A stretch of DNA of 64,000 nucleotides from Ancylobacter moscoviensis. Lineage in GTDB: Bacteria > Pseudomonadota > Alphaproteobacteria > Rhizobiales > Xanthobacteraceae. This document shows positions 1 to 64,000 of the stretch, in pieces. The position numbers were made by a program, and so were the translations under genes. Each line of letters begins with the position of its first letter. Position 1 is the stretch's first letter. The stretch is taken from positions 62,001-126,000 of the forward strand of contig NZ_VMBP01000004.1 of the NCBI RefSeq assembly GCF_007559435.1. Reading direction: 5' to 3'. The notes beneath the pieces are model-generated. The model did no database searches, was not told the origin of the DNA, and worked only from the letters and a program-made list of their open reading frames with translations.

Positions 1-147
1 GAAATTGGCGCGCGATGCCCGCAGGTCGAGATCCTCGCCGTCGAGCACCAGCGGGCGCAGGCCGCAGCGCGTCAGCCCCCAGGCGATCGACGCGCCGACC
101 AGCCCGCCGCCGATGACGGCGATATCCCATGCGTCGGTATTGGCCAT
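1..147 (-). CDS. FAD-dependent oxidoreductase (DAO family), N-terminus only
   Basis: Partial gene running off the left edge; 49 codons are visible from an ATG at 147. The protein opens with the dinucleotide-binding fold signature IAVIGGGLVGASIAWGL (GxGxxG about residues 13-18), as in D-amino-acid oxidase/glycine oxidase-type flavoenzymes. It lies 62 bases downstream of, and on the same strand as, a polar amino-acid ABC importer. That suggests oxidative deamination of the imported amino acid or opine, but the substrate domain is outside the window. Family call is good; the specific reaction is unknown. Confidence 0.75.
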   Translation of the reverse strand, partial: MANTDAWDIAVIGGGLVGASIAWGLTRCGLRPLVLDGEDLDLRASRANF

Positions 148-209
148 GAATCGTTCCGTCATGCCCTTGAGGCCGGTGCGGCCGGATAGGTCGCACCGGA
201 TCGCCAAGT

Positions 210-1885
<1,676 letters not shown>

Positions 1886-1893
<8 letters not shown>

Positions 1894-2623
1894 GCCGGGG
1901 TGCCTCGGTTTCGGGGCTCTGCGCCGGAGCGGGAGCCGCCCGCTTCTCCGGTGAGAGCGCGGTCTGGAGCGCGGCACAGAGCCGGGCGATGAGGAAGTTG
2001 ATGGTGAGGTAGATGGCGCCGGCGCCGATGAAGACCTCGACCGGCCGGTAGCTCTGCGAGATCAGCTTGGCCGCCAGCCCCGTCACCTCCAGCAGGGTGA
2101 TGGTCGAGGCCAAAGCCGTCGACTTCACCATGAGGATGATCTCGTTGCTGTAGGCCGGCAGCATTTGCCGAAACGCCTGCGGCAGGATGATGCGCCGGAA
2201 GGCGAGGGGGCGGGACATGCCGAGGGCGCGCGCGGCCTCGATCTGCCCGACCGCCACGGAGTTCAGCCCGCCCCGGATCAGCTCGGCGCTGTAGGCGGCG
2301 GTGTTGAGTGCGAGGGCGATTACCGCGCACCAGTAGGCTTCCCGCAGGAAGGGCCAGAGCATGCTCTGGCGCAGCACCGGGAACTGGCTGAGGCCGTAAT
2401 AGACGATGTAGATCTGCACCAGCACCGGCGTGCCGCGGAAGGCGAAGATGTAGAACCGCGCGGGATAGTCGAGCAGCGGGTTGCCGCTCACCCGCATCAG
2501 CGCCAGCGCGAACGCCAGCATCGCACCGGAGGAGACCGAGAGCACCGTGAGCTGCAGCGTGAGCGGCACGCCGCCGATCAGCGTGGAGAGCGTGTCGAGG
2601 AAGAAGGGAAGGTCGAGCATCAC
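1886..2623 (-). CDS. Polar amino-acid ABC transporter permease (HisM/OccM type)
   Basis: Inner-membrane permease of 245 residues with about five hydrophobic segments. The EAA-type cytoplasmic loop [20 protein letters not shown] contacts the ATPase. Residues such as [17 protein letters not shown] are characteristic of the HisMQ/GlnP family. The start overlaps the stop of the upstream permease gene by 4 bases, indicating translational coupling. The two paired permeases are expected to form the heterodimeric channel. Confidence 0.9.
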
Positions 2624-3333
2624 GCCGGCCTCCGGACGCCGCGCATGGCGCGCTTCTCCAAGGCCTGGAAGCCGATGCCCGAGACGAAGGTGATCAGGAG
2701 ATAGAGCGCGGCGGCGGTGAGGAAGAAGCTGAAGGGCTGCCGCGTCGAGCCCGCGCCGATCTGTGCCTGCCGCATCAGCTCGATCAGTCCGACGACGGAG
2801 ATCAGCGCCGATTCCTTGAGGACGAGCTGCCAGACATTGGCCACGCCCGGAATGGCGAAGCGGATGGCCTGCGGCAGGACGACCCGGCGAAAGAGCAGGA
2901 AGGAGGACATACCGTAGGCGCGGGCGGCTTCGATTTCACCCCTAGGGAGCGCTTCGACTGCGCCGATGAAGACCTGCGTCTGGTAGGCGCCCGAGACGAC
3001 GCCGATCGCCAGTGCGCCGGTCAGGAAGGCGGGTGCGCCGACGAAGCCCTGCGCGCCGAACATCGATGCTACCGAGGTGATGAGCGAGCTGGAGCCGAAA
3101 TAGAAGAGATAGATGACCAGGAGGTCCGGCACGCCGCGGAACACGGTCGTGTAGACCTCGGCGGTCCAGCGCAGGGAGCCGAAGCGGGAGAGCTTCGCCG
3201 CCGCGCCGCAGCACCCGAACAGGACGCCGGCGACGAAGCCGACGATGCTGACGCCGATCGTCATGCCGGCGGCCGCGAGCATGTCGCGACCCCACCCATC
3301 CGGGCCGAAGCCCATGAGCTGGAAGTACTGCAA
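2620..3333 (-). CDS. Polar amino-acid ABC transporter permease (HisQ/OccQ type)
   Basis: First gene of the importer operon; second permease subunit, about 237 residues, with EAA loop EIEAARAYGMSSFLLFRR and the family motif FRGVPDLLVIYLFYFG. I place the start at a TTG (3333) because GAGGGG lies 8 bases ahead of it; the next in-frame ATG (3315) has no recognisable ribosome site. The frame stays open to 3489, but that extension has no membrane character. It is transcribed divergently from the LysR gene at 3524, its probable regulator. Confidence 0.85.
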   Translation of the reverse strand: MQYFQLMGFGPDGWGRDMLAAAGMTIGVSIVGFVAGVLFGCCGAAAKLSRFGSLRWTAEVYTTVFRGVPDLLVIYLFYFGSSSLITSVASMFGAQGFVGAPAFLTGALAIGVVSGAYQTQVFIGAVEALPRGEIEAARAYGMSSFLLFRRVVLPQAIRFAIPGVANVWQLVLKESALISVVGLIELMRQAQIGAGSTRQPFSFFLTAAALYLLITFVSGIGFQALEKRAMRGVRRPA

Positions 3334-3489
3334 GCACGTAGCCCCTCGGCTCCACGCGCATGTTGCCCATGCGTCGAGGATGGCGACGGCGATAGCCGGC
3401 GCATCTGGTTCTGGTTTGCGGGAAGCGACCGTGAGTGGATGAATTCCCGTGGTGCGACGGAAGCTTGCATTGCAGCCGTATTCCGTCAA

Positions 3490-3512
3490 ATTCGTAATCA
3501 GGCCTCATGAAT
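3490..3512. promoter_or_regulatory. Candidate LysR-type operator in divergent promoter
   Basis: Between the importer operon and the LysR gene the arms ATTC (3490-3493) and GAAT (3509-3512) form an inverted pair with a T-N-A type layout, close to both starts. LysR proteins usually bind such interrupted dyads in divergent promoters. The arms are short, so this is a weak suggestion. Confidence 0.25.
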
Positions 3513-3514
3513 AA

Positions 3515-4423
<909 letters not shown>

Positions 4424-4431
4424 ACGGGTAG

Positions 4432-4587
4432 GAACTGAAGGCGGTCGCTGCGGCTCCCATCCCTCTCTTCGCCGCGCTTTCCGACGAACAGAAGCATCGG
4501 ATTCCGGCCTTTCTCGGCCTGCGCGAAAATGCCAGCGGCCTGCCACAGCCGACCGCCGAGCTGTGGATCTTCGAGGAGGGGCAATAG
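4432..4587 (+). pseudogene. C-terminal remnant of an LTXXQ/Spy-like periplasmic protein
   Basis: The frame opening after a stop at 4429-4431 has no start codon. It reads LFAALSDEQKHRIPAFLGLR and later ELWIFEEGQ before TAG at 4585-4587, about 51 residues. The phrase 'PLFAALSDEQK' resembles the repeated LTxxQ-type segment near the C-terminus of Spy/CpxP-like proteins. No N-terminal half, signal peptide or ribosome site is present; the upstream end is replaced by the LysR gene. I read it as a truncated leftover, with moderate certainty. Confidence 0.4.
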
Positions 4588-4707
4588 CTTCCGCCATCCG
4601 GCTGCGGAAGATGGATCGGGGAGGGGATCTCCCTGATCCATCCGGGAGAATGCCGCCTCCGGAGTGAAGGAAAGCAAGAGCCGCATGAACGGCGACCTGA
4701 ACCGCCG

Positions 4708-4938
4708 CTATGGGCGGTGCCGGTGCCGCGCGTACCAGATCCAGCCGGTGACGAACGCGGCGAACAGGCCGAGCCACAGGAGCGGGAAGGCGACGAATAT
4801 CGCCGCATAGGCACAGGCGCCCTCGAAACAGGTGCCGAGCAGGCCCGCATCGGCCAGAAGGGCCGCGAGGGCGGCGGCAGCGCCGCCAGTCAGCGTAACG
4901 CCGCCCGCGAGTACCAGCAGTCGAACGAACCAGATCAA
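4708..4938 (-). CDS. Small hypothetical inner-membrane protein
   Basis: Unrecognised protein of about 76 residues with two clear hydrophobic stretches (VRLLVLAGGVTLTGG... and YAAIFVAFPLLWLGLFAAFV) and a basic C-terminus WYARHRHRP, as in small integral membrane proteins. There is no ATG. A TTG at 4938 has AAGGGG about 11 bases upstream; another TTG at 4995 would give 95 residues. It sits alone between a gene remnant and a convergent-side kinase, so no function can be inferred. Confidence 0.5.
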   Translation of the reverse strand: MIWFVRLLVLAGGVTLTGGAAAALAALLADAGLLGTCFEGACAYAAIFVAFPLLWLGLFAAFVTGWIWYARHRHRP

Positions 4939-5110
4939 GGCGCCATGATCCCCTTCAAGTCGCGCTCGCCAACGTAACCCCTCCTCGCGGCACAAGTCCC
5001 GTGAGCCGATTGAAGTTTTTCCGCTGGCGCCGTTCTATCGGGGCGCGCGCGATCCGCTCGCTTCTCCCGATCAGCTGTGTGCATATAGGCAGCGAACATC
5101 CGGGGCGTGA

Positions 5111-6205
5111 ATGGTGAATTCGGACGACACGATGTTTCTTGGCAGTGGTGAGGGCATGGTGGCTGCCGTCCGCGCGTTTGATTGGCCATCCAACCCGCTG
5201 GGGCCCATCCACACCTGGCCCGCGGCTCTCAAGACGGCGGTCGGGCTGGCCTTGAGTTCCGGCTTTCCCAAGGCCGTCATATGCGGTCCGGAGCTCATCA
5301 CCATCTATAATGACGCCTTTGCGCCGATCCTCGGCGACAAGCCGGATTGCCTCGGCCGTTCGTTCCGCGACATCTGGAGCGAGGTCTGGCATCTCATCGG
5401 CCCGCTGCAGGAGAGGGCCTATGACGGTCATTCGACCTTCATCGAAGACTACCCGCTGGTCATCAACCGGCGTGGCTATCCCGAACAGGCGTATTTCACC
5501 TTCGCCTACACCCCCATCCGGGACGAGGTGGGCCATATCGTCGGCATGATGGATACCGTCATCGAGACGACGGCCAGGGTCGAGACGGAACGAAACATCA
5601 AGCTGATCAATGCGGAGCTGGGGCACCGGATCAAGAACACGCTGGCCATCGTGCTCGGCATCGCGCGCCAGACATTCCAGGTATCGGCGTCGGCCTCCGA
5701 TGCGGAGGAAGCGCTTAACCAGCGCCTGATGGCGCTGAGTGCCGCGCATTCCACCCTCAATCGGCTGAGCTGGACCAGCGCGCCGATCGTGCGGGTGATC
5801 GAAGGCGCGCTCGCTCCTTACAGCGCGCAGGCCGAGCGGATCCGGCTGGAGGGGCCGCCGGTCGATCTTTCCGCCAAGCAGTCGCTCTCGCTGTCCCTCG
5901 CCATCAATGAACTCGCCGCCAACGCGCTGAAATATGGGGCGTTGTCCAACGACGAGGGCCACATCCTCCTTCGCTGGAGCGCCGGCCGGCCGGGAACCGA
6001 TGACGAGTTCCGGCTCGTGTGGGAGGAAGTGGCCGGTCCTATCGTCCGATCCTCCGGCCGCGTCGGTTTCGGGACGAAGCTGGTGCGGGCCGTGGGGATG
6101 GAGTTCGGCGGCGACAGCCGCATGGAGATGCGGCCGGAAGGCGTCCGGTTCGAGCTGGCGACGACGATGCGGCGCATCCACGTCGATGATCAGGGCGAGG
6201 GCTGA
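5111..6205 (+). CDS. HWE-family sensor histidine kinase with PAS domain
   Basis: Protein of 364 residues: a PAS-like sensor region (about 20-155) followed by an HWE/HisKA_2 kinase module. Phospho-accepting His172 lies in ELGHRIKNTLAIV, the N-box is NELAANALKYGAL (about 266-278), and the WEE motif of HWE kinases is present near 305. No transmembrane segment is evident, so the kinase should be cytosolic, with light, redox or a small ligand as possible PAS inputs. No response regulator is encoded nearby; in alphaproteobacteria such orphans often act on shared regulators. Confidence 0.88.
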   Translation: MVNSDDTMFLGSGEGMVAAVRAFDWPSNPLGPIHTWPAALKTAVGLALSSGFPKAVICGPELITIYNDAFAPILGDKPDCLGRSFRDIWSEVWHLIGPLQERAYDGHSTFIEDYPLVINRRGYPEQAYFTFAYTPIRDEVGHIVGMMDTVIETTARVETERNIKLINAELGHRIKNTLAIVLGIARQTFQVSASASDAEEALNQRLMALSAAHSTLNRLSWTSAPIVRVIEGALAPYSAQAERIRLEGPPVDLSAKQSLSLSLAINELAANALKYGALSNDEGHILLRWSAGRPGTDDEFRLVWEEVAGPIVRSSGRVGFGTKLVRAVGMEFGGDSRMEMRPEGVRFELATTMRRIHVDDQGEG

Positions 6206-6261
6206 TCCGCTCGCGCGGGACGGCAGCCATTGCTGCGGAGGAGGGCACTGGGCATGCTCTC

Positions 6262-7575
6262 TCAGCCTAGCAACTCCTCCATCGCGTCGGCCAGCATGTC
6301 GGCATGGGCGATGGTGATGCAGAGCGGCGGGCGGATCTTCAGCACGTTGCCATACTGGCCGGCAGCGCCGATCAGGATGCCACGGTAGCGAAGCCCGTTG
6401 ATCAACCCCTTGGCGATCGCCGGCGCCGGCCCGTCTTCCGTGCCGAACTCGACGCCGAGATAGAGCCCGGCCCCGCGCACGGCGGTGATCGGCGCCTTCG
6501 CCTGCAACCGCTTCAGCCGGGCCATGAGATGGCGGCCGACATGGGCGGCATTGGCGATCAGCCCGTCCTCCTCGATCGCCTCCAGCACCGCGAGCGCGGC
6601 GGCGGTGGCGAGCGGGCTTGCGGCGAAGGTGTTGAAGTAGCCGAAATCGCCGCAGAACGCGGAGAGGATTTCCGGCCGCGTCACCACGCCCGCGATGGGG
6701 TAGCCGTTGCCCATCGGCTTGCCCATGGTCACGATGTCGGGCTCGATGCCGTGGCGGGCGAAGCCCCACATGCCCGTGCCGGTGCGCCCGAAGCCGGGTT
6801 GCACCTCGTCGGCGATGAACAGTCCTCCGGCGGCATGCGTGACCTCGATCGCGGCTTTCAGGAAGCCGGGCGGATCGGCGTAGACGCCGTCCGAGGAAAA
6901 GATGGTGTCGACCAGCAGTCCCGCGAACTTTATGCCGTCGGCCTCCATGCCGGTGATGGCGGCGGCGACCGCGTCGGCGAAACCTTGAGCCATGTCGTTG
7001 CCGAAGATCGCCGGGTCGGGCGGCGGCACGGTGCGCACATGGCTCGGCGGCTTGCCGTGCTTGTAGGAGGAGGGTGAGACCTCGGTCACCGTGGCGGTGT
7101 TGCCGTGATAGGCGGTCTTCGTCACCACGAAGCCCGTGCCGCCGCTCATACGCTTGGCGAGGCGCAGGGCGAGGTCGTTGCTTTCGCTGCCCGTGCAGGT
7201 GAGCACGAGATTGCTCAGGGAGGCGGGGAAGGTGGCGAGCAGCTTCTCCGCATAATCGTGCGCGACGTCGAACAAATAGCGCGAGTGGATGTTGAACTCG
7301 CCCACCTGCCGGCGCACCGCCTCGACCACCTTGGGATGGCAATGCCCGACGGTCGGCACGTTGTTGTAGAAGTCGAGATAGGCGCGCCCGTCGGAGGCGT
7401 GGAGATAGGCGCCTTCGGCCCGCACGATCTTCAGCGGCTCGTCGTAGAACAGCACCGAGCCGGCGCCGAAGCTCTTCTTCCGGCGCTCCACCAGCGCGGC
7501 GACGTCGGGCGCGAGGGAAGCGCCGCCGCCGGAAAAGGCATTGAGCGAGAGGATCTGCAGTTCCGGGCTCTTCAT
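6262..7575 (-). CDS. Class III aminotransferase-fold enzyme, phospho-lyase type
   Basis: PLP enzyme of 437 residues. Lys286 in VTMGKPMGNGYP is the Schiff-base lysine, Asp256 in IADEVQPGFGR holds the pyridine nitrogen, and TGSESNDLALRLA (128-140) contacts the phosphate. NNVPTVGHCHP, SRYLFD, DYAEKL and YFNTF closely recall the animal phospho-lyases for phosphoethanolamine and 5-phosphohydroxylysine rather than ordinary omega-transaminases. The gene overlaps a kinase gene by 4 bases, the partner such an enzyme would need. Predicted reaction: PLP-dependent elimination of phosphate and ammonia from a phosphorylated amino alcohol. A normal transaminase remains possible. Confidence 0.82.
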   Translation of the reverse strand: MKSPELQILSLNAFSGGGASLAPDVAALVERRKKSFGAGSVLFYDEPLKIVRAEGAYLHASDGRAYLDFYNNVPTVGHCHPKVVEAVRRQVGEFNIHSRYLFDVAHDYAEKLLATFPASLSNLVLTCTGSESNDLALRLAKRMSGGTGFVVTKTAYHGNTATVTEVSPSSYKHGKPPSHVRTVPPPDPAIFGNDMAQGFADAVAAAITGMEADGIKFAGLLVDTIFSSDGVYADPPGFLKAAIEVTHAAGGLFIADEVQPGFGRTGTGMWGFARHGIEPDIVTMGKPMGNGYPIAGVVTRPEILSAFCGDFGYFNTFAASPLATAAALAVLEAIEEDGLIANAAHVGRHLMARLKRLQAKAPITAVRGAGLYLGVEFGTEDGPAPAIAKGLINGLRYRGILIGAAGQYGNVLKIRPPLCITIAHADMLADAMEELLG

Positions 7576-8672
7576 GAGGCCGTACTCCCGGGTACGATGT
7601 CCGCGCCATCCGCGTCATAGGTGGCAAGGAAGATGCGGGCGAGGTCGACAGTGCCCGACGTATAGGCTTCGCCCAGCGCCAGCGCTGTCGGCGTTTCCGA
7701 GTGCGAGGCGATCCAGGCGGTGAGCAGCATCCGCCGCAGCATGATGAAGACCGGCAATATGGCGCAGTCCTCGTCAGCAAGGGGGGCGACCGTGCGGTAG
7801 CCTTCGATCCACGCGGCCTGCAACTCGGGAATGTAGGGCTCATGCTCGCTGAAGCTCACCGAGGCGGCGAAGTCGTAGAGGAACCACGAGAAGCCGCAAT
7901 CGTCGAAGTCGATCACCGACAGCCGGTCGCCGTCGACCAGAAGATTGGCGACGCGCATGTCGGCATGGACGAGGCCGAAGCGGCTTTCATCCGTGCCGTA
8001 GTCCTCGATCAGGCGGCGTAGCACGCTCGCCGTGCGCTCCAGCACCGCGCGGCCCTCGGTGTCGAGGCCGAGGCCGGCACGCCAGTCGCCCCAGAACCGC
8101 ACCTCGCCCAGCATCGCCTCATAGTCCCAGCGCTTGCGCACGAAGCCGTCGGGGCGCTGCCAGCGTTTCGCATGGGCGTGCAGGCGCGCGTTGATGGCGC
8201 CGAGCTCGCGATACCAGCGAGGAAGGTCCTCGCCTTCCGCCGGCTCGCGTCCCGGCAGCAGGTTGAAGGCGACGACATGGCGGGTGCGCCCGTCATCGTC
8301 GATATCGGCGATCAAGGCACCATCCGTCTGGGGAACCGGCGTCAGCGTCGGGACCACGCCGTCCCGTCCCAGCGCTGTGAGCCAGGCAAGCTCGGATTCG
8401 ATCTCCGCGCGGCTGTGGTAGCCCGGCCGGTGCACACGGAAGACGAGGTCGCGCCCTGCCGCCGGATCGTGCGCGCGAAAGGTCGCGTTCTCGGAAATGG
8501 TCAGCAGCTTGAGCTGCGTGCCGCCGGACAGTCCCCAGCGCGGCAGGGCGGCTCGCAGGCCGCCCTCCAGCCGCGTCAGGAATGCCTCGTCATACATGGG
8601 TTCGGTCATCGTCGGGGCTTCATCAGGTCCTGAGGATCGGGCATCCATGATCGGCAGGGCGTCGAGGCTCAT
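7572..8672 (-). CDS. APH-family small-molecule kinase (hydroxylysine-kinase-like)
   Basis: A 366-residue phosphotransferase of the aminoglycoside/choline kinase fold. The catalytic loop HADMRVAN (236-243) carries the Asp and Asn, and the metal-binding segment is VIDFDDCG (253-260). It overlaps the next gene, a phospho-lyase-type aminotransferase, by 4 bases, and the hydrolase before it by 4 bases. The pairing resembles animal hydroxylysine kinase plus phospholyase, so the substrate is probably a hydroxylated amine or amino acid imported by the polyamine-type ABC system of the same operon. An antibiotic-resistance role is unlikely in this context. Confidence 0.82.
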   Translation of the reverse strand: MSLDALPIMDARSSGPDEAPTMTEPMYDEAFLTRLEGGLRAALPRWGLSGGTQLKLLTISENATFRAHDPAAGRDLVFRVHRPGYHSRAEIESELAWLTALGRDGVVPTLTPVPQTDGALIADIDDDGRTRHVVAFNLLPGREPAEGEDLPRWYRELGAINARLHAHAKRWQRPDGFVRKRWDYEAMLGEVRFWGDWRAGLGLDTEGRAVLERTASVLRRLIEDYGTDESRFGLVHADMRVANLLVDGDRLSVIDFDDCGFSWFLYDFAASVSFSEHEPYIPELQAAWIEGYRTVAPLADEDCAILPVFIMLRRMLLTAWIASHSETPTALALGEAYTSGTVDLARIFLATYDADGADIVPGSTAS

Positions 8673-9604
8673 GGCACTGCGCCGGACACCGCCGTTACCG
8701 GGCCATCGGATGTGGCTGCTCCGGCATGGCGGGCGAGGAAACTGAGCAGCGCCGCATCATAGGCGGCCGGCTCCTCGTAGAAGGGCATGTGGCTGGAATT
8801 GGGAAAGACCACCAGCTCGGCATGAGCGAGGTTCTGTTTCATCCGCAGCGCGCAGGCTGGGGTGATCTCATCATGCCGGCCGACGGTGATGAGGACCGGG
8901 CAGGCGATGCGCGGGAGATCGGGAACACGGTTCCAGTCCTTCAGATTGCCGATATAGAGGAACTCGTTCGGCCCCTGCATGGCCATGTAGGGCGCCAGGT
9001 TCCAGTCGTTCAGCGAGGCGAGGAGCGGCGCCGGCCATTCCTGCAGCCGGCAGACATGGCGGTAGTTCAGCAGCGTGATCGCCGCCTGATATTCGGGATG
9101 GTCGTAGCTGCCATCCGCCTCGTGGGCGAGCAGCATCTCCACCGTCTCTGGGCCGAGCGAGGCGCGCAGCCGGTGCATCTCGCTCATCAGGTGCGGCAGG
9201 TCGGCGGCGGTGTCCTCGAGGATCAGCGTCTTGAGCGCCTGCGGATAGGTCAGCGCGTATTCGATGGCGAGCCAGCCACCCCATGAGTGGCCGAGCAGGT
9301 GCACCTTGCAGAGGCCGAGCACTCGCCGCACCGTCTCGACCTCCTCGACATAGCGGCCGATCGTCCACAGCGCCGGATCGTCCGGCCTGTCGGAGGCGCC
9401 GCAGCCGAGCTGGTCGAAGGCGACGACGCGGTAGCCGTGCTCGCTCAGGAAGGAATGCGCGTCACGGAGATAGTCGCAGGGCAGGCCGGGACCGCCGTTC
9501 AGCAGGAATACGACCTCGTTGCTCGTTCCGTAGCTGTAGGCGACCACCTTATGGCCGTCGACATCGACGTCGATCCGCGCATCGGCGGGAAGGGTCTGCC
9601 ACAT
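8669..9604 (-). CDS. Alpha/beta hydrolase, proline iminopeptidase (S33) type
   Basis: Hydrolase of 311 residues. LNGGPGLPCDYL (35-46) supplies the oxyanion-hole HGGP-like motif, GHSWGG (105-110) contains nucleophile Ser107, and later VGRHDEIT and NSSHMPFYEEP provide the Asp and His of the triad. The frame runs on upstream through the regulator gene, but the ATG at 9604, two bases past the regulator's stop, gives a normal family length. In this operon it may split an amide, peptide or ester bond in the imported compound before phosphorylation. The exact substrate is unknown. Confidence 0.82.
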   Translation of the reverse strand: MWQTLPADARIDVDVDGHKVVAYSYGTSNEVVFLLNGGPGLPCDYLRDAHSFLSEHGYRVVAFDQLGCGASDRPDDPALWTIGRYVEEVETVRRVLGLCKVHLLGHSWGGWLAIEYALTYPQALKTLILEDTAADLPHLMSEMHRLRASLGPETVEMLLAHEADGSYDHPEYQAAITLLNYRHVCRLQEWPAPLLASLNDWNLAPYMAMQGPNEFLYIGNLKDWNRVPDLPRIACPVLITVGRHDEITPACALRMKQNLAHAELVVFPNSSHMPFYEEPAAYDAALLSFLARHAGAATSDGPVTAVSGAVP

Positions 9605-9606
9605 CG

Positions 9607-10440
9607 CTAGGCCCGCCCCGCGCTGGATGAATCCGCCACCGTTATCTCCACGCCCGCCCGGACCAGCGCCCGCGCGACGGCTCCGTCCGGCGCGCGGTCG
9701 GTGACGAGGCGCTGTATGTCCGGGATGCGCGCCCAGATGGCGAGCGAGGGGATGCCGAACTTGCTGTGGTCGGAGACGACGATGGTCTCTGCCGCCCGGT
9801 TCATCATCGCCTTGTAGACCGAGGCGGCGGGGGCCTCGGCGTCGGCGAGGCCGTCGGTGGTGATGCCGGAAATGCCGAGCAGCGCGCGGTTGATATTGTA
9901 GTTCTGGAGGAACTCGGTGGTCTCCACGCCGACCATCATGCCCTCGCGCGCGTTGTAGCGGCCGGGGCACATGATGATCTCGATGGTGGGATTGGCGGCG
10001 AGCACCGTCGCCACCGAGAAGGAATGGGTGATCACGGTGAGGTCGCGGCACTCGGCCGACATGCGGCGGGCGACATGGGTGGTGGTGGCGCCCGCGCCGA
10101 TGGCGATTACTTCCCGCGGCTTGATGAACTTCACCGCGGCGGCGGCGATGGCCTCGCGCTCGGCCACCATCATCCGGTGCCGTTCGGTGACGGCCGGCTC
10201 CGAGGCGAAGGGGCGCACCGCGCCACCATAGGTGCGGTTGAGCAGGCCGCGCTCCTGCAGCTCGAACAGGTCGCGGCGGATGGTTTCGGTGGAGACGTCG
10301 AGTTCCGCCGCGAGGTCGCCCACCCTCAGCGTCGCCGAGGCGCGCATCTCGGCGAGAATGCGATCCTGTCGTGCCGCCTTGTCGAGGCGAGGGCGCCGCC
10401 GCTCGGCGCTTCGGATGATGTCGTCGCTGCTCATGCACAT
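9607..10440 (-). CDS. DeoR-family transcriptional regulator
   Basis: Regulator of 277 residues with an N-terminal DeoR winged helix (about 20-75: RQDRILAEMRAS..., VSTETIRRDLFELQERGLLNRTYGGAV) and a C-terminal sugar-phosphate-isomerase-like sensor domain (GAGATTTHVARRM; VVSDHSKFG). DeoR proteins typically respond to phosphorylated metabolites, which fits the kinase encoded two genes downstream. It lies between the permease genes and the catabolic genes, so it probably autoregulates the whole operon. Start: either of two nearby ATGs (10440 or 10434). Confidence 0.88.
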   Translation of the reverse strand: MCMSSDDIIRSAERRRPRLDKAARQDRILAEMRASATLRVGDLAAELDVSTETIRRDLFELQERGLLNRTYGGAVRPFASEPAVTERHRMMVAEREAIAAAAVKFIKPREVIAIGAGATTTHVARRMSAECRDLTVITHSFSVATVLAANPTIEIIMCPGRYNAREGMMVGVETTEFLQNYNINRALLGISGITTDGLADAEAPAASVYKAMMNRAAETIVVSDHSKFGIPSLAIWARIPDIQRLVTDRAPDGAVARALVRAGVEITVADSSSAGRA

Positions 10441-10458
10441 TCACTCATGCGGCTTCAC

Positions 10459-11259
10459 TCACGCTGCCGCCCGCCGACGCACCAGAAGGCCGATCAGCCC
10501 GCCCGCGAGCAGCAGGGCCGCCGCCCCGAGCGTCGCCATGGTGCCGAGCGCCGGGACCATGGGGGTATAGCCGGCCACCATCTTGGCATAGAGCCATTCG
10601 GGAATCGTCGAGTCCGCGCCCGTCGTATAGAGCGACAGCGGGAAGTTGCTCCAGGAGAGCAGGAAGGCGAACAGCATTCCCGACCATATGCCCGGCCAGA
10701 GCAGGGGCAGCGTCACCTCGCGCAGCACCTGCAGCCGCGAGCAGCCGAGATCGAAGGCGGCTTCCTCCAGAGAAGGGTCGAAACCGTAGACCTGGATGGC
10801 GATGACCAGTGTCACGACGGGAACGATCCACACCGTGTGGGCGAACACCGCCGTCGCCCAGCTCGTCTGGATGCCCACCGCGTTGAAGCCGAGCAGCATG
10901 GCGAGGCCGAGCACGGGCTGGGGAAAGAAGATCGGCAGGAGGATCAGCTTCTGGTAGAGCCGGCGGCCCTTCCAGTCGTAGCGGGCGAAGGCGAGGGCGC
11001 CGAAGGTGGCGATGACCACCGAGACGACCGTCACCAGCAGGGCGACGAGGATCGACGTCTTCACGATCATGCCGATCTCGATGGAATCGACCGTCTTGCT
11101 CCACCAGTCGGTGGAATACTGCTTCACCGGGAAGCCGAAATACCGGCTCTTGTTGAAGCTCGCCAGCGCGCCGCAGGCGATGGGCAGGTAGATCACCACG
11201 AGGACGAAGAGCGTCCAGCCCCAGATGGCGGCGTCGCGGCGCTTGTGGGTGATGGCCAT
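10459..11259 (-). CDS. Polyamine-type ABC transporter permease (PotC/PotI-like)
   Basis: Inner-membrane permease of 266 residues with about six hydrophobic segments. The cytoplasmic EAA-type loop is EEAAFDLGCSRLQVLREVTL. The start MAITHKRRD at 11259 shares one base with the stop of the upstream permease (TGATG), so the two subunits should be translated in step. It forms the second half of the channel of the polyamine-type importer. Confidence 0.88.
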   Translation of the reverse strand: MAITHKRRDAAIWGWTLFVLVVIYLPIACGALASFNKSRYFGFPVKQYSTDWWSKTVDSIEIGMIVKTSILVALLVTVVSVVIATFGALAFARYDWKGRRLYQKLILLPIFFPQPVLGLAMLLGFNAVGIQTSWATAVFAHTVWIVPVVTLVIAIQVYGFDPSLEEAAFDLGCSRLQVLREVTLPLLWPGIWSGMLFAFLLSWSNFPLSLYTTGADSTIPEWLYAKMVAGYTPMVPALGTMATLGAAALLLAGGLIGLLVRRRAAA

Positions 11260-12164
11260 CAGCGCCTCCCCAGCATGCGGTCGAGGTCGAGCTTCGACAG
11301 GGCGAAGAGCGTCAGCCCGCTGATGAAGACGGTGACGATCACCGCCAGCGCCGAGCCGAGCGGCCAGTTCTGCGAATAGGTGAAGGCGATCTCGATGTCG
11401 TGCGAGATGACGATGATCGACTGCCCGCCGAGGATCTTGGCCTCCGCCGTGGCGCCGATGGCCAGCACGAAGGTGAGCAGCATGCCGATGAGGATGCCGG
11501 GCATGGCGAGCGGCAATTCGATCTCGCGCCAGATGAACAGCCGCCCGGCGCCGAGGTCGCGCGCGGCGTCGACGAGGTCGCGCGGCACGAGGGCGAGGCC
11601 CAGCGTCATCGGGAACAGCATGAAGGGCAGGTAGGTGTAGACCATGCCGAACAGGGTGATGCCCGGCGTGTACAGCACCTCCGGCCCGCCGGAGAAGCCC
11701 AGCCATTTCAGCGTGCCGTCGAGCACGCCGTTCTTGATGTAGAACAGCACCCAGCCATAGAGCCGGACGTTTTCCGACACGAAGAGCGGGAAGACGAACA
11801 GCACGCTGATCAGCGGCGCGGCACGGCCGAACACGACGTTGAGGCCATAGGCGATGGGATAGGCCACCACCGCGAGAATGGCGACGGTCGCCAGCGCGAA
11901 GCCGCAGGACCACAGGAAGGACAGCCATACCGTGTTCGAGGGATCGAACAGGGTGGCGAAGTTCTCCAGCGTGAAGGAGCGGAACACGTCGAAGGAGCGC
12001 GGCGTCGCGAAGGCGTAGCCGAGAATGGCGACGAGCGGCGCCAGGAACCCGATGCCGAGCAGGATCGCCACCGGCAGGGCGCAGCGGGCACCGGCGGAGA
12101 GAGCTCGCGCACGGTTCAGCTCGGCGGCGGTCTCGGGGGCGTGGGCGAGGGCGATGTCGGCCAT
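11259..12164 (-). CDS. Polyamine-type ABC transporter permease (PotB/PotH-like)
   Basis: Permease of 301 residues with a cytosolic N-terminus, about six membrane segments, and the EAA loop DAARDLGAGRLFIWREIELPLAMPG split around residue 215. Sequence features such as FVFPLFVSENVRLYGW match PotB/PotH-family subunits. The gene follows the ATPase by three bases and overlaps the partner permease, all on the minus strand. Ligand specificity cannot be read from the permease. Confidence 0.88.
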   Translation of the reverse strand: MADIALAHAPETAAELNRARALSAGARCALPVAILLGIGFLAPLVAILGYAFATPRSFDVFRSFTLENFATLFDPSNTVWLSFLWSCGFALATVAILAVVAYPIAYGLNVVFGRAAPLISVLFVFPLFVSENVRLYGWVLFYIKNGVLDGTLKWLGFSGGPEVLYTPGITLFGMVYTYLPFMLFPMTLGLALVPRDLVDAARDLGAGRLFIWREIELPLAMPGILIGMLLTFVLAIGATAEAKILGGQSIIVISHDIEIAFTYSQNWPLGSALAVIVTVFISGLTLFALSKLDLDRMLGRR

Positions 12165-12167
12165 CGC

Positions 12168-13289
12168 TCAGCCCTCCAGCGTGAAGGCGTCGGCGGCGTC
12201 CCAGCCGAGCGTCACTTGGCTGTCGGCGCTGGGGGGCAGGGCGCGGGCGCGGGAGAGTTCGACCAGCATCACCTTCTCGCCGTCCTTGGCGTCCACCCGC
12301 ACCTGGTACTGGATGCGCGAGCCGAGGGAGTATTCGTTGTAGACGGTGCCCTCGAGCCGGTTGTCGGCGGTGTCGCCGGGGCCGAGGAAGCGCATGAACT
12401 CGGGACGGACGACGATGAAGGCCTCGTCGGTCGCGACGCCGTTCCGGGGCGGGGCGACCTGGAAGGTTCCGGGCACGTCGCGGCCCGACCAGACGCCATC
12501 CGTGCCGCGCCCGACCTTGATCGTGTTCACCTCGCCGACGAACTCGCAGACGAAGCGGTCGACGGGCGCGCCGTAGATTTCCTCCGGCGTGCCGACCTGC
12601 ACCAGCCGGCCGGCGCGCATCACGCCGATGCGGTCGCTCATCACCATCGCCTCCTCCAGCGAATGGGTGATGTAGATGAAGGTCTTGCCCGTCTCGCGGT
12701 GGAGGTCCTTCAGCTCCTTCTCCAGCGCCTTCTTGAGCTTGTAGTCGAGGGCGGAGAGCGGCTCGTCGAAGAACAGGACTTCCGGGTCGTAGGCGAAGGC
12801 GCGGGCCAGCGCCACGCGCTGGCGCTCGCCGCCCGAGCACTTCATGACGTTCTTGTCGAAATAGCTCTCGGGCAGGCGCACGACGCGCATCAGCTCCAGC
12901 GCGCGCGCCTTGCGCGCCGCCGCGTCGACGCCCTTCACCTTGAGCGGGAAGGCGATGTTCTCGCCGACGCTCTTGTGCGGGAACAGCGCCAGCGACTGGA
13001 AGACGAGACAGGTCGGGCGCCGGTTGGGCGGCACGTCGTTGATCAGCTCGCCATGCAGCGTGATGTTGCCCTCGCTCGGTGTGTCCATGCCGGCGAGCAT
13101 GCGCAGCAGCGTCGTCTTGCCCGAGCCGGAGGGGCCGACGATGGTGAGGAACTCGCCCGCGCGCACATCGAGATCGATGCCTTCGACAGCGGTGAAACCA
13201 CCGAAGGTTTTGCGCACGCCGACCAGCTGGAGGATCGGCTTGGGGGGCGCTTCCACGAGGGCGGTTTCGGTCGGCGAGGTCTGGAGCAT
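12168..13289 (-). CDS. Polyamine-type ABC transporter ATP-binding protein (PotA/PotG-like)
   Basis: ATPase of 373 residues: an N-terminal nucleotide-binding domain (Walker A GPSGSGKTT, Walker B VLFFDEPLSALD, H-loop ITHSLEEAM) and a C-terminal TOBE regulatory domain, as in PotA. The signature reads CSGGERQR rather than the common LSGGQQQR. The start MLQTSPTE (13289) is chosen because GGAAG precedes it and the upstream extension runs through a dispersed repeat. That repeat separates this gene from the binding-protein gene. Confidence 0.9.
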   Translation of the reverse strand: MLQTSPTETALVEAPPKPILQLVGVRKTFGGFTAVEGIDLDVRAGEFLTIVGPSGSGKTTLLRMLAGMDTPSEGNITLHGELINDVPPNRRPTCLVFQSLALFPHKSVGENIAFPLKVKGVDAAARKARALELMRVVRLPESYFDKNVMKCSGGERQRVALARAFAYDPEVLFFDEPLSALDYKLKKALEKELKDLHRETGKTFIYITHSLEEAMVMSDRIGVMRAGRLVQVGTPEEIYGAPVDRFVCEFVGEVNTIKVGRGTDGVWSGRDVPGTFQVAPPRNGVATDEAFIVVRPEFMRFLGPGDTADNRLEGTVYNEYSLGSRIQYQVRVDAKDGEKVMLVELSRARALPPSADSQVTLGWDAADAFTLEG

Positions 13290-13384
13290 GTCGTCTTCCG
13301 TGATGGCCCGGCGGCGGGCGGTCGTCGCCGGTGGTGGGATGGCCGAACGTTTCGATCCTAGGCAGCGGCTGGCCACTGTCAGGC

Positions 13385-13537
13385 CGTCATCCCCGGGCTT
13401 GGCCCGAAGTCGGCATTCGCCGACTTTGGCTTCCCACGAACGGAATTCGGGTAAACCCGAACTCCGGGGATCCACGCCTTCGATCGGCCTCGGCGCCATA
13501 GAAATCGTGGATGGCCGGGCCAGGCCCGGCCATGACG
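13385..13537. repeat. Composite palindromic dispersed-repeat element
   Basis: The gap between the binding-protein and ATPase genes is packed with inverted repeats. These are AAGTCGGC/GCCGACTT (13407-13426, 4-base loop), TTCGGGT/ACCCGAA (13446-13461), outer CCCCGG/CCGGGG arms near 13391 and 13464, and ATGGCCGGGCC/GGCCCGGCCAT (13511-13533, one-base loop). The ends CGTCAT and ATGACG are also inverted. This style (GTCATCCCCGGGCTTG ... CCGGCCATGACG) is familiar from intergenic palindromic repeats scattered through Rhizobiales genomes. Placed just after the binding-protein gene, it could act as an mRNA stabiliser or partial terminator. Confidence 0.7.
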
Positions 13538-13562
13538 AACCTACTTCGCCGTAGCCCGCGCC

Positions 13563-14717
13563 TTACCCCCGAAGCCGCTTGGCCGCGTTCATCAGATCGA
13601 GCGCCTTGTCGTAATCGGGCACGATGTCGTACTCGACCGAGCGGGCCATCTCCTCTTCCAGGCTGTCCCACTGGATCGCGTCGAGCTCTTCCTTGGTGAA
13701 GAGGTCGAAGCAGGCCTTGTTGCCCATCTGCGAGACCGGGTTGAACGTTCCCTCGGCGAAGGCGACGGTATGCGCGACCTCGGGATCCTGCACGTATTTC
13801 AGGAACTCCAGCGCCAGCGGCGAGAGGTTCGGATTGTTCACCGTCGAGGTGATCTCGATCCACGAGATGCCGCCCTTGCCGCTGGCGAGCGGACCCTTGA
13901 GCGGGGTGATCGCGCGCAGGTTCGGATGGCCGTCGGCGCGGGCCGGCGAGACCGAATAGGTGCCGCCGGTCAGATGCAGGTCGATCTCCCCGGAGATCAG
14001 CGCTTGGTTCATCGAGGCGATGTCGCCGATCAGCTTGGCGCCCTTGAAGACGCGCTTGGCGGTCTCGTCGAACTTCGTCATCTCCTCCGGCGTGTGTTCC
14101 TTGAATGGATCGATGCCGGCGACGATGAAGAGGTTGAAGACGTTCCAGTCGTCGGATTCAAGGATGCCGTACTTGCCGGCGAGGGCGGGGTCGTTGAAGA
14201 GGTCCCAGCCCACCTCCTCGGCGGTCTTGCGGCTGACCTTGTCGGTGTTGACGACGAAGCTGTAGGGGCCGAAGCGCTGGGCCATGCCGATCAGGTCCTT
14301 GCCGTCGTCGCTCATCGCCCATTTATAGGGCGGCTTGAAGCTCGGCAGCATCTTGTCGAAGAACGGCTCGAACTCCGCCTTGGGCAGCGGCTTGATCAGC
14401 TTCTCGGGCAGCATCACCTTGCGTGCCCAGGGGTTGTTCACGTTGATCAGATCCCAGGTGTTGATCTCGCCGGCGCGCAGCCGGTTGATCATGGTGGGAT
14501 CGTTGGTGAGGCTCTCGGCCTTTACCGTGGCGCCGGTCTTGGAACGGAACGGGTCGAGCACCTGCGCGGAGTTGTAGCCCTCCCAGCACAGGATGTTCAG
14601 TTCCTTCTCGCGCGCGGCGAACGCCTTGTTGGCGTTCATCAGGGGGCCGGCGGCGGCGAGAGCCCCCAACCCCGTGCCCATGCCCTTCAGCAGCGACCTT
14701 CTGGAAATACCGGCCAT
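13563..14717 (-). CDS. Polyamine-type ABC transporter binding protein (PotD/PotF-like)
   Basis: First gene of the operon, 384 residues. The N-terminus MAGISRRSLLKGMGTG carries a Tat-like SRRSLLKG motif followed by a hydrophobic stretch and AFAAREK, so export by the Tat route is likely. The mature part (LNILCWEGYNSAQVLDPF..., INTWDLINVNNPW) is typical of spermidine/putrescine-type extracellular binding proteins. AGAGGGAC precedes the ATG at 14717; the longer open frame lacks these features. Substrate could be a polyamine, amino alcohol or related cation. Confidence 0.9.
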   Translation of the reverse strand: MAGISRRSLLKGMGTGLGALAAAGPLMNANKAFAAREKELNILCWEGYNSAQVLDPFRSKTGATVKAESLTNDPTMINRLRAGEINTWDLINVNNPWARKVMLPEKLIKPLPKAEFEPFFDKMLPSFKPPYKWAMSDDGKDLIGMAQRFGPYSFVVNTDKVSRKTAEEVGWDLFNDPALAGKYGILESDDWNVFNLFIVAGIDPFKEHTPEEMTKFDETAKRVFKGAKLIGDIASMNQALISGEIDLHLTGGTYSVSPARADGHPNLRAITPLKGPLASGKGGISWIEITSTVNNPNLSPLALEFLKYVQDPEVAHTVAFAEGTFNPVSQMGNKACFDLFTKEELDAIQWDSLEEEMARSVEYDIVPDYDKALDLMNAAKRLRG

Positions 14718-14974
14718 CTCGAAGTCCCTCTGGATTGTTGGCGCGGATGGTTTGCCGCCGCGCGTTCGATGCCGCACCGGAGCGAGCCGATGTGGTTCTT
14801 ATGTTGGACTGTGTGCGATCCTAAACACCCTGTTTTGGGCTTTACAACACCAATTTTGCAGCGCAACGTGATGAAAAGGCAGGCAGCCCAAATCGACGGC
14901 ATTCGTGCCGGCGATGTGGCGCGCTGACCTGACAAGCCTTTGATCATCCAGAAAAATTGGGGAATGGCCTGAAC

Positions 14975-15754
14975 ATGTTCACGTCGCTCGCGGGAAAAAC
15001 CGTCATCGTCACCGGCGCCAGCAAGGGCATCGGGCGCGGCATCGCGCTACGTTTCGGGGAGGCGGGGCTCAATGTGCTGGTGGTCAGCCGCTCGCTCGCC
15101 GAGGCCGAGAAGGTGGCGGCCGAGATCGGGCCGAACGCCTCGGGCTTCGCCGCCGACGTCACCAGCGAGGAAGAGACGCAAGCGATGGCGAAGGTCGCGG
15201 TCGAGCGCTACGGCTCCATCGACGTGCTCTGCGCCAATGCCGGCATATTCCCGGCCGCCAAGCTCGGGGCGATGACAGCGGCCGATTTCGACTTGGTGAT
15301 GAACACCAACCTCAAGGGCACCTTCCTCTCCGTCTCCGCCGTGCTGCCGGCGATGAAGGTGCAGAGAAAGGGGCGGATCGTGCTGACCTCCTCCATCACC
15401 GGACCAATCACCGGCTTCCCCGGCTGGACGCATTATGGCGCGTCGAAGGCCGGTCAGCTCGGCTTCATGCGCACGGCGGCGATCGAGCTGGCGCCGTGGA
15501 ACATCACCGTCAACGCGGTGATGCCCGGCAACATCCTCACCGAAGGCATGGAGGGCATGGGTGAGGCCTACATCGCCTCCACCGCCGCCAGCGTGCCGAT
15601 GAAGAAGCTCGGCAGCGTGTTCGACATCGCCAATGCGGCGCTGTTCTTCGCCAGCGAGGAGGCGGCCTACATCACCGGGCAGGGCATGGTGATCGACGGC
15701 GGCCAGGTACTGCCGGAATCGCCCATGGCGCTCGACGAGATGGGCACGGCCTGA
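14975..15754 (+). CDS. Short-chain dehydrogenase/reductase (FabG-like)
   Basis: Classical SDR of 259 residues. The cofactor motif is TGASKGIGRG (about 13-22), followed by CANAG, the catalytic Ser in LTSSITGP, and YGASK (Tyr-x-x-x-Lys). The C-terminal GQGMVIDGGQVLPES is typical of the family. It is divergent from the polyamine-type importer operon and may be co-regulated, for example reducing or oxidising a catabolic intermediate. GGGGAA precedes the ATG at 14975. A perfect terminator hairpin follows the stop. NAD versus NADP preference and substrate are not determinable. Confidence 0.85.
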   Translation: MFTSLAGKTVIVTGASKGIGRGIALRFGEAGLNVLVVSRSLAEAEKVAAEIGPNASGFAADVTSEEETQAMAKVAVERYGSIDVLCANAGIFPAAKLGAMTAADFDLVMNTNLKGTFLSVSAVLPAMKVQRKGRIVLTSSITGPITGFPGWTHYGASKAGQLGFMRTAAIELAPWNITVNAVMPGNILTEGMEGMGEAYIASTAASVPMKKLGSVFDIANAALFFASEEAAYITGQGMVIDGGQVLPESPMALDEMGTA

Positions 15755-15772
15755 CGCAGGGTCGGCAGAAAG

Positions 15773-15799
15773 GAGACGGCGGCCGGATGCCGCCGTCTC
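15773..15799 (+). terminator. Hairpin terminator after SDR gene
   Basis: GAGACGGCGGC (15773-15783) and GCCGCCGTCTC (15789-15799) form an 11-base perfect stem around the loop CGGAT, 19 bases past the SDR stop. The following sequence lacks a long T-run, so it may be only partly intrinsic. Confidence 0.7.
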
Positions 15800-16162
15800 T
15801 CTGCTCGCCGTTGTTCGCGCCGGTAGCCATCAAGCCTCGGAGGAGGATGCGTGCTCCTCGCATGGGCTTTGGCTGTCGAAGAGTACCGAGCATTTTTGCC
15901 CTTCGGACTCACAGCTCAAGGGCGCAGTTGCGGCGCATACGACGTGGGCACCTCGAAATAGATAGGGGATGATTGCCCGACGCCATTCCTGAGCCACCAA
16001 GCCGGAACTGGCGCTTCAGATAATGGCTGAGCCGCCGGTGACGTCAGCATGCGGCAAGCTTGGGTAGAATGCGCCCCTGTGCCGGTTCCTTCGCTGAGCC
16101 GCGGATGCATTGCACCGTGCCGTTTCACTGACACAAGCAAGTGTCTTTAGCTGGCTCTGTTG
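15800..16162. other. Intergenic stretch, no gene recognised
   Basis: About 360 bases between the SDR terminator and the Lrp-type gene end. Short open frames occur on both strands, but none has a ribosome site or recognisable protein character. A small dyad, GACAC/GTGTC, lies near 16130-16145, just past the Lrp-gene end. Confidence 0.5.
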
Positions 16163-17131
16163 TCAGTCGATGTCGGACAGAATCTTGTAGTGAAGATCGA
16201 GATAGTAGAACAGCTCGGCATTGGCGATGCGCCGGTCGGACCGGAAGCGCTTGTCGATGGCGGAATAGAGCTGGCTATCATTGTCGCAGATGACCTCGAC
16301 GAAGAGATCGAAGCGTCCCCCGCAGATGAAGACGTAGGAGACGCTCGGATCGTCGGCGAGATGGCTTGCCACGTCCTCGCAGCGGGCGCCCGACGCGATC
16401 TTGAGGCCGAGCCAGGCGACGCTCCGGCCGACGGCCAGCGGGTTCATGATGGCGAGGATGCTCAGCTGGCGCGCCTCCAGCATGGCGGAGACGCGGGCGC
16501 GCACCTGCGTCTCGGAAATGCCGAGCCGGTCCGCGGCCACCCGGAAAGGCATTCGCCCGTCCGTGCTGAGCACCATGGCGAGCCGGCGGTCGAGCTCCGA
16601 AAGCGGCGATGAGCGCACGCCTGAGGCCGGGCCTTCGGCAAGGAAGCGCGCCTTCTGGTAGAACAGCGAGAAGCAGGGGAAGATCTCCATCGAGCGAACG
16701 CCGGCGATGGGGCCGATCTGCCGCTCGATGACATGGCGCAGCCGCTCGGGGCTGGTTGCCAGTATCTCCACCATGATCGAATAACGCCCGGTGGTGACGA
16801 CGACGTAGTCGATGTCGCGGATTCCGGCGATCTCCGCGGCGATCTGTGAGGCGGGCACCGCCGGGTCGGTCGTGAGCCCTACCATGGCGATCGCCTCGAA
16901 GCCGAGCATGCGCGGGTCGGTCAGGCCGATGATGCGGATGACGTCGCTGGAGAGCAGCGCCGACACGCGGTTGCGCACCGTCTTCTCGGAAAGGCCGAGC
17001 CGGCGGCCCAACTCGACGAAGGGAACGCGCCCGTCGACCTGCAGCTCGGCTATCAGCGCCCGGTCGGTCGCGTCGAGCTCGATTCCCCGTGTAAGTCCCG
17101 GCACATACCCATCCTTCTGCGACGGCGGCAT
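16163..17131 (-). CDS. Tandem-domain Lrp/AsnC-family regulator
   Basis: A 322-residue protein with two full Lrp/AsnC units in one chain. The first HTH is about 20-70 (LDATDRALIAELQVDGRVPF..., LSEKTVRNRVSALL) with a ligand domain about 80-160; the second HTH is about 180-230 (LSELDRRLAMVLSTDGRMPF..., ISETQVRARVSAML) with a ligand domain about 240-315. Ordinary Lrp proteins are about 150-165 residues. It is divergent from the NCS1 permease/monooxygenase operon and is its likely regulator, probably sensing an amino acid or N-containing metabolite. Confidence 0.85.
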   Translation of the reverse strand: MPPSQKDGYVPGLTRGIELDATDRALIAELQVDGRVPFVELGRRLGLSEKTVRNRVSALLSSDVIRIIGLTDPRMLGFEAIAMVGLTTDPAVPASQIAAEIAGIRDIDYVVVTTGRYSIMVEILATSPERLRHVIERQIGPIAGVRSMEIFPCFSLFYQKARFLAEGPASGVRSSPLSELDRRLAMVLSTDGRMPFRVAADRLGISETQVRARVSAMLEARQLSILAIMNPLAVGRSVAWLGLKIASGARCEDVASHLADDPSVSYVFICGGRFDLFVEVICDNDSQLYSAIDKRFRSDRRIANAELFYYLDLHYKILSDID

Positions 17132-17262
17132 TCACCCATAGGAGCCCCGGTCGGGGGAGGCAAGCTGGTCGTGCGACCCCTGAGCGACGCGGTTTCCGGC
17201 AATGGAGCCCGGTTTCCTCGCGATAAACGGAATTGACAACGGCCGATAATGCGGAATACGGT

Positions 17263-17276
17263 TTGATTTAAGTCAA
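17263..17276. promoter_or_regulatory. FNR/FixK-like box
   Basis: TTGATTTAAGTCAA matches nine of ten defined positions of the FNR/FixK consensus TTGAT-N4-ATCAA. It lies roughly midway in the divergent gap between the Lrp-type regulator (start 17131) and the NCS1 operon (17403). This suggests oxygen- or redox-responsive control. No FNR/FixK gene is in the window, so the link is inference. Confidence 0.55.
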
Positions 17277-17402
17277 AAAGAACGAAAAATACCACCGAAA
17301 GCGCAGTATGTCGCGTCATAAGGCAAAGCCAATGACGAGGTCATGTAATTTGCGCGGCAGATATGGCCAATAAGAACAATATATCCCAGATCAGAGGTGA
17401 AC

Positions 17403-17551
17403 ATGAGCAGTAACGAAAATGATCTGTCGAGTCGTATTGCCTCCTAGAGGATGAGAAGAACCAGGGGCAGAGCTTCGACATGCTGACGTGGATGCAGGTC
17501 ATCGCGGCCTGTCTCGTCATTCCGGCGATCATCCTGGGCTGGGGTTGGTAG
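17403..17551 (+). pseudogene. Small membrane protein upstream of NCS1 permease, frameshifted
   Basis: AGAGGTGA sits five bases ahead of an ATG (17403) that opens MSSNENDLSSRIAS and stops at TAG 17445. The frame shifted by one base continues at 17444 as LEDEKNQGQSFDMLTWMQ followed by a hydrophobic helix (VIAACLVIPAIILGWGW) and stops at 17551, one base before the permease ATG. Joined, they make a convincing small protein of about 49 residues: acidic head, one membrane helix, Trp-rich end. Loss of one C from a CCC run (TCC|C) would explain the break. It may be a mutation, a sequencing error or, less likely, recoding. Confidence 0.6.
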
Positions 17552-17552
17552 C

Positions 17553-18980
17553 ATGAGCTCGATCCTCGCCCATGACGCGCCGGCGGCGGGCACCGCTTCC
17601 GCCGATGTCGACAAGACGGCCTATCCCATGCTGCTCGCCGAGCGCACCTGGGGCTCGTGGCGGCTGCTCTTCTCGCTCACCACCGTCGCCGCGGCCACCT
17701 GGTGCTACATCATCGGGGAGTATGTCGGCTACTATCTCGGCTTCTGGCAGTCGCTGGCGGTGCTCGTCGGCGGCAGCATGATTGGCATCTTCCTGGTCAT
17801 CATGGCCCTGATGCCGACCTGCATCCGCTTCGGTGTGGATTCCATCGCCGCCTGCAAGCCGCAGTTCGGCACGCGCGGCTGGATCATTCCCTTCGCGCTC
17901 CAGTATCTGTCCATTTTCGGCTGGAACTCGCTGCTGCTGATCTTCTTCGGCCGCTCCTTCGCGCAGTTCCTGGTCGCGGTGGGCGCGCTCCCGGAAGGCG
18001 ACCACGGATTGGTCAGCGCGCTGGCGACGCTGGTCGCCTGCTCCATCTCCTTCACCATCCTGCTCAAGGGCTCGCGCGGCGTCGACCGTGTGGCGCAGAT
18101 CCTCGTCGTTCATGTCGTCGTCGGCTTCTGGATGCTGTGGCTCATCGTCTCCCAGCGCTGGGACACGCTGGTCTCGGCGGTTCCGCAATACGCGGCGTCC
18201 GACGCGCAGTGGAACTACGCGACCGGCATCGAGCTCGCCATCGCTCCCGCACTGTCCTGGTGGCCCTATTTCGGCGCCATGGTCCGCATGACGCCGAGCG
18301 CCCGCAAGGCGGCGGCGCCAGCGATGATCGGCTTCGGCCTGGTGGTCGGCCTGCTCAGCATGATTGGCGTCGCCGGCGTACTGGTGCTGCAGATCTCCGA
18401 TCCGGCGCAGTGGATGGCGACCATCGGCGGCCCGACCTACGCGGTGATCTCGCTCGCCTTCGTGACGGCGGCGAATCTCGGAACGGCGGTGGCGGGAATC
18501 TACGCCTCGGCGATCGGCCTTCGGCACTACAGGACGCTGGAGAAGGCGCCCTGGCCGCTGCTGCTGCTGCTCTCTGTGGGCCCCGTGGCGCTGATCGGGG
18601 TTGGCTTGCCGACGCTGTTCTTCGACAATTTCGGCACCTTCCTCGCTTTCATCGCCATTGCCTTCGCCCCGCTGTGCGGCATCCAGATCGCCGACTATTG
18701 GTTCCTGCGCCGAGGCCGTGTCAGCATCCGGGCGATCTACGACGCCCGCCCCGGCGCCGACTATTACTATTGGGGTGGCTTCAACCCGGCGGCGATCCTC
18801 TCCCTGCTGATCGGCATCGGCACCTATCTGTGCCTGCTCAACCCGCTCAGCTACGCCTCGGCCTGGCCCTATGAGATCACTACCGCCTCACTGCCCGCGG
18901 CGTTCGTCGCCGGCCTCGCATTCATCGTCATCACCCGGCTTCTCGTCGTCCGTGCCCGCAAGGGCGGCTACGAGGCCTGA
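17553..18980 (+). CDS. NCS1-family nucleobase:cation symporter (CodB-like permease)
   Basis: Polytopic inner-membrane transporter of 475 residues with about 12 hydrophobic segments. The region around TWCYIIGEYVGYYLGFWQSL and GSMIGIFLVIMALMPT near the N-terminus and a late loop IQIADYWFLRRGRVSI are typical of NCS1 purine/cytosine/hydantoin permeases. It begins one base after a small membrane ORF and precedes a luciferase-like monooxygenase system. That points to import of a nucleobase-like or other small N-heterocyclic compound. Substrate cannot be fixed from sequence alone. Confidence 0.88.
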   Translation: MSSILAHDAPAAGTASADVDKTAYPMLLAERTWGSWRLLFSLTTVAAATWCYIIGEYVGYYLGFWQSLAVLVGGSMIGIFLVIMALMPTCIRFGVDSIAACKPQFGTRGWIIPFALQYLSIFGWNSLLLIFFGRSFAQFLVAVGALPEGDHGLVSALATLVACSISFTILLKGSRGVDRVAQILVVHVVVGFWMLWLIVSQRWDTLVSAVPQYAASDAQWNYATGIELAIAPALSWWPYFGAMVRMTPSARKAAAPAMIGFGLVVGLLSMIGVAGVLVLQISDPAQWMATIGGPTYAVISLAFVTAANLGTAVAGIYASAIGLRHYRTLEKAPWPLLLLLSVGPVALIGVGLPTLFFDNFGTFLAFIAIAFAPLCGIQIADYWFLRRGRVSIRAIYDARPGADYYYWGGFNPAAILSLLIGIGTYLCLLNPLSYASAWPYEITTASLPAAFVAGLAFIVITRLLVVRARKGGYEA

Positions 18981-18987
18981 CGTGCCG

Positions 18988-19015
18988 GCGGCGGGCCGCT
19001 CCCGGCGCCCGCCGC
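18988..19015 (+). terminator. GC-rich intra-operon hairpin
   Basis: GCGGCGGGC (18988-18996) pairs with GCCCGCCGC (19007-19015) around a 10-base loop, between the permease stop and the monooxygenase start. There is no T-run. It may attenuate or stabilise the transcript rather than end it. Confidence 0.45.
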
Positions 19016-19046
19016 TCCGGTCCTCTCAGAAATTCAGGAGTGCCCC

Positions 19047-20126
19047 ATGAGAATAGGTCTGCTGCAGGAAGGCGAGACCATGCCGGGCGTGAGCGTCGCC
19101 CAGCGCTACGAGGAAATGATCGCCGAGGTGGTGAGGGCCGACGAACTTGGCTTCTACAGCTGGGGCACCTCGGAGCAGCATTTCTCGCCGCCCCGTTTCA
19201 CCGTCTCGGCGCCGGAGGTCCTTTATGCCGCCATCGCCCGCGAGACGAAGAATATCCGCCTGCGCATCATGTGCTCGGTGCTGCTGAAGTGGAACCACCC
19301 GATCCTGGTCGCCGAGCGCCTTGCTACCCTCGACATCGTGTCGAAGGGCCGTGCCGAGATTGCCACCGCCCGCTCCAACAACCTCACGACGTTGGAAGCC
19401 TTCGGCGTCTCGCCCGCCGAGACGCGCGCCCAGTGGGAAGACAGCATCGAAGTGCTCGTGAAGGCCATGTCGCAGCCGACGCTGGAGCATGACGGCCCGG
19501 TGTGGAAGATCCCGCCGCGCCAGATCGTGCCGCAGCCGCTGCAGAAGCCGCACCCCGCGCTCTGGGTCTCGGCCTCCAGCGTCGAGACCCATCGTCTCGC
19601 CGGCCGGCGCGGCATCGGCGTGCTGACCTTCGAGAACTATTTCGGCTTCGACTATCTGCAGTCCTGCATCGATGCCTATCGCGAGGGTCTGAAGGAAGGC
19701 ACTTCGATGGCACCGGGGCGCACCGAGTCGGCCGGCCTCTACGTCGCGACCGCCTATTGCGCGGAGACCCGCGAGGAGGCGCGCCGCATCGCCCGCGACG
19801 TGGCGCTCGGCTATTTCCGGTTCATCCTCGATCTCTACGTGCCCCTCGGGAAGCGCCAGTCCTACCAGTATCTCGACGAGAAGATGACCCGCCTTCTGGA
19901 GAACGACGGCAATCTCGACTTCCTCGTCAACGAGACGCCCTCCGTGATGATCGGCACCCCCGACGACTTCGTGAAGCGTCTGAAGGAGCTGGAGCAGCGC
20001 GGCGTCGACGAGGTGCTGCTGCGCGTCGACGGGGTTCCCCATGCCGATATCCTGCGCTCGTATGAGCTGATCGGTCGCGAGGTGATCCCGCATTTCCGCA
20101 AGACCGAACTGCGGGCGGCCGAGTGA
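19047..20126 (+). CDS. LLM-class flavin-dependent monooxygenase (luciferase-like)
   Basis: Protein of 359 residues of the bacterial luciferase superfamily: MRIGLLQEGE, a central EQHFSPPRF, and MCSVLLKWNHPILVAERLATLDIVSKGR match the flavin-binding TIM-barrel pattern. A strong ribosome site (CAGGAG) precedes the ATG. Its stop overlaps the start of a flavin reductase by one base (TGATG), so the pair should form a two-component monooxygenase, the reductase delivering FMNH2. The permease and aldehyde dehydrogenase around it suggest oxidative attack on the imported compound, in logic like RutA/RutF, but no other Rut protein is present. Confidence 0.88.
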   Translation: MRIGLLQEGETMPGVSVAQRYEEMIAEVVRADELGFYSWGTSEQHFSPPRFTVSAPEVLYAAIARETKNIRLRIMCSVLLKWNHPILVAERLATLDIVSKGRAEIATARSNNLTTLEAFGVSPAETRAQWEDSIEVLVKAMSQPTLEHDGPVWKIPPRQIVPQPLQKPHPALWVSASSVETHRLAGRRGIGVLTFENYFGFDYLQSCIDAYREGLKEGTSMAPGRTESAGLYVATAYCAETREEARRIARDVALGYFRFILDLYVPLGKRQSYQYLDEKMTRLLENDGNLDFLVNETPSVMIGTPDDFVKRLKELEQRGVDEVLLRVDGVPHADILRSYELIGREVIPHFRKTELRAAE

Positions 20127-20650
20127 TGAGCCCCGCGGCCTGCTCCGTGCCGGCCCGGCCCGACGCCGCCGGCTTCAAGGCGCTGATGGCGTCCATGCCT
20201 CAGGCCGTCACCGTCGTGACCACGCTGTCGCCGCAGGGCGAGCCGGTGGGAGCGACGCTTTCCTCGGTGATGTCGCTCTCGCTCGACCCGCCGATGATGG
20301 TCTGCGCCTTCGACCGCGGCTCGGCGACGCTCGCCTGTCTGCCCGAGGGCCAGCCCTTCCTGCTCCACCTGCTGGCGGAGGGTCAGGAGGCGCTGGCCTA
20401 TGCCTTCGCCGGCAAGGGAGGCGCGGAGAAGTTCGCCGGGACGGACTGGGCGCGCGGGCCGCTCGGCCTGCCGCGGCTGGCGAACGCCGCCGGCGTCGTA
20501 GCCTGCCGCGTCGCGGCCCGGCATTCGGGCGGCGACCATGTGCTCGTCACCGCCGAGATCAGCGCCATCGACCGGCCGGACGACATCCATCCGCTGCTCT
20601 ATTTCCGCCGCGCCCTGCACCCCACCCGCCATCTGAGGACACCCGCATGA
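20126..20650 (+). CDS. Flavin reductase partner of the LLM monooxygenase
   Basis: A 174-residue flavin reductase-like protein (HpaC/RutF type). FKALMASMPQAVTVVTTLSP and VGATLSSVMSLSLDPPMMVC are the typical N-terminal flavin-binding segments. Expected reaction: NAD(P)H-dependent reduction of FMN, passed to the upstream monooxygenase. It shares one base with that gene and overlaps the following EthD gene by four bases, so all three are tightly coupled. Confidence 0.87.
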   Translation: MSPAACSVPARPDAAGFKALMASMPQAVTVVTTLSPQGEPVGATLSSVMSLSLDPPMMVCAFDRGSATLACLPEGQPFLLHLLAEGQEALAYAFAGKGGAEKFAGTDWARGPLGLPRLANAAGVVACRVAARHSGGDHVLVTAEISAIDRPDDIHPLLYFRRALHPTRHLRTPA

Positions 20651-20958
20651 AGCGTGTCATCGTTCTGTACGGCACGCCGGAGGACCCGGCCGCCTTCGAC
20701 CGCCACTATGCCGAGGTCCACACGCCTCTCACCACGGCGATGCCGAAGCTCGCCGGCTTCGAGATCAGCCGCGGCCCGGTGGCGGCGAACCCGCCGGCCG
20801 ACGCGCCCTATCTCGTCGCCACGCTGAGCTATAGCTCAGACGAGGACATGGCGGCCTCGCTCGGCTCGCCGGAAGGGCAGGCGGCGGTCGCCGACCTCGC
20901 CAACTTCGCCACCGGCGGCGTGCGCCTTCTCACCATCGACGTTCAGACGGTCCTGTGA
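20647..20958 (+). CDS. EthD-family small protein
   Basis: Protein of 103 residues with a ferredoxin-like/dimeric alpha-beta barrel pattern: VIVLYGTPEDPAAFDRHYAE, then VHTPLTTAMPKLAGFEISRG. EthD-type proteins are often required accessory proteins or small enzymes (isomerases, cyclases) in oxidative catabolic operons. It overlaps the flavin reductase gene by four bases. Its role here is unknown; it may act on the product of the monooxygenase. Confidence 0.82.
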   Translation: MKRVIVLYGTPEDPAAFDRHYAEVHTPLTTAMPKLAGFEISRGPVAANPPADAPYLVATLSYSSDEDMAASLGSPEGQAAVADLANFATGGVRLLTIDVQTVL

Positions 20959-20980
20959 TCGCGAGACGAGGCATATCTCC

Positions 20981-22480
20981 ATGACCATCAGTTTCGATCC
21001 CTCCGCCTTCCTTTCCGCCACGGTGAAGTCCTTCCTCGCGGGGCCGATGCAGCTTTTCATCGGTGGAACCTTCCGGGACGCCGCCTCGGGCGAGACCTTC
21101 GACACGCTCGATCCCGCCACGGGCGGCAAGATCGCCTCCGTCGCCCATGCCGGTCCGACCGACGTCGATGCCGCGGTGAAGGCGGCGCAGACCGCTTTCG
21201 CCGGCTGGAGCCAGACCGCGCCCGGCGAGCGCGAGCGCATCCTCCATCGCTTCGCGGATCTCATCGAGGCGCGCGCGGCCGAATTCGCCGAGATCGAGAG
21301 CATCGACAGCGGCAAGCCGGTGACGCACATCAAGTTCGTGGACGTGTCGCTGGCGGTCGGGGCGCTGCGCTACAATGCCGGCTGGTGCAGCAAGATCGAG
21401 GGCGGCGTGCTGCCCGTCACCCAGCCGTCCATGCACTGCTATACACGCCGCGAGCCGCTCGGCGTGGTGGCGGCCATCGTGCCGTGGAACTTCTCGCTCT
21501 GCCAGGCGGCCTTCAAGATCGCCCCGGCGCTCGCCGCCGGCTGCACGGTGGTGCTGAAGCCCGCCGAGCAGACGCCGCTCGCCGCCATCTATCTCGCGCG
21601 CATCGCCGCCGAGGCGGGGCTGCCGGACGGTGTGCTGAACGTGCTTCCCGGCTTTGGCGAGACCACCGGCGCGGCGCTCTGCGCCCACCCTGGCATCGAG
21701 AAGATCGCCTTCACGGGTTCGGAGGAGGTCGGCAAGCTGATCGCCCGCAATGCCACCTCGACGCTCAAGCACGTCTCGCTGGAGCTCGGCGGCAAGAGCC
21801 CGCACATCATCTTCGACGACGCCGACATCGAGGCGGCGGCGCAGACCGCGGCGATGGCCATCTTCTTCTACGCCGGTCAGGTCTGCACCGCCGGCTCGCG
21901 CCTGCTGGTGCAGAAGAAGGTGTTCGAGAAGGTCGCCGACACCGTCGTCGCCGAGGCCCGCAAGCTCAAGCTCGGCCACGGCCTGGTGCCGGACACCACG
22001 CTCGGCGCTCTCGTCTCCCCCGAGCAGCGTGCGCGGGTGATGCGCTACGTCGAGGGTGCCCGCGACAGCGGCATCGAGATCGCCACCGGCGGGCGTATCC
22101 CGGCCGAGTTCGCCGAGGCGGGCTGCTTCTACGAGCCGACCGTGCTGGTCGACCCGTCCGACGACGCCAAGGTCGTCGCCGAGGAAATCTTCGGGCCGGT
22201 GCTGGCGCTGCAGTCCTTCGATACCATCGAGGAGGTAGCCGAACGCGCCAACCGCACCACCTACGGCCTCGCCGCCGGCGTGTGGACCCGCGACGTCGGG
22301 CGCGCCCATGCGCTGGCCGCCAGCCTCAAGGCCGGTTCGGTGTGGGTGAACACCTACAACCAGTTCGACGCGGCGGCGCCCTTCGGCGGCTACAAGCAGT
22401 CGGGCTATGGCCGCGACAACGGCCGGGAGGGCATCGAAAAGTACCTTCAGACCAAGGCCGTCTGGGTCAACTACGCCTGA
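20981..22480 (+). CDS. NAD(P)-dependent aldehyde dehydrogenase
   Basis: A 499-residue aldehyde dehydrogenase with the active site in canonical numbering: Cys302 in YAGQVCTAGSR and Glu268 in SLELGGKSP, plus VPWNFS near 167-172 and the cofactor loop FTGSEEVG (244-251). Length and motifs match betaine/4-aminobutyraldehyde-type enzymes, but substrate choice cannot be told. In this operon it probably oxidises an aldehyde released after monooxygenation. It starts 22 bases after the EthD gene. Confidence 0.9.
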   Translation: MTISFDPSAFLSATVKSFLAGPMQLFIGGTFRDAASGETFDTLDPATGGKIASVAHAGPTDVDAAVKAAQTAFAGWSQTAPGERERILHRFADLIEARAAEFAEIESIDSGKPVTHIKFVDVSLAVGALRYNAGWCSKIEGGVLPVTQPSMHCYTRREPLGVVAAIVPWNFSLCQAAFKIAPALAAGCTVVLKPAEQTPLAAIYLARIAAEAGLPDGVLNVLPGFGETTGAALCAHPGIEKIAFTGSEEVGKLIARNATSTLKHVSLELGGKSPHIIFDDADIEAAAQTAAMAIFFYAGQVCTAGSRLLVQKKVFEKVADTVVAEARKLKLGHGLVPDTTLGALVSPEQRARVMRYVEGARDSGIEIATGGRIPAEFAEAGCFYEPTVLVDPSDDAKVVAEEIFGPVLALQSFDTIEEVAERANRTTYGLAAGVWTRDVGRAHALAASLKAGSVWVNTYNQFDAAAPFGGYKQSGYGRDNGREGIEKYLQTKAVWVNYA

Positions 22481-22494
22481 CTTCTCGCTCTGCC

Positions 22495-22522
22495 CGGTGG
22501 CGGCGCCTGTGCGCCGCCACCG
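22495..22522 (+). terminator. Perfect 12-base hairpin between dehydrogenase and amidohydrolase genes
   Basis: CGGTGGCGGCGC (22495-22506) and GCGCCGCCACCG (22511-22522) pair fully around the loop CTGT, starting 14 bases after the dehydrogenase stop. There is no T-run. It may partly uncouple expression of the amidohydrolase from the upstream genes. Confidence 0.6.
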
Positions 22523-22583
22523 CCCTCGCGTGCATCCCGTGCGGATGCGTGTCTCCTTGTCATGCCCCGCCGCAGGTTCCGCC

Positions 22584-24236
22584 ATGTCCATCGAAGAAAA
22601 GGTCGTCCTCGCCCGCCGGGTCATCACCATGGAGCGTGACGCGGCAACCGATTGGGAAGGCATCCTCGTGCGCGGCGAGCGGATCGTGCGGCTGGTCCGC
22701 CGACGCGACCTGGCCGACCTCGACGACGGCACCCGCGAAATCATCGACCTTGGCGACAGGGTTCTCATGCCCGGCTTCGTCGACGTCCACGCCCATGCCG
22801 AGGTCGTCTGCCGCACCGCCTACCGCACCGTCGACTGCCGGGCGCCGGAGTGCGACACCGTTCCCGCCGTGCTGGACACGCTCGCCGGCGCCGAGCCGGG
22901 TGGACGCTCGGACTGGATCGTTGGGCAGGCCAATCTCTTCTTCGACCGCAAGCTGAAGGAAGGCCGGCTTCCCACCCGCGGGGAACTCGACACGGTGAGC
23001 CGGGAGCGGCCCATCGCGCTGCGCGCCGGCGGGCACATCACGGTTCTGAACACCCGCGCGCTGGAGGTGGCCGGCATCGACCGGACCTTCGTGCCGCCCA
23101 CCCACAGCATCACCGGGCCGGTGACGGTGGAGCGCGACGCCCATGGCGACCCCACCGGCATCGTCAAGGAAATGGACGTCCTGCTGCCGCTGCCGTCGCC
23201 CTCCGCCACGGAGCTTGCCGAGGCGATCGAGGACGGGCTCGGCCGTTATTTCACGCGCTACGGCGTCACCACCATCGGCGAGATTTCCGAAACCGTCGGC
23301 GGTTTGCAGGCGATGAACGAGCTGGCGCTGGCGGGGCGGCTGCCGGCCTCCATGCGCATCTATCTCTGGGTGCCCGGCACGATGTCGCTGGAGCAGGTGC
23401 CGCACTGGCGCGACCACCTTTCCTTCACGGCCCCGGAAAGCGCGATCCGCATCCAGGGGGTGAAGATGTTCTCCGATGGCGGCTTCTCCGCCCGCAGCGC
23501 GGCGGTGAACTGCTGCTACAAGGATGCTGGCGACTTCCGCGGCAACATCGCCTTCCCGAAATATTTCCTGCGCCGGGCCCTGCGCATATGCCAGGACAAC
23601 GGTCTCCAGCTCGCCGTCCACGCCAATGGCGACCGCGCGCAAGACTGGCTGTCGCGCAGCGTCGCGGAACTCGGCGGCGCGGGAGGCGGGCGCCAGCGCG
23701 TGCGCATCGAGCATGCCGGCAATCTCATGCCCAACCCGCAGACCGCAGAGCTGTGGGCGGCGGCCGGCATCGTGCCGGTGCCGCAGCCGGTCTTCCTCTA
23801 CACCTTCGGCGAATATTTCCCGGACTATCTCGGCGAATACGGTCTCAAGGGCCGCTTCCCCTTCCGCACCTTGCTGGAGGCCGGCTGGCGGCTGTCGGGG
23901 TCTTCCGACGTGTGGATCGGCTCCGAGCGCGAGGCCACTAACCCGTTCTTCAGCATCTGGTGCTGCCTGATGCGGCAGACCTATTCTGGCGGCTTCATCG
24001 ACATCGACGAGGCGATCACGCTCGAGCAGGCGCTGCGCATGCACACCATCGACGCCGCCTCGGTCCTGGGCGAAGAGGACCAGAAGGGCAGCCTGGCGCC
24101 GGGCAAGATGGCCGACATCATTGCGCTGGACCACGATCCGTTCGAGATCGACGTCGATGCGCTGCGCGGAATCGGCGTTGATTTCGTCATGGCACGGGGA
24201 TCGGTCGTGCGTTCCAAGACAGCCGGCCGCTTCTGA
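22584..24236 (+). CDS. Amidohydrolase family 3 protein (YtcJ/NfdA-like)
   Basis: Metal-dependent hydrolase of 550 residues. GFVDVHAHAE (about residues 62-71) provides the first metal-binding histidines, VKMFSDGGFSARSA the bridging-lysine region, VHANGD and RIEHAGN further ligands, and a C-terminal LAPGKMADIIALDHDPF. This is the pattern of YtcJ-like amidohydrolases, which include N-substituted formamide deformylase. The start MSIEEKVV at 22584 follows AGGTT; the frame is open upstream but overlaps the dehydrogenase. It likely hydrolyses an amide or cyclic amide formed in the pathway. Confidence 0.82.
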   Translation: MSIEEKVVLARRVITMERDAATDWEGILVRGERIVRLVRRRDLADLDDGTREIIDLGDRVLMPGFVDVHAHAEVVCRTAYRTVDCRAPECDTVPAVLDTLAGAEPGGRSDWIVGQANLFFDRKLKEGRLPTRGELDTVSRERPIALRAGGHITVLNTRALEVAGIDRTFVPPTHSITGPVTVERDAHGDPTGIVKEMDVLLPLPSPSATELAEAIEDGLGRYFTRYGVTTIGEISETVGGLQAMNELALAGRLPASMRIYLWVPGTMSLEQVPHWRDHLSFTAPESAIRIQGVKMFSDGGFSARSAAVNCCYKDAGDFRGNIAFPKYFLRRALRICQDNGLQLAVHANGDRAQDWLSRSVAELGGAGGGRQRVRIEHAGNLMPNPQTAELWAAAGIVPVPQPVFLYTFGEYFPDYLGEYGLKGRFPFRTLLEAGWRLSGSSDVWIGSEREATNPFFSIWCCLMRQTYSGGFIDIDEAITLEQALRMHTIDAASVLGEEDQKGSLAPGKMADIIALDHDPFEIDVDALRGIGVDFVMARGSVVRSKTAGRF

Positions 24237-24369
24237 GCATCGCACAATGCAGCACTGCGGCGCGCAGTGACCCAGCTGAGACATTGGAAGTGTCTGCTCT
24301 CCGGGAGGATGACATTCGTCTTGTAAGAAGCTCCGCGCTCGCTTTGGCCTGCAGTCCCCCGCGACTCCC

Positions 24370-25397
24370 TCACCGCAGCCGCTCGGCGAGCCGAGCGAGT
24401 TCGGCGTCGTCCGGGCGCAGGCTTACCAGTCGGGGAATAAGCGTCCGGGCCCGGTCGATGTCACCGGACTGAAGCGCCTCATTCAGTGCCAGCGTCAGCA
24501 GCGGGGCATCATTGGGCGTGCGACGGAGCGCGTCCGACACAACGGCCGCGCTCTCGGCCCGACGACCGGTCGAACTGAGCGCTACAGCGTAGACATAAGC
24601 GTAGCGCGGATTTTCCGGGGCGAGGGCCACGGCGCGCGCCAGGTGGTCCACGGCTTCCGGATAATGTCTCTGGCGGATGAGCGCGAGCGCCAAAGCATGG
24701 TATGGCGCGGCAGCCTCCGGCTGCGCGGCGATGGCGCGGCGAAGGGTCTCTCGCGCCTCGTCCTCGCGTCCCTGGAGACGATACAATTCGGCCAGATTGA
24801 TCATCAGCCCCGCATTGGCCGGCTGGAGCTTCAGCCCGGCCAGGAATTCCACCTCCGCGCCCGCCACATCGCCACGCCGCAGCAGGAAATTGCCGAGATT
24901 GGCACGCGCCTCCGCGCGATCGGCGTTGAGCCGCTGCGCCGCCTCATATTCGCGCCAGGCCGCTTCCAACTTTGTCCTGTCCGCTTCCGTGAGCGTGGAT
25001 GTCGGCTGATCGGCGAGCTGGCTCGCCGCCTCGATCCGCGCGCCCGCGACGGGATCCGTGAGCAGCGGTGAAACGCGGCGCCACCGGACGTCGAGCGGCT
25101 GCCCCGCCTGTCCGCGCAGGCCCGCTATGCGCACCAGCGGATCGGGATCCGCGAGGGCTTTGGCTATGGCCTCTTCGCTGGCAATGGAGGGAAAACCCGG
25201 TAGCTCGGAAACGGCCGTCGCCCGGACGATGGCTGGAACGGCGGGAGGGTTTGCCAGCGCGATCGGCGCTTGACGAAGCTCTCGATGGTCGACTTGGCCG
25301 TGCCCTCATTTCACGACGCGAGGATATCGTACAGCGCCGGCACGGTGGAGAGAGCCAGCGTGCCGATAATCGCCAGCACATGTGAAAGTCGCTTCAT
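24370..25397 (-). pseudogene. Multihaem-cytochrome/TPR-type protein with internal deletion
   Basis: An ATG at 25397 with GGGAAGAG ahead opens a signal peptide (MKRLSHVLAIIGTLALSTVP) that stops at TGA 25311 after 28 codons. A few bases on, in another frame and with no start codon, the sequence continues VDHRELRQAPIALANPPAVP, then a HEAT-like stretch (LADPDPLVRIAGLRG) and three to four TPR units to the stop at 24370. That arrangement matches the C-terminal part of multihaem cytochrome c proteins with HEAT/TPR tails. No CxxCH motif remains, so the haem domain appears deleted. Confidence 0.55.
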
Positions 25398-25654
25398 CTC
25401 TTCCCGGCGCGCATGAGGCTACATGAATGCAAATATAGCGCACTCCGGTAACGCTACTCGGCAGATATACTGCCCCAATCAGCTTTCGATATTCGTGCGT
25501 CGTAACATATTGCGGCTTGCGTTTAATCCGTTTTGGAGTGTTGCCCCTTCGCTTCGACCGTCGGTCCGCAGACCGGGCGACTTGGGATCAGTCCCGATTT
25601 TGACCAGATTAGCCGGGATTTTGCTTGTCATTTTGCGTCAAGGGCGCGTGTAAC

Positions 25655-25909
25655 GTGAGCTACTCGGGAAGCACGCCCCTCGTCCAGGCCAAAGGGTTCG
25701 GCGGCTTGCCCGAGCGCGTGGAGCGCGAGGCGGGTGAGCGCGTCCCGTTCGACATCTTCGAGAAGGAAAAGCTGCCGCTCGCCCTGCGTGAGGCACCGAA
25801 CATGCCGATGCCGCTCCACTCCATGGCCAGCCTGTTCGCCCGAGGCGCCGATGCGTTGGATTGCCGGACCTTTGGCCTCGACATCGGTGAGCAGATGACT
25901 CATCCGTGA
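25655..25909 (+). pseudogene. N-terminal fragment of an AraC-family regulator
   Basis: A GTG at 25655 opens about 84 residues: VSYSGSTPLVQAKGFGGLPE, then LPLALREAPNMPMPLHSMA and FGLDIGEQMTHP, stop at 25907-25909. This resembles the start of the sensing domain of OruR/AraC-type regulators (LPL..., iPL..., FGLxxG). The DNA-binding half is missing and the following 250 bases do not encode it. It is either a truncated gene or, less likely, a small stand-alone protein. Confidence 0.45.
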
Positions 25910-26164
25910 TGTTCACTGCCAGCCGGGCGCTCTGGGTGTCCGTTTCAGAGACGCAGGGCAATGCGTCATTGGTGCGTCATCTCTGTTGCAAGCTACCTCA
26001 CCGATCCTGAGAGGCGGTCGGTGAGGCTTCCATGAAAGCACGGACTAAACATTGATAGGAAAAACCTCGTTAATTCAATATTAACAATATAAATTATTAC
26101 TCAAATCGCGAATATAATTCGCCCGAATTTGCGAAATAAGCTATTTTCAACCAAATATTTTCTC
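25910..26164. other. Non-coding gap with inverted repeat and AT-rich tract
   Basis: CCTCACCG (25996-26003) and CGGTGAGG (26019-26026) form an eight-base stem. From about 26039 to 26164 the sequence is strikingly AT-rich compared with everything around it and includes GCGAAT/ATTCGC (26108-26122). It marks the left border of the accessory island and the 3' end of the GntR gene. No gene is recognised. Confidence 0.5.
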
Positions 26165-26920
26165 TTAACTCTTTCCCCGCGCGGCCTGCCGAGGCCTCCG
26201 GGCTCCGTCCGACTCCATGTCCTTGATCAGCGAGAGGTAGCGCTCGACTGCCTTGTGGAACTTGGCCTGCCAGATTCTCTGCGCTTCCTCGCGATCACCG
26301 TCGCGGATCGCCTCGTAGAGCTTGACGACGTACTTCTCGGAGTCGCCTTTGCGGTCGGTGTAGACAACGGAAAGCAGATTATTGAAGCGCCTGACATCCC
26401 CCGTGAGCTCGGAGAAGTATCGCATCGTGCGCTGAAGCCCGGTGGCATCGATGATCGCCTGCTGGAACTCGAAGTCGTTCATCAGCGTATGCGACTGATC
26501 CTCCAGCCCTGCGTACTTCGCCGAATTCTGGGCAAGCTTCTCAAGCTGCTTCAGCACACTTGGCGATACCCTGCCGGGCTCCGACAGCAGATGGTCGAGG
26601 GCAATCCTGCCGAGCGCCATCCGGATGTTGTAGACGTCGATGACGCTGTGCGGGTCCACCGCGCTGACTGACGCGCCTTTGTTGCGCTGAATCTCGACGA
26701 ATCCTTCGCGAGCCAGAAGGCGCAATGCCTCGCGCACGGGGTGCCGCGAGACATTCAACATGTCGGTCAGTTGCTGCTCCACCAGCCGGTCACCGGGCTT
26801 GAAGTGCCCGGCGATGATGGCGTTGCGGATCTGCTCCGCAGCAAACTGCGTGCTCTCCGGCTGTGTCATGGGAGTCAGAATGGCGCCGGTCGCGCTTGCA
26901 TGTCGCATCGAGAACCCCAT
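26165..26920 (-). CDS. GntR-family regulator, FCD (FadR-like) subgroup
   Basis: Regulator of 251 residues. The N-terminal GntR winged helix (about 20-90) contains IRNAIIAGHFKPGDRLVEQQ and VSRHPVREALRLLAREGFVE; the rest is a helical FCD ligand domain. FCD members usually repress catabolic operons and release DNA on binding an organic acid. It is the last minus-strand gene of the island. A relative of the island's shared motif lies 37-52 bases upstream of its start (26957-26972), so autoregulation is plausible. A later ATG (MTQPEST) could also be the start. Confidence 0.88.
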   Translation of the reverse strand: MGFSMRHASATGAILTPMTQPESTQFAAEQIRNAIIAGHFKPGDRLVEQQLTDMLNVSRHPVREALRLLAREGFVEIQRNKGASVSAVDPHSVIDVYNIRMALGRIALDHLLSEPGRVSPSVLKQLEKLAQNSAKYAGLEDQSHTLMNDFEFQQAIIDATGLQRTMRYFSELTGDVRRFNNLLSVVYTDRKGDSEKYVVKLYEAIRDGDREEAQRIWQAKFHKAVERYLSLIKDMESDGARRPRQAARGKS

Positions 26921-26956
26921 AGGCGACCGCTGGAGATCGGCTGCGCGGCCATCGAA

Positions 26957-26972
26957 GATGTAGATTATATAC
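26957..26972. promoter_or_regulatory. Degenerate copy of the island operator motif
   Basis: On the minus strand this reads GTATATAATCTACATC, sharing ATCTACA and a similar flank with the perfect motif GATTATCTACAATC found at two other island promoters. It lies upstream of the GntR gene. The match is partial, so this is tentative. Confidence 0.35.
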
Positions 26973-27058
26973 GAACCCGATCGCTCGATGAGAAGCCCGT
27001 CGCGAGGAGTTCCACACGGGAAAGGTGCAAAAACGAAATCCGCCAGTCTTGCTTGATA

Positions 27059-28135
27059 TTACCCTGCCGATAGCCCCGCATTACGCGTCACGTAGTTGCG
27101 TTGCAGGACCCAGTCCGCGTCACTGAACCGATCCCGAGCAAAATTGAACTGGTGCCAATACGGATAGATGGAGGGAATGGCGCTCACATCGTCGAGCCGC
27201 CTTGTCTCTTCCGGCGTCAACTCCAGCTCGACCGCCGCGATATTGTCCCGGAAATGCGCTTCCGTGAGGCCCCCGACGACCAGCGACGTGATTGCCGGGC
27301 GATCCAGTAGCCATGCGAGGGCGACCTGCGCCGCGGTGACACCGCGAGCATCGGCGATCGCCACGAGTTCGTCGACGATACGCCAGAGCCGTTCCACATC
27401 ACGTATGGGAGGCTCGGTCCAGCCCTTGGCCTGCCTCGATCCGGGTGGTGTCGGCTGGCCGCGACGATGCGCCCCCGTCAAGAGACCGCCGGCGAGCGGG
27501 CTCCAGATGAGCACGCCGAGGCCCTGGTCCACCGAAATCGGCAGCAGTTCGTACTCGGCTTCGCGCGCTTCCAGGGTGTAATGTATCTGCTGCGTGACGA
27601 AGCGCTGATATCCATGGCTGTCGCTTGTGCCGAGCGCCTTCATGAGTTGCCAGCCGGCATAGTTCGAGCAACCGATGTAGCGGATCTTGCCGGCGGTCAC
27701 GAGAGTGTCCAGCGCGTGCAGCATTTCCTGCAGCGGCGTCAGTCCATCCCATTCATGCATATAGTATATGTCGATGACGTCCGTCTTGAGACGTTTCAGG
27801 CTCCTCTCGCACTCTCGGATCAGGTGATAGCGCGAGACGCCTTCATCGTTGGGACCGCTCCCGATGCGCATCCGTGCCTTCGAGGAGATCAGTACATCCT
27901 GACGGCGGCTGCCGAGCGCTTCGGCAAGGATCTCCTCGGAGCGCCCCGTAGAATACATGTTCGACGTGTCGAATACGTTGATGCCGGCATCGAGGCAAAG
28001 TCCGACGAGCCGGCGCGCCTCGTCCACGCCGTGACTGCCCGCAGCGGAGAACATGCCTTCTCCACCGAATGTGAAGGTACCCATGCTCAATGCGGATACC
28101 TTGAGGCCGGTTCTGCCCAGATTGCGATACTTCAT
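27059..28135 (-). CDS. Aldo/keto reductase
   Basis: A 358-residue aldo/keto reductase. The catalytic tetrad is visible: Asp56 and Tyr61 in FDTSNMYSTG, Lys86 in ISSKARM, and His127 in YYMHEWD. The start MKYRNLGRTGLKVSALSMGT (28135) is the family's classical opening with AGAGAG upstream; the longer open frame is not coding-like. It lies downstream of an SMP-30 lactonase in the same direction and probably interconverts an aldehyde or keto intermediate and its alcohol with NADPH. Substrate unknown. Confidence 0.87.
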   Translation of the reverse strand: MKYRNLGRTGLKVSALSMGTFTFGGEGMFSAAGSHGVDEARRLVGLCLDAGINVFDTSNMYSTGRSEEILAEALGSRRQDVLISSKARMRIGSGPNDEGVSRYHLIRECERSLKRLKTDVIDIYYMHEWDGLTPLQEMLHALDTLVTAGKIRYIGCSNYAGWQLMKALGTSDSHGYQRFVTQQIHYTLEAREAEYELLPISVDQGLGVLIWSPLAGGLLTGAHRRGQPTPPGSRQAKGWTEPPIRDVERLWRIVDELVAIADARGVTAAQVALAWLLDRPAITSLVVGGLTEAHFRDNIAAVELELTPEETRRLDDVSAIPSIYPYWHQFNFARDRFSDADWVLQRNYVTRNAGLSAG

Positions 28136-28170
28136 GATCCAAACTCTCTTCTCGCGTGGCGAGGGGAACC

Positions 28171-29085
28171 TTACTTCGCGCCGGCAGCGCGTGTGTTCAG
28201 GTAGACAGCGTAAAGACTGCTGCTCGCCGTAATGAAAAGGCGATTGAGCTTCGGGCCACCGAAGGTGATGTTCGCAACCGGCTCCGGGATCAGAATCTTC
28301 CCAAGCAGTTCCCCCGTACCCGCATAGCAATGGACGCCATCGCCCGCGGAAACCCAGATGTTCTCGTCGATGTCGAGCCGGATGCCGTCCGGGACGCCCG
28401 GATCGATATCCGCCAGCACCCCTTGGGACGTCAGCTTTCCTCCGGCACCAACCGAGAACTTCCGGATATGATGCGGCTTGTCACGGCCATGGGAGCGTCC
28501 ACTGTCGGCGACATAGAGCGTCGTTTCGTCGGCCGAGAAGGCGAGCCCGTTCGGCATGTCGAAGTCGTCCACGACCACGGAGAGTTCGCCGTCCAGCGGA
28601 TCAAGCCGGTAGACGTTCCGCGCGCCCGTCTCGCTTTCGGCCTTGTGGCCTTCATAGTCCGTGAGGATGCCGTACAGCGGATCCGTGAACCACACGGCTC
28701 CGTCGGAACTCACCACGACGTCGTTGGGGGAATTGAGGCGCCTGCCCCGATAGTTGTCCGCCAGAACCGTTATGCGGCCGTCATACTCGGTCCGGGTGAC
28801 ACGCCGGGCTCCGTGCTCGCACGAGATGAGACGGCCCTCACGGTCGCGGGTATTTCCATTCGAGAAATTGGACGGATACCGGAAGATGTCGACGTGACCA
28901 CTCTGCTCGTCCCACTTCAGCATCCTGTTGTTCGGTATGTCGCTGAAGACCAGAAAGCGTCCGTCGGCGAAATAGACCGGCCCTTCGGCCCAGCGCGTGC
29001 CGCTGTACAGGCGCTCGAGCTGGCACACCGGAATGATGAACGCGCTGAAGCGCGGGTCCAACGCCTCGAAATAAGAAGTACTCAC
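28171..29085 (-). CDS. SMP-30/gluconolactonase-family protein
   Basis: A 304-residue beta-propeller lactonase. Metal-binding positions can be recognised: Glu34 in RWAEGPVYF, Asn in LNSPNDVVV, and Asp in LYVADSGRS; PDGIRLD is also typical. There is no signal peptide, so it should act in the cytosol. The family opens sugar lactones (gluconolactone, gulonolactone). Together with a CRYL1-like dehydrogenase and an aldo/keto reductase, it suggests an aldonic-acid or lactone step in the island pathway. Confidence 0.87.
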   Translation of the reverse strand: MSTSYFEALDPRFSAFIIPVCQLERLYSGTRWAEGPVYFADGRFLVFSDIPNNRMLKWDEQSGHVDIFRYPSNFSNGNTRDREGRLISCEHGARRVTRTEYDGRITVLADNYRGRRLNSPNDVVVSSDGAVWFTDPLYGILTDYEGHKAESETGARNVYRLDPLDGELSVVVDDFDMPNGLAFSADETTLYVADSGRSHGRDKPHHIRKFSVGAGGKLTSQGVLADIDPGVPDGIRLDIDENIWVSAGDGVHCYAGTGELLGKILIPEPVANITFGGPKLNRLFITASSSLYAVYLNTRAAGAK

Positions 29086-29143
29086 GGTGGATTCCTCCCA
29101 TGCGGCCGGTCGGCCTTTCCTCCGCCGGCACGTCTTTTCACTT

Positions 29144-30091
29144 TCAAGCCGTCCGGGCTCCGAGGACGCGTTTCTTCGCTGACACGAAGGATGCGAGGCA
29201 GCGGTCGCGCCAACCCCGCTTCTCGGTCAGTTTCTCCATTGGTGTCGCGGCGCGCATCGCTGCATTGATCTTCGCCACGAGCTGCGGAGACCAGCTACGT
29301 GGATCCGCCTGCTCCCTGGCAAGGTTCTCGTACATGGGGCCAAGGTTCCGGCAATACTCGGAGACACCCTGGCTTGCATTAAGATCGATGGTTTCAAACG
29401 GCCCCATGAAAAACCAGCGAAGGCCGAGCCCGTCCTTTATCGCCTTGTCGACGGCATCGACATCGCAGACGCCGTCCTCCACGAGGCGGAACGCCTCCCC
29501 GAGAACCGCGCTCTGCAGGCGATTGACCAGGAATCCATTGATCTCGCGGGTCAGTGTCACGGGAGATTGGCCGACGTCTCGCATCAACACGACGGCGCGC
29601 TCCACGGCGGAAGCCTCGGTCCATGGAGCGGGGATGATCTCGACGAGCGGGATCAGATGCGGCGGATTGATCGGGTGAACCACCAGACAGCGCGCGGCGT
29701 TGCGAAGCCCCTCCGTAAAGGAGGAGGCCGGCAGTCCCGACGTGGAACTGCCAATCACTGTCAAGGGAGAGACAAGCTCGTCCAGTGTCACGTAGAAGGA
29801 CCGCTTGAGCTCGACACGCTCCGGCAGGCTTTCCTGGATGTAGTCGGCTCCCACGACTGCCGCGGCCAGATCCGTCGTGGTGTGAAGCCGTGCCATCACC
29901 ACGTCGATGGGGTCCGGTCCGGCGAGATCTTCCTTCGTGAGGTCTCCCAGAGCCTGTCGTACGAACGTCGTTGTGGCCGCCAGAGCACTTTCGGAAATGT
30001 CGAAGACGCGAACGTCGTACCCTGCGCGCGCAAATACCAGAGCCCAGGAAGATCCGACGACTCCCGTGCCAAGAACCGCTACCGTCGCCAT
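29144..30091 (-). CDS. 3-hydroxyacyl-CoA dehydrogenase-fold enzyme (gulonate 3-dehydrogenase/CRYL1-like)
   Basis: NAD-dependent dehydrogenase of 315 residues: N-terminal Rossmann motif VAVLGTGVVGSSWA, Ser in GSSTSGLP, catalytic-type His in VVHPINPPHLIPLVEI, and a helical C-terminal domain (NGFLVNRLQSAVL). The HPxNPPxxxPLVEI segment is characteristic of the lambda-crystallin/L-gulonate 3-dehydrogenase and carnitine-dehydrogenase group. The sugar-acid enzymes around it favour oxidation of a hydroxy acid, not fatty-acid oxidation. Exact substrate unknown. Confidence 0.85.
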   Translation of the reverse strand: MATVAVLGTGVVGSSWALVFARAGYDVRVFDISESALAATTTFVRQALGDLTKEDLAGPDPIDVVMARLHTTTDLAAAVVGADYIQESLPERVELKRSFYVTLDELVSPLTVIGSSTSGLPASSFTEGLRNAARCLVVHPINPPHLIPLVEIIPAPWTEASAVERAVVLMRDVGQSPVTLTREINGFLVNRLQSAVLGEAFRLVEDGVCDVDAVDKAIKDGLGLRWFFMGPFETIDLNASQGVSEYCRNLGPMYENLAREQADPRSWSPQLVAKINAAMRAATPMEKLTEKRGWRDRCLASFVSAKKRVLGARTA

Positions 30092-30228
30092 CGGCGTTTC
30101 TCTCCGTCTCGCAGTTTTCGTGATTGTTTTTGGATGCCGGCCCCCACGGCCGCAGCGCGGACCGATCGAGAGGGCTGGCCAATGTGCATCGGCGCGTTAC
30201 GCGCCGATGCGCTCCTCGTCTCTTCCGA

Positions 30229-30648
30229 TCAGAGCGAGATCGACAAATTCTTCACGGCGAGGGCTCCCGCACCGCGATAGGCGGTAATTTCGATTTCGAA
30301 GAGATACTCAGGGCCGCCAAGCGGGTTGCAGCTGACGCAGCTTGCAGGATCGACACCGCGGAACACTTCCCCCATATAGGCCATGACTTCCGGGACGTCT
30401 TCCTGGCGGGTGATGAAAAGCCGACGGCGGACAACATCGGCGAGGCTGCAACCGACTGCAGCCAGCGCGCCCTCGACGTTCTTTATCGCGTTCCTCGCCT
30501 GCTCCAGCGTGGTGTCCGGCATGACGCGCGTCGTGAAATCCCGACCAGACGTAAGGGACATGAATATCCAGTTGTCCAGTGCGACGATCCGCGAATAGCT
30601 TTCCTTATGCTCGAGGATGCTGCCCGACTTGAGCTTTACGATTTCCAT
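30229..30648 (-). CDS. RidA/YjgF-family protein lacking the canonical arginine
   Basis: Protein of 139 residues with the chorismate-mutase-like fold of RidA (SRIVALDNWIFMSLTSGR, TLEQARNAIKNVEGALAAVG, VMAYMGEVF). Typical RidA enzymes carry an arginine in 'PARxxVEVxxLP' that binds the carboxylate of the imine substrate. Here the matching segment reads DPASCVSCNPLGGPEYLFEI, with Ser at that place. It may therefore not be a standard imine deaminase and may belong to another Rid subgroup. Operon context: between SDR and dehydrogenase genes. Confidence 0.8.
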   Translation of the reverse strand: MEIVKLKSGSILEHKESYSRIVALDNWIFMSLTSGRDFTTRVMPDTTLEQARNAIKNVEGALAAVGCSLADVVRRRLFITRQEDVPEVMAYMGEVFRGVDPASCVSCNPLGGPEYLFEIEITAYRGAGALAVKNLSISL

Positions 30649-30672
30649 TTTTCTTCCGATGCGGTTCTGAAT

Positions 30673-31434
30673 TCAAATATAGACGCCGCCGTCGATCGAG
30701 ACGGTCTGGCCGGTGATCATGCTTCCGGCGAAACCGAGGAAGATCATGAGTTCGGCGACATCCTTCGTGGTGCAGACACGCTTCAGCGGCGTATTGGCGA
30801 GGACCGCGTTATGACGCTCTTCGGACCACTCCATGATCCAGGAACTGTCGACGACGCCGGGAGCGACCGCGTTGACCCGCACCTCTGGCGCCAGGGCGTG
30901 GGCGAGGTTCTTGGTCAGGTTGATGACGCCAGCCTTCGAGGCGCTGTAGGCGGGAGTGCTGGCGATCGCGCCGAAACCGGCGATCGACGCCGTGTTGACG
31001 ATCGCCCCCTTCGACGCCTTCAGGGCCGGCGCCGCCGTCTTGGCGCACCTGAACACGCCCATCAGGTTCACGTTCAGCAGGTTGGCCCACAGTTCTTCCG
31101 TGATCTGGTCGAGATCGGAAATCGGAACCGGCGTGTTGCGGCCGGGGGTGCCGGCATTGTTGATCAGAAGATCGAGGTGGCCGAGGTCGTCGATCGCCTT
31201 GAGGACCATCCGCGAGGCATCGTCGGCATTGCCAACATCTCCGGGCGCACCGATGACGGCGAGCCCCTGCTTCTTGAATTCTGCCAGGGCGGCCTCGCCG
31301 CGGGAGTCCGACGGCAGATAGTTGATGGCCACCTTTGCGCCGCTCTCAGCCATGATGCGCGCAGCTTCGAGGCCGATGCCGGAGCCTCCTCCGGTGACGA
31401 GCGCCGTCTTTCCCGTGAGATTATACGAGATCAT
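30673..31434 (-). CDS. Short-chain dehydrogenase/reductase
   Basis: SDR of 253 residues: TGGGSGIGLEA cofactor motif near the N-terminus, NNAG, the catalytic Ser in NTASIAGFG, and YSASK, ending GQTVSIDGGVYI. The ribosome site AAGGTAGTAAG is directly ahead of the ATG. It lies between an importer ATPase and the RidA-like gene, so it belongs to the island's main operon. The reaction is unknown. Confidence 0.86.
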   Translation of the reverse strand: MISYNLTGKTALVTGGGSGIGLEAARIMAESGAKVAINYLPSDSRGEAALAEFKKQGLAVIGAPGDVGNADDASRMVLKAIDDLGHLDLLINNAGTPGRNTPVPISDLDQITEELWANLLNVNLMGVFRCAKTAAPALKASKGAIVNTASIAGFGAIASTPAYSASKAGVINLTKNLAHALAPEVRVNAVAPGVVDSSWIMEWSEERHNAVLANTPLKRVCTTKDVAELMIFLGFAGSMITGQTVSIDGGVYI

Positions 31435-31487
31435 CTTACTACCTTTGATGTGCAGTGTCGGATGGATATCGATCAGGCGCCCGAACT

Positions 31488-32231
31488 TCAGGCGACCTCT
31501 AATGGCTTGCGCTTTTCGCGACGGAGGAACTTCTGCGTCTGTTCCTTCTGCGGATTGTCGATGACCTCCTCCGCCGTCCCGATTTCGCAGACCTCGCCTT
31601 GGTGCAGGAACGCCACGCGGTCAGCGGACTCGCGGGCAAAATTGATGTCGTGCGTGACGACGACCATCGTCATGCCCTCGCTCTTGAGCAAACGCATCGT
31701 CTCGAGCACTTCGCCGACTAGTTCGGGATCGAGCGCGGACGTGACCTCGTCGAACAGCATGTAGCTCGGCTCCATGGCGAGCGCGCGCGCGATGGCGAGG
31801 CGCTGCTGCTGGCCGCCGGACATCTGCGAGGGAAGGCTGTCCGCCTTGTTTCCCAGGCCGACATGGTCGAGATGCTTCTGCGCCAGAGCGAGCGCCTCCT
31901 TGCGGCCGCGTTTGGCGACGACGCGAGGCGCGAGGGCGACGTTCTCTAGCGCCGTCAGATGCGGAAACGCATTGTACTGCTGGAAAACGATGCCCAGCTT
32001 GCGGCGGAGCATGTTGATGTTGGTCTTCGGATCATGGACGCTGATCCCGTCGACGATGATCTCGCCGCCCTGTATCGGCTCAAGCCCGTTGATGCATTGA
32101 AGAAGAGTTGATTTGCCTGAACCGCTCGCGCCGATCAGGCAAAGGAGCTCGCCCTTGTTGACGTCGAGATTGATGCCCTTCAGTACCGCCAGTATCCCGA
32201 AGGTCTTTCGTACGTCCTTGATTTCAATCAT
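31488..32231 (-). CDS. Polar amino-acid-type ABC transporter ATP-binding protein
   Basis: ATPase of 247 residues: Walker [11 protein letters not shown]-loop VFQQYNAFPHLT, signature MSGGQQQR, Walker B YMLFDEVTSALDPE, H-loop VTHDINFARE. The start MIEIKDVRKTFG (32231) overlaps the permease stop by four bases (ATGA). This is the engine of the second family 3 importer in the window. Specificity is set by the binding protein encoded three genes earlier. Confidence 0.9.
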   Translation of the reverse strand: MIEIKDVRKTFGILAVLKGINLDVNKGELLCLIGASGSGKSTLLQCINGLEPIQGGEIIVDGISVHDPKTNINMLRRKLGIVFQQYNAFPHLTALENVALAPRVVAKRGRKEALALAQKHLDHVGLGNKADSLPSQMSGGQQQRLAIARALAMEPSYMLFDEVTSALDPELVGEVLETMRLLKSEGMTMVVVTHDINFARESADRVAFLHQGEVCEIGTAEEVIDNPQKEQTQKFLRREKRKPLEVA

Positions 32232-32884
32232 ACGACGATCTTCCTCTCCAGACGGCGGCTGTACCGGGAAACCGGATAGCAGATGATGAAATAGAAAAGA
32301 CCCGCCCCTATCAGCAGCAACCAGGTTTCGTGCGTCCTCGTGATGAGGATCTGGGTAGCTCGCATATATTCGACGTAGCCGACCACGCCGGCCAGAGCGC
32401 TGTCCTTGATCAGGCTGAGCACGAGGCCGATCCACGGCGTCAGTGCTGTCCTGAAGGCCAGTGGCATCGATATGTGCACCAGTTCCTGAAAGCCGTTCAT
32501 GCCGAGCGAGCGGGCGCTCTTGCGGTATTGAACCGGGACCGAAAGAAGGCCTGCCCGGACCACCTCGGCGGTCACCGCCGCCATCCAGGCGCTCAGCGCG
32601 AAGGTGCCGAACCAGAAAGGCGAAGCGCCGAAGCCGAGGATCGACAGGAAGCTGTTGGCGAGGATCAACTGAATGATCATCGGTACGCTACGCAGAATGT
32701 CGATAAACGGCGAGGTGGCGATCCTCATGGTGACGGACACGGTCCGCAGCCAGCCAAGAACGATCCCGGCCAGCGTGCCGATGATGGTGGCGGTGACGGC
32801 CAGCCTGACGGTGTTGAGAAGTCCCTGGGCCAGGAAATAGGCGTCCGACCAGGCGAGGCCTTGATTTGCGAACTGAAATTGCAC
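32228..32884 (-). CDS. Polar amino-acid-type ABC transporter permease
   Basis: Permease of 218 residues, about five hydrophobic segments, with EAA-like loop QYRKSARSLGMNGFQELVHI and ILRSVPMIIQLILANSFL. I choose a GTG start at 32884: AGGAGC precedes it by a few bases and it begins two bases past the stop of the partner permease. The frame is open further but would overlap that gene widely. Pairs with the permease at 32887-33549. Confidence 0.87.
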   Translation of the reverse strand: MQFQFANQGLAWSDAYFLAQGLLNTVRLAVTATIIGTLAGIVLGWLRTVSVTMRIATSPFIDILRSVPMIIQLILANSFLSILGFGASPFWFGTFALSAWMAAVTAEVVRAGLLSVPVQYRKSARSLGMNGFQELVHISMPLAFRTALTPWIGLVLSLIKDSALAGVVGYVEYMRATQILITRTHETWLLLIGAGLFYFIICYPVSRYSRRLERKIVV

Positions 32885-32886
32885 GC

Positions 32887-33549
32887 TTAGCTCCTGTAGA
32901 CGAGCCGGAACGCCAGCTGGGCCGAGAACTGCAGTGCTTTGGCGATGAGATAGTAAATCAACGCGGTCACCAGGAAGAATTCGAACGTCCGGAAAGAGTT
33001 GGACTGAGCATATTGCGTCGCTCCCGAAAGTTCCGGCAATCCGACCAGCATACCAAGCGAGGTGTTCAGCATCCCCCAAATGCCTTGCGTGACATAGGCA
33101 AGGAAGATCACCTTGAACATCTGCGGAAAGATCACATGGATGAAACTCTGCGCTCCCGTCATGCCGAGAGAGCGCGCGGCCGGCAGTTGCTGTCGCGGAA
33201 TGGCTGACAGGCCACCCCTGAAAATCTCCGTCATGTATCCCGCGTTGTTGAAGGAGACGGAGATGAGGACGGCAGCGTAGCTGGAGATGTTGATGTGAAA
33301 GGCGCCCAGCCCGAAGTAGAAGACATAGAGCTGAAACACGGCTGGTGTGTTGCGCGACAGTTCAACCCAGCATGTCGAAAAGCGGTAGGCCCATCCCTCG
33401 CCGTGTTGGCGCGCGACGGCCATCGGCATAGCGATCAGCGTGCCGATGATGAAGGCGAGCAGGGTGATCTGGACCGTCACCCAGGCTCCGGCCAACAGAA
33501 GGGGAAGCGAATCCCAGACGATGGACCAGTAAAACTGATAGCCGTTCAT
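32887..33549 (-). CDS. Polar amino-acid-type ABC transporter permease
   Basis: Permease of 220 residues beginning MNGYQFYWSIVWDSLPLLLA. The loop RQQLPAARSLGMTGAQSF is the EAA-type contact with the ATPase, and VELSRNTPAVFQLYVFYFGL is the family motif after the second helix. It follows the binding-protein gene by 54 bases and precedes the second permease by two bases. Confidence 0.88.
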   Translation of the reverse strand: MNGYQFYWSIVWDSLPLLLAGAWVTVQITLLAFIIGTLIAMPMAVARQHGEGWAYRFSTCWVELSRNTPAVFQLYVFYFGLGAFHINISSYAAVLISVSFNNAGYMTEIFRGGLSAIPRQQLPAARSLGMTGAQSFIHVIFPQMFKVIFLAYVTQGIWGMLNTSLGMLVGLPELSGATQYAQSNSFRTFEFFLVTALIYYLIAKALQFSAQLAFRLVYRS

Positions 33550-33603
33550 GCAATCATCCCATGGAGATGCCGGCGGGTTTTCCCGCCGGCACAAGCCTTG
33601 TGG

Positions 33604-34428
33604 TTAGAAGTTGATGCCTTCGGCTGTCAGCGGCGGCAGCGGACCATCGCCGTAGTACTTGTGGTACACTTCGGCCCAGCGGCCGTTAGCAACCTGCGTA
33701 AAGACGAAGATCCGGGCCCAGTTCAGGAATTGCTGGTCGTCACGCTTGACGGCGATGGAGCCGAAGTCCGGAAGCGGCGCCAGGCCGGCCATGACGAATT
33801 CCGGGAACTGACCGCTCTGCGCCAACTGGTTGAAGACGGCGACGTTGATCACGATGGCGTCGATCTTGCCCTGCTGGAGGGCCATGAACTGCTCGGCATC
33901 GCTGGCGTAGCCAGTGTAGGTCGCGCCGGAATCCTTCCAACCCTTTTCAAGCTCTTCCCGGAAGAGTTTCTCGGGCGTGTTGCCAACCACGGAGCCGAGC
34001 TTCTTGGATGCCAGATCAGAATACTGGGTGATGCCGGTACCCTTGCGGGTAACAACAGCCATAACATTGTTTGTGTAGGGTTGGGTGAAGGCAACGGTGA
34101 GTGCACGGGCCGGCGTCGGCGTCGTGGAGGCGATCAGCACGTCGATGCGGTTCGAAACCAGCGCCGGTATACGATCCGGCGACGGCGTTTCGATGATCTC
34201 CGGCTCGGCGCCGAGCGCCTTCGCCATGTCTTTGCAGTAGGTGACGTCGTAGCCGTCAGGTTCGTTTTTGGCGTCGCGGAAACCCGCGGGCGGGCTGTCC
34301 AACATGACGCCGCAGCGCAGCTTCTTGGACTGCACGATCTTGTCCAAAGCGGACTGCGCGCTCGCCGGGCCCGCAAACGCCAATGCGAGTACGGTCGTTG
34401 CGGTCAGTGCATAAGCAAGTGTCTTCAT
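33604..34428 (-). CDS. ABC transporter family 3 binding protein
   Basis: Periplasmic binding protein of 274 residues with signal peptide MKTLAYALTATTVLALAF ending near GPASAQS. The mature part (SKKLRCGVMLDSPPAGFRD, GYDVTYCKDMAKALGAEPEI, RIPALVSNRIDVLIAS) matches polar amino-acid-binding proteins. GAGGGGAGT precedes the ATG. Its neighbours are sugar-acid and monooxygenase enzymes rather than amino-acid enzymes, so the ligand may be an unusual charged compound. Confidence 0.88.
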   Translation of the reverse strand: MKTLAYALTATTVLALAFAGPASAQSALDKIVQSKKLRCGVMLDSPPAGFRDAKNEPDGYDVTYCKDMAKALGAEPEIIETPSPDRIPALVSNRIDVLIASTTPTPARALTVAFTQPYTNNVMAVVTRKGTGITQYSDLASKKLGSVVGNTPEKLFREELEKGWKDSGATYTGYASDAEQFMALQQGKIDAIVINVAVFNQLAQSGQFPEFVMAGLAPLPDFGSIAVKRDDQQFLNWARIFVFTQVANGRWAEVYHKYYGDGPLPPLTAEGINF

Positions 34429-34490
34429 ACAGAACTCCCCTCTTTTTGGAATTTGTTCGAGTATTGCAGAGTGCACGCTGCGCCGTGTGC

Positions 34491-35582
34491 TCAGCCTGCC
34501 TTCTTTACCGTCTCGCTCCCGACACCAATATCGGAGAGCGGGCCCAGCTCCTTTTCGATCAGCGGTACAACCTCGCTCTTGAAGCGCACGATGGACTTGT
34601 GCGCACGTTCGAGGGACATGCAGCCGAACGAGAAATTGCAGGTATAATTGCTGGGATTCAGCCGCTTGATATCGGCGACCATCTTCTCGGCGACGGCGTG
34701 GGGGTCGCCAACGACGGTCTTGTCGGCGTACTCGTCCAGCGTGTACTCGCCATCATAGGCTTGGTTCTTGATGAAGCCGCTTTCATCGAGCGGAAGTTCG
34801 GCGTGACGCAGATGATGCGCCATCCGGCCGACATAGCGGGCACGCTCTGCCGCCTCCAAGGCCTCGGCCCGGCTGTCGGTGATGCAAACATACTGCATGA
34901 TGGCCAGCGGCTTGGTCGACGGCTGCTCGCCGATCGACGTCCAGGCGTCGTTCAGGCCATCGACCATCTTGTAGAGAACGGGCGAGCCAAGCGTGCTCGC
35001 GGCAAGGAACGGCGTCGCCTTCCACTTCTTGAACCGATCGAGCAGCCTGGGATGCGACGAGGTCACGAAGATCGGCGGCAAAGGCTTTTGCTGCGTGCGT
35101 ATGGCGAAATGCGTCTTCGGAAGGGAGACGTACTTGCCATTGTACTCGACCTCGCCGTCGACAAGCGCCCGCTCGATCACATCCCAGTATTCGAGGAAAA
35201 CGTCCACGCGGTCGTCCAGCACGACCTTGTAGCGATCGAACTCGTACTGCTGATAGCCAGTCCCCATGCCGATGACGAGGCGGCCGTCGGTCTGTGTATC
35301 GGCGACGGCGATCTCCTGCGCCACGCGAAGTGGATTGTAGAGCGGCAGCACGATCACGCCTGGTCCGAGCTTAATCCTCTTCGTCCAGCCGGCCGCATAT
35401 GAGCACATCATCAGGGGCGACGGCGAACTGGAGTAGTTCGCGAAGTGATGCTCGGCAAACCATGCGATATCGAAGCCTAATTCTTCGGCGGTCTCGACCA
35501 TCTTGCGCGTATCGCGCATCACCCCGCGAGACCCGTCCGGGTGGTCACGGAGGGTCATGAGGTTGAACAGACCGAGTTGCAT
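34491..35582 (-). CDS. LLM-class flavin-dependent monooxygenase (second system)
   Basis: Luciferase-superfamily protein of 363 residues: MQLGLFNLMTLRDHPDGSRG, FDIAWFAEHHFANYSSSPSP, KLGPGVIVLPLYNPLRVAQE, and DGRLVIGMGTGYQQYEFDRY. ATG at 35582 follows AGGAG by about seven bases. A flavin reductase gene lies directly upstream in the same operon (48-base gap) and should supply reduced flavin. The pairing with an importer means the imported compound, or its first product, is probably oxygenated, but the chemistry is unknown. It is not closely similar by eye to the LLM protein at 19047. Confidence 0.88.
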   Translation of the reverse strand: MQLGLFNLMTLRDHPDGSRGVMRDTRKMVETAEELGFDIAWFAEHHFANYSSSPSPLMMCSYAAGWTKRIKLGPGVIVLPLYNPLRVAQEIAVADTQTDGRLVIGMGTGYQQYEFDRYKVVLDDRVDVFLEYWDVIERALVDGEVEYNGKYVSLPKTHFAIRTQQKPLPPIFVTSSHPRLLDRFKKWKATPFLAASTLGSPVLYKMVDGLNDAWTSIGEQPSTKPLAIMQYVCITDSRAEALEAAERARYVGRMAHHLRHAELPLDESGFIKNQAYDGEYTLDEYADKTVVGDPHAVAEKMVADIKRLNPSNYTCNFSFGCMSLERAHKSIVRFKSEVVPLIEKELGPLSDIGVGSETVKKAG

Positions 35583-35630
35583 CAAATTCTCCTGAGTCGT
35601 GCGCGGTGGCTGGTGGCTGCCGCGCGTGTC

Positions 35631-36140
35631 TTAACCAGCCTTCTGAAGGGCTAGCGGCGCAGCGACCGCATATGAGCCGTTCTGGTAGATGAGAGGGGCA
35701 ATATCCGGAGCGAAATGGGCCGCCTTGACACCGCCGATGATGATGTCGTGCGTGGCGTACGAGATGGCCTGCTCGACTTCGCAGAAGAGCGAGGCCTGAG
35801 CGTCCGGAAGGTAGGGAATACCGTCGATTTCGGCCCAGCCTCCGATGTCGAAACGCTCTTGCAGAGGCAGTCCGCCACTAAAGGAATTCGAAACATCGGC
35901 CTGGGAGGCACGCAGGACATTGATGCAATAGCGCCCCTCGTCTTTCAACGGCGAGCTGATCGACGCTCTTTTGTTTACACACGCCAGGATCGAGATGGGC
36001 GAGAAACTCAGCGGAGTGACCGATGTCACAGTAATTCCATACCGTACATCGCCGCTTTTGCAGGAAATTACACAGACCGTCGATGCCAGCCGACGCATAG
36101 ACTGCCGGAAGTGCTCTGTCCGTTGATCCTGGCTAAGCAT
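35631..36140 (-). CDS. Flavin reductase partner of the second LLM monooxygenase
   Basis: A 169-residue flavin reductase-like protein: FRQSMRRLASTVCVISCKSG, then GITVTSVTPLSFSPISILAC and FDIGGWAEIDGIPYL. First gene of the island's long minus-strand operon; the perfect copy of the island motif lies 34-49 bases upstream of its ATG. Expected to reduce FMN or FAD with NAD(P)H for the following monooxygenase. Confidence 0.87.
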   Translation of the reverse strand: MLSQDQRTEHFRQSMRRLASTVCVISCKSGDVRYGITVTSVTPLSFSPISILACVNKRASISSPLKDEGRYCINVLRASQADVSNSFSGGLPLQERFDIGGWAEIDGIPYLPDAQASLFCEVEQAISYATHDIIIGGVKAAHFAPDIAPLIYQNGSYAVAAPLALQKAG

Positions 36141-36173
36141 TTCTGGGTTCCTCTGAGTTGCCGCTAGATTGAC

Positions 36174-36189
36174 GATTATCTACAATCTG
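36174..36189. promoter_or_regulatory. Island operator motif, copy 1
   Basis: GATTATCTACAATCTG, upstream of the flavin-reductase gene that heads the main operon. The same 16 bases occur on the other strand at 36924-36939. AGATTG (36166-36171) and CAATCT (36183-36188) also form an inverted pair. Likely bound by the island's GntR/FCD regulator. Confidence 0.6.
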
Positions 36190-36231
36190 TCAACGCGATT
36201 TGACGCTTTCCGCACTGGGATGCCGGCGACG

Positions 36232-36921
36232 CTACTCGTCGTCGTGGGAGTGAGGGGAGGCGGGTAGATCGAAGTGCCTGGCAAGGTCGTCCACTTGCGA
36301 GGGAGACAAGTGCCGCGGGTTCAGATTGCGGAGAAGCAGATGGAGCTTGGCTGTCTCCTCCATCTCCTCGATCGCGTACACTGCCGCTTCCAGATCTTTT
36401 CCCGCCACTACCGGGCCGTGATTGGCTAGCAATACTGATGTGTACTTGCCGGCTAGTCCCTTGATGGCGTCGGCGACGGCGGAGTCACCGGGCCTGAAAT
36501 ACGGAACCAGAGCGGTTCGCCCGGCACGCATCAGATAGTACGGCGTCAGGGGGGGCAGCACGGCCGTCGGATCCACGTCGGGAAGCATCGAGAGCGCCAC
36601 CGAGTGCGTGGAGTGCAGATGCACGACCGCCCGTGAGTGCCTGACGGTGTCATACAGGGCCGCGTGCAGGGGGGCCTCTTTCGTCGGCTTGTCGCCAGCG
36701 AGCAGGTTCCCCTTGGCATCCAGCCGCGAGAGCGATGCCGGATCCAGGAAGCCCAAGGAGGCGTTTGTCGGCGTCACGAGCCACCCGCCGTCATCGAGCC
36801 GGACGGAGATGTTTCCCGAGGATCCCGGGGTCAGGCCTCGATTGAACAGGGAAGCCCCGTATCGAACGATCTGCTCCCGGATTCGGGTCTCGTTGAAACT
36901 CGCCACCACTCGCAGCCCCAT
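36232..36921 (-). CDS. otnC: Class II aldolase-type 3-oxo-tetronate 4-phosphate decarboxylase
   Basis: Protein of 229 residues of the class II aldolase/adducin family: LTPGSSGNISVRLDDGGWLV, the metal-site histidines in VHLHSTHSVAL and the later ANHGPVVAG, and Glu in PTKEAPLHAAL. With LtnD and OtnK encoded just across a divergent promoter, the best match is OtnC, which decarboxylates 3-oxo-tetronate 4-phosphate to dihydroxyacetone phosphate. The start at ATG 36921 lies at the shared motif. An open frame continues upstream but overlaps the promoter and ltnD. Confidence 0.82.
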   Translation of the reverse strand: MGLRVVASFNETRIREQIVRYGASLFNRGLTPGSSGNISVRLDDGGWLVTPTNASLGFLDPASLSRLDAKGNLLAGDKPTKEAPLHAALYDTVRHSRAVVHLHSTHSVALSMLPDVDPTAVLPPLTPYYLMRAGRTALVPYFRPGDSAVADAIKGLAGKYTSVLLANHGPVVAGKDLEAAVYAIEEMEETAKLHLLLRNLNPRHLSPSQVDDLARHFDLPASPHSHDDE

Positions 36922-36923
36922 TG

Positions 36924-36942
36924 CAGATTGTAGATAATCTGC
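36924..36942. promoter_or_regulatory. Island operator motif, copy 2 (divergent otnC/ltnD promoter)
   Basis: GCAGATT and AATCTGC (arms at 36923-36929 and 36936-36942) flank GTAGAT, a clean dyad. The interval 36924-36939 is the exact reverse complement of the 16-base motif at 36174-36189. It sits in the 54-base gap between otnC and ltnD, touching the otnC start, so a bound repressor would block both genes. Confidence 0.6.
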
Positions 36943-36975
36943 ATATAAGCGGGCTCGAAGCAAGGGAGTTTCGGC

Positions 36976-37905
36976 GTGTCTTCCAACGGTTCCGAGGCAA
37001 AATCCGGCGTCGCTGTCATCGGTCTGGGATCGATGGGTTTTGGCATGGCGAGTTCGTTGCTCCGCCATGGACACATCGTCTCCGGATACGATCCAGCCCC
37101 GGCGGCGATCGCGAAACTGGCGTCGGCTGGTGGCACTTCCGCCCGTTCGCCGGCGGAAGCGGTGCGGGGCGCCTCCATCGTCCTGTGCGTCGTCGTCAAC
37201 AGTGTGCAAACGGAGGCCGTGCTTTTCGCCGAGAACGGAGTTTTCCCCGTGATGGCGCCTGGATCGGTCTTCGTCTCGTCGGCCACCATGGCGCCGGCCG
37301 ACGCCCGGCGCTTCGCTGCGCGTCTCGCCGAGCGGGATATTCTCTATCTGGACGCACCTATTTCCGGGGGCGCCGCCAAGGCGGCGACCGGTGCCCTGAC
37401 CGTGATGGCGTCTGGCAGCATTGCGGCCTTCGATCGGGCGGCGGATGTGCTGGATGCGATCTCCAGCAAGGTCTATCGGCTCGGCAGCGAGCCAGGTATC
37501 GGCGCCTCGGTGAAGATGATCAACCAGCACCTGGCCGGCGTTCATATCGCCGCGGCATGCGAGGCGATGGCTCTGGCGTCGAAGCTCGGACTGGATCTGC
37601 CCACCGTATACGAGGTCATCACCGCGTCGGCCGGCAATTCATGGATGTTCGAGAACCGGGTTCCGCACATCCTCGAGGGCGACTACAGGCCGCTCAGCTC
37701 GGTCGAAATATTCGTCAAGGATCTCGGGATTTTGCAGGATATGGCGCGAGCGGAACGCTACCCGGCGCCGCTCGCCGCTGCTGCACTGCAGATGTACCTG
37801 GCGACCTCCGGCGCAGGAATGGGCGCCGAGGACGACGCATCGGTGGCGCGAACATACGCGGCACTGTCTGGCGCCGTACTGCCCGCCGTCAAACCCACCA
37901 CGTGA
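36976..37905 (+). CDS. ltnD: Tetronate (L-threonate-type) 2-dehydrogenase
   Basis: NAD-dependent beta-hydroxyacid dehydrogenase of 309 residues: GVAVIGLGSMGFGMASSLLR dinucleotide fold, substrate loop DAPISGGAAKAATGALTVM, catalytic Lys in VKMINQHLAG, and a helical C-terminal domain. A GTG start has GGGAG ahead. The companion genes otnK and otnC make an L-threonate/D-erythronate-type dehydrogenase (LtnD) the best fit: it oxidises C2 of the tetronate before OtnK acts. The isomerase OtnI used by the known pathway was not found here. Confidence 0.82.
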   Translation: MSSNGSEAKSGVAVIGLGSMGFGMASSLLRHGHIVSGYDPAPAAIAKLASAGGTSARSPAEAVRGASIVLCVVVNSVQTEAVLFAENGVFPVMAPGSVFVSSATMAPADARRFAARLAERDILYLDAPISGGAAKAATGALTVMASGSIAAFDRAADVLDAISSKVYRLGSEPGIGASVKMINQHLAGVHIAAACEAMALASKLGLDLPTVYEVITASAGNSWMFENRVPHILEGDYRPLSSVEIFVKDLGILQDMARAERYPAPLAAAALQMYLATSGAGMGAEDDASVARTYAALSGAVLPAVKPTT

Positions 37906-37966
37906 CCTATCCGCAGCCGAAGCTCGGCAAGACCGGCCGGTTTGCACCGTACAGGAGATGGCTCCC

Positions 37967-39235
37967 ATGACCGCGCTGCTCGCAGCCATCGCGGACGACT
38001 ACACGGGCGCGTCGGATCTCGCGAACACATGGCGCAAGTCCGGTCTCAGGACCGTGCAGACCATTGGCGTCCCGGCCGACAAGGAAGCCTTCGGCGGGAT
38101 AAATGCGATCGTGGTGTCGCTGAAGATACGTTCTGCCCCTGTCGCGGAAGCCGTGTCCGGCGCTCTTGCGGCGGAGGCACTCCTGAGGGAGATCGGCGTT
38201 CGCCATGTCATGTACAAGATTTGTTCCACGTTCGATTCCACAGATGACGGCAACATCGGCCAGGTTACGGATGCCCTAATGGAACGTGCGGGGCAGGGTT
38301 GGGTGTTTGTCACGCCGGCTTTCCCGGAAACCGGTCGGACCGTTTACAAGGGAAATCTGTTCGTCAACGACGTTCCCCTGAACGAAAGTTCGCTTCGCCA
38401 TCACCCGCTGAACCCGATGCGCGACGCAAACCTCGCCCGCATATTGGCAAAGCAGTCCGAGCGGCCTGTCCGCATCCTTGACGTTCAGACGGTGGCGGCA
38501 GGTCTTGGCGCCTGTCGCGAGAAAATCCAGTCCTTTTCCGATATCCGGCCGTCGATCATCGCCGACGCGATCGACGATGCCCATCTTGACGTGCTTGGCC
38601 GTCTCGCCTTCGAAACGGCCGTTTCCACGGGAGCGTCAGGTCTCGGCCACGGCCTCGCCAGGGCGGCGCTGGAGGCCTGTCGTTCGGAAGACGGGGCCAC
38701 CAGCGGCTTCCAGCCGGTAGGGGGCCGCGCCGCTGCGATCGCCGGCAGTTGCTCGGCGCGTACGCTCGAGCAAATCGCGGTTGCCGAAAAGCGTATGCCT
38801 GTCCTGCGGCTTGATCCCGAATGTATCGTCGCCGGGTCGGGAGCCGTCGATGAAGCCTTGGCCTTTGCGCGGCGCCATCTTGAAGCGGGACCCGTCCTCA
38901 TCGCCGCATCGGCCTCTTCCGAAGCCGTCGCTGCGCTTCAGCAGAAGTACGGCAGGATGGAGACGGGGCATGCGATCGAGCGCGTCCTGGCGACGATTGC
39001 TCTTGGCCTCGTCAATGAGGGCGTTCGTCGTCTCGTTGTCGCTGGCGGGGAAACGTCCGGCGCCGTGGTCGACATGCTCGGCATACGATCCTTCGAGGTC
39101 GGGGAGGAGCTTGCTCCCGGCGTGCCGATGCTTCGCACCTTCGGTCAGCCTGGAGGCGATCTCGCCATGGCATTGAAATCCGGCAATTTCGGCGGTCCCG
39201 ACTTCCTTCCCGAAGCGCTCTCGCGACTCGCTTGA
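37967..39235 (+). CDS. otnK: 3-oxo-tetronate kinase (four-carbon acid sugar kinase family)
   Basis: Kinase of 422 residues of the YgbK/DUF1537 group: N-terminal IADDYTGASDLANTWRKSGL, KICSTFDSTDDGNIGQVTDA, and C-terminal VVAGGETSGAVVDMLGI and FGQPGGDLAMALKSGNFGG. Such kinases phosphorylate 3-oxo-tetronates at O4. AGGAG nine bases ahead supports the ATG at 37967 rather than 37958. It follows ltnD by 61 bases on the plus strand; with OtnC it feeds dihydroxyacetone phosphate into central metabolism. Confidence 0.85.
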   Translation: MTALLAAIADDYTGASDLANTWRKSGLRTVQTIGVPADKEAFGGINAIVVSLKIRSAPVAEAVSGALAAEALLREIGVRHVMYKICSTFDSTDDGNIGQVTDALMERAGQGWVFVTPAFPETGRTVYKGNLFVNDVPLNESSLRHHPLNPMRDANLARILAKQSERPVRILDVQTVAAGLGACREKIQSFSDIRPSIIADAIDDAHLDVLGRLAFETAVSTGASGLGHGLARAALEACRSEDGATSGFQPVGGRAAAIAGSCSARTLEQIAVAEKRMPVLRLDPECIVAGSGAVDEALAFARRHLEAGPVLIAASASSEAVAALQQKYGRMETGHAIERVLATIALGLVNEGVRRLVVAGGETSGAVVDMLGIRSFEVGEELAPGVPMLRTFGQPGGDLAMALKSGNFGGPDFLPEALSRLA

Positions 39236-39320
39236 GGTTTCAAGCGAGCTATGCCGAGCGATTGCCTTACCTGAACGCCGCCGAACCGTGACGTGATCGA
39301 AAGACAACCTGGAGGACACC

Positions 39321-40076
39321 ATGGGCAACAGCTTTGAAGGCAAGACCGTCGTAATCTCGGGCGCGGCCGGTGGCGTTGGCCGTGCCGCCGTCGCGCAGTT
39401 CGTTGAGAACGGTGCTCGTGTCTGCGCGACCGACATCGCCACTTCCGTCACCGATCTCGAACGCGGCTCGTCCGGTCAGATCGTCGCTGTGCCCGCCGAT
39501 GTCACGAAATCCATGGAGGTGGAAAAGATCTTCGCCGCCGCGGAACAGCGTCTGGGTCCGGTGGATGTACTGGTCAGCAATGCCGGGTTCATCATCTCCA
39601 AATCCGCCCACGACACTACGGAAGACGAATGGGATAGCGTCATGAACGCGAATGCCAAGTCCTTCTTCCTGATGTCGAAGCGCGCGCTGCCGGTAATGCT
39701 GCAGCGGGGCGCAGGCTCGATCGTCGCCACCGGCTCCATTTCAAGCGTCGTCGGTCTGCCGGAACAGGCCGCCTACTGCGCAGCTAAGGGCGCGCTGCTG
39801 CAGCTCGTTCGCCAGATGGCGGTCGACTACGCGTCCCGCGGGATTCGGGTGAACGCCGTAGGCGCAGGTTCGATCAATACTCCGTTCCTCACGCGCTACC
39901 TCGAAGGTCTCGAAGATCCCGCTGCCGGCGAGGCGGCGATCAAAAGTGCTCATCCGCTGGGCCGCTGGGCCGAACCGAAGGAGATTGCCGATGCGATCTT
40001 CTATCTGTCAGGCCCGGCGGCATCCTTTGTGACCGGGCAGATCCTGATGGCTGACGGCGGATACAGCGCTCGATAG
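39321..40076 (+). CDS. Short-chain dehydrogenase/reductase
   Basis: SDR of 251 residues: ISGAAGGVGRAA cofactor motif, NAG in VLVSNAGF, catalytic Ser in ATGSISSVVG and YCAAK, C-terminal GQILMADGGYSAR. CTGGAGGACACC leads into the ATG. It follows otnK on the same strand and is the last island gene on the right side. Substrate unknown; may act on a sugar acid or alcohol. Confidence 0.85.
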   Translation: MGNSFEGKTVVISGAAGGVGRAAVAQFVENGARVCATDIATSVTDLERGSSGQIVAVPADVTKSMEVEKIFAAAEQRLGPVDVLVSNAGFIISKSAHDTTEDEWDSVMNANAKSFFLMSKRALPVMLQRGAGSIVATGSISSVVGLPEQAAYCAAKGALLQLVRQMAVDYASRGIRVNAVGAGSINTPFLTRYLEGLEDPAAGEAAIKSAHPLGRWAEPKEIADAIFYLSGPAASFVTGQILMADGGYSAR

Positions 40077-40079
40077 CTC

Positions 40080-40190
40080 TGGCGAAGCATCAGGCCGGGG
40101 CCGGAGTGCCGGAGGAAACGATAGACCACCGAGGCCCATATGGGGGCGGATGGTGTTGTCGTGCCATTCAAGCGATTTCTTCGCAGAAGC
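40080..40190 (-). pseudogene. Possible C-terminal remnant of an IS3-type transposase
   Basis: On the minus strand, after a stop at 40191-40193, one frame reads ASAKKSLEWHDNTIRPHMGL and GGLSFPP. The spacing W..NTIRPH..LGGL.P recalls the end of IS3-family integrase domains (YNTxRPHxxLG). Only about 37 codons remain, with no start, no terminal repeats and no upstream domain. It is weak but sits at an island border. Confidence 0.35.
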
Positions 40191-40239
40191 CTAGGATCGT
40201 CCGGCTGACCAGCTCGATGCCGTTGCCGGAGAGACGATC

Positions 40240-40451
40240 ATGCGGGGCCGACCGCGGCGGACGATGACCTGGTTCGCCCGCCTTTCTCCGTGTTTCTTCG
40301 CTGGGCTTCTCGCAGGGGCTATCGGTGCGTTGGCCTACACGGGCGCCTGCGTGAACGACGGTGCTGCTTTCTTCGTCCTGTGGTGCATGGTGGTTATGGC
40401 ACCGTCGGCGGGATCGGCGCTGCCATCGGGCCAAGGTCGCTAGCTTGGTAG
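40240..40451 (+). pseudogene. Frameshifted C-terminal remnant of an NrsF-type (DUF1109) anti-sigma factor
   Basis: The first frame gives MTWFARLSPCFFAGLLAGAI, ALAYTGACVNDGAAFFVLW and CMVVMA. Near 40400 the frame must shift by one base to continue TVGGIGAAIGPRSLAW and the stop at 40449-40451. Together these resemble the final two helices of NrsF proteins (GxLxALxYxLxCxExxxxFxxxW ... GAxxGPRLLRW). The N-terminal two thirds are missing, so this is a decayed fragment. Confidence 0.5.
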
Positions 40452-40480
40452 AGGCCAGGAAGTCGTGAAAGGTGACCGCG

Positions 40481-41899
40481 CTAGCCTTGGGCAGAACCGT
40501 TTTCATTCGGTCGGCACGCTGCATAGCGATAACAGCCACGCCCAGCTTGCTTGGCCTCATAGAGAGCGCCGTCCGCCGCAGCTTGCAACGCTGCGGGGGC
40601 AAGTCCGCACTCAGGCACACGGGCGATGCCAATGCTGATGCCGAGGCTAATGGAATGACCGCCATATTCCACGGGGACGCCCAGGGCGCGAATGAGACGC
40701 TCGGCCACACGGTCAACCTCGCGTGGGTTCGTGCTGACTTCCAGCAGCGCTGCAAACTCATCGCCCCCGACCCGCGCTACAATGTCCTGAGGACGCATCC
40801 CACCTCGAAGGCGTATTGCCACCTCGCGCAACACGGCGTCTCCGGCCTGATGGCCAAGCGTGTCGTTCACGCGCTTGAAATGGTCGACATCCAGATAGAA
40901 GAGCGCGAAGCGCTGACCGGTAGACCTGTTTCGTGCGACTGCCTCGTTCAAATGCTCTTCGAGCAATGCCCGATTGGCCAAGCCTGTCAGCACATCATGC
41001 GTAGCCTGACGCGTGAGCCGCGCTTCGAGCTTTTTGCGACGGTCCATGCCACGTACTGAGGCGACATAGCCGTTTGGCTCGCCTGTGGTGCGATCGTAGG
41101 TCAGGCGGATTGAGGCTTCCATCCAGACCCATGATCCATTCTTGTGGCGCTGGCGTATCTCGCTCTCGCCAACATCGAAATTGCCCTCACGAATTCGCTG
41201 CATCATCTCGCGAAAGCGAGGAGCATCGTCAGGGTGCACGATGTCCGCAGCTTGGCGCCCGATCAGTTCTTCCGGCTCATAGCCGAGCAACGTATTGACG
41301 GAGGGCGATACATAGAGCCGCACCCCTTCAAGGTCGCCCCGCACGATGGTGTCGGTCGAACTCTCCGCCAACAGGCGGAAATCAGCTTCTTGCTGCTTCG
41401 CCGCCTGTAGTTCACGGTGGAGACGCAGAATCTCGTGCGCGATGCGGCCGAGATCTCGTAGGTGATCGTCCCCCGTGTCTTCGATTGTTCGAGGTCGGGT
41501 ATCAAACAGGCATAGGCGCCCCTCGGCGGACGATCCTAAGGGGATGCTCGCAAAGAACCTGAGCCCCGGCATTCGGCGGGTCCAGGCGGACTCCGTGTCG
41601 GCCGTATCGGAACTGAAGTCGGTTATTGCCTTCAAGTCCTCACCGAGGCCCCCGAACTCCTCTATGGTTTTTGGAAATATCCAGTCGCGCGGCACGGCGC
41701 GCGGATCGGCATCGATCCAATGGCCGGCATTCCTTGCGAGAACCACGGACGCGGCATGTACCCCCAACAGGGCACGCGCGACTCGGCATAGGGCGTCGTA
41801 TCCCGCGACATCCGATGTTTCGCCGGTGGCATCTTGGGTCAGGAGAGGCCCTTGTCCAACCGTGATCCCGGTGCGCATCGACCATCCAGAGGGCGACAT
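40481..41899 (-). CDS. Diguanylate cyclase with GAF and PAS domains
   Basis: Protein of 472 residues: a GAF-like region (about 30-150), a PAS/PAC region (about 165-295; ends YVASVRGMDRRKKLEARL) and a GGDEF domain. The active-site motif RVGGDEFAAL is intact, as are HDVLTGLANR and YLDVDHFKRVNDTLGHQAGD. An RPQD lies five residues before GGDEF, the usual inhibitory RxxD site. Expected to make cyclic di-GMP, with product inhibition, in response to a small ligand or redox signal. No EAL domain and no membrane segment. Confidence 0.9.
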   Translation of the reverse strand: MSPSGWSMRTGITVGQGPLLTQDATGETSDVAGYDALCRVARALLGVHAASVVLARNAGHWIDADPRAVPRDWIFPKTIEEFGGLGEDLKAITDFSSDTADTESAWTRRMPGLRFFASIPLGSSAEGRLCLFDTRPRTIEDTGDDHLRDLGRIAHEILRLHRELQAAKQQEADFRLLAESSTDTIVRGDLEGVRLYVSPSVNTLLGYEPEELIGRQAADIVHPDDAPRFREMMQRIREGNFDVGESEIRQRHKNGSWVWMEASIRLTYDRTTGEPNGYVASVRGMDRRKKLEARLTRQATHDVLTGLANRALLEEHLNEAVARNRSTGQRFALFYLDVDHFKRVNDTLGHQAGDAVLREVAIRLRGGMRPQDIVARVGGDEFAALLEVSTNPREVDRVAERLIRALGVPVEYGGHSISLGISIGIARVPECGLAPAALQAAADGALYEAKQAGRGCYRYAACRPNENGSAQG

Positions 41900-42131
41900 G
41901 TCGACGCCCGCAACGTTACCCCATTCGACGGGAGCACAAGTAAGAGGCGCAATCCAGTGCCCTGTTGCTGCCGGAACGCTTGAGTACGTTGTCGACGTAT
42001 AGGAGGCGTCCTGCTCTCCCTTGGGCGCCGATTCTGGCCCTTAGGGCCGCTTCGAGGCCGCGAACGCGGTGGGGACGACAAAATCGCCAGCCGACAAAAT
42101 TCAACAATATCAAGGCTTTGAAAGAAAATAA

Positions 42132-42207
42132 TGGCTCCCTGAGCAGGACTCGAACCTGCGACCATTCGATTAACAGTCGAACGCTCTACCAACTGAGCTA
42201 TCAGGGA
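42132..42207 (-). tRNA. tRNA-Asn (GTT)
   Basis: Minus strand 5'-TCCCTGATAGCTCAGTTGG... folds as a cloverleaf. Acceptor TCCCTGA pairs with TCAGGGA; D-arm GCTC/GAGC; anticodon loop CTGTTAA with GTT for asparagine; T-arm GCAGGTTCGAGTCCTGC. Discriminator G and an encoded CCA (42132-42134) complete 76 bases. Confidence 0.97.
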
Positions 42208-42299
42208 CCGGGGACGCGCGAAGCGTCGCGGAGGCCGGCGATATAGCAATGCGGGATCCGTTTGTGAAGTCGGAACCCGCATCCCATGTGGATATGTCG

Positions 42300-44099
<1,800 letters not shown>

Positions 44100-44339
44100 C
44101 AGGCAGCTTCCTTTACGCAGCGGCCTTGCCCGGCCGAAGGGTGCCTTCCCGGCACGTTCGGACGCGCAGGGCGGCACGACGGGATCATCAACGACGATCC
44201 CCAGTCATTGTCAAACAATGGGAGGCGGCTGTCGCGGCCGACATATGCATGTGCCGTATGGTGCGCCTCACGGCGTCTCCCGGGTGCTGTCGCGACACGT
44301 GCCGCCGACACCTTTCGGGCCGGCGGCACGTGCGTGAAC

Positions 44340-44413
44340 TGGAGGCCACGCCCGGAATCGAACCGGGGTGCACGGATTTGCAGTCCGCTGCGTAACCACT
44401 CCGCCACGTGGCC
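44340..44413 (-). tRNA. tRNA-Cys (GCA)
   Basis: Minus strand begins GGCCACGTGGCGGAGTGGTT. Acceptor GGCCACG pairs with CGTGGCC, anticodon loop CTGCAAA with GCA for cysteine, T-arm CCCGGTTCGAATCCGGG; discriminator T and encoded CCA end the 74-base gene at 44340. Confidence 0.97.
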
Positions 44414-44598
44414 GACCGGGGATGCAGGACATCGCCCGATGGACCGGCGCGCCTCATAACAGAGCTCTCGCCGATGAGCAACGCGGGGAGGCGTCGGCGG
44501 TGGCACACAGTCGATCGCGACAGTGGACAGCGGCGCTGCGCCGCACGGCGGTTCCGCACGCGGGTACGGCCCGTTTTCTGCGCAGTCGCCGGGTTGCA

Positions 44599-44617
44599 GG
44601 CTTGAAATCTTCAAGCC
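44599..44617. repeat. Small perfect dyad upstream of the methyltransferase-like gene
   Basis: GGCTTGAA (44599-44606) and TTCAAGCC (44610-44617) pair around ATC, about 113 bases before the ATG of the next gene. It could be an operator or hairpin. The remaining 44414-44729 gap shows no gene. Confidence 0.4.
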
Positions 44618-44729
44618 AAGGCGTGGAGAATGCTTGCATTGGGAACGCGCGTGCCGCAATTCTGGCGCCGGCTTCCTGCGGCGGTATCTGAACGGACCGT
44701 CGCCCGTTTCGTTTCGAGGTTGTCGCCGA

Positions 44730-45392
44730 ATGATCGATTTCGCCGAGATGCGCCGCGCCATGGTCGATGCCCAGGTGCGGGCCAACGACGTCACCGACCT
44801 GCGCATCGTTGCCGCCATGCTGGAGACGCCGCGCGAGCGTTTTGTGCCAGCTCCGCTGCGCAACTTTGCCTATATCGATGACGACCTGCTGGTTAAGGAA
44901 GGCGCTCCGGCTCGCTACCTGATGGAGCCGATGGTGCTCGCCAAGCTGCTGCAGGCGGCAGAAATCGGGCCGGATGCGCTTGTCCTCGATGTCGGTGCAG
45001 CGAGCGGCTATTCCACCGCCGTGCTGGCGAAGCTGGCGGGGCAGGTGGTCGCTCTAGAGGAAGACGCCGAGCTGGCGGGGCAGGGCTCTTCCCTCCTGGT
45101 CGAGCTCGGGCTGCTCAACGCCGCCTATGTTCAGGGGCCGCTGACCGCCGGTTGGCAGTCGGAAGCGCCTTATGACGTGATTCTGCTGAATGGTTCGGTC
45201 GATTCGGTTCCCGAGACGCTGCTGGCCCAGCTCAAGCCGGGCGGCCGACTCGTCGCCGTGGTCGGACATGGGCGCGCGGGTCGCGCGAGCGTCTTCACCA
45301 ACACCACCGGCGGTATCGGTTCGCGCATCGTTTTCGATGCGGCGGTGCCCACCCTGCCGGGCTTCGAGGCGCGTCCGGGCTTTGTTTTCTAA
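44730..45392 (+). CDS. Protein-L-isoaspartate O-methyltransferase-like protein
   Basis: A 220-residue SAM-dependent methyltransferase of the PCMT family: MRRAMVDAQVRANDVTDLRI, RERFVPAPLRNFAYIDDDL, SAM motif I VLDVGAASGYSTAVLA, and late LLAQLKPGGRLVAVVG. Such short alphaproteobacterial forms are usually found just before tolC, as here (174-base gap). The canonical repair activity is on isoaspartyl residues, but it has not been shown for all of these forms. Start ATG 44730; the open frame upstream crosses non-coding sequence. Confidence 0.85.
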   Translation: MIDFAEMRRAMVDAQVRANDVTDLRIVAAMLETPRERFVPAPLRNFAYIDDDLLVKEGAPARYLMEPMVLAKLLQAAEIGPDALVLDVGAASGYSTAVLAKLAGQVVALEEDAELAGQGSSLLVELGLLNAAYVQGPLTAGWQSEAPYDVILLNGSVDSVPETLLAQLKPGGRLVAVVGHGRAGRASVFTNTTGGIGSRIVFDAAVPTLPGFEARPGFVF

Positions 45393-45565
45393 CGGCTGGC
45401 AGCCGCTCTGTGGCTGATCTGCCGCGTGTGCGATTTAAATCGTCCGCTGATCAAACCGACCAGTTCACAGCCCTTCTTCGAGCACCTATTCTGCTGTTTC
45501 ATGCAAAGAGAGTCGCCCTGGGGGCAGGTGGCTCCGATCAGTGAAGCGTTCGCAGAGGTTGGACC

Positions 45566-46975
45566 ATGTGGCTGTCGGCTACCGGGGGGAAGGTTGTCGC
45601 GTTCGCGGCGGTCGCTTGTGTTGTAGGATTCGCCGCACCGGCTAAAGCGCAGACCCTCGATCAGGCCCTGGTGGCCGCTTATCGGAACAATCCCACCCTC
45701 AACTCCCAGCGTGCGGCGACGCGCGCGACGGACGAGTATGTGCCGATTGCCCTGTCGGGGTATCGGCCGCAGGTCATGGGCAGTGCCTATGTCGGCATGC
45801 AGTGGGCGGAGACCCGCATCGATTCGAACGTGGCGGCCCTTCAGGGCACTGGCACGATGAGCAACCGGAAGACCAATCCTTCCGGCTTCGGCGTCACCAT
45901 CAGCCAGACCATCTATGACGGGCTGAGGACCGCCAATTCGGTGCGCAGCGCCGAGTCGCAGGTGAAGGGCCAACGCGAGCTGCTCCGTAACACCGAGCAG
46001 CTCGTGCTGCTCGACGCCGCCACCGCCTACATGAACGTGCTGCAGAACACGGCGCTGGTGGATCTGCAGAAGCAGAATCTCGAAGCGCTGCAGGAAGAGC
46101 TGCGCGCGGCGCGTGACCGCTTCTCCGTCGGCGAGATCACCCGCACCGACGTCGCGCAGGCCGAGGCGAGCGTGGCGACCGCGCAGAGCGATCTGGCATT
46201 GGCAAACTCGAACCTGAATACCGCCAACGCGGTCTTCTTCCAGGTGATCGGCCTGCGTCCGACCAAGCTGTCGCCCGGCCGGCCGATCGACCGGCTGCTG
46301 CCGAAGAGCCTCAATACGGCGGTCGAGTTCGGTCTGACGCGACACCCGGCGGTGAAGGCGGCTGAATTTGCCGTCGATGCCGGCTTCTCCAACGTGAAGG
46401 TGGCGGAGGCGGCCTTGTCGCCCACGCTCACCCTCAACGGCACCGCCTCGTCCGACTACAACAGCGCCAACAGCGTCGAGCGGCAGACCGCCGCTTCGGC
46501 CACGCTGAACCTCACCGTGCCGATCTATCAGGGCGGCGCGGAATACGCGACGATCCGTCAGAGCAAGGAAACCCTTGGTCAGCTGCGCATCGAGGTGGAC
46601 GTGAACCGCGAGCAGGTTCGCGCCAACGTCGTGCAGTACTGGGGCGCTCTGGAAGCGGCCAAGGCGGCCATCGAATCGGCGCAGGCTTCCGTGGCGGCGA
46701 ACGAGATCGCGCTGCGCGGCGTGCGCGAGGAGTGGCGCGTCGGCCAGCGTACCACGCTCGATGTGCTGAACGCGCAGACCGCGCTGTTTGACGCCCGCGC
46801 CAGCCTCGTCATCGCCCAGCGCGACCGCGTGGTCGCCTCGTACGCAGTTCTGTCGGCCAGCGGCGAGCTGGGGGCGACCCGCCTCGGCCTCAAGGTTCCG
46901 ATCTACAATCCGCAGGTGCACTACAATCAGGTGCGTGATGCCTGGATTGGCGTGCGCACGCCCGGCGGCCAGTAA
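45566..46975 (+). CDS. tolC: TolC-family outer-membrane efflux protein
   Basis: Outer-membrane channel protein of 469 residues. Signal peptide ends near AAPAKAQTLDQALVAAYRNN; two OEP repeats follow with long heptad-like helices (for example ELLRNTEQLVLLDAATAYMN and QKQNLEALQEELRAARDRFS) and the conserved RFSVGEITRTDVAQAEA and EWRVGQRTTLDVLNAQTAL segments. It forms a trimeric tunnel for type I secretion and RND pumps. AGAGGTTGG leads the ATG. Confidence 0.92.
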   Translation: MWLSATGGKVVAFAAVACVVGFAAPAKAQTLDQALVAAYRNNPTLNSQRAATRATDEYVPIALSGYRPQVMGSAYVGMQWAETRIDSNVAALQGTGTMSNRKTNPSGFGVTISQTIYDGLRTANSVRSAESQVKGQRELLRNTEQLVLLDAATAYMNVLQNTALVDLQKQNLEALQEELRAARDRFSVGEITRTDVAQAEASVATAQSDLALANSNLNTANAVFFQVIGLRPTKLSPGRPIDRLLPKSLNTAVEFGLTRHPAVKAAEFAVDAGFSNVKVAEAALSPTLTLNGTASSDYNSANSVERQTAASATLNLTVPIYQGGAEYATIRQSKETLGQLRIEVDVNREQVRANVVQYWGALEAAKAAIESAQASVAANEIALRGVREEWRVGQRTTLDVLNAQTALFDARASLVIAQRDRVVASYAVLSASGELGATRLGLKVPIYNPQVHYNQVRDAWIGVRTPGGQ

Positions 46976-47145
46976 GCGGCATGAGACGAAGCGCGCGCCG
47001 GACAAAATCCACAGCCATCGGATTGTCATGGCTTGGCGCGCAGCTTTGGTCGGTGCACGGTTTACAAAGTCTTAATGGGTGATTCGCGCGATGCGCGGCC
47101 GCACTGTCCGCGCGCGGCGTCGTCTGAGCGATCGGAAAGAAGCGC

Positions 47146-48357
47146 ATGTCGGTAAGTGCGAGGGCCAACGAGCCGTCCATGGAGGAGATTCTGGCCTCCA
47201 TCCGGCGGATCATTTCCGACGAGGTCGCCGTCGAGCCAGCATCGCCTCCGCCCAGCCCGGCCCAGCCCGAGCCCCGCTCCGCCCCGCGCGATGCCTTCGC
47301 CCCCCGGGAGCCGCTGGCCGGCCGGTCTTCCACATCGGGCCGTGAATCGTCGGGGATCGGTGCTCCGGATCCATCGACGCGACTTTTCGCGCCGGTTGCG
47401 GTCCGGTCGCCGGTGAGTGAGCCCGCGTTCTCGCCCCCGCCGCGCCCTGTGCGGAGCGCTCCGGCGCCGATCTCGTCGATGCGCCCGGCCATGCCGCTTA
47501 CCTCTGTGCCGCTGCCCCTCGTGTCGGCGCCTTTCTCACCCGCTCCGGCCCAGGATCGGTCGGAGACGACCGGCTTCGTCAGGCCGGATAGTGCGCCGGC
47601 CGTCGATCCTTTCGCGCCGCGTGCGCGAAGCGCTTCTGCCGCGCCCGCGCTGCATGCGGTGACTCGGGTCGCGCGTGTGACGCTCCCCGTTGAAGCTTCC
47701 CCTTCCGTGCCGGAGAGCGACGATCTCGACACGCCGCTCGGTTCGGCCTTGTTCGATCTGGCCCTGGTGGAGCAGGCGGTTCAGGCGGAGCTGGCGCATG
47801 TTTCCGCCGAAGCGGCCGCGTCCCGGTTTTCCCCGCTGCCGCCGCGCGGTGCCGAGACGGCCGCTCCAGTTGCCGATGCCGACGCGGCGGCCCTCGCCGT
47901 GCCGGTCGGTTCGACCCTCGTAGAGGAGACCATCGAGATGCAGGCCAAGTCCGAAGCAGCCGCGCGGTCCGTCCTGGACGAGGCGGAAGTGATCGCCACC
48001 ACTCCCACGCGGGAGACGCCGGTACCTTTCCCCCCGCGGACGACGGCGCCGTCGCGTCTGGAAACGCGTCCCGTCGAATCGCGCTTCGGCGCCGCCAGCC
48101 GTCCGGCCACCGGCGCGGAGCCGGCGGCTACCGAGGCGACCCGCGAGCGGCTTGTTTCCGGCTCGGCCAGCAACGCTGTTTCGGCGGCTTTCGGCTCGCT
48201 GCAGCGGACGGTGACGTCGAACTCTCGCACGGTTGACGATCTCGTGACCGAAGCGATCCGGCCGATGCTCAAGGCTTGGCTCGACGAGAACCTCCCGACG
48301 CTGGTCGAGCGTCTGGTGCGTGCCGAGATCGAGCGCGTCGCCCGTCAGGGCCAGTGA
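47146..48357 (+). CDS. popZ: PopZ-family (DUF2497) polar organizing protein
   Basis: Protein of 403 residues with the two signatures of PopZ: N-terminal EPSMEEILASIRRIISDE and C-terminal EAIRPMLKAWLDENLPTLVE followed by RLVRAEIERVARQGQ. Between them lies a long Pro/Ala/Ser-rich, acidic disordered linker, considerably longer than in Caulobacter PopZ (177 residues). PopZ condensates at the cell pole anchor the chromosome origin through ParB. The gene lies between tolC and valS, a common alphaproteobacterial order. GGAAAGAAG precedes the ATG. Confidence 0.9.
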   Translation: MSVSARANEPSMEEILASIRRIISDEVAVEPASPPPSPAQPEPRSAPRDAFAPREPLAGRSSTSGRESSGIGAPDPSTRLFAPVAVRSPVSEPAFSPPPRPVRSAPAPISSMRPAMPLTSVPLPLVSAPFSPAPAQDRSETTGFVRPDSAPAVDPFAPRARSASAAPALHAVTRVARVTLPVEASPSVPESDDLDTPLGSALFDLALVEQAVQAELAHVSAEAAASRFSPLPPRGAETAAPVADADAAALAVPVGSTLVEETIEMQAKSEAAARSVLDEAEVIATTPTRETPVPFPPRTTAPSRLETRPVESRFGAASRPATGAEPAATEATRERLVSGSASNAVSAAFGSLQRTVTSNSRTVDDLVTEAIRPMLKAWLDENLPTLVERLVRAEIERVARQGQ

Positions 48358-48366
48358 GACATGAAG

Positions 48367-48392
48367 GAGAGGCGGGGCTGATTCCGCCTCTT
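48367..48392 (+). terminator. Hairpin terminator after popZ
   Basis: AGAGGCGG (48368-48375) pairs with CCGCCTCT (48384-48391) around GGCTGATT, ten bases after the popZ stop and followed by TCC. A short T-tract is partly present, so partial termination is likely before valS. Confidence 0.55.
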
Positions 48393-48481
48393 CCACACGC
48401 CGCCTGTCCTTTGGCGTGTTGACTTGAGCCATCGGCTCCGCTTTCTCTCGCACCCTCTTCATTCGAGGTGCCGGAGCCAAA

Positions 48482-51319
48482 ATGCTCGACAACAGGTTCG
48501 ATCCCGCCGCAGTCGAAGACCGCATCTACCAGACCTGGCTGGATGCCGATGCGTTCAAGGCCGGGCGTCCCGAGCGGGCAGGGGCCGATCCCTACTGCAT
48601 CGTCATTCCGCCGCCGAACGTGACCGGCTCGCTCCATATGGGGCACGCGCTCAACAACACGTTGCAGGACATTCTCTGCCGTTTCGAGCGCATGCGCGGC
48701 AAGGACGTGCTCTGGCAGGTCGGCACCGACCACGCCGGCATCGCCACGCAGATGGTGGTCGAGCGCCAGCTCGCCGAGCGCCAGCTTCCCGGACGCCGCG
48801 AACTGGGCCGCGAGGCCTTCGTCGAGCGCGTCTGGAAGTGGAAGGAAGAATCCGGCGGCACCATCATCAACCAGCTCAAGAAGCTCGGCGCGTCCTGTGA
48901 CTGGTCGCGCGAACGCTTCACCATGGACGAGGGCCTGTCGCGCGCCGTCCTCAAGGTGTTCGTGCAGCTCTACAAGGAAGGGCTGATCTACAAGGACAAG
49001 CGGCTGGTCAACTGGGACCCGAAGTTCCAGTCGGCCATCTCCGATCTGGAGGTGCTTCAGGTCGAGGTGAAGGGCCATCTCTGGCATTTCCGCTATCCGC
49101 TGGCCGACGGCGTCACCTATCCGCACCCGGTCGCCTTCGACGAGAACGGCCAGCCGACCGAGTTCGAGACGCGCGACTACATCGTCGTCGCCACCACACG
49201 ACCTGAGACCATGCTGGGCGACACCGCGGTTGCGGTCCATCCGGAGGACCCACGCTATCAGGGCCTCGTCGCCGCCGGCGCGAAGGTGCGGCTGCCGCTG
49301 GTCGGCCGGCTGATCCCGATCGTCGCGGATGAATACTCCGACCCGACCAAGGGCACGGGCGCGGTGAAGATCACCCCGGCGCACGACTTCAACGACTTCG
49401 AGGTCGGCCGGCGGCACGACCTACCGATGATCAACGTGCTCGACGCCGAGGCGCGCCTGACTCTGGCCGGCAACGCCGACTTTCTCGATGACGCCGTGAC
49501 GGGCGCCGATCTCGACGCCGTGCTGGCGCTGGAAGGCCAGAGCCGCGAGGCGGCGCGCAAGGCCATCGTCTCCCTGATGGAGGAGCGCGGGCTGCTCGAC
49601 CGGATCGAGCCGCACACCAACATGGTTCCCCATGGCGACCGCTCCAACGTGGTCATCGAGCCGTGGCTCACCGACCAGTGGTACGTCGATGCCCACACGC
49701 TCGCCCAGCCGGCGCTCGCCGCCGTGCGCGAGGGTCGCGCGGGTTTCGTGCCGAAGAACTGGGAGAAGACCTATTTCGAGTGGCTGGAGAACATCCAGCC
49801 CTGGTGCGTCTCGCGCCAGCTCTGGTGGGGCCACCAGATCCCGGCCTGGTATGGGCCGGACGGGACGGTCTTCGTCGAGGAGACGGAGGAGGAGGCCGTC
49901 GCCGCCGCGCTCGCCCATTGCGTGCAGGCCGGCATCATCACCGACGCCGAGGCCAAGGAACTGGCCGTCAACGCCGACAAGCGCGCGAACCTGATCACCC
50001 GCGACGAGGATGTGCTCGACACGTGGTTCTCCTCCGCGCTGTGGCCGTTCTCGACGCTTGGCTGGCCCGACGAGACGCCGGAGCTCAAGCGCTATTACCC
50101 GACGTCCGTGCTGATCACCGGCTTCGACATCATCTTCTTCTGGGTCGCCCGGATGATGATGATGGGCTTGCACTTCATGGACGGCGAGGTGCCGTTCAAG
50201 GACATCTACATCCACGCCCTCGTCCGCGACGAGAAGGGCGCCAAGATGTCGAAGTCCAAGGGCAATGTGATCGATCCGCTCGATCTCGTGGGTAAGTACG
50301 GTGCCGACGCGCTACGCTTCACGCTCGCGGCCATGGCCGCGCAGGGGCGCGACATCAAGCTGGCGACCAGCCGCGTCGAGGGCTATCGCAACTTCGCGAC
50401 CAAGCTCTGGAACGCCGCCCGCTTCGCCGAGATGAACGGGTGTGGGCGGGATCCGGCTTTCGATCCGCACAAGGTCGAGACGACCCTGAACCGCTGGATT
50501 CTCGGCGAGACCCAGCGGGCCGGGCTGGAGATCACCGAGGCGCTGGAGGCCTACAAGTTCAACGAGGCGGCGGGCGCCGCCTATCGTTTCGTGTGGAATA
50601 TCTTCTGCGACTGGTATCTGGAGCTCGCCAAGCCCGTCTTCACCGGCGGTGACGCGCAGTGGATGGCCGAGACGCGGGCGACGACGGCCTTCGTGCTCGA
50701 CGAGATTCTCAAGCTGCTGCACCCGTTCATGCCGTTCCTCACCGAGGAGCTCTGGGCGCGCACCACCGAGGGCGGCGCTCCCCGCACGAGCCTTCTGGCG
50801 CTTGCTGCCTGGTCGAAGCTCGACGGGATGGAAGCCCCCGAGGCGGAGGCTGAGATCGGCTGGCTGGTCGATCTGGTCACCGAGATCCGCTCCGTCCGTG
50901 CCGAGATGAACGTGCCGGCCGGAGCCCAGATTCCGCTGGTGCTCGTGGGAGCGAACGCCCTCACCATCGACCGGGTGGGCGCCTGGCAGGATGCTCTGGT
51001 CCGGCTCGCCCGCCTGTCCGCCATCGCCTTCGAGCCGGAAGCGCCGGCTGGGTCGGTACAGGTCGTCGTGCGTGGCGAGACGGCGGCGCTGCCGCTGGCC
51101 GGCATCATCGACATGGATGCGGAAGCGGCGCGGCTTTCGAAGGAGCTCGCCAAGGCTGCCGACGATATCGCCAAGGTCGATGCCAAGCTCGGCAATGCCG
51201 ACTTCATCCGACGGGCACCGGAAGAGGTGATCGAGGAGCAGCGCGAGCGCCGCGAAAGTGCCGAGGCGCGGGCCGCCAAGATCCGCGAGGCGCTCGTCCG
51301 TCTGGGCAAGGCCGCCTGA
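48482..51319 (+). CDS. valS: Valyl-tRNA synthetase
   Basis: Class I aminoacyl-tRNA synthetase of 945 residues. The HIGH-type motif is HMGH within [16 protein letters not shown] (about 40-55), KMSKS is in [10 protein letters not shown] (about 583-592), an editing domain lies between ([20 protein letters not shown]), and a C-terminal anticodon-binding region ends in a coiled coil ([20 protein letters not shown]). Charges tRNA-Val and edits mischarged threonine. Length is normal for the bacterial enzyme. Confidence 0.97.
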
Positions 51320-51363
51320 CGGCGGGCGGCGGACTGCGGACTGCGGACGGGGGCGGGGCCGCA

Positions 51364-52080
51364 ATGGCGTTCATCGAGGCCTTCGAGGCGAGCGACTTCG
51401 CCTCGACCATTATCAGCCTCCTCGTTGCCTTCGCGATGGGGACGCTGATCGGCGCCGAGCGGCAGTATCGTCAGCGGACGGCCGGCCTGCGCACGAACGT
51501 GCTGGTGGCGGTCGGCGCCTGCCAGTTCGTCGACATGGCGATGCATCTCGCCGGCCCGGACGGGGCGGTGCGGGTGGTGGCCTATGTGGTCTCCGGCATC
51601 GGCTTCCTCGGTGCCGGCGTGATCATGAAGGAAGGCACCAATATTCGCGGCCTGAACACGGCGGCGACGCTCTGGTGTTCGGCGGCGGTCGGCGCCTGCG
51701 CGGGGGCCGACCTGCTGGCGCAGGCGGTTCTGCTCACCTTGTTCGTGCTGGCGGGCAACACGATGCTGCGTCCGCTGGTGACGGCCCTTGAGCGCCTTCC
51801 GCGCGACGACGAGGCGACCGAGGCGGTCTACGAGATTGGCATCCGCGTGCCGGCGGCGCAGGCCTCCGATGCCCGCGCCCGGCTGATATCCCAGCTGGAG
51901 GCCGCGCGGCTGCCGGTGGACGAGGTGGAGATCACCGACCGGCCATCCGGCGAGAGCGAGGTGCGCGCCACGCTGGTCAATACCTCGCTGCGCTCGGCCG
52001 AGCTTGACGCCGTGGTGGCGAAGCTGCGGACTTTACCCGGTGTGGCGTCGGGCGACTGGACGCGGAGCAGTTCCGACTAG
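51364..52080 (+). CDS. MgtC/SapB-family membrane protein
   Basis: A 238-residue inner-membrane protein. The N-terminal part holds about four or five helices with family motifs FAMGTLIGAERQYRQRTAGL, IGFLGAGVIMKEGTNIRGLN and TAATLWCSAAVGACAGADL; the C-terminal cytosolic part (about 155-238) looks like an ACT-like domain. MgtC proteins help survival at low magnesium and inhibit ATP synthase in some pathogens; the function in free-living bacteria is uncertain. It follows valS by 44 bases on the same strand. Confidence 0.88.
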   Translation: MAFIEAFEASDFASTIISLLVAFAMGTLIGAERQYRQRTAGLRTNVLVAVGACQFVDMAMHLAGPDGAVRVVAYVVSGIGFLGAGVIMKEGTNIRGLNTAATLWCSAAVGACAGADLLAQAVLLTLFVLAGNTMLRPLVTALERLPRDDEATEAVYEIGIRVPAAQASDARARLISQLEAARLPVDEVEITDRPSGESEVRATLVNTSLRSAELDAVVAKLRTLPGVASGDWTRSSSD

Positions 52081-52092
52081 CGAGGGGGCATT

Positions 52093-52293
52093 TCAGCTCG
52101 CCTGCGGGTTCGGCGGCACCGGAGGATGTGAGGCATCTGTGGAAGCCGGCGGCAGCAGCCGGTCGAGTTCGGCGCGCAGGCGCTCGATCACGTCCGCCGC
52201 TTCGGACAGTTCATCCTCGACCTTGTCGCGCGGAAACCGTTCGAGGTCCGCCGCCATGGCCCTCAGCCGCTCGACGATGTTGCCGCTCGACAT
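52093..52293 (-). CDS. Small acidic coiled-coil protein, unknown function
   Basis: A 66-residue protein beginning MSSGNIVERLRAMAADLERF and continuing DKVEDELSEAADVIERLRAE, a continuous amphipathic helix with heptad-like Leu/Ile spacing and a Pro-rich tail. A strong GGAGGAAG ribosome site precedes the ATG (52293), supporting a real gene though small. It is convergent with mgtC (12-base gap). I do not recognise a family with certainty. Confidence 0.65.
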   Translation of the reverse strand: MSSGNIVERLRAMAADLERFPRDKVEDELSEAADVIERLRAELDRLLPPASTDASHPPVPPNPQAS

Positions 52294-52780
52294 GTGGTTC
52301 TTCCTCCCTTTGCAGCCGCGCATCGGCGCGCGGTCCACGGGGCATAACATACCCGCCTTGGCCCCATATGACGGAACGATGACGCCGGATCGTGCGCCGG
52401 CGATCGGGAGTGAGGCCGAGGGCGCGAGCCGTGTCTGCCTGACAAGCCTCGGGGCGATTGCTTGAAGGAAAGCGCTGCCGCCGACGGCGCGCAGGAGATG
52501 GGCATCTCGAAAGATATTTTCTTATAAATCAGTGGTTTATGGGGATTTCCGAGTGCGGCATTGACGGCGCTGTGTCGCGGGCGGGAAGCGTGCAGAGGTG
52601 TTCCGCAGCCGTGTCGAAGCTGCAACAGTGTCACGCATTCGCAACCATAACCCGAGCCGAACGCCGAGGCGCCGCGAAGCCGCCACAAACCGGCACGAAA
52701 TCCGACTGATAGACGGAGGATAGTAGTGTCCGGGTGCAGTTACCCGAGTGAACCTCCGCGCCGGGATGCGTGAAGTAGAC
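52294..52780. other. Intergenic gap ahead of ilvD, no gene recognised
   Basis: About 490 bases. Short frames exist but lack ribosome sites or coding character. An AT-rich patch (52513-52540, AAGATATTTTCTTATAAATC) about 250 bases before ilvD could contain promoter elements. No riboswitch or attenuator peptide rich in Ile/Val/Leu was found. Confidence 0.45.
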
Positions 52781-54508
52781 ATGAACGTCAGGACCATCAT
52801 CGACAAGCGGAACTTGCCGAGCCGTCATGTGACGGAAGGTCCGGCGCGTGCCCCGCATCGCTCCTATCTCTATGCCATGGGCCTGACCCGCGAGCAGATT
52901 CATCAGCCGCTGGTAGGGGTCGCTTCCTGCTGGAACGAAGCCGCGCCCTGCAACATCTCGCTGATGCGCCAGGCGCAGGTGGTGAAGAAGGGCGTCGCGG
53001 CGGCCAACGGTACGCCGCGCGAGTTCTGCACCATCACCGTCACCGACGGCATCGCCATGGGCCACGAGGGCATGAAGGCCTCGCTGGCGTCGCGGGAGGT
53101 CATCGCCGACTCGGTTGAGCTGACCATGCGCGGCCACGCCTATGACGCGCTGATCGGCCTCGCCGGCTGCGACAAGTCTCTTCCCGGCATGATGATGGCG
53201 ATGCTGCGCCTCAACGTGCCGTCGATCTTCATCTATGGCGGCTCGATCCTGCCCGGCTCCTACCGGGGCCAGCCGGTGACGGTGCAGGATCTGTTCGAGG
53301 CGGTCGGCAAGCACTCGGTCGGCGCCATGTCGGACGACGATCTCGACGAGCTGGAGCAGGTGGCCTGCCCGTCGGCCGGCGCCTGCGGCGCCCAGTTCAC
53401 CGCCAACACGATGGCAACCGTTTCCGAGGCGATCGGCCTCGCGCTGCCCTATTCGGCCGGCGCGCCCGCGCCCTACGAGATCCGCGACAAGTTCTGCATG
53501 GCGGCCGGCGAACAGGTGATGGACCTGGTCGCCCGCAACATCCGCCCGCGCGAGATCGTGACCCGCAAGGCGCTGGAGAATGCCGCGACCGTGGTCGCCG
53601 CCTCGGGCGGTTCCACCAACGCCGCGCTGCATTTGCCGGCCATGGCGCACGAAGCCGGCATCAAGTTCGACCTGTTCGATGTCGCCGAGATCTTCAAGCG
53701 CACGCCCTATATCGCCGACCTCAAGCCGGGCGGCCGCTATGTCGCCAAGGACATGTTCGAGGCCGGCGGCATCCCGCTGCTGATGAAGACGCTGCTGGAA
53801 CACGGCTTCCTGCACGGCGACTGCCTCACCGTGACCGGTCGTACCATCGCGGAGAATCTCGCCTCGGTGAAGTGGAACCCGCATCAGGACGTGGTGCGCC
53901 CGGCGAACGATCCCATCACCGCCACCGGCGGCGTGGTTGGCCTTCAGGGCAACCTCGCTCCGGATGGAGCCATCGTGAAGGTGGCGGGGCTGAAGAATCT
54001 GAAGTTCACCGGCCCGGCGCGCTGCTTCGATGGCGAGGAGGCCTGCTTCGAGGCCGTGACCAAGCGTGCCTATGAGGACGGTGAGGTTCTGGTCATCCGC
54101 TATGAGGGGCCCAAGGGTGGTCCCGGCATGCGGGAAATGCTGTCCACTACCGCCGCGCTCTATGGACAGGGCAAGGGCGACAAGGTGGCGCTGATCACGG
54201 ACGGACGCTTCTCGGGCGCCACGCGCGGCTTCTGCATCGGCCATGTCGGGCCGGAGGCGGCCGTCGGCGGCCCGATCGGGCTGATCCGCGACGGCGATAT
54301 CATCACTATCGACGCAATCGAGGGCACGCTGGACGTGGCGCTCTCGGACGAGGAACTCGCCGCCCGCAAGGCGGAGTGGAAGCCCCGTCCTTCGCCCGTC
54401 GGCTCGGGGGCCATCTGGAAGTTCGCGCAGGCCGTGGGGCCCGCCCGTGAGGGCGCGGTCACTCATCCCGGCGGCGCGGCCGAGACAACGTGCTATGCGG
54501 ATATTTGA
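52781..54508 (+). CDS. ilvD: Dihydroxy-acid dehydratase-type enzyme (IlvD/EDD family)
   Basis: Protein of about 575 residues with the Fe-S cysteines in [21 protein letters not shown] and [16 protein letters not shown], and C-terminal [20 protein letters not shown]. It should dehydrate 2,3-dihydroxy acids in isoleucine/valine synthesis; the IlvD/EDD family also includes sugar-acid dehydratases, but core-genome context favours IlvD. Three in-frame starts (GTG 52748, ATG 52766, ATG 52781) are possible; none has a strong ribosome site. I choose [12 protein letters not shown]. The 3' end overlaps the next gene by 14 bases. Confidence 0.9.
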
Positions 54509-55337
54509 CCGTTCGGCCCTCAGGCCATTCCTCGTTGTGATCGCCGTCGCGCTGGCGCCGTCGCTGGCCTCGGCTTTTGACGGCACGCCGGGCAGCGACG
54601 GCGGGCCGGTGAAGTCCGGCGTGGCCGGCAAGCCGCGCACGGTGGAGGAGATCGTCCGTCTCGGCGCGCAGGCGCTGCGCTCGGGCGAGACCGAGAAGGG
54701 CATCGACTCGCTGCGCTACGCGGCCGATCAGGGCCATGCGGGCGCGCAGTGGAAGCTCGGCCGTATGTATGCGGAAGGCGAGGGCGTCGAGCGCAACGAC
54801 ATCAAGGCGTTCGAATATTTCAGCCAGATCGCCAACATGCACGCCGACGACAACCCGGCGGCGCCGGAAGCCCGCTTCGCGGCGGACGCCTTCGTCGCGC
54901 TCGGCGCCTACTATCTGGTCGGCATCCCCAACAGCAAGGTGCGCCGCGACACGACCCGCGCGCGGGACATGTTCGCCTACGCCGCCTCCTATTTCGGTGA
55001 CCCGGCCGCGCAGTACCATCTCGCGCGCCTCTATATCGACGGCGACGGCGTTGACCGCGATCCGCGCTTCGCGGCCCGCTGGCTCGGGCTTGCCGCCCAT
55101 AAGGGCCAGTACCAGGCGCAGGCCGCGCTCGGCGGGCTGCTGTTCAAGGGCGATGACGGGATCCCGCGCCAGGCGGCGCGCGGCCTGATGTGGCTGACCC
55201 TGGCGCGCGACGCGGCCGCCGGCCCGGACGACAAATGGGTGGTGGAACTCTACGAGGACGCCTTCGCCAATGCCTCGTCCGACGAGCGCGCCATGGCGCT
55301 GGTCTACCTCGAACAATACATGAAGGCCGACCGCTGA
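54495..55337 (+). CDS. exoR: ExoR-like periplasmic Sel1-repeat protein
   Basis: A 280-residue protein with signal peptide [20 protein letters not shown] ending near LASAFDG. Sel1-like repeats follow: RYAADQGHAGAQWKLGRMYA, FAYAASYFGDPAAQYHLARL, WLGLAAHKGQYQAQAALGGL. The order and spacing (including an insert GIPNSKVRRDTTRARDMF) strongly recall rhizobial ExoR, the periplasmic inhibitor of the ChvG/ExoS sensor. ATG 54495 overlaps ilvD by 14 bases, suggesting translational coupling. No chvG/chvI genes are in the window, so the symbol rests on similarity. Confidence 0.72.
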   Translation: MRIFDRSALRPFLVVIAVALAPSLASAFDGTPGSDGGPVKSGVAGKPRTVEEIVRLGAQALRSGETEKGIDSLRYAADQGHAGAQWKLGRMYAEGEGVERNDIKAFEYFSQIANMHADDNPAAPEARFAADAFVALGAYYLVGIPNSKVRRDTTRARDMFAYAASYFGDPAAQYHLARLYIDGDGVDRDPRFAARWLGLAAHKGQYQAQAALGGLLFKGDDGIPRQAARGLMWLTLARDAAAGPDDKWVVELYEDAFANASSDERAMALVYLEQYMKADR

Positions 55338-55361
55338 GCGGTTTAGGCCTCGCCGCGGGGC

Positions 55362-56150
55362 TCAGGCCTTGAGCGCCAGCTCCGCCCAGACGGGCACGTG
55401 ATCGGACGGCTTTTCCCAGCCGCGCACGTCCTTGTCGATACCGACCGCCCTTAGCCGGTCGGTAGCCTGCGGCGACAGCAGCAGGTGGTCGATGCGGATG
55501 CCGTTGTTCCGCTGCCAGGCCCCGGCCTGATAGTCCCAGAAGCTGTAGAGCCCCGCCGCGTCGGTTGTCGTCCGCAGCGCATCCACCATGCCGAGATTGA
55601 GAATCTCGCGGAAGGCTGCGCGGGTCTGTGGCAGGAACAGCGCGTCGTTTACCCACGCCTCGGGATGAGCTGCATCCTCGGGGGCGGGAATAACGTTGTA
55701 GTCGCCGCAGACGACAAATGGCTCCTCATAGCTGAGGCGGCTTGCGATGTGCGCCTTCAGCCGCTTCATCCAGCCCAGCTTGTACGGATATTTCTCGGTG
55801 TCGACGGGGTTGCCGTTCGGCAGGTAGATGCCGCACACGCGCAGCACGCCCTCGCTCGTCGACACCACGACCTCGATGAAGCGCGACTGCACGTCGCCAT
55901 CGTCGCCCGGCAGGCCGGAGGTCACCTCGTCGAAGGGCAGGCGCGAGAGCACCGCGACGCCGTTGAAACCCTTCTGCCCGTGCACCGCGACGTTGTAGCC
56001 GAGGGCTTCGAAGGCCTCGCGGGGGAACGCCTCGTCGACGCACTTGATCTCCTGCAGGCAGACGACGTCTGGCTTCGTCTCCTGCAACCAGGCGACGGCG
56101 TGTTCCTGCCGCTGCTTGATCGAGTTGACGTTCCAGGTGGCGATGCGCAT
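55362..56150 (-). CDS. xthA: Exodeoxyribonuclease III
   Basis: A 262-residue AP endonuclease/exonuclease of the ExoIII family: MRIATWNVNSIKQRQEHAVA, VVCLQEIKCVDEAFP (catalytic Glu), VCGIYLPNG, VCGDYNVIPA, and C-terminal GIRIDHLLLSPQ and KPSDHVPVWAEL (catalytic Asp-His). It cleaves DNA at abasic sites in base excision repair. The start at 56150 is the family's standard opening; the extended frame has no coding character. Convergent with exoR-like gene (24-base gap). Confidence 0.94.
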   Translation of the reverse strand: MRIATWNVNSIKQRQEHAVAWLQETKPDVVCLQEIKCVDEAFPREAFEALGYNVAVHGQKGFNGVAVLSRLPFDEVTSGLPGDDGDVQSRFIEVVVSTSEGVLRVCGIYLPNGNPVDTEKYPYKLGWMKRLKAHIASRLSYEEPFVVCGDYNVIPAPEDAAHPEAWVNDALFLPQTRAAFREILNLGMVDALRTTTDAAGLYSFWDYQAGAWQRNNGIRIDHLLLSPQATDRLRAVGIDKDVRGWEKPSDHVPVWAELALKA

Positions 56151-56187
56151 CGGGACCTCGTGCGGGGCGGTGAATCGGGCCGCCAGT

Positions 56188-56937
56188 CTACAGCACCGGC
56201 AGCAGCCGGCGCACGATGAGCGCGGAGGAGAGGGCAACCTCGTCCACGAACTGGCGGAAATCGAAATGGGACTGGCTGCCGGCGAGATCCGAGAGCGCGC
56301 GCACCACCAGCCACGGCACCCCGAAGGCAACGCAGACCTGTGCCATCGCCGCGCCCTCCATCTCCACCGCCGCGCCGCCGAGTTCGCGGAACAGGCGCTC
56401 GCGCAGTGTCTCGGAGTTCACGAACTGGTCGCCGGTGAGGATGCGTCCGTAATGCAGGCGTGGCGGCTTTTTGCCGCCGCCGGCTGACAGCGGGGCAAGG
56501 CTGAGTTCTTCCAGAGCGGCCCGCACACGGGCGATCAGGTCCCCATCGGCGGCATGGCCGAGTTCGTCGTGAGGGTTGAAGAAGGGCTGGTGGCCCGCCT
56601 GATAGACGACGAAGCCATCCTCGGCGGTATAGCCGGCGTCATGCTGCACGACGTGATCGGCGATCACCACGTCGCCGATGGCGAGTTCCGGGTCGAGACC
56701 GCCGGCGATGCCGGAAAACAGCAGGACGCGGCAGTCGAAACGCTCGATCAGCAGCGTGGCGGCGACCGCAGCGTTCACTTTGCCCATGCCGGCCCGCGCC
56801 AGCACCACCGCATGACCGTCGAGCCGGCCGGCATGAAAGACCATGCCGGCGCGCTCGGTAACCTCGGCGCCGGTCAGATTGTCGGCGAGGAAGGCGAATT
56901 CCTGCGGAATGGCGCAGAGAACGGCGACCGGGCCCAT
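56188..56937 (-). CDS. mtnN: 5'-methylthioadenosine/S-adenosylhomocysteine nucleosidase-like
   Basis: A 249-residue nucleoside phosphorylase-fold enzyme. GPVAVLCAIPQEFAFLADNL opens it, ILLFSG-like VLLFSGIAGGLDPELAIGDV and GRILTGDQFV follow, then the active-site residues in VEMEGAAMAQVC (Glu) and VRALSDLAGSQS (Asp), as in MTA/SAH nucleosidases. It recycles methylthioadenosine and S-adenosylhomocysteine. ATG 56937 shares one base with the erpA stop (TGATG). Could be a related purine nucleosidase. Confidence 0.83.
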   Translation of the reverse strand: MGPVAVLCAIPQEFAFLADNLTGAEVTERAGMVFHAGRLDGHAVVLARAGMGKVNAAVAATLLIERFDCRVLLFSGIAGGLDPELAIGDVVIADHVVQHDAGYTAEDGFVVYQAGHQPFFNPHDELGHAADGDLIARVRAALEELSLAPLSAGGGKKPPRLHYGRILTGDQFVNSETLRERLFRELGGAAVEMEGAAMAQVCVAFGVPWLVVRALSDLAGSQSHFDFRQFVDEVALSSALIVRRLLPVL

Positions 56938-57308
56938 CACAGGGCGAAGCTGGTGCCGCAGCCGCACGAGGCCGTGGCGTGGGGATTCTCGATGCGGAAC
57001 GAGGCGCCGATCAGATCGTCGACGAAATCGATGTTCGAGCCGGACATGAATTCCAGCGAGACCGGATCGATCACCACCGTCGCCTTGCCTTCGGCGATGA
57101 CGATGTCGTCCGCCTCGCGCTCGCGGGTGATGTCGAACTTGTACTGGAAGCCGGAGCAGCCGCCGCCTTCCACGCTGACGCGCAGCATGCTTTGAGGCGG
57201 CTCGGCACTGAGAATCTCCGCGATACGCCGCGCGGCGCTGGCGGTAACGCCGACCGAAACGGCGGCGGCTTCGGGAGAAGCGTTGTCTGTCGAAGGGCTT
57301 GCGCTCAT
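56937..57308 (-). CDS. erpA: Iron-sulfur cluster insertion protein ErpA
   Basis: A-type Fe-S carrier of 123 residues: VGVTASAARRIAEILSAEPP, the three ligand cysteines in GGGCSGFQY and CGCGTSF, and DPVSLEFMSGSNIDFVDDL. It delivers Fe-S clusters to target proteins in the cytosol. ATG 57308 is chosen because the upstream extension lacks family character. It is divergent from dgt (98-base gap), a pairing frequent in Rhizobiales. Confidence 0.92.
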   Translation of the reverse strand: MSASPSTDNASPEAAAVSVGVTASAARRIAEILSAEPPQSMLRVSVEGGGCSGFQYKFDITREREADDIVIAEGKATVVIDPVSLEFMSGSNIDFVDDLIGASFRIENPHATASCGCGTSFAL

Positions 57309-57406
57309 GTCGCGTACTTCGGGTTGAATATGACCTGTCCGAATAGTTAAGTGCTGCCGCCCCCGAGTCAAAGGGGCTTCACGAGGGTTTGGCAGGGAGA
57401 TCGCGC

Positions 57407-58579
57407 ATGGCGGTGGCCGGGGCGGAGCCGCGCGCGCCATGGGCGTCGAGAGCGGAGGATAGTCGTGGCCGGCTTTATCCGGAGCCGGGCGCCGATGCGC
57501 GCAGTGCTTTTCGGCGCGATGCCGATCGCATCATCCATTCCAGCGCCTTCCGCCGTCTCGCCTACAAGACGCAGGTCTTCTCCTATCACGAGGGAGACCA
57601 TTACCGCACGCGCCTGACCCATACGCTGGAGGTGGTGCAGGTCGCCCGCTCCATCGCCCGTGCGCTGGGCCTCGACGAGGATCTGAGCGAGGCGCTGGCG
57701 CTGGCGCATGATCTCGGCCATCCGCCCTTCGCCCATGCCGGCGAGCGCGTTCTTGATGCCTGCATGCGTACCTATGGCGGCTTCGATCACAATGCCCAGT
57801 CGCTGCGCGTCGTGACCCGACTGGAAAACCGCTATCCCGATTTCGACGGGCTGAACCTCTCCTGGGAGGTTCACGAGGGCATCGTGAAGCACAACGGCCC
57901 GCAGCAGGCGCCGTTGCCGCACGCCATCGAGGTGCATGCCGAGCGGCAGGACCTGTGGCTGTGGAGCTGGCCATCGGCCGAGGCGCAGGTCGCCGCCATC
58001 GCCGACGACATCGCCTATGACGTGCACGATCTCGACGACGGGCTGCGTGCCGACCTGTTCGGGATCGATGAGCTGAAGGACCTGCCGCTGGTCGGCGCCA
58101 TCATCGCCGGCATCGAGGAGCGCTGGCCGGGCCTCGACCGCTCGCGTTTCATCCATGAGCTCGGGCGCCGCATGATCACGGCGCTCATCGCCGACGTGGT
58201 GGGCGAGGCGCACCGGCGCATTTCTGCGGCCGGTCCTTCGAGTGCGGATGATATTCGCCGACTCGGCCGGCCGATGGTCGGCTTCTCGGCCGGGACGGCC
58301 GAGGCGGAGAGGGCCATCAAGTCCTTCCTGTTTCCCCGGATGTATCGTCATCCGCGTGTGGTGCGGACCATGGAAGCGGCCGGCGATGTCGTGCGTGAGC
58401 TGTTCGAGCGCTACATGGCGGACACCGACGCGCTGCCGCCGGAATGGCGTGCCAGCGTCGAAGGCCGGACGGAGGCGGCGCGGGCGCGTCGTATCGCCGA
58501 TTTTCTGGCCGGGCAGACCGACCGCTATGCGCTCGCCGAGCATGCCCGTCTCTTTGACAGGGCAGCGGAACTGCGGTAG
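57407..58579 (+). CDS. dgt: dGTP triphosphohydrolase-like HD-domain protein
   Basis: A 390-residue HD-superfamily enzyme: [20 protein letters not shown], then the metal-binding H...HD...D in [36 protein letters not shown] and later [15 protein letters not shown]. This is the family of deoxyguanosinetriphosphate triphosphohydrolase-like type 2 proteins, which strip triphosphate from dNTPs. AGGGAG precedes ATG 57407. It is followed by argS (46-base gap) on the same strand. Confidence 0.92.
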
Positions 58580-58625
58580 CGCCAGCCACCCCTTGTCGGG
58601 CCTGCCGTGCCGGGAGTTTTCCAAA

Positions 58626-60392
58626 ATGAACCTGTTCGCGATCTTCGCCGATCACGTCCGCGATGCCGTCGGCCAGCTTATCGCCGAGGGCGCCGTGCCC
58701 GCCGGCATCGATACGGCGCGCGTGGTGGTCGAGCCGCCGCGCGATCCCAGCCATGGCGACCTCGCCACCAACGCGGCGATGGTGCTGGCCAAGGATGCGG
58801 GCCTGAAGCCGCGCGATCTCGCCGAGAAGCTCGTTGCCCGGCTGGTGACCCTGCCCGGCGTGGCGAAGGTGGATGTCGCCGGCCCCGGCTTCATCAACAT
58901 CGCGCTCGATGCGTCCTATTGGCCGCGCGTGGTCGCCGCCGTGCTCGAGGCGGGGAGCGGCTATGGCCGCACGGATGCCGGCGCCGGACAAGCGATCAAT
59001 GTGGAATATGTCTCCGCGAACCCGACCGGACCCATGCATGTCGGCCATTGCCGGGGCGCCGTATTCGGTGATGCGCTGGCGAACCTTCTGGCTTTCGCCG
59101 GCTGGAAGGTGACGCGCGAGTACTACATCAACGACGCCGGTGCGCAGGTCGACGTGCTCGCCCGTTCGGCCTTCCTGCGCTACCGCGAGGCGCTGGGGGA
59201 GGCGATCTCGATTCCCGAGGGGCTCTATCCCGGCGACTATCTCGTTCCGGTCGGCAAGGCGCTGGTGACGAAGTACGGCCGCACCCTGCTCGACAAGCCC
59301 GAGAACGAATGGCTGCCGCTGGTGCGCGACGTTTCGATCGACGCAATGATGGCGATGATCCGCGGCGACCTTGCCGCGCTCAACATCCATCACGAGGTTT
59401 TCTTCTCCGAGCGCACGCTGCACGCCCGGCCGAACGGCGCGCCGAGCATCATCGACCGCATGATGGAGAGCCTGCGCGCCCGCGATCTCGTTTATGAAGG
59501 CCGCCTGCCGCCGCCGAAGGGCCAGCCCGTCGAGGACTGGGAGGACCGCGAGCAGACGCTGTTCCGCGCTATGCAGTTCGGCGACGACGTCGACCGTCCG
59601 CTGATGAAGTCGGATGGCGCCTACACCTATTTCGCGGCCGATATCGCCTATCACAAGGACAAGTTCGATCGCGGTTTCAAGCGCATGATCGACGTCTGGG
59701 GCGCCGATCATGGCGGCTACGTCAAGCGCATGCAGGCGGCGGTGAAGGCGGCCACGAACGGCGAGGGCAGCCTCGACGTCGAGCTGTGCCAGCTCGTGCG
59801 GCTGTTGCGGAACGGCGAGCCGGTGAAGATGTCGAAGCGGGCGGGGGACTTCGTGACCCTGCGCGACGTGGTCGACGAGGTGGGCCGCGACGCGGTGCGC
59901 TTCATGATGATCAACCGCAAGAACGATGCGGTGCTCGACTTCGATCTCGCCAAGGTGATCGAGCAGACGCGCGACAACCCGGTCTTCTACGTCCAGTACG
60001 CCCATGCCCGGGCGAGCTCGATCCTGCGCAACGCGAAGGAGGCTTTCGCGGACCTGCCGGACGCGGCATCCGCCTTCGCCGGCGAGGACCTGACGCTGCT
60101 GAGCGACGAGGGGGAGATCACCCTCATCAAGCAGATCGCCAGCTATCCGCGGATCATCGAGCAGGCGGCGGTCGCCCGCGAGCCGCACCGGCTGGCCTTC
60201 TACCTCTATGAGCTCGCCAGCGCCCTGCATGCACAGTGGAATCGCGGGAAAGACCTGCCACATTTACGCTTCATTATCGAAGATGATCGAAAGTCAACCT
60301 ACGCGCGGCTGGCGCTTGTGCACGCAGTCGCGCTGATCATCGCTTCGGGACTTTCCGTTCTTGGGGTCGATGCTCCCAAAGAAATGCGGTGA
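58626..60392 (+). CDS. argS: Arginyl-tRNA synthetase
   Basis: Class I synthetase of 588 residues: N-terminal Add1-type domain (residues 1-100), HIGH-type motif HVGH in [38 protein letters not shown], the KMSKS counterpart KMSKRAG in [17 protein letters not shown], and a C-terminal anticodon-binding domain with the conserved [14 protein letters not shown]. Charges tRNA-Arg. Normal length. Confidence 0.97.
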
Positions 60393-60484
60393 GCGCGTCG
60401 CGCGACGGATCGTTCGACCTGCCGCCGCCGCAAGGCCGCCCTCCGGGCGGTTATCGATAACGCGCTGCGAACAGGTTCTGTGAA

Positions 60485-62284
60485 ATGGGCAACGACACCA
60501 TGCGCAATCGGCAGGAAGTTCCGGCCGAGGATCCGCTCGCCGAACTTGCCCGTATGATGGGGCAGGAAGACGAGTTTGCCGATCTGCTGCGCCAGTCTCA
60601 GGCGGCGCGCCGTCCGGCGACTCCTGCGTCCCGTGCGCCGCAGCCGGCTGCGCCTCCGCCGCGCCCCGTTGCTCCGCGCGCGCCTGCTGAAGCCGGACGT
60701 CCGGCGCCGGGCTCGTTCGCCGCGCTTGCCGCCGAAGTCTATAGCGAGGGCACCCATCGCCCGGCATCCCCGCCGCCGCGTCCGCCCGAGCGCCCCGTCG
60801 CGGAGCGTCCCGCCGAGCCGCGTGCGCCGCTGGCTCGTGCCCCGGAACCGCGTCCCGCCGAGCCTCGTGCGCCCTATGTGCCGCCGCGTCCGCAGCCGAC
60901 CGAGCCGCGCCGTCCCGCGCCTTCGGCATCGTTCGACAGCGAGCAGTTCTCCGACAACATCGCCGACGCGGTCTCGCGCGCTCTGGGCCAGCCTTTCGAT
61001 CCGGCGGCGCCGTCGCCGCGTTCGCAGGCTCGCGCCGAAACCCCGCGTCCCGATGCCCCGCGCGCTGAAGCGCCTCGTGCCGAGACACCCCGGGTCGAGG
61101 ATGCGCCCCGTGCGGCTGCCGCGCGGGGCGAAGCTGAAGAGGGCGCTCCGCCCGAGGCGCGTCTTCCGTCCTGGATGGCCCGTTCCGCCGCTGCCGCGCG
61201 TGCGGCCGAGGCGCCGGCCTCCGCCCCCTCGGCCACTGCCCGAGGGCAGGCGCCGCGCCCCGGTCAGGCCTTCGAGCCGGACGAGGACGCCTATGATTAT
61301 GGACGCTCCGCCGCTGATTACGATGACGGCGACGCGGGCGAGCCGGATTCCTACGAGGTTTACGAGGTCGACGAAGACCTGCCGCGGCGCGGGCGTCGCC
61401 GGCTGCTTCTGGTCGGTGTGGCCGTCATTGCCCTCGTCGCCGCCGGCGCCGGTGCCATCATGTTCCTGTCCGGGCCGAAGGGCACGCAGGTGGCGAGCGG
61501 TGAGCCGCCGGTGATCCGGGCCGACCAGGGGCCGAACAAGGTCGTGCCGAGCCAGCCGGTTCAGGAGCCGACGAGCGACGGTCAGAAGCTCATCTATGAT
61601 CGCGTGGGCGGCAGCCCGACGACGGGCAATGAGCAGGTGGTCTCCAGCGAGGAGCAGCCGGTCGACGTTTCGCAGGCTGCCCAGCCGCAGCCGCGCGTGA
61701 TCCAGACGGCGCCGCCCGCCGCCACGCCGGCCAACGCCGCCGAGCCGAAGCGTGTGCGTACGCTCACCGTCCGGGCGGATGGCACCATCGTAGAGGACGG
61801 CACCGATTCCGCCCCGACTCCCGTCGCCGCCGCTCCGGTCCAGTCTTCCGCGCAGCCGACGGTTTCGGCGCCGATCCCGCTGAACTCGGGCACGGGTGAG
61901 CCGGTGTCCACCGATCCGACGCCGCTCGCCTCCACGCCGTCCATCGTCGATAACGTTTCGGCCAATTCGCAGCCGGCGCGTGTGGCGACGGCGCCGACCC
62001 CTGCTCCAGCGGCGACGTCTACGCCGGCTCCGGCGGGCAACTATGTCGTTCAGATCGCGTCGGTCCGTTCGGAGGCGGAGGCCCAGTCGACCTGGCGCTC
62101 GATGCAGTCGAAGTATCCCGGCATTCTCGGCAATCAGCCCTTTGCCGTCCGCCGCGCCGATCTCGGCGACCGTGGCGTCTATTATCGCGCCCAGGTAGGT
62201 TCGTTCAGCTCTCGCGACGGTGCGGTGGCTCTCTGCGAGGCGCTGCGTGCGCAGGGCGGCGACTGCATGGTTCAGCGTAACTGA
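60485..62284 (+). CDS. SPOR-domain membrane protein
   Basis: A 599-residue protein: a long Pro/Arg/Ala-rich cytosolic region (about 35-295), one membrane helix (about 305-330, LLLVGVAVIALVAAGAGAIM), a low-complexity periplasmic linker, and a C-terminal SPOR domain (GNYVVQIASVRSEAEAQSTW ... GVYYRAQVGSFSSRDGAVAL). SPOR domains bind denuded glycan strands at the division septum, so a septal role is likely. It lies between argS and nagZ, a conserved Rhizobiales order. Confidence 0.9.
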   Translation: MGNDTMRNRQEVPAEDPLAELARMMGQEDEFADLLRQSQAARRPATPASRAPQPAAPPPRPVAPRAPAEAGRPAPGSFAALAAEVYSEGTHRPASPPPRPPERPVAERPAEPRAPLARAPEPRPAEPRAPYVPPRPQPTEPRRPAPSASFDSEQFSDNIADAVSRALGQPFDPAAPSPRSQARAETPRPDAPRAEAPRAETPRVEDAPRAAAARGEAEEGAPPEARLPSWMARSAAAARAAEAPASAPSATARGQAPRPGQAFEPDEDAYDYGRSAADYDDGDAGEPDSYEVYEVDEDLPRRGRRRLLLVGVAVIALVAAGAGAIMFLSGPKGTQVASGEPPVIRADQGPNKVVPSQPVQEPTSDGQKLIYDRVGGSPTTGNEQVVSSEEQPVDVSQAAQPQPRVIQTAPPAATPANAAEPKRVRTLTVRADGTIVEDGTDSAPTPVAAAPVQSSAQPTVSAPIPLNSGTGEPVSTDPTPLASTPSIVDNVSANSQPARVATAPTPAPAATSTPAPAGNYVVQIASVRSEAEAQSTWRSMQSKYPGILGNQPFAVRRADLGDRGVYYRAQVGSFSSRDGAVALCEALRAQGGDCMVQRN

Positions 62285-62303
62285 TCCGGCGGCGTTTCCC
62301 GAC

Positions 62304-63332
62304 ATGAGCCAGTCCACGGCGCCGCGCGCCTTCATTACCGGGTGCGCCGGCACCTTCTTCACGCCCGACGAGGTCGACTTCCTGCGGGAAGCCGCCCCTT
62401 GGGGGCTGATCCTGTTCCGCCGCAATGTCGAGGCGCCGGCGCAGGTAGCCGCGCTGGTCAATGCCTTCCGCGCCATCGTCGGGCGCGAGGATGCGCCGGT
62501 GCTGATCGATCAGGAAGGCGGGCGGGTGCAGCGCCTCGGGCCGCCGCACTGGCCGGTCTACCCGCCGGCGGAAGTGTTCGCCCGCCGCGCCGAGGCTGGC
62601 GATCCGCAGGCTGCGGCGACCGCGGCGCGGCTCGGCGCGCGGCTGATGGCGACCGACCTCGCGGCCGTCGGCATCAATGTGGATTGCGTTCCCTGTGCCG
62701 ATCTCCGCCTGCCGGAGGGCCATGGCATCATCGGCGACCGGGCCTATGGTTCGACGCCCGTGCAGGTCGCGGCGCTCGCCCGTGCGGCGGCGGAAGGGCT
62801 GATGAGCGGTGGTGTCCTGCCGGTTCTCAAGCACATTCCCGGCCATGGCCGTGCGCGTGCCGACAGCCATGAGAGCCTGCCGGTCGTCGAGACGTCGCGG
62901 GCGGAACTGGAGGCCACGGACTTCGAGCCGTTCCGCCTGCTGGCGGACCTGCCGCTCGGCATGACGGCGCATGTCGTCTACACGGCGATAGACCCGGACC
63001 GTCCGGCGACGACGTCGAAGCGCGTGATCGACGAGATCATCCGCGGCCATATCGGTTTCGATGGCGCGCTGATGAGCGACGATCTCTCCATGGGCGCCCT
63101 TGCCGGCTCGCTGGCCAGCCGGGCCGAGGCCTCCTTCGCCGCCGGCTGCGACCTCGCGCTTCACTGCAACGGCCGCATCGACGAGATGCGCGAAGTGGCG
63201 TCGCGCTCGCCGGTACTGGAGGGGGAGGCGGCACGACGCTGCGCTGCGGCCCTCGCGCGGATCGCGCCGGTCGAGGAAATGGTGCTGAGCGAGGCACGCG
63301 CGCGTTTTTCGGATATGATCGCGGCGTCCTGA
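62304..63332 (+). CDS. nagZ: Beta-N-acetylhexosaminidase NagZ
   Basis: A 342-residue GH3 enzyme: GLILFRRNVEAPAQVAALVN, the substrate motif LIDQEGGRVQRLGPP, KHIPGHGRARADSHESLP with the catalytic His loop, and the Asp nucleophile in GALMSDDLSMGAL. It removes N-acetylglucosamine from 1,6-anhydro-muropeptides during cell-wall recycling in the cytosol. The start MSQSTAPR (62304) lies 19 bases past the SPOR gene; the open frame upstream overlaps it. Confidence 0.94.
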   Translation: MSQSTAPRAFITGCAGTFFTPDEVDFLREAAPWGLILFRRNVEAPAQVAALVNAFRAIVGREDAPVLIDQEGGRVQRLGPPHWPVYPPAEVFARRAEAGDPQAAATAARLGARLMATDLAAVGINVDCVPCADLRLPEGHGIIGDRAYGSTPVQVAALARAAAEGLMSGGVLPVLKHIPGHGRARADSHESLPVVETSRAELEATDFEPFRLLADLPLGMTAHVVYTAIDPDRPATTSKRVIDEIIRGHIGFDGALMSDDLSMGALAGSLASRAEASFAAGCDLALHCNGRIDEMREVASRSPVLEGEAARRCAAALARIAPVEEMVLSEARARFSDMIAAS

Positions 63333-63351
63333 ACGCCAGCCGCGGTCTGCC

Positions 63352-64000
63352 ATGGTTCAAAGCCAGTTCTCGTTCGAAGCGGATGCCGTGCGCCAGGCGG
63401 GCGATCCCGCGCTGGTGGTCGACGTCGACGGCTTCGAAGGACCGCTGGACCTGCTGCTGGCGCTGGCGCGCACGCAGAAGGTGGACCTCTCGCGGATCTC
63501 CATCCTCGAACTTGCCGAGCAGTATCTGCACTTCGTCGACGAGGCGCGGCGCATAAGGCTGGAACTCGCCGCCGACTACCTGGTCATGGCGGCCTGGCTC
63601 GCCTATCTGAAATCGCGCCTGCTGTTGCCGGACCCTCCGAAGGAGGAGGGGCCGAGCGCTTCCGAACTCGCGGCTGATCTCGCCGAGCGGCTGCGCCGGC
63701 TGGAGCGCATCCGCGCCGCCGCCGCCCATCTCGCCACCCGCGACCGTATCGGCCACGAGGTCTTCCCGCGTGGCGCCCCGGAGCCGCTGGTGCCTTCCGG
63801 CCCGGTGGTCTACGAGGCGACGCTTTATGACCTGCTCGCCGCCTACGGTGCCCAGCGCCAGAAGATGGCGCTTTCCCATGTGCGCTTCGCCCCGCGCAAC
63901 GTCATCTCGCTGGCCGATGCGCGCGAGCGGCTGGAGCGGCTGATCGGCCGGCTGGCGCTGCACGGCGAGTGGGCGCGGCTCGACGGTTTTCTGCTGAACT
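63352..64000 (+). CDS. scpA: Segregation and condensation protein A, partial
   Basis: ATG at 63352, 19 bases after the nagZ stop, runs off the right edge with 216 codons visible. VDGFEGPLDLLLALARTQKV, DLSRISILELAEQYLHFVDE and ADYLVMAAWLAYLKSRLLLP are the classical N-terminal kleisin domain of ScpA, followed by the acidic linker and RIGHEVFPRGAPEPL. ScpA bridges SMC heads with ScpB in chromosome condensation. The C-terminus is outside the window. Confidence 0.94.
   Translation, partial: MVQSQFSFEADAVRQAGDPALVVDVDGFEGPLDLLLALARTQKVDLSRISILELAEQYLHFVDEARRIRLELAADYLVMAAWLAYLKSRLLLPDPPKEEGPSASELAADLAERLRRLERIRAAAAHLATRDRIGHEVFPRGAPEPLVPSGPVVYEATLYDLLAAYGAQRQKMALSHVRFAPRNVISLADARERLERLIGRLALHGEWARLDGFLLN

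Follow-up and report, generated by a model that had tools for sequence, protein, structure and literature searches.

Does a luciferase-like monooxygenase (LLM) operon that adjoins tetronate-degrading (otn) genes form one catabolic unit with them, and what would such a unit degrade? We addressed this for a locus in a 64,000-nucleotide stretch of Ancylobacter moscoviensis DNA (the window; NZ_VMBP01000004.1, positions 62,001 to 126,000). The otn genes and the PRK06129-type dehydrogenase were assigned by NCBIfam cut-offs, and the features of the locus are as follows.

26190..40091, no strand: whole mobile module, 13,952-column match of 86.0% to A. sonchi L032
26165..26920, minus: GntR-family regulator, GntR-type NCBIfam matches all below cut-off; 34/34 related loci
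27059..28138, minus: aldo/keto reductase; 3/34 loci
28171..29085, minus: SMP-30-type lactonase, Pfam SGL 166 bits; 11/34 loci
29144..30091, minus: CRYL1/PRK06129-type dehydrogenase, 408.7 bits (cut-off 347); 2/34 loci
30229..30648, minus: Rid-family protein without the catalytic arginine, PF01042 66.6 bits
30673..31434, minus: SDR1, core short-chain dehydrogenase; 33/34 loci
31488..32240, minus: importer ATPase, polar amino acid type; 33/34 loci
32228..32884, minus: importer permease 2; 33/34 loci
32887..33594, minus: importer permease 1; 32/34 loci
33604..34476, minus: importer binding protein (model pLDDT 86)
34491..35585, minus: LLM monooxygenase
35631..36140, minus: flavin reductase partner, RutF/HpaC-type matches below cut-off; 33/34 loci
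36172..36189, no strand: operator 1, 3 mismatches to the 18-base consensus, exact 14-base core
36232..36900, minus: OtnC, NF043034 (3-oxo type) 323.5 bits (cut-off 250)
36924..36941, no strand: operator 2, 1 mismatch to the 18-base consensus, exact 14-base core
36976..37905, plus: LtnD, L-threonate dehydrogenase family, 431.1 bits (cut-off 350)
37958..39235, plus: OtnK, 3-oxo-tetronate kinase, 492.8 bits (cut-off 350)
39321..40076, plus: SDR2; 14/34 loci

The approximately 14-kb block is a real, single unit. One unbroken nucleotide alignment with Ancylobacter sonchi spans exactly window positions 26190-40091, and the flanks gave no match in a compared A. sonchi stretch that extends 1.6 kb and 5.5 kb past the two match ends. 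Together with a gene core conserved in other genomes, this supports the single catabolic island proposed in a sequence-only reading of this DNA. The G+C content was 61.3% in the block, versus 66.6% in window positions 1-24000 and 67.8% in 44000-64000. That reading had also described gene debris on both borders. A TPR gene (24370-25134) did appear, judged by eye only, to have a truncated start, but the description was confirmed only in part: the gene caller returned a single 84-codon frame (25655-25909) in 25135-26164 and no frame in 40077-40480, and a Pfam search gave no match in three debris fragments, two of which overlap. The boundary is better evidenced by the limits of A. sonchi homology than by gene debris. 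The gene types that had been named all correspond to open reading frames within 26165-40076, but the GntR regulator had been omitted, and the three SDR/dehydrogenases that had been counted are two SDRs besides the CRYL1-like, LtnD and aldo/keto reductase genes. Promoter-like sites numbered 2 against 3.5 expected, and terminator-like sites 15 against 10.2 expected (sd 2.6); these counts were set aside.

We define the core as the genes for the LLM monooxygenase and its flavin reductase, the polar-amino-acid-type importer, SDR1, the Rid-like protein and the GntR regulator. Of 80 fetched loci, 33 contain it, as does the Rhizobium plasmid NXC24 (34 related loci together), and it recurs in many bacteria associated with plants and soil. 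The remaining 47 loci, with an LLM at 42-54%, have no core; the recurrent ones among them are different systems, with branched-chain importers, Rieske oxygenases or a type III glutamate-ammonia ligase. At E 1e-100, the only positive genome among 385 sampled from the class was that of the window itself. The family sample gave three positives among 198 genomes; the two besides the window's own reached 50% identity and belong to different systems. One of 1235 matching plasmid records reached 80%, with the others below 60%, and no relative was found in viral contigs.

Tetronate genes adjoin the core in 6 of the 34 loci, in two arrangements. LtnD lies next to it in L026, L029, L032, L037, L038 and L049, and OtnC plus OtnK in all of these except L026, in which CRYL1, OtnK and most of OtnC are missing through clean deletions; the L026 genome carries a separate CRYL1-like/OtnK/OtnC run elsewhere. 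The sequence-only reading had named a lack of co-occurrence of the monooxygenase and otn genes elsewhere as grounds for rejecting it; in these six loci the two do occur together. In the L037 genome, LtnD, OtnI, OtnK and OtnC all exceed their cut-offs, and an SMP-30 homologue is found there. The block itself has no copy of OtnI. The single OtnI match in the window's genome (393 bits, cut-off 325) also exceeds the hydroxypyruvate isomerase cut-off (397 vs 353 bits) and sits in a gcl-hyi-glxR run, and DenD had no match over cut-off in that genome. OtnI is present in the L029 block (360.5 bits), and a clustered OtnI homologue in L049. No adjacent otn gene was seen in 28 of the 34 loci, at least four of which (L030, L033, L050, L051) end at contig ends, and OtnK over cut-off was missing from 4 of 33 core genomes; therefore, what the core produces does not in every case pass to otn enzymes. 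Genome-wide co-occurrence of OtnK was discarded as support, because 29/33 core genomes versus 103/120 Rhizobium genomes, the latter drawn regardless of the core and including some core genomes, is uninformative.

The two gene sets share a palindromic operator. Exact copies of its 14-base core occur only twice in the 4.18-Mb genome, both in the block: one stands ahead of the monooxygenase/importer operon, 31 bp 5' of the start codon (ATG) of the flavin reductase, and the other is between the divergent OtnC and LtnD genes. With up to 4 mismatches allowed, 34 of 35 loci have the site upstream of their monooxygenase operon; with up to 2, 26 of 35 do. Sites with up to 2 mismatches numbered 36 in 0.75 Mb of core loci versus 1 in 0.91 Mb of the 47 control loci, the pattern having been derived from the same loci on which it was then counted; the reversed pattern had no matches across 34 genomes. 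The GntR protein is probably the reader of this operator. That one operator is common to the monooxygenase operon and the otn genes supports linking both sets and, with the adjacency in two arrangements, upholds the connection first suggested. The most recurrent palindromes in the loci were G+C-rich ones between the binding-protein and permease genes.

The LLM protein has the luciferase fold, and its closest matches are luciferases and RslO1, followed by type II Baeyer-Villiger enzymes, with MsuD, SsuD, SfnG and CmoJ/YtnJ ranked under these. Identity to the structures of luciferase, RslO1 and the diketocamphane enzyme is just 18-22%. Its EHH motif is invariant in 53 sequences, and the flavin reductase, assigned from sequence, adjoins it in 33 of 34 loci. 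Both the SDR family and the lactonase family are broad. The closest solved chains to the SMP-30 lactonase (3e5z and 3dr2) are both named gluconolactonases. SDR2, a candidate aldose or polyol dehydrogenase, adjoins SMP-30 in L034, L035, L036, L039 and L013. Such SDR/lactonase pairing recurs, with SDR2 and SMP-30 in Rhizobium and a D-xylose-dehydrogenase-like SDR (336 bits, cut-off 400) paired with SMP-30 in Caballeronia. The CRYL1-like enzyme, for which the closest solved chain is lambda-crystallin 3ado, is possibly a 3-dehydrogenase of a sugar acid. CRYL1 as a general partner of OtnK was rejected: outside the module it lay beside OtnK in 1 of 22 stretches (L107 only), comprising 19 of 20 regions (L143, the L029 module itself, was excluded) plus L107, L110 and L161.

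Clues to the substrate came from the importer and the Rid protein. The binding protein, which matches amino-acid and opine binding proteins by fold, has in 38/38 sequences an arginine that we take to be carboxylate-binding. At the aligned position where importers of alpha-amino acids are expected to have an ammonium-binding aspartate, 17 of the 38 sequences have Ala, 15 Ser and 5 Asn, and one has Asp. In RidA, according to a portion of PMC4433059, an arginine is essential for imine hydrolysis and approximately 10% of the proteins carry serine. The Rid proteins have Ser or His at the Arg105/107-equivalent position in 31/31 aligned sequences; imine hydrolysis was therefore dropped as the role of the block's Rid protein. 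With these residues, and with no sulfur-metabolism gene recognised among the 16 genes of the block, the nitrogen-, sulfur- or ether-containing conjugate first proposed as substrate is unsupported; a nitrogen substrate that carries a substituted amine is still conceivable.

Three other explanations were weighed. The importer might bring in an N-substituted amino acid (an opine or Amadori compound) or an amino-sugar acid, from which the LLM enzyme would cut the C-N or an adjacent C-C bond to free a four-carbon sugar piece, with Rid clearing an imine or related intermediate. The polar-amino-acid class of the importer and the presence of SocA (glucopine or deoxyfructosylglutamine), NocT and OccJ among the fold matches fit this, as would a substituted amine at the replaced aspartate; a Rid protein is also essential, in a role left unexplained in the portion of PMC9537276 concerned, for growth of a Pseudoalteromonas strain on the amino-sugar acid GlcNAc1A. 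However, the Rid arginine is replaced throughout, the sequence match to SocA is weak (44.8 bits, versus 86.4 for the best chain), and the block shows no recognisable PLP enzyme, amine oxidase or transaminase, so that we consider this explanation doubtful. It is less probable still that the otn cassette independently handles plant L-threonate or erythronate and just neighbours an unrelated monooxygenase regulon. The many core loci that lack adjacent otn genes and the commonness of OtnK in Rhizobium regardless of the core agree with this, as does the L037 cassette, which has its own regulator gene and not the common operator (no site within 4 mismatches near the L037 or L108 otn genes). Against this, each gene set is preceded by one of the genome's two exact operator cores, the monooxygenase strand begins with OtnC, and adjacency recurs in two arrangements.

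SsuD and YxeK/YtnJ systems release sulfur from sulfonates or S-substituted cysteine, and the LLM enzyme and importer could likewise scavenge sulfur from such compounds. MsuD, SsuD, SfnG and CmoJ/YtnJ are listed among the fold matches, and cystine-type importer components match the block's importer below cut-off. This explanation is very improbable: luciferases and Baeyer-Villiger enzymes rank above these relatives, the block has no recognisable deacetylase, desulfurase or sulfonate importer, and sulfur release would leave the otn genes unexplained.

By analogy with type II Baeyer-Villiger enzymes, we favour instead the inference that a keto sugar acid would be cleaved oxidatively to a tetronate and a two-carbon acid. 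The imported compound is probably a carboxylate that, if it has an amino group at all, does not carry it as a free alpha-ammonium. SDR2 and the SMP-30 lactonase may then oxidise and open a sugar or sugar lactone, with SDR1 yielding a ketone, although we put these steps at somewhat under an even chance. With FMNH2 from the reductase, the LLM enzyme would place one oxygen beside the ketone in the manner of type II Baeyer-Villiger enzymes. That this splits a C6 sugar acid to give a four-carbon tetronate plus glyoxylate or oxalate is a tentative and rather unlikely proposal; that it supplies a tetronate at all, by whatever cut, is evenly balanced. For the tetronate, a likely route is oxidation, either through LtnD and an isomerase or directly at C3 through the CRYL1-like enzyme; OtnK would then add the phosphate, and decarboxylation by OtnC would give dihydroxyacetone phosphate, a product predicted from OtnK/OtnC family membership. 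In plants, a portion of PMC12540250 reports, oxidation of dehydroascorbate via oxalyl-L-threonate yields L-threonate and oxalate. A dedicated mobile regulon that carries the tetronate pathway together with a comparable C2-C3 cut by the LLM enzyme is conceivable by analogy, but improbable; the cut would turn a six-carbon keto sugar acid or its lactone, e.g., plant dehydroascorbate or the 2,3-diketo-L-gulonate formed by its hydrolysis, into L-threonate and oxalate. The window's genome has two oxalate-type formyl-CoA transferase genes and an oxalyl-CoA decarboxylase, which could take the oxalate half. For the proposal as a whole, one GntR-controlled, horizontally moving catabolic regulon with the oxidative cleavage described here, we see about equal chances either way.

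Such a regulon would place an oxidative step ahead of a known pathway for four-carbon acid sugars, and it predicts that luciferase-like monooxygenases have a further, new substrate. Through the operator, conserved core and binding protein, that substrate can be found with ordinary tests, and the regulon offers a context for a Rid protein without the imine-hydrolase arginine.

No paper on the monooxygenase with otn genes was found in searches of an open-access library. The bacterial L-threonate pathway has four steps, LtnD-OtnI-OtnK-OtnC (PMC12540250, citing Zhang et al. 2016). The block's LtnD, OtnK and OtnC (of the 3-oxo type) exceed their NCBIfam cut-offs, but the block lacks OtnI and has the monooxygenase, lactonase and polar-amino-acid-type importer in the same regulon. 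It shares fold, EHH motif and adjacent flavin reductase with two-component luciferase-like monooxygenases, and differs in its low identity to them and its sugar-acid gene context. An LLM protein, a Rid protein and a RutF-like reductase also come together in the Rut pyrimidine pathway; however, the block's RutC (22.1 vs 169.1 bits) and RutF (101 vs 254.75 bits) scores fall far below cut-off, no RutB- or RutD-like gene was recognised among its 16, and otn genes are present instead. As described in part of PMC9537276, the ong pathway for GlcNAc1A likewise has a Rid protein within a sugar-acid cluster, but it combines this with a PLP deaminase and KDG kinase, whereas the block combines it with the monooxygenase and the otn enzymes.

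Gene calling and profile searches placed sixteen genes in window 26165-40076, among which OtnC, LtnD, OtnK and the CRYL1-like enzyme exceeded curated cut-offs in the profile search. The G+C content of this block was 61.3%, compared with 66.6% in window 1-24000 and 67.8% in window 44000-64000. The catabolic block noticed in the sequence-only reading holds, and its genes are arranged as follows.

Genes of the block, window 26165-40076
Minus strand, genes 1-7 in reading order: OtnC, flavin reductase, LLM monooxygenase, binding protein, two permeases, ATPase
Minus strand, after the ATPase: SDR1, Rid-like protein, CRYL1-like dehydrogenase, SMP-30 lactonase, aldo/keto reductase, GntR regulator
Plus strand: LtnD, OtnK, SDR2

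The Rid protein (window 30229-30648) and 30 orthologues have Ser or His in place of the catalytic arginine and form a clade in which C-V-x-C is invariant. Just beyond the block on the minus strand (window 40077-40181) lies a fragment that, judged by eye, resembles the final part of an IS3-type transposase; a Pfam search of this fragment gave no match.

The block moves as one unit. In nucleotide comparisons, window 26190-40091 matched Ancylobacter sonchi (L032) in a single alignment (86.0%, 13,952 columns), and the sole further match was a distant one of 285 bases at window 1140. The closest copy by LLM (98%), in a Xanthobacteraceae MAG (L026), matched the block in four pieces of 88-92%, with apparent deletions, in this MAG assembly, of the CRYL1-like gene, most of OtnC, and OtnK. 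Another contig of the same genome (L107) carried a separate CRYL1-like/OtnK/OtnC run. The link of CRYL1 to the tetronate route comes from this one extra locus (1 of 22 stretches) together with the deletions in the MAG.

When the best 80 of 468 relatives from a genome-collection scan were examined, 33 had one conserved core around the LLM, including a 3.8-kb contig with GntR, reductase and LLM only (L050) and a locus with broken LLM frames (L097). Genes were counted over 34 loci (these 33 and a Rhizobium NXC24 plasmid), several of which end at contig edges, at a per-gene identity threshold of our choice. LLM and GntR were present in all 34; flavin reductase, SDR1, ATPase, binding protein and permease 2 in 33 each; permease 1 in 32; and Rid in 31. 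Counts for the other genes were 14 for SDR2, 11 for SMP-30, 6 for LtnD, 5 each for OtnC and OtnK, 3 for the aldo/keto reductase and 2 for CRYL1. Hosts of the core include Rhizobium, Mesorhizobium, Acidisoma, Gluconacetobacter, Pantoea, Pseudomonas and Caballeronia.

Other genes were seen near LLM loci. A second polar-amino-acid-type importer (c1-c3 and ATPase) adjoins the core in L044, L046, L048, L051 and L054, and in two Gluconacetobacter loci (L045 3691-6270, L047 3617-6208) a TonB-dependent-receptor-like gene, below NCBIfam cut-offs, adjoins the core importer genes. Several loci among L075-L101, e.g. L085, hold a different recurrent LLM system with a Rieske oxygenase, aldo/keto reductase, FAD-dependent oxidoreductase, type III glutamate-ammonia ligase, polar-amino-acid-type importer and Cucumopine_C domain protein.

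Tetronate (otn) genes stood beside the core in two arrangements. Three loci (L029, L032, L049) had the layout of the window, with OtnC first on the monooxygenase strand and LtnD/OtnK/SDR2 opposite; an extra OtnI was over cut-off in L029 and assigned by clustering in L049. The second arrangement was seen in Rhizobium sp. S152 (L037; longer stretch, L108), where LtnD, OtnI, OtnK and OtnC, all over cut-off, form a divergent set at the other side of the core together with an SMP-30 homologue and a LacI/GntR-type regulator of its own; L038 begins like this set. Placing the otn-bearing label on an LLM tree (34 sequences plus two outgroups) required five changes, a number equally low in 35 of 500 shuffles, which indicates that otn gain, loss or transfer is frequent. 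Genome-level presence of OtnK was uninformative about the core (29/33 core genomes versus 103/120 comparison genomes). The genome of the window itself has a second OtnK on another contig (L161, C11:22000-41000; 543.9 bits, over cut-off) adjoining an OtnC homologue, so the block is not its sole tetronate equipment. The claim that one island combines an LLM monooxygenase with tetronate-degrading enzymes is supported by adjacency and by a shared operator.

Exact palindromes were enumerated in 284 intergenic stretches, and CAGATTGT-NN-ACAATCTG was among the most frequent. Upstream of the monooxygenase operon (450 bp per locus, 320 bp in the window), the 18-base operator was found at 34 of 35 loci with at most four mismatches, 33 with at most three and 26 with at most two, counts that are partly circular since the motif was found on the same loci. 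The exception, L051, has a site about 650 bp upstream of its LLM, a distance due to its reductase not having been called. Control loci (n=47, 0.91 Mb) gave one site at ≤2 mismatches and 46 at ≤4. The whole-genome count is not circular: the core GATTGTNGAYAATC had exactly two exact matches in the 4.18-Mb genome of the window, both within the block. This core was matched in 31 of 34 genomes, with some matches outside block-type loci, and the reversed pattern had no match in any of the 34. Operator sites in the window lie at 36172 and 36924; L026, L029, L032 and L049 have paired sites likewise, and in Rhizobium loci the operator lies between SMP-30/SDR2 and the reductase. The operator is predicted to be read by the local GntR protein. 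An operator-like site with three mismatches also precedes the binding-protein gene of the second importer in L044, L046 and L048, and G+C-rich palindromes recur in the binding-protein/permease gap, e.g. in L034 and L039.

In the proposed pathway, a carboxylate would be taken up by the importer and oxidised by the SDR enzymes, with lactone opening; LLM would then insert oxygen, giving a C2 acid and a tetronate that would be broken down to dihydroxyacetone phosphate. The isomerase step may be supplied by the Hyi/OtnI-type enzyme of the genome, whose gene lies in a gcl-hyi-glxR run (L109, C10:182000-198000) adjoining two oxalate-type formyl-CoA transferase genes and oxalyl-CoA decarboxylase; alternatively, direct C3 oxidation by the CRYL1-like enzyme would make this step unnecessary. 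The otn steps follow the pathway in PMC12540250, which also describes a 2-oxo bypass; the OtnC of the block matches the 3-oxo type, and the bypass as presented there therefore does not fit.
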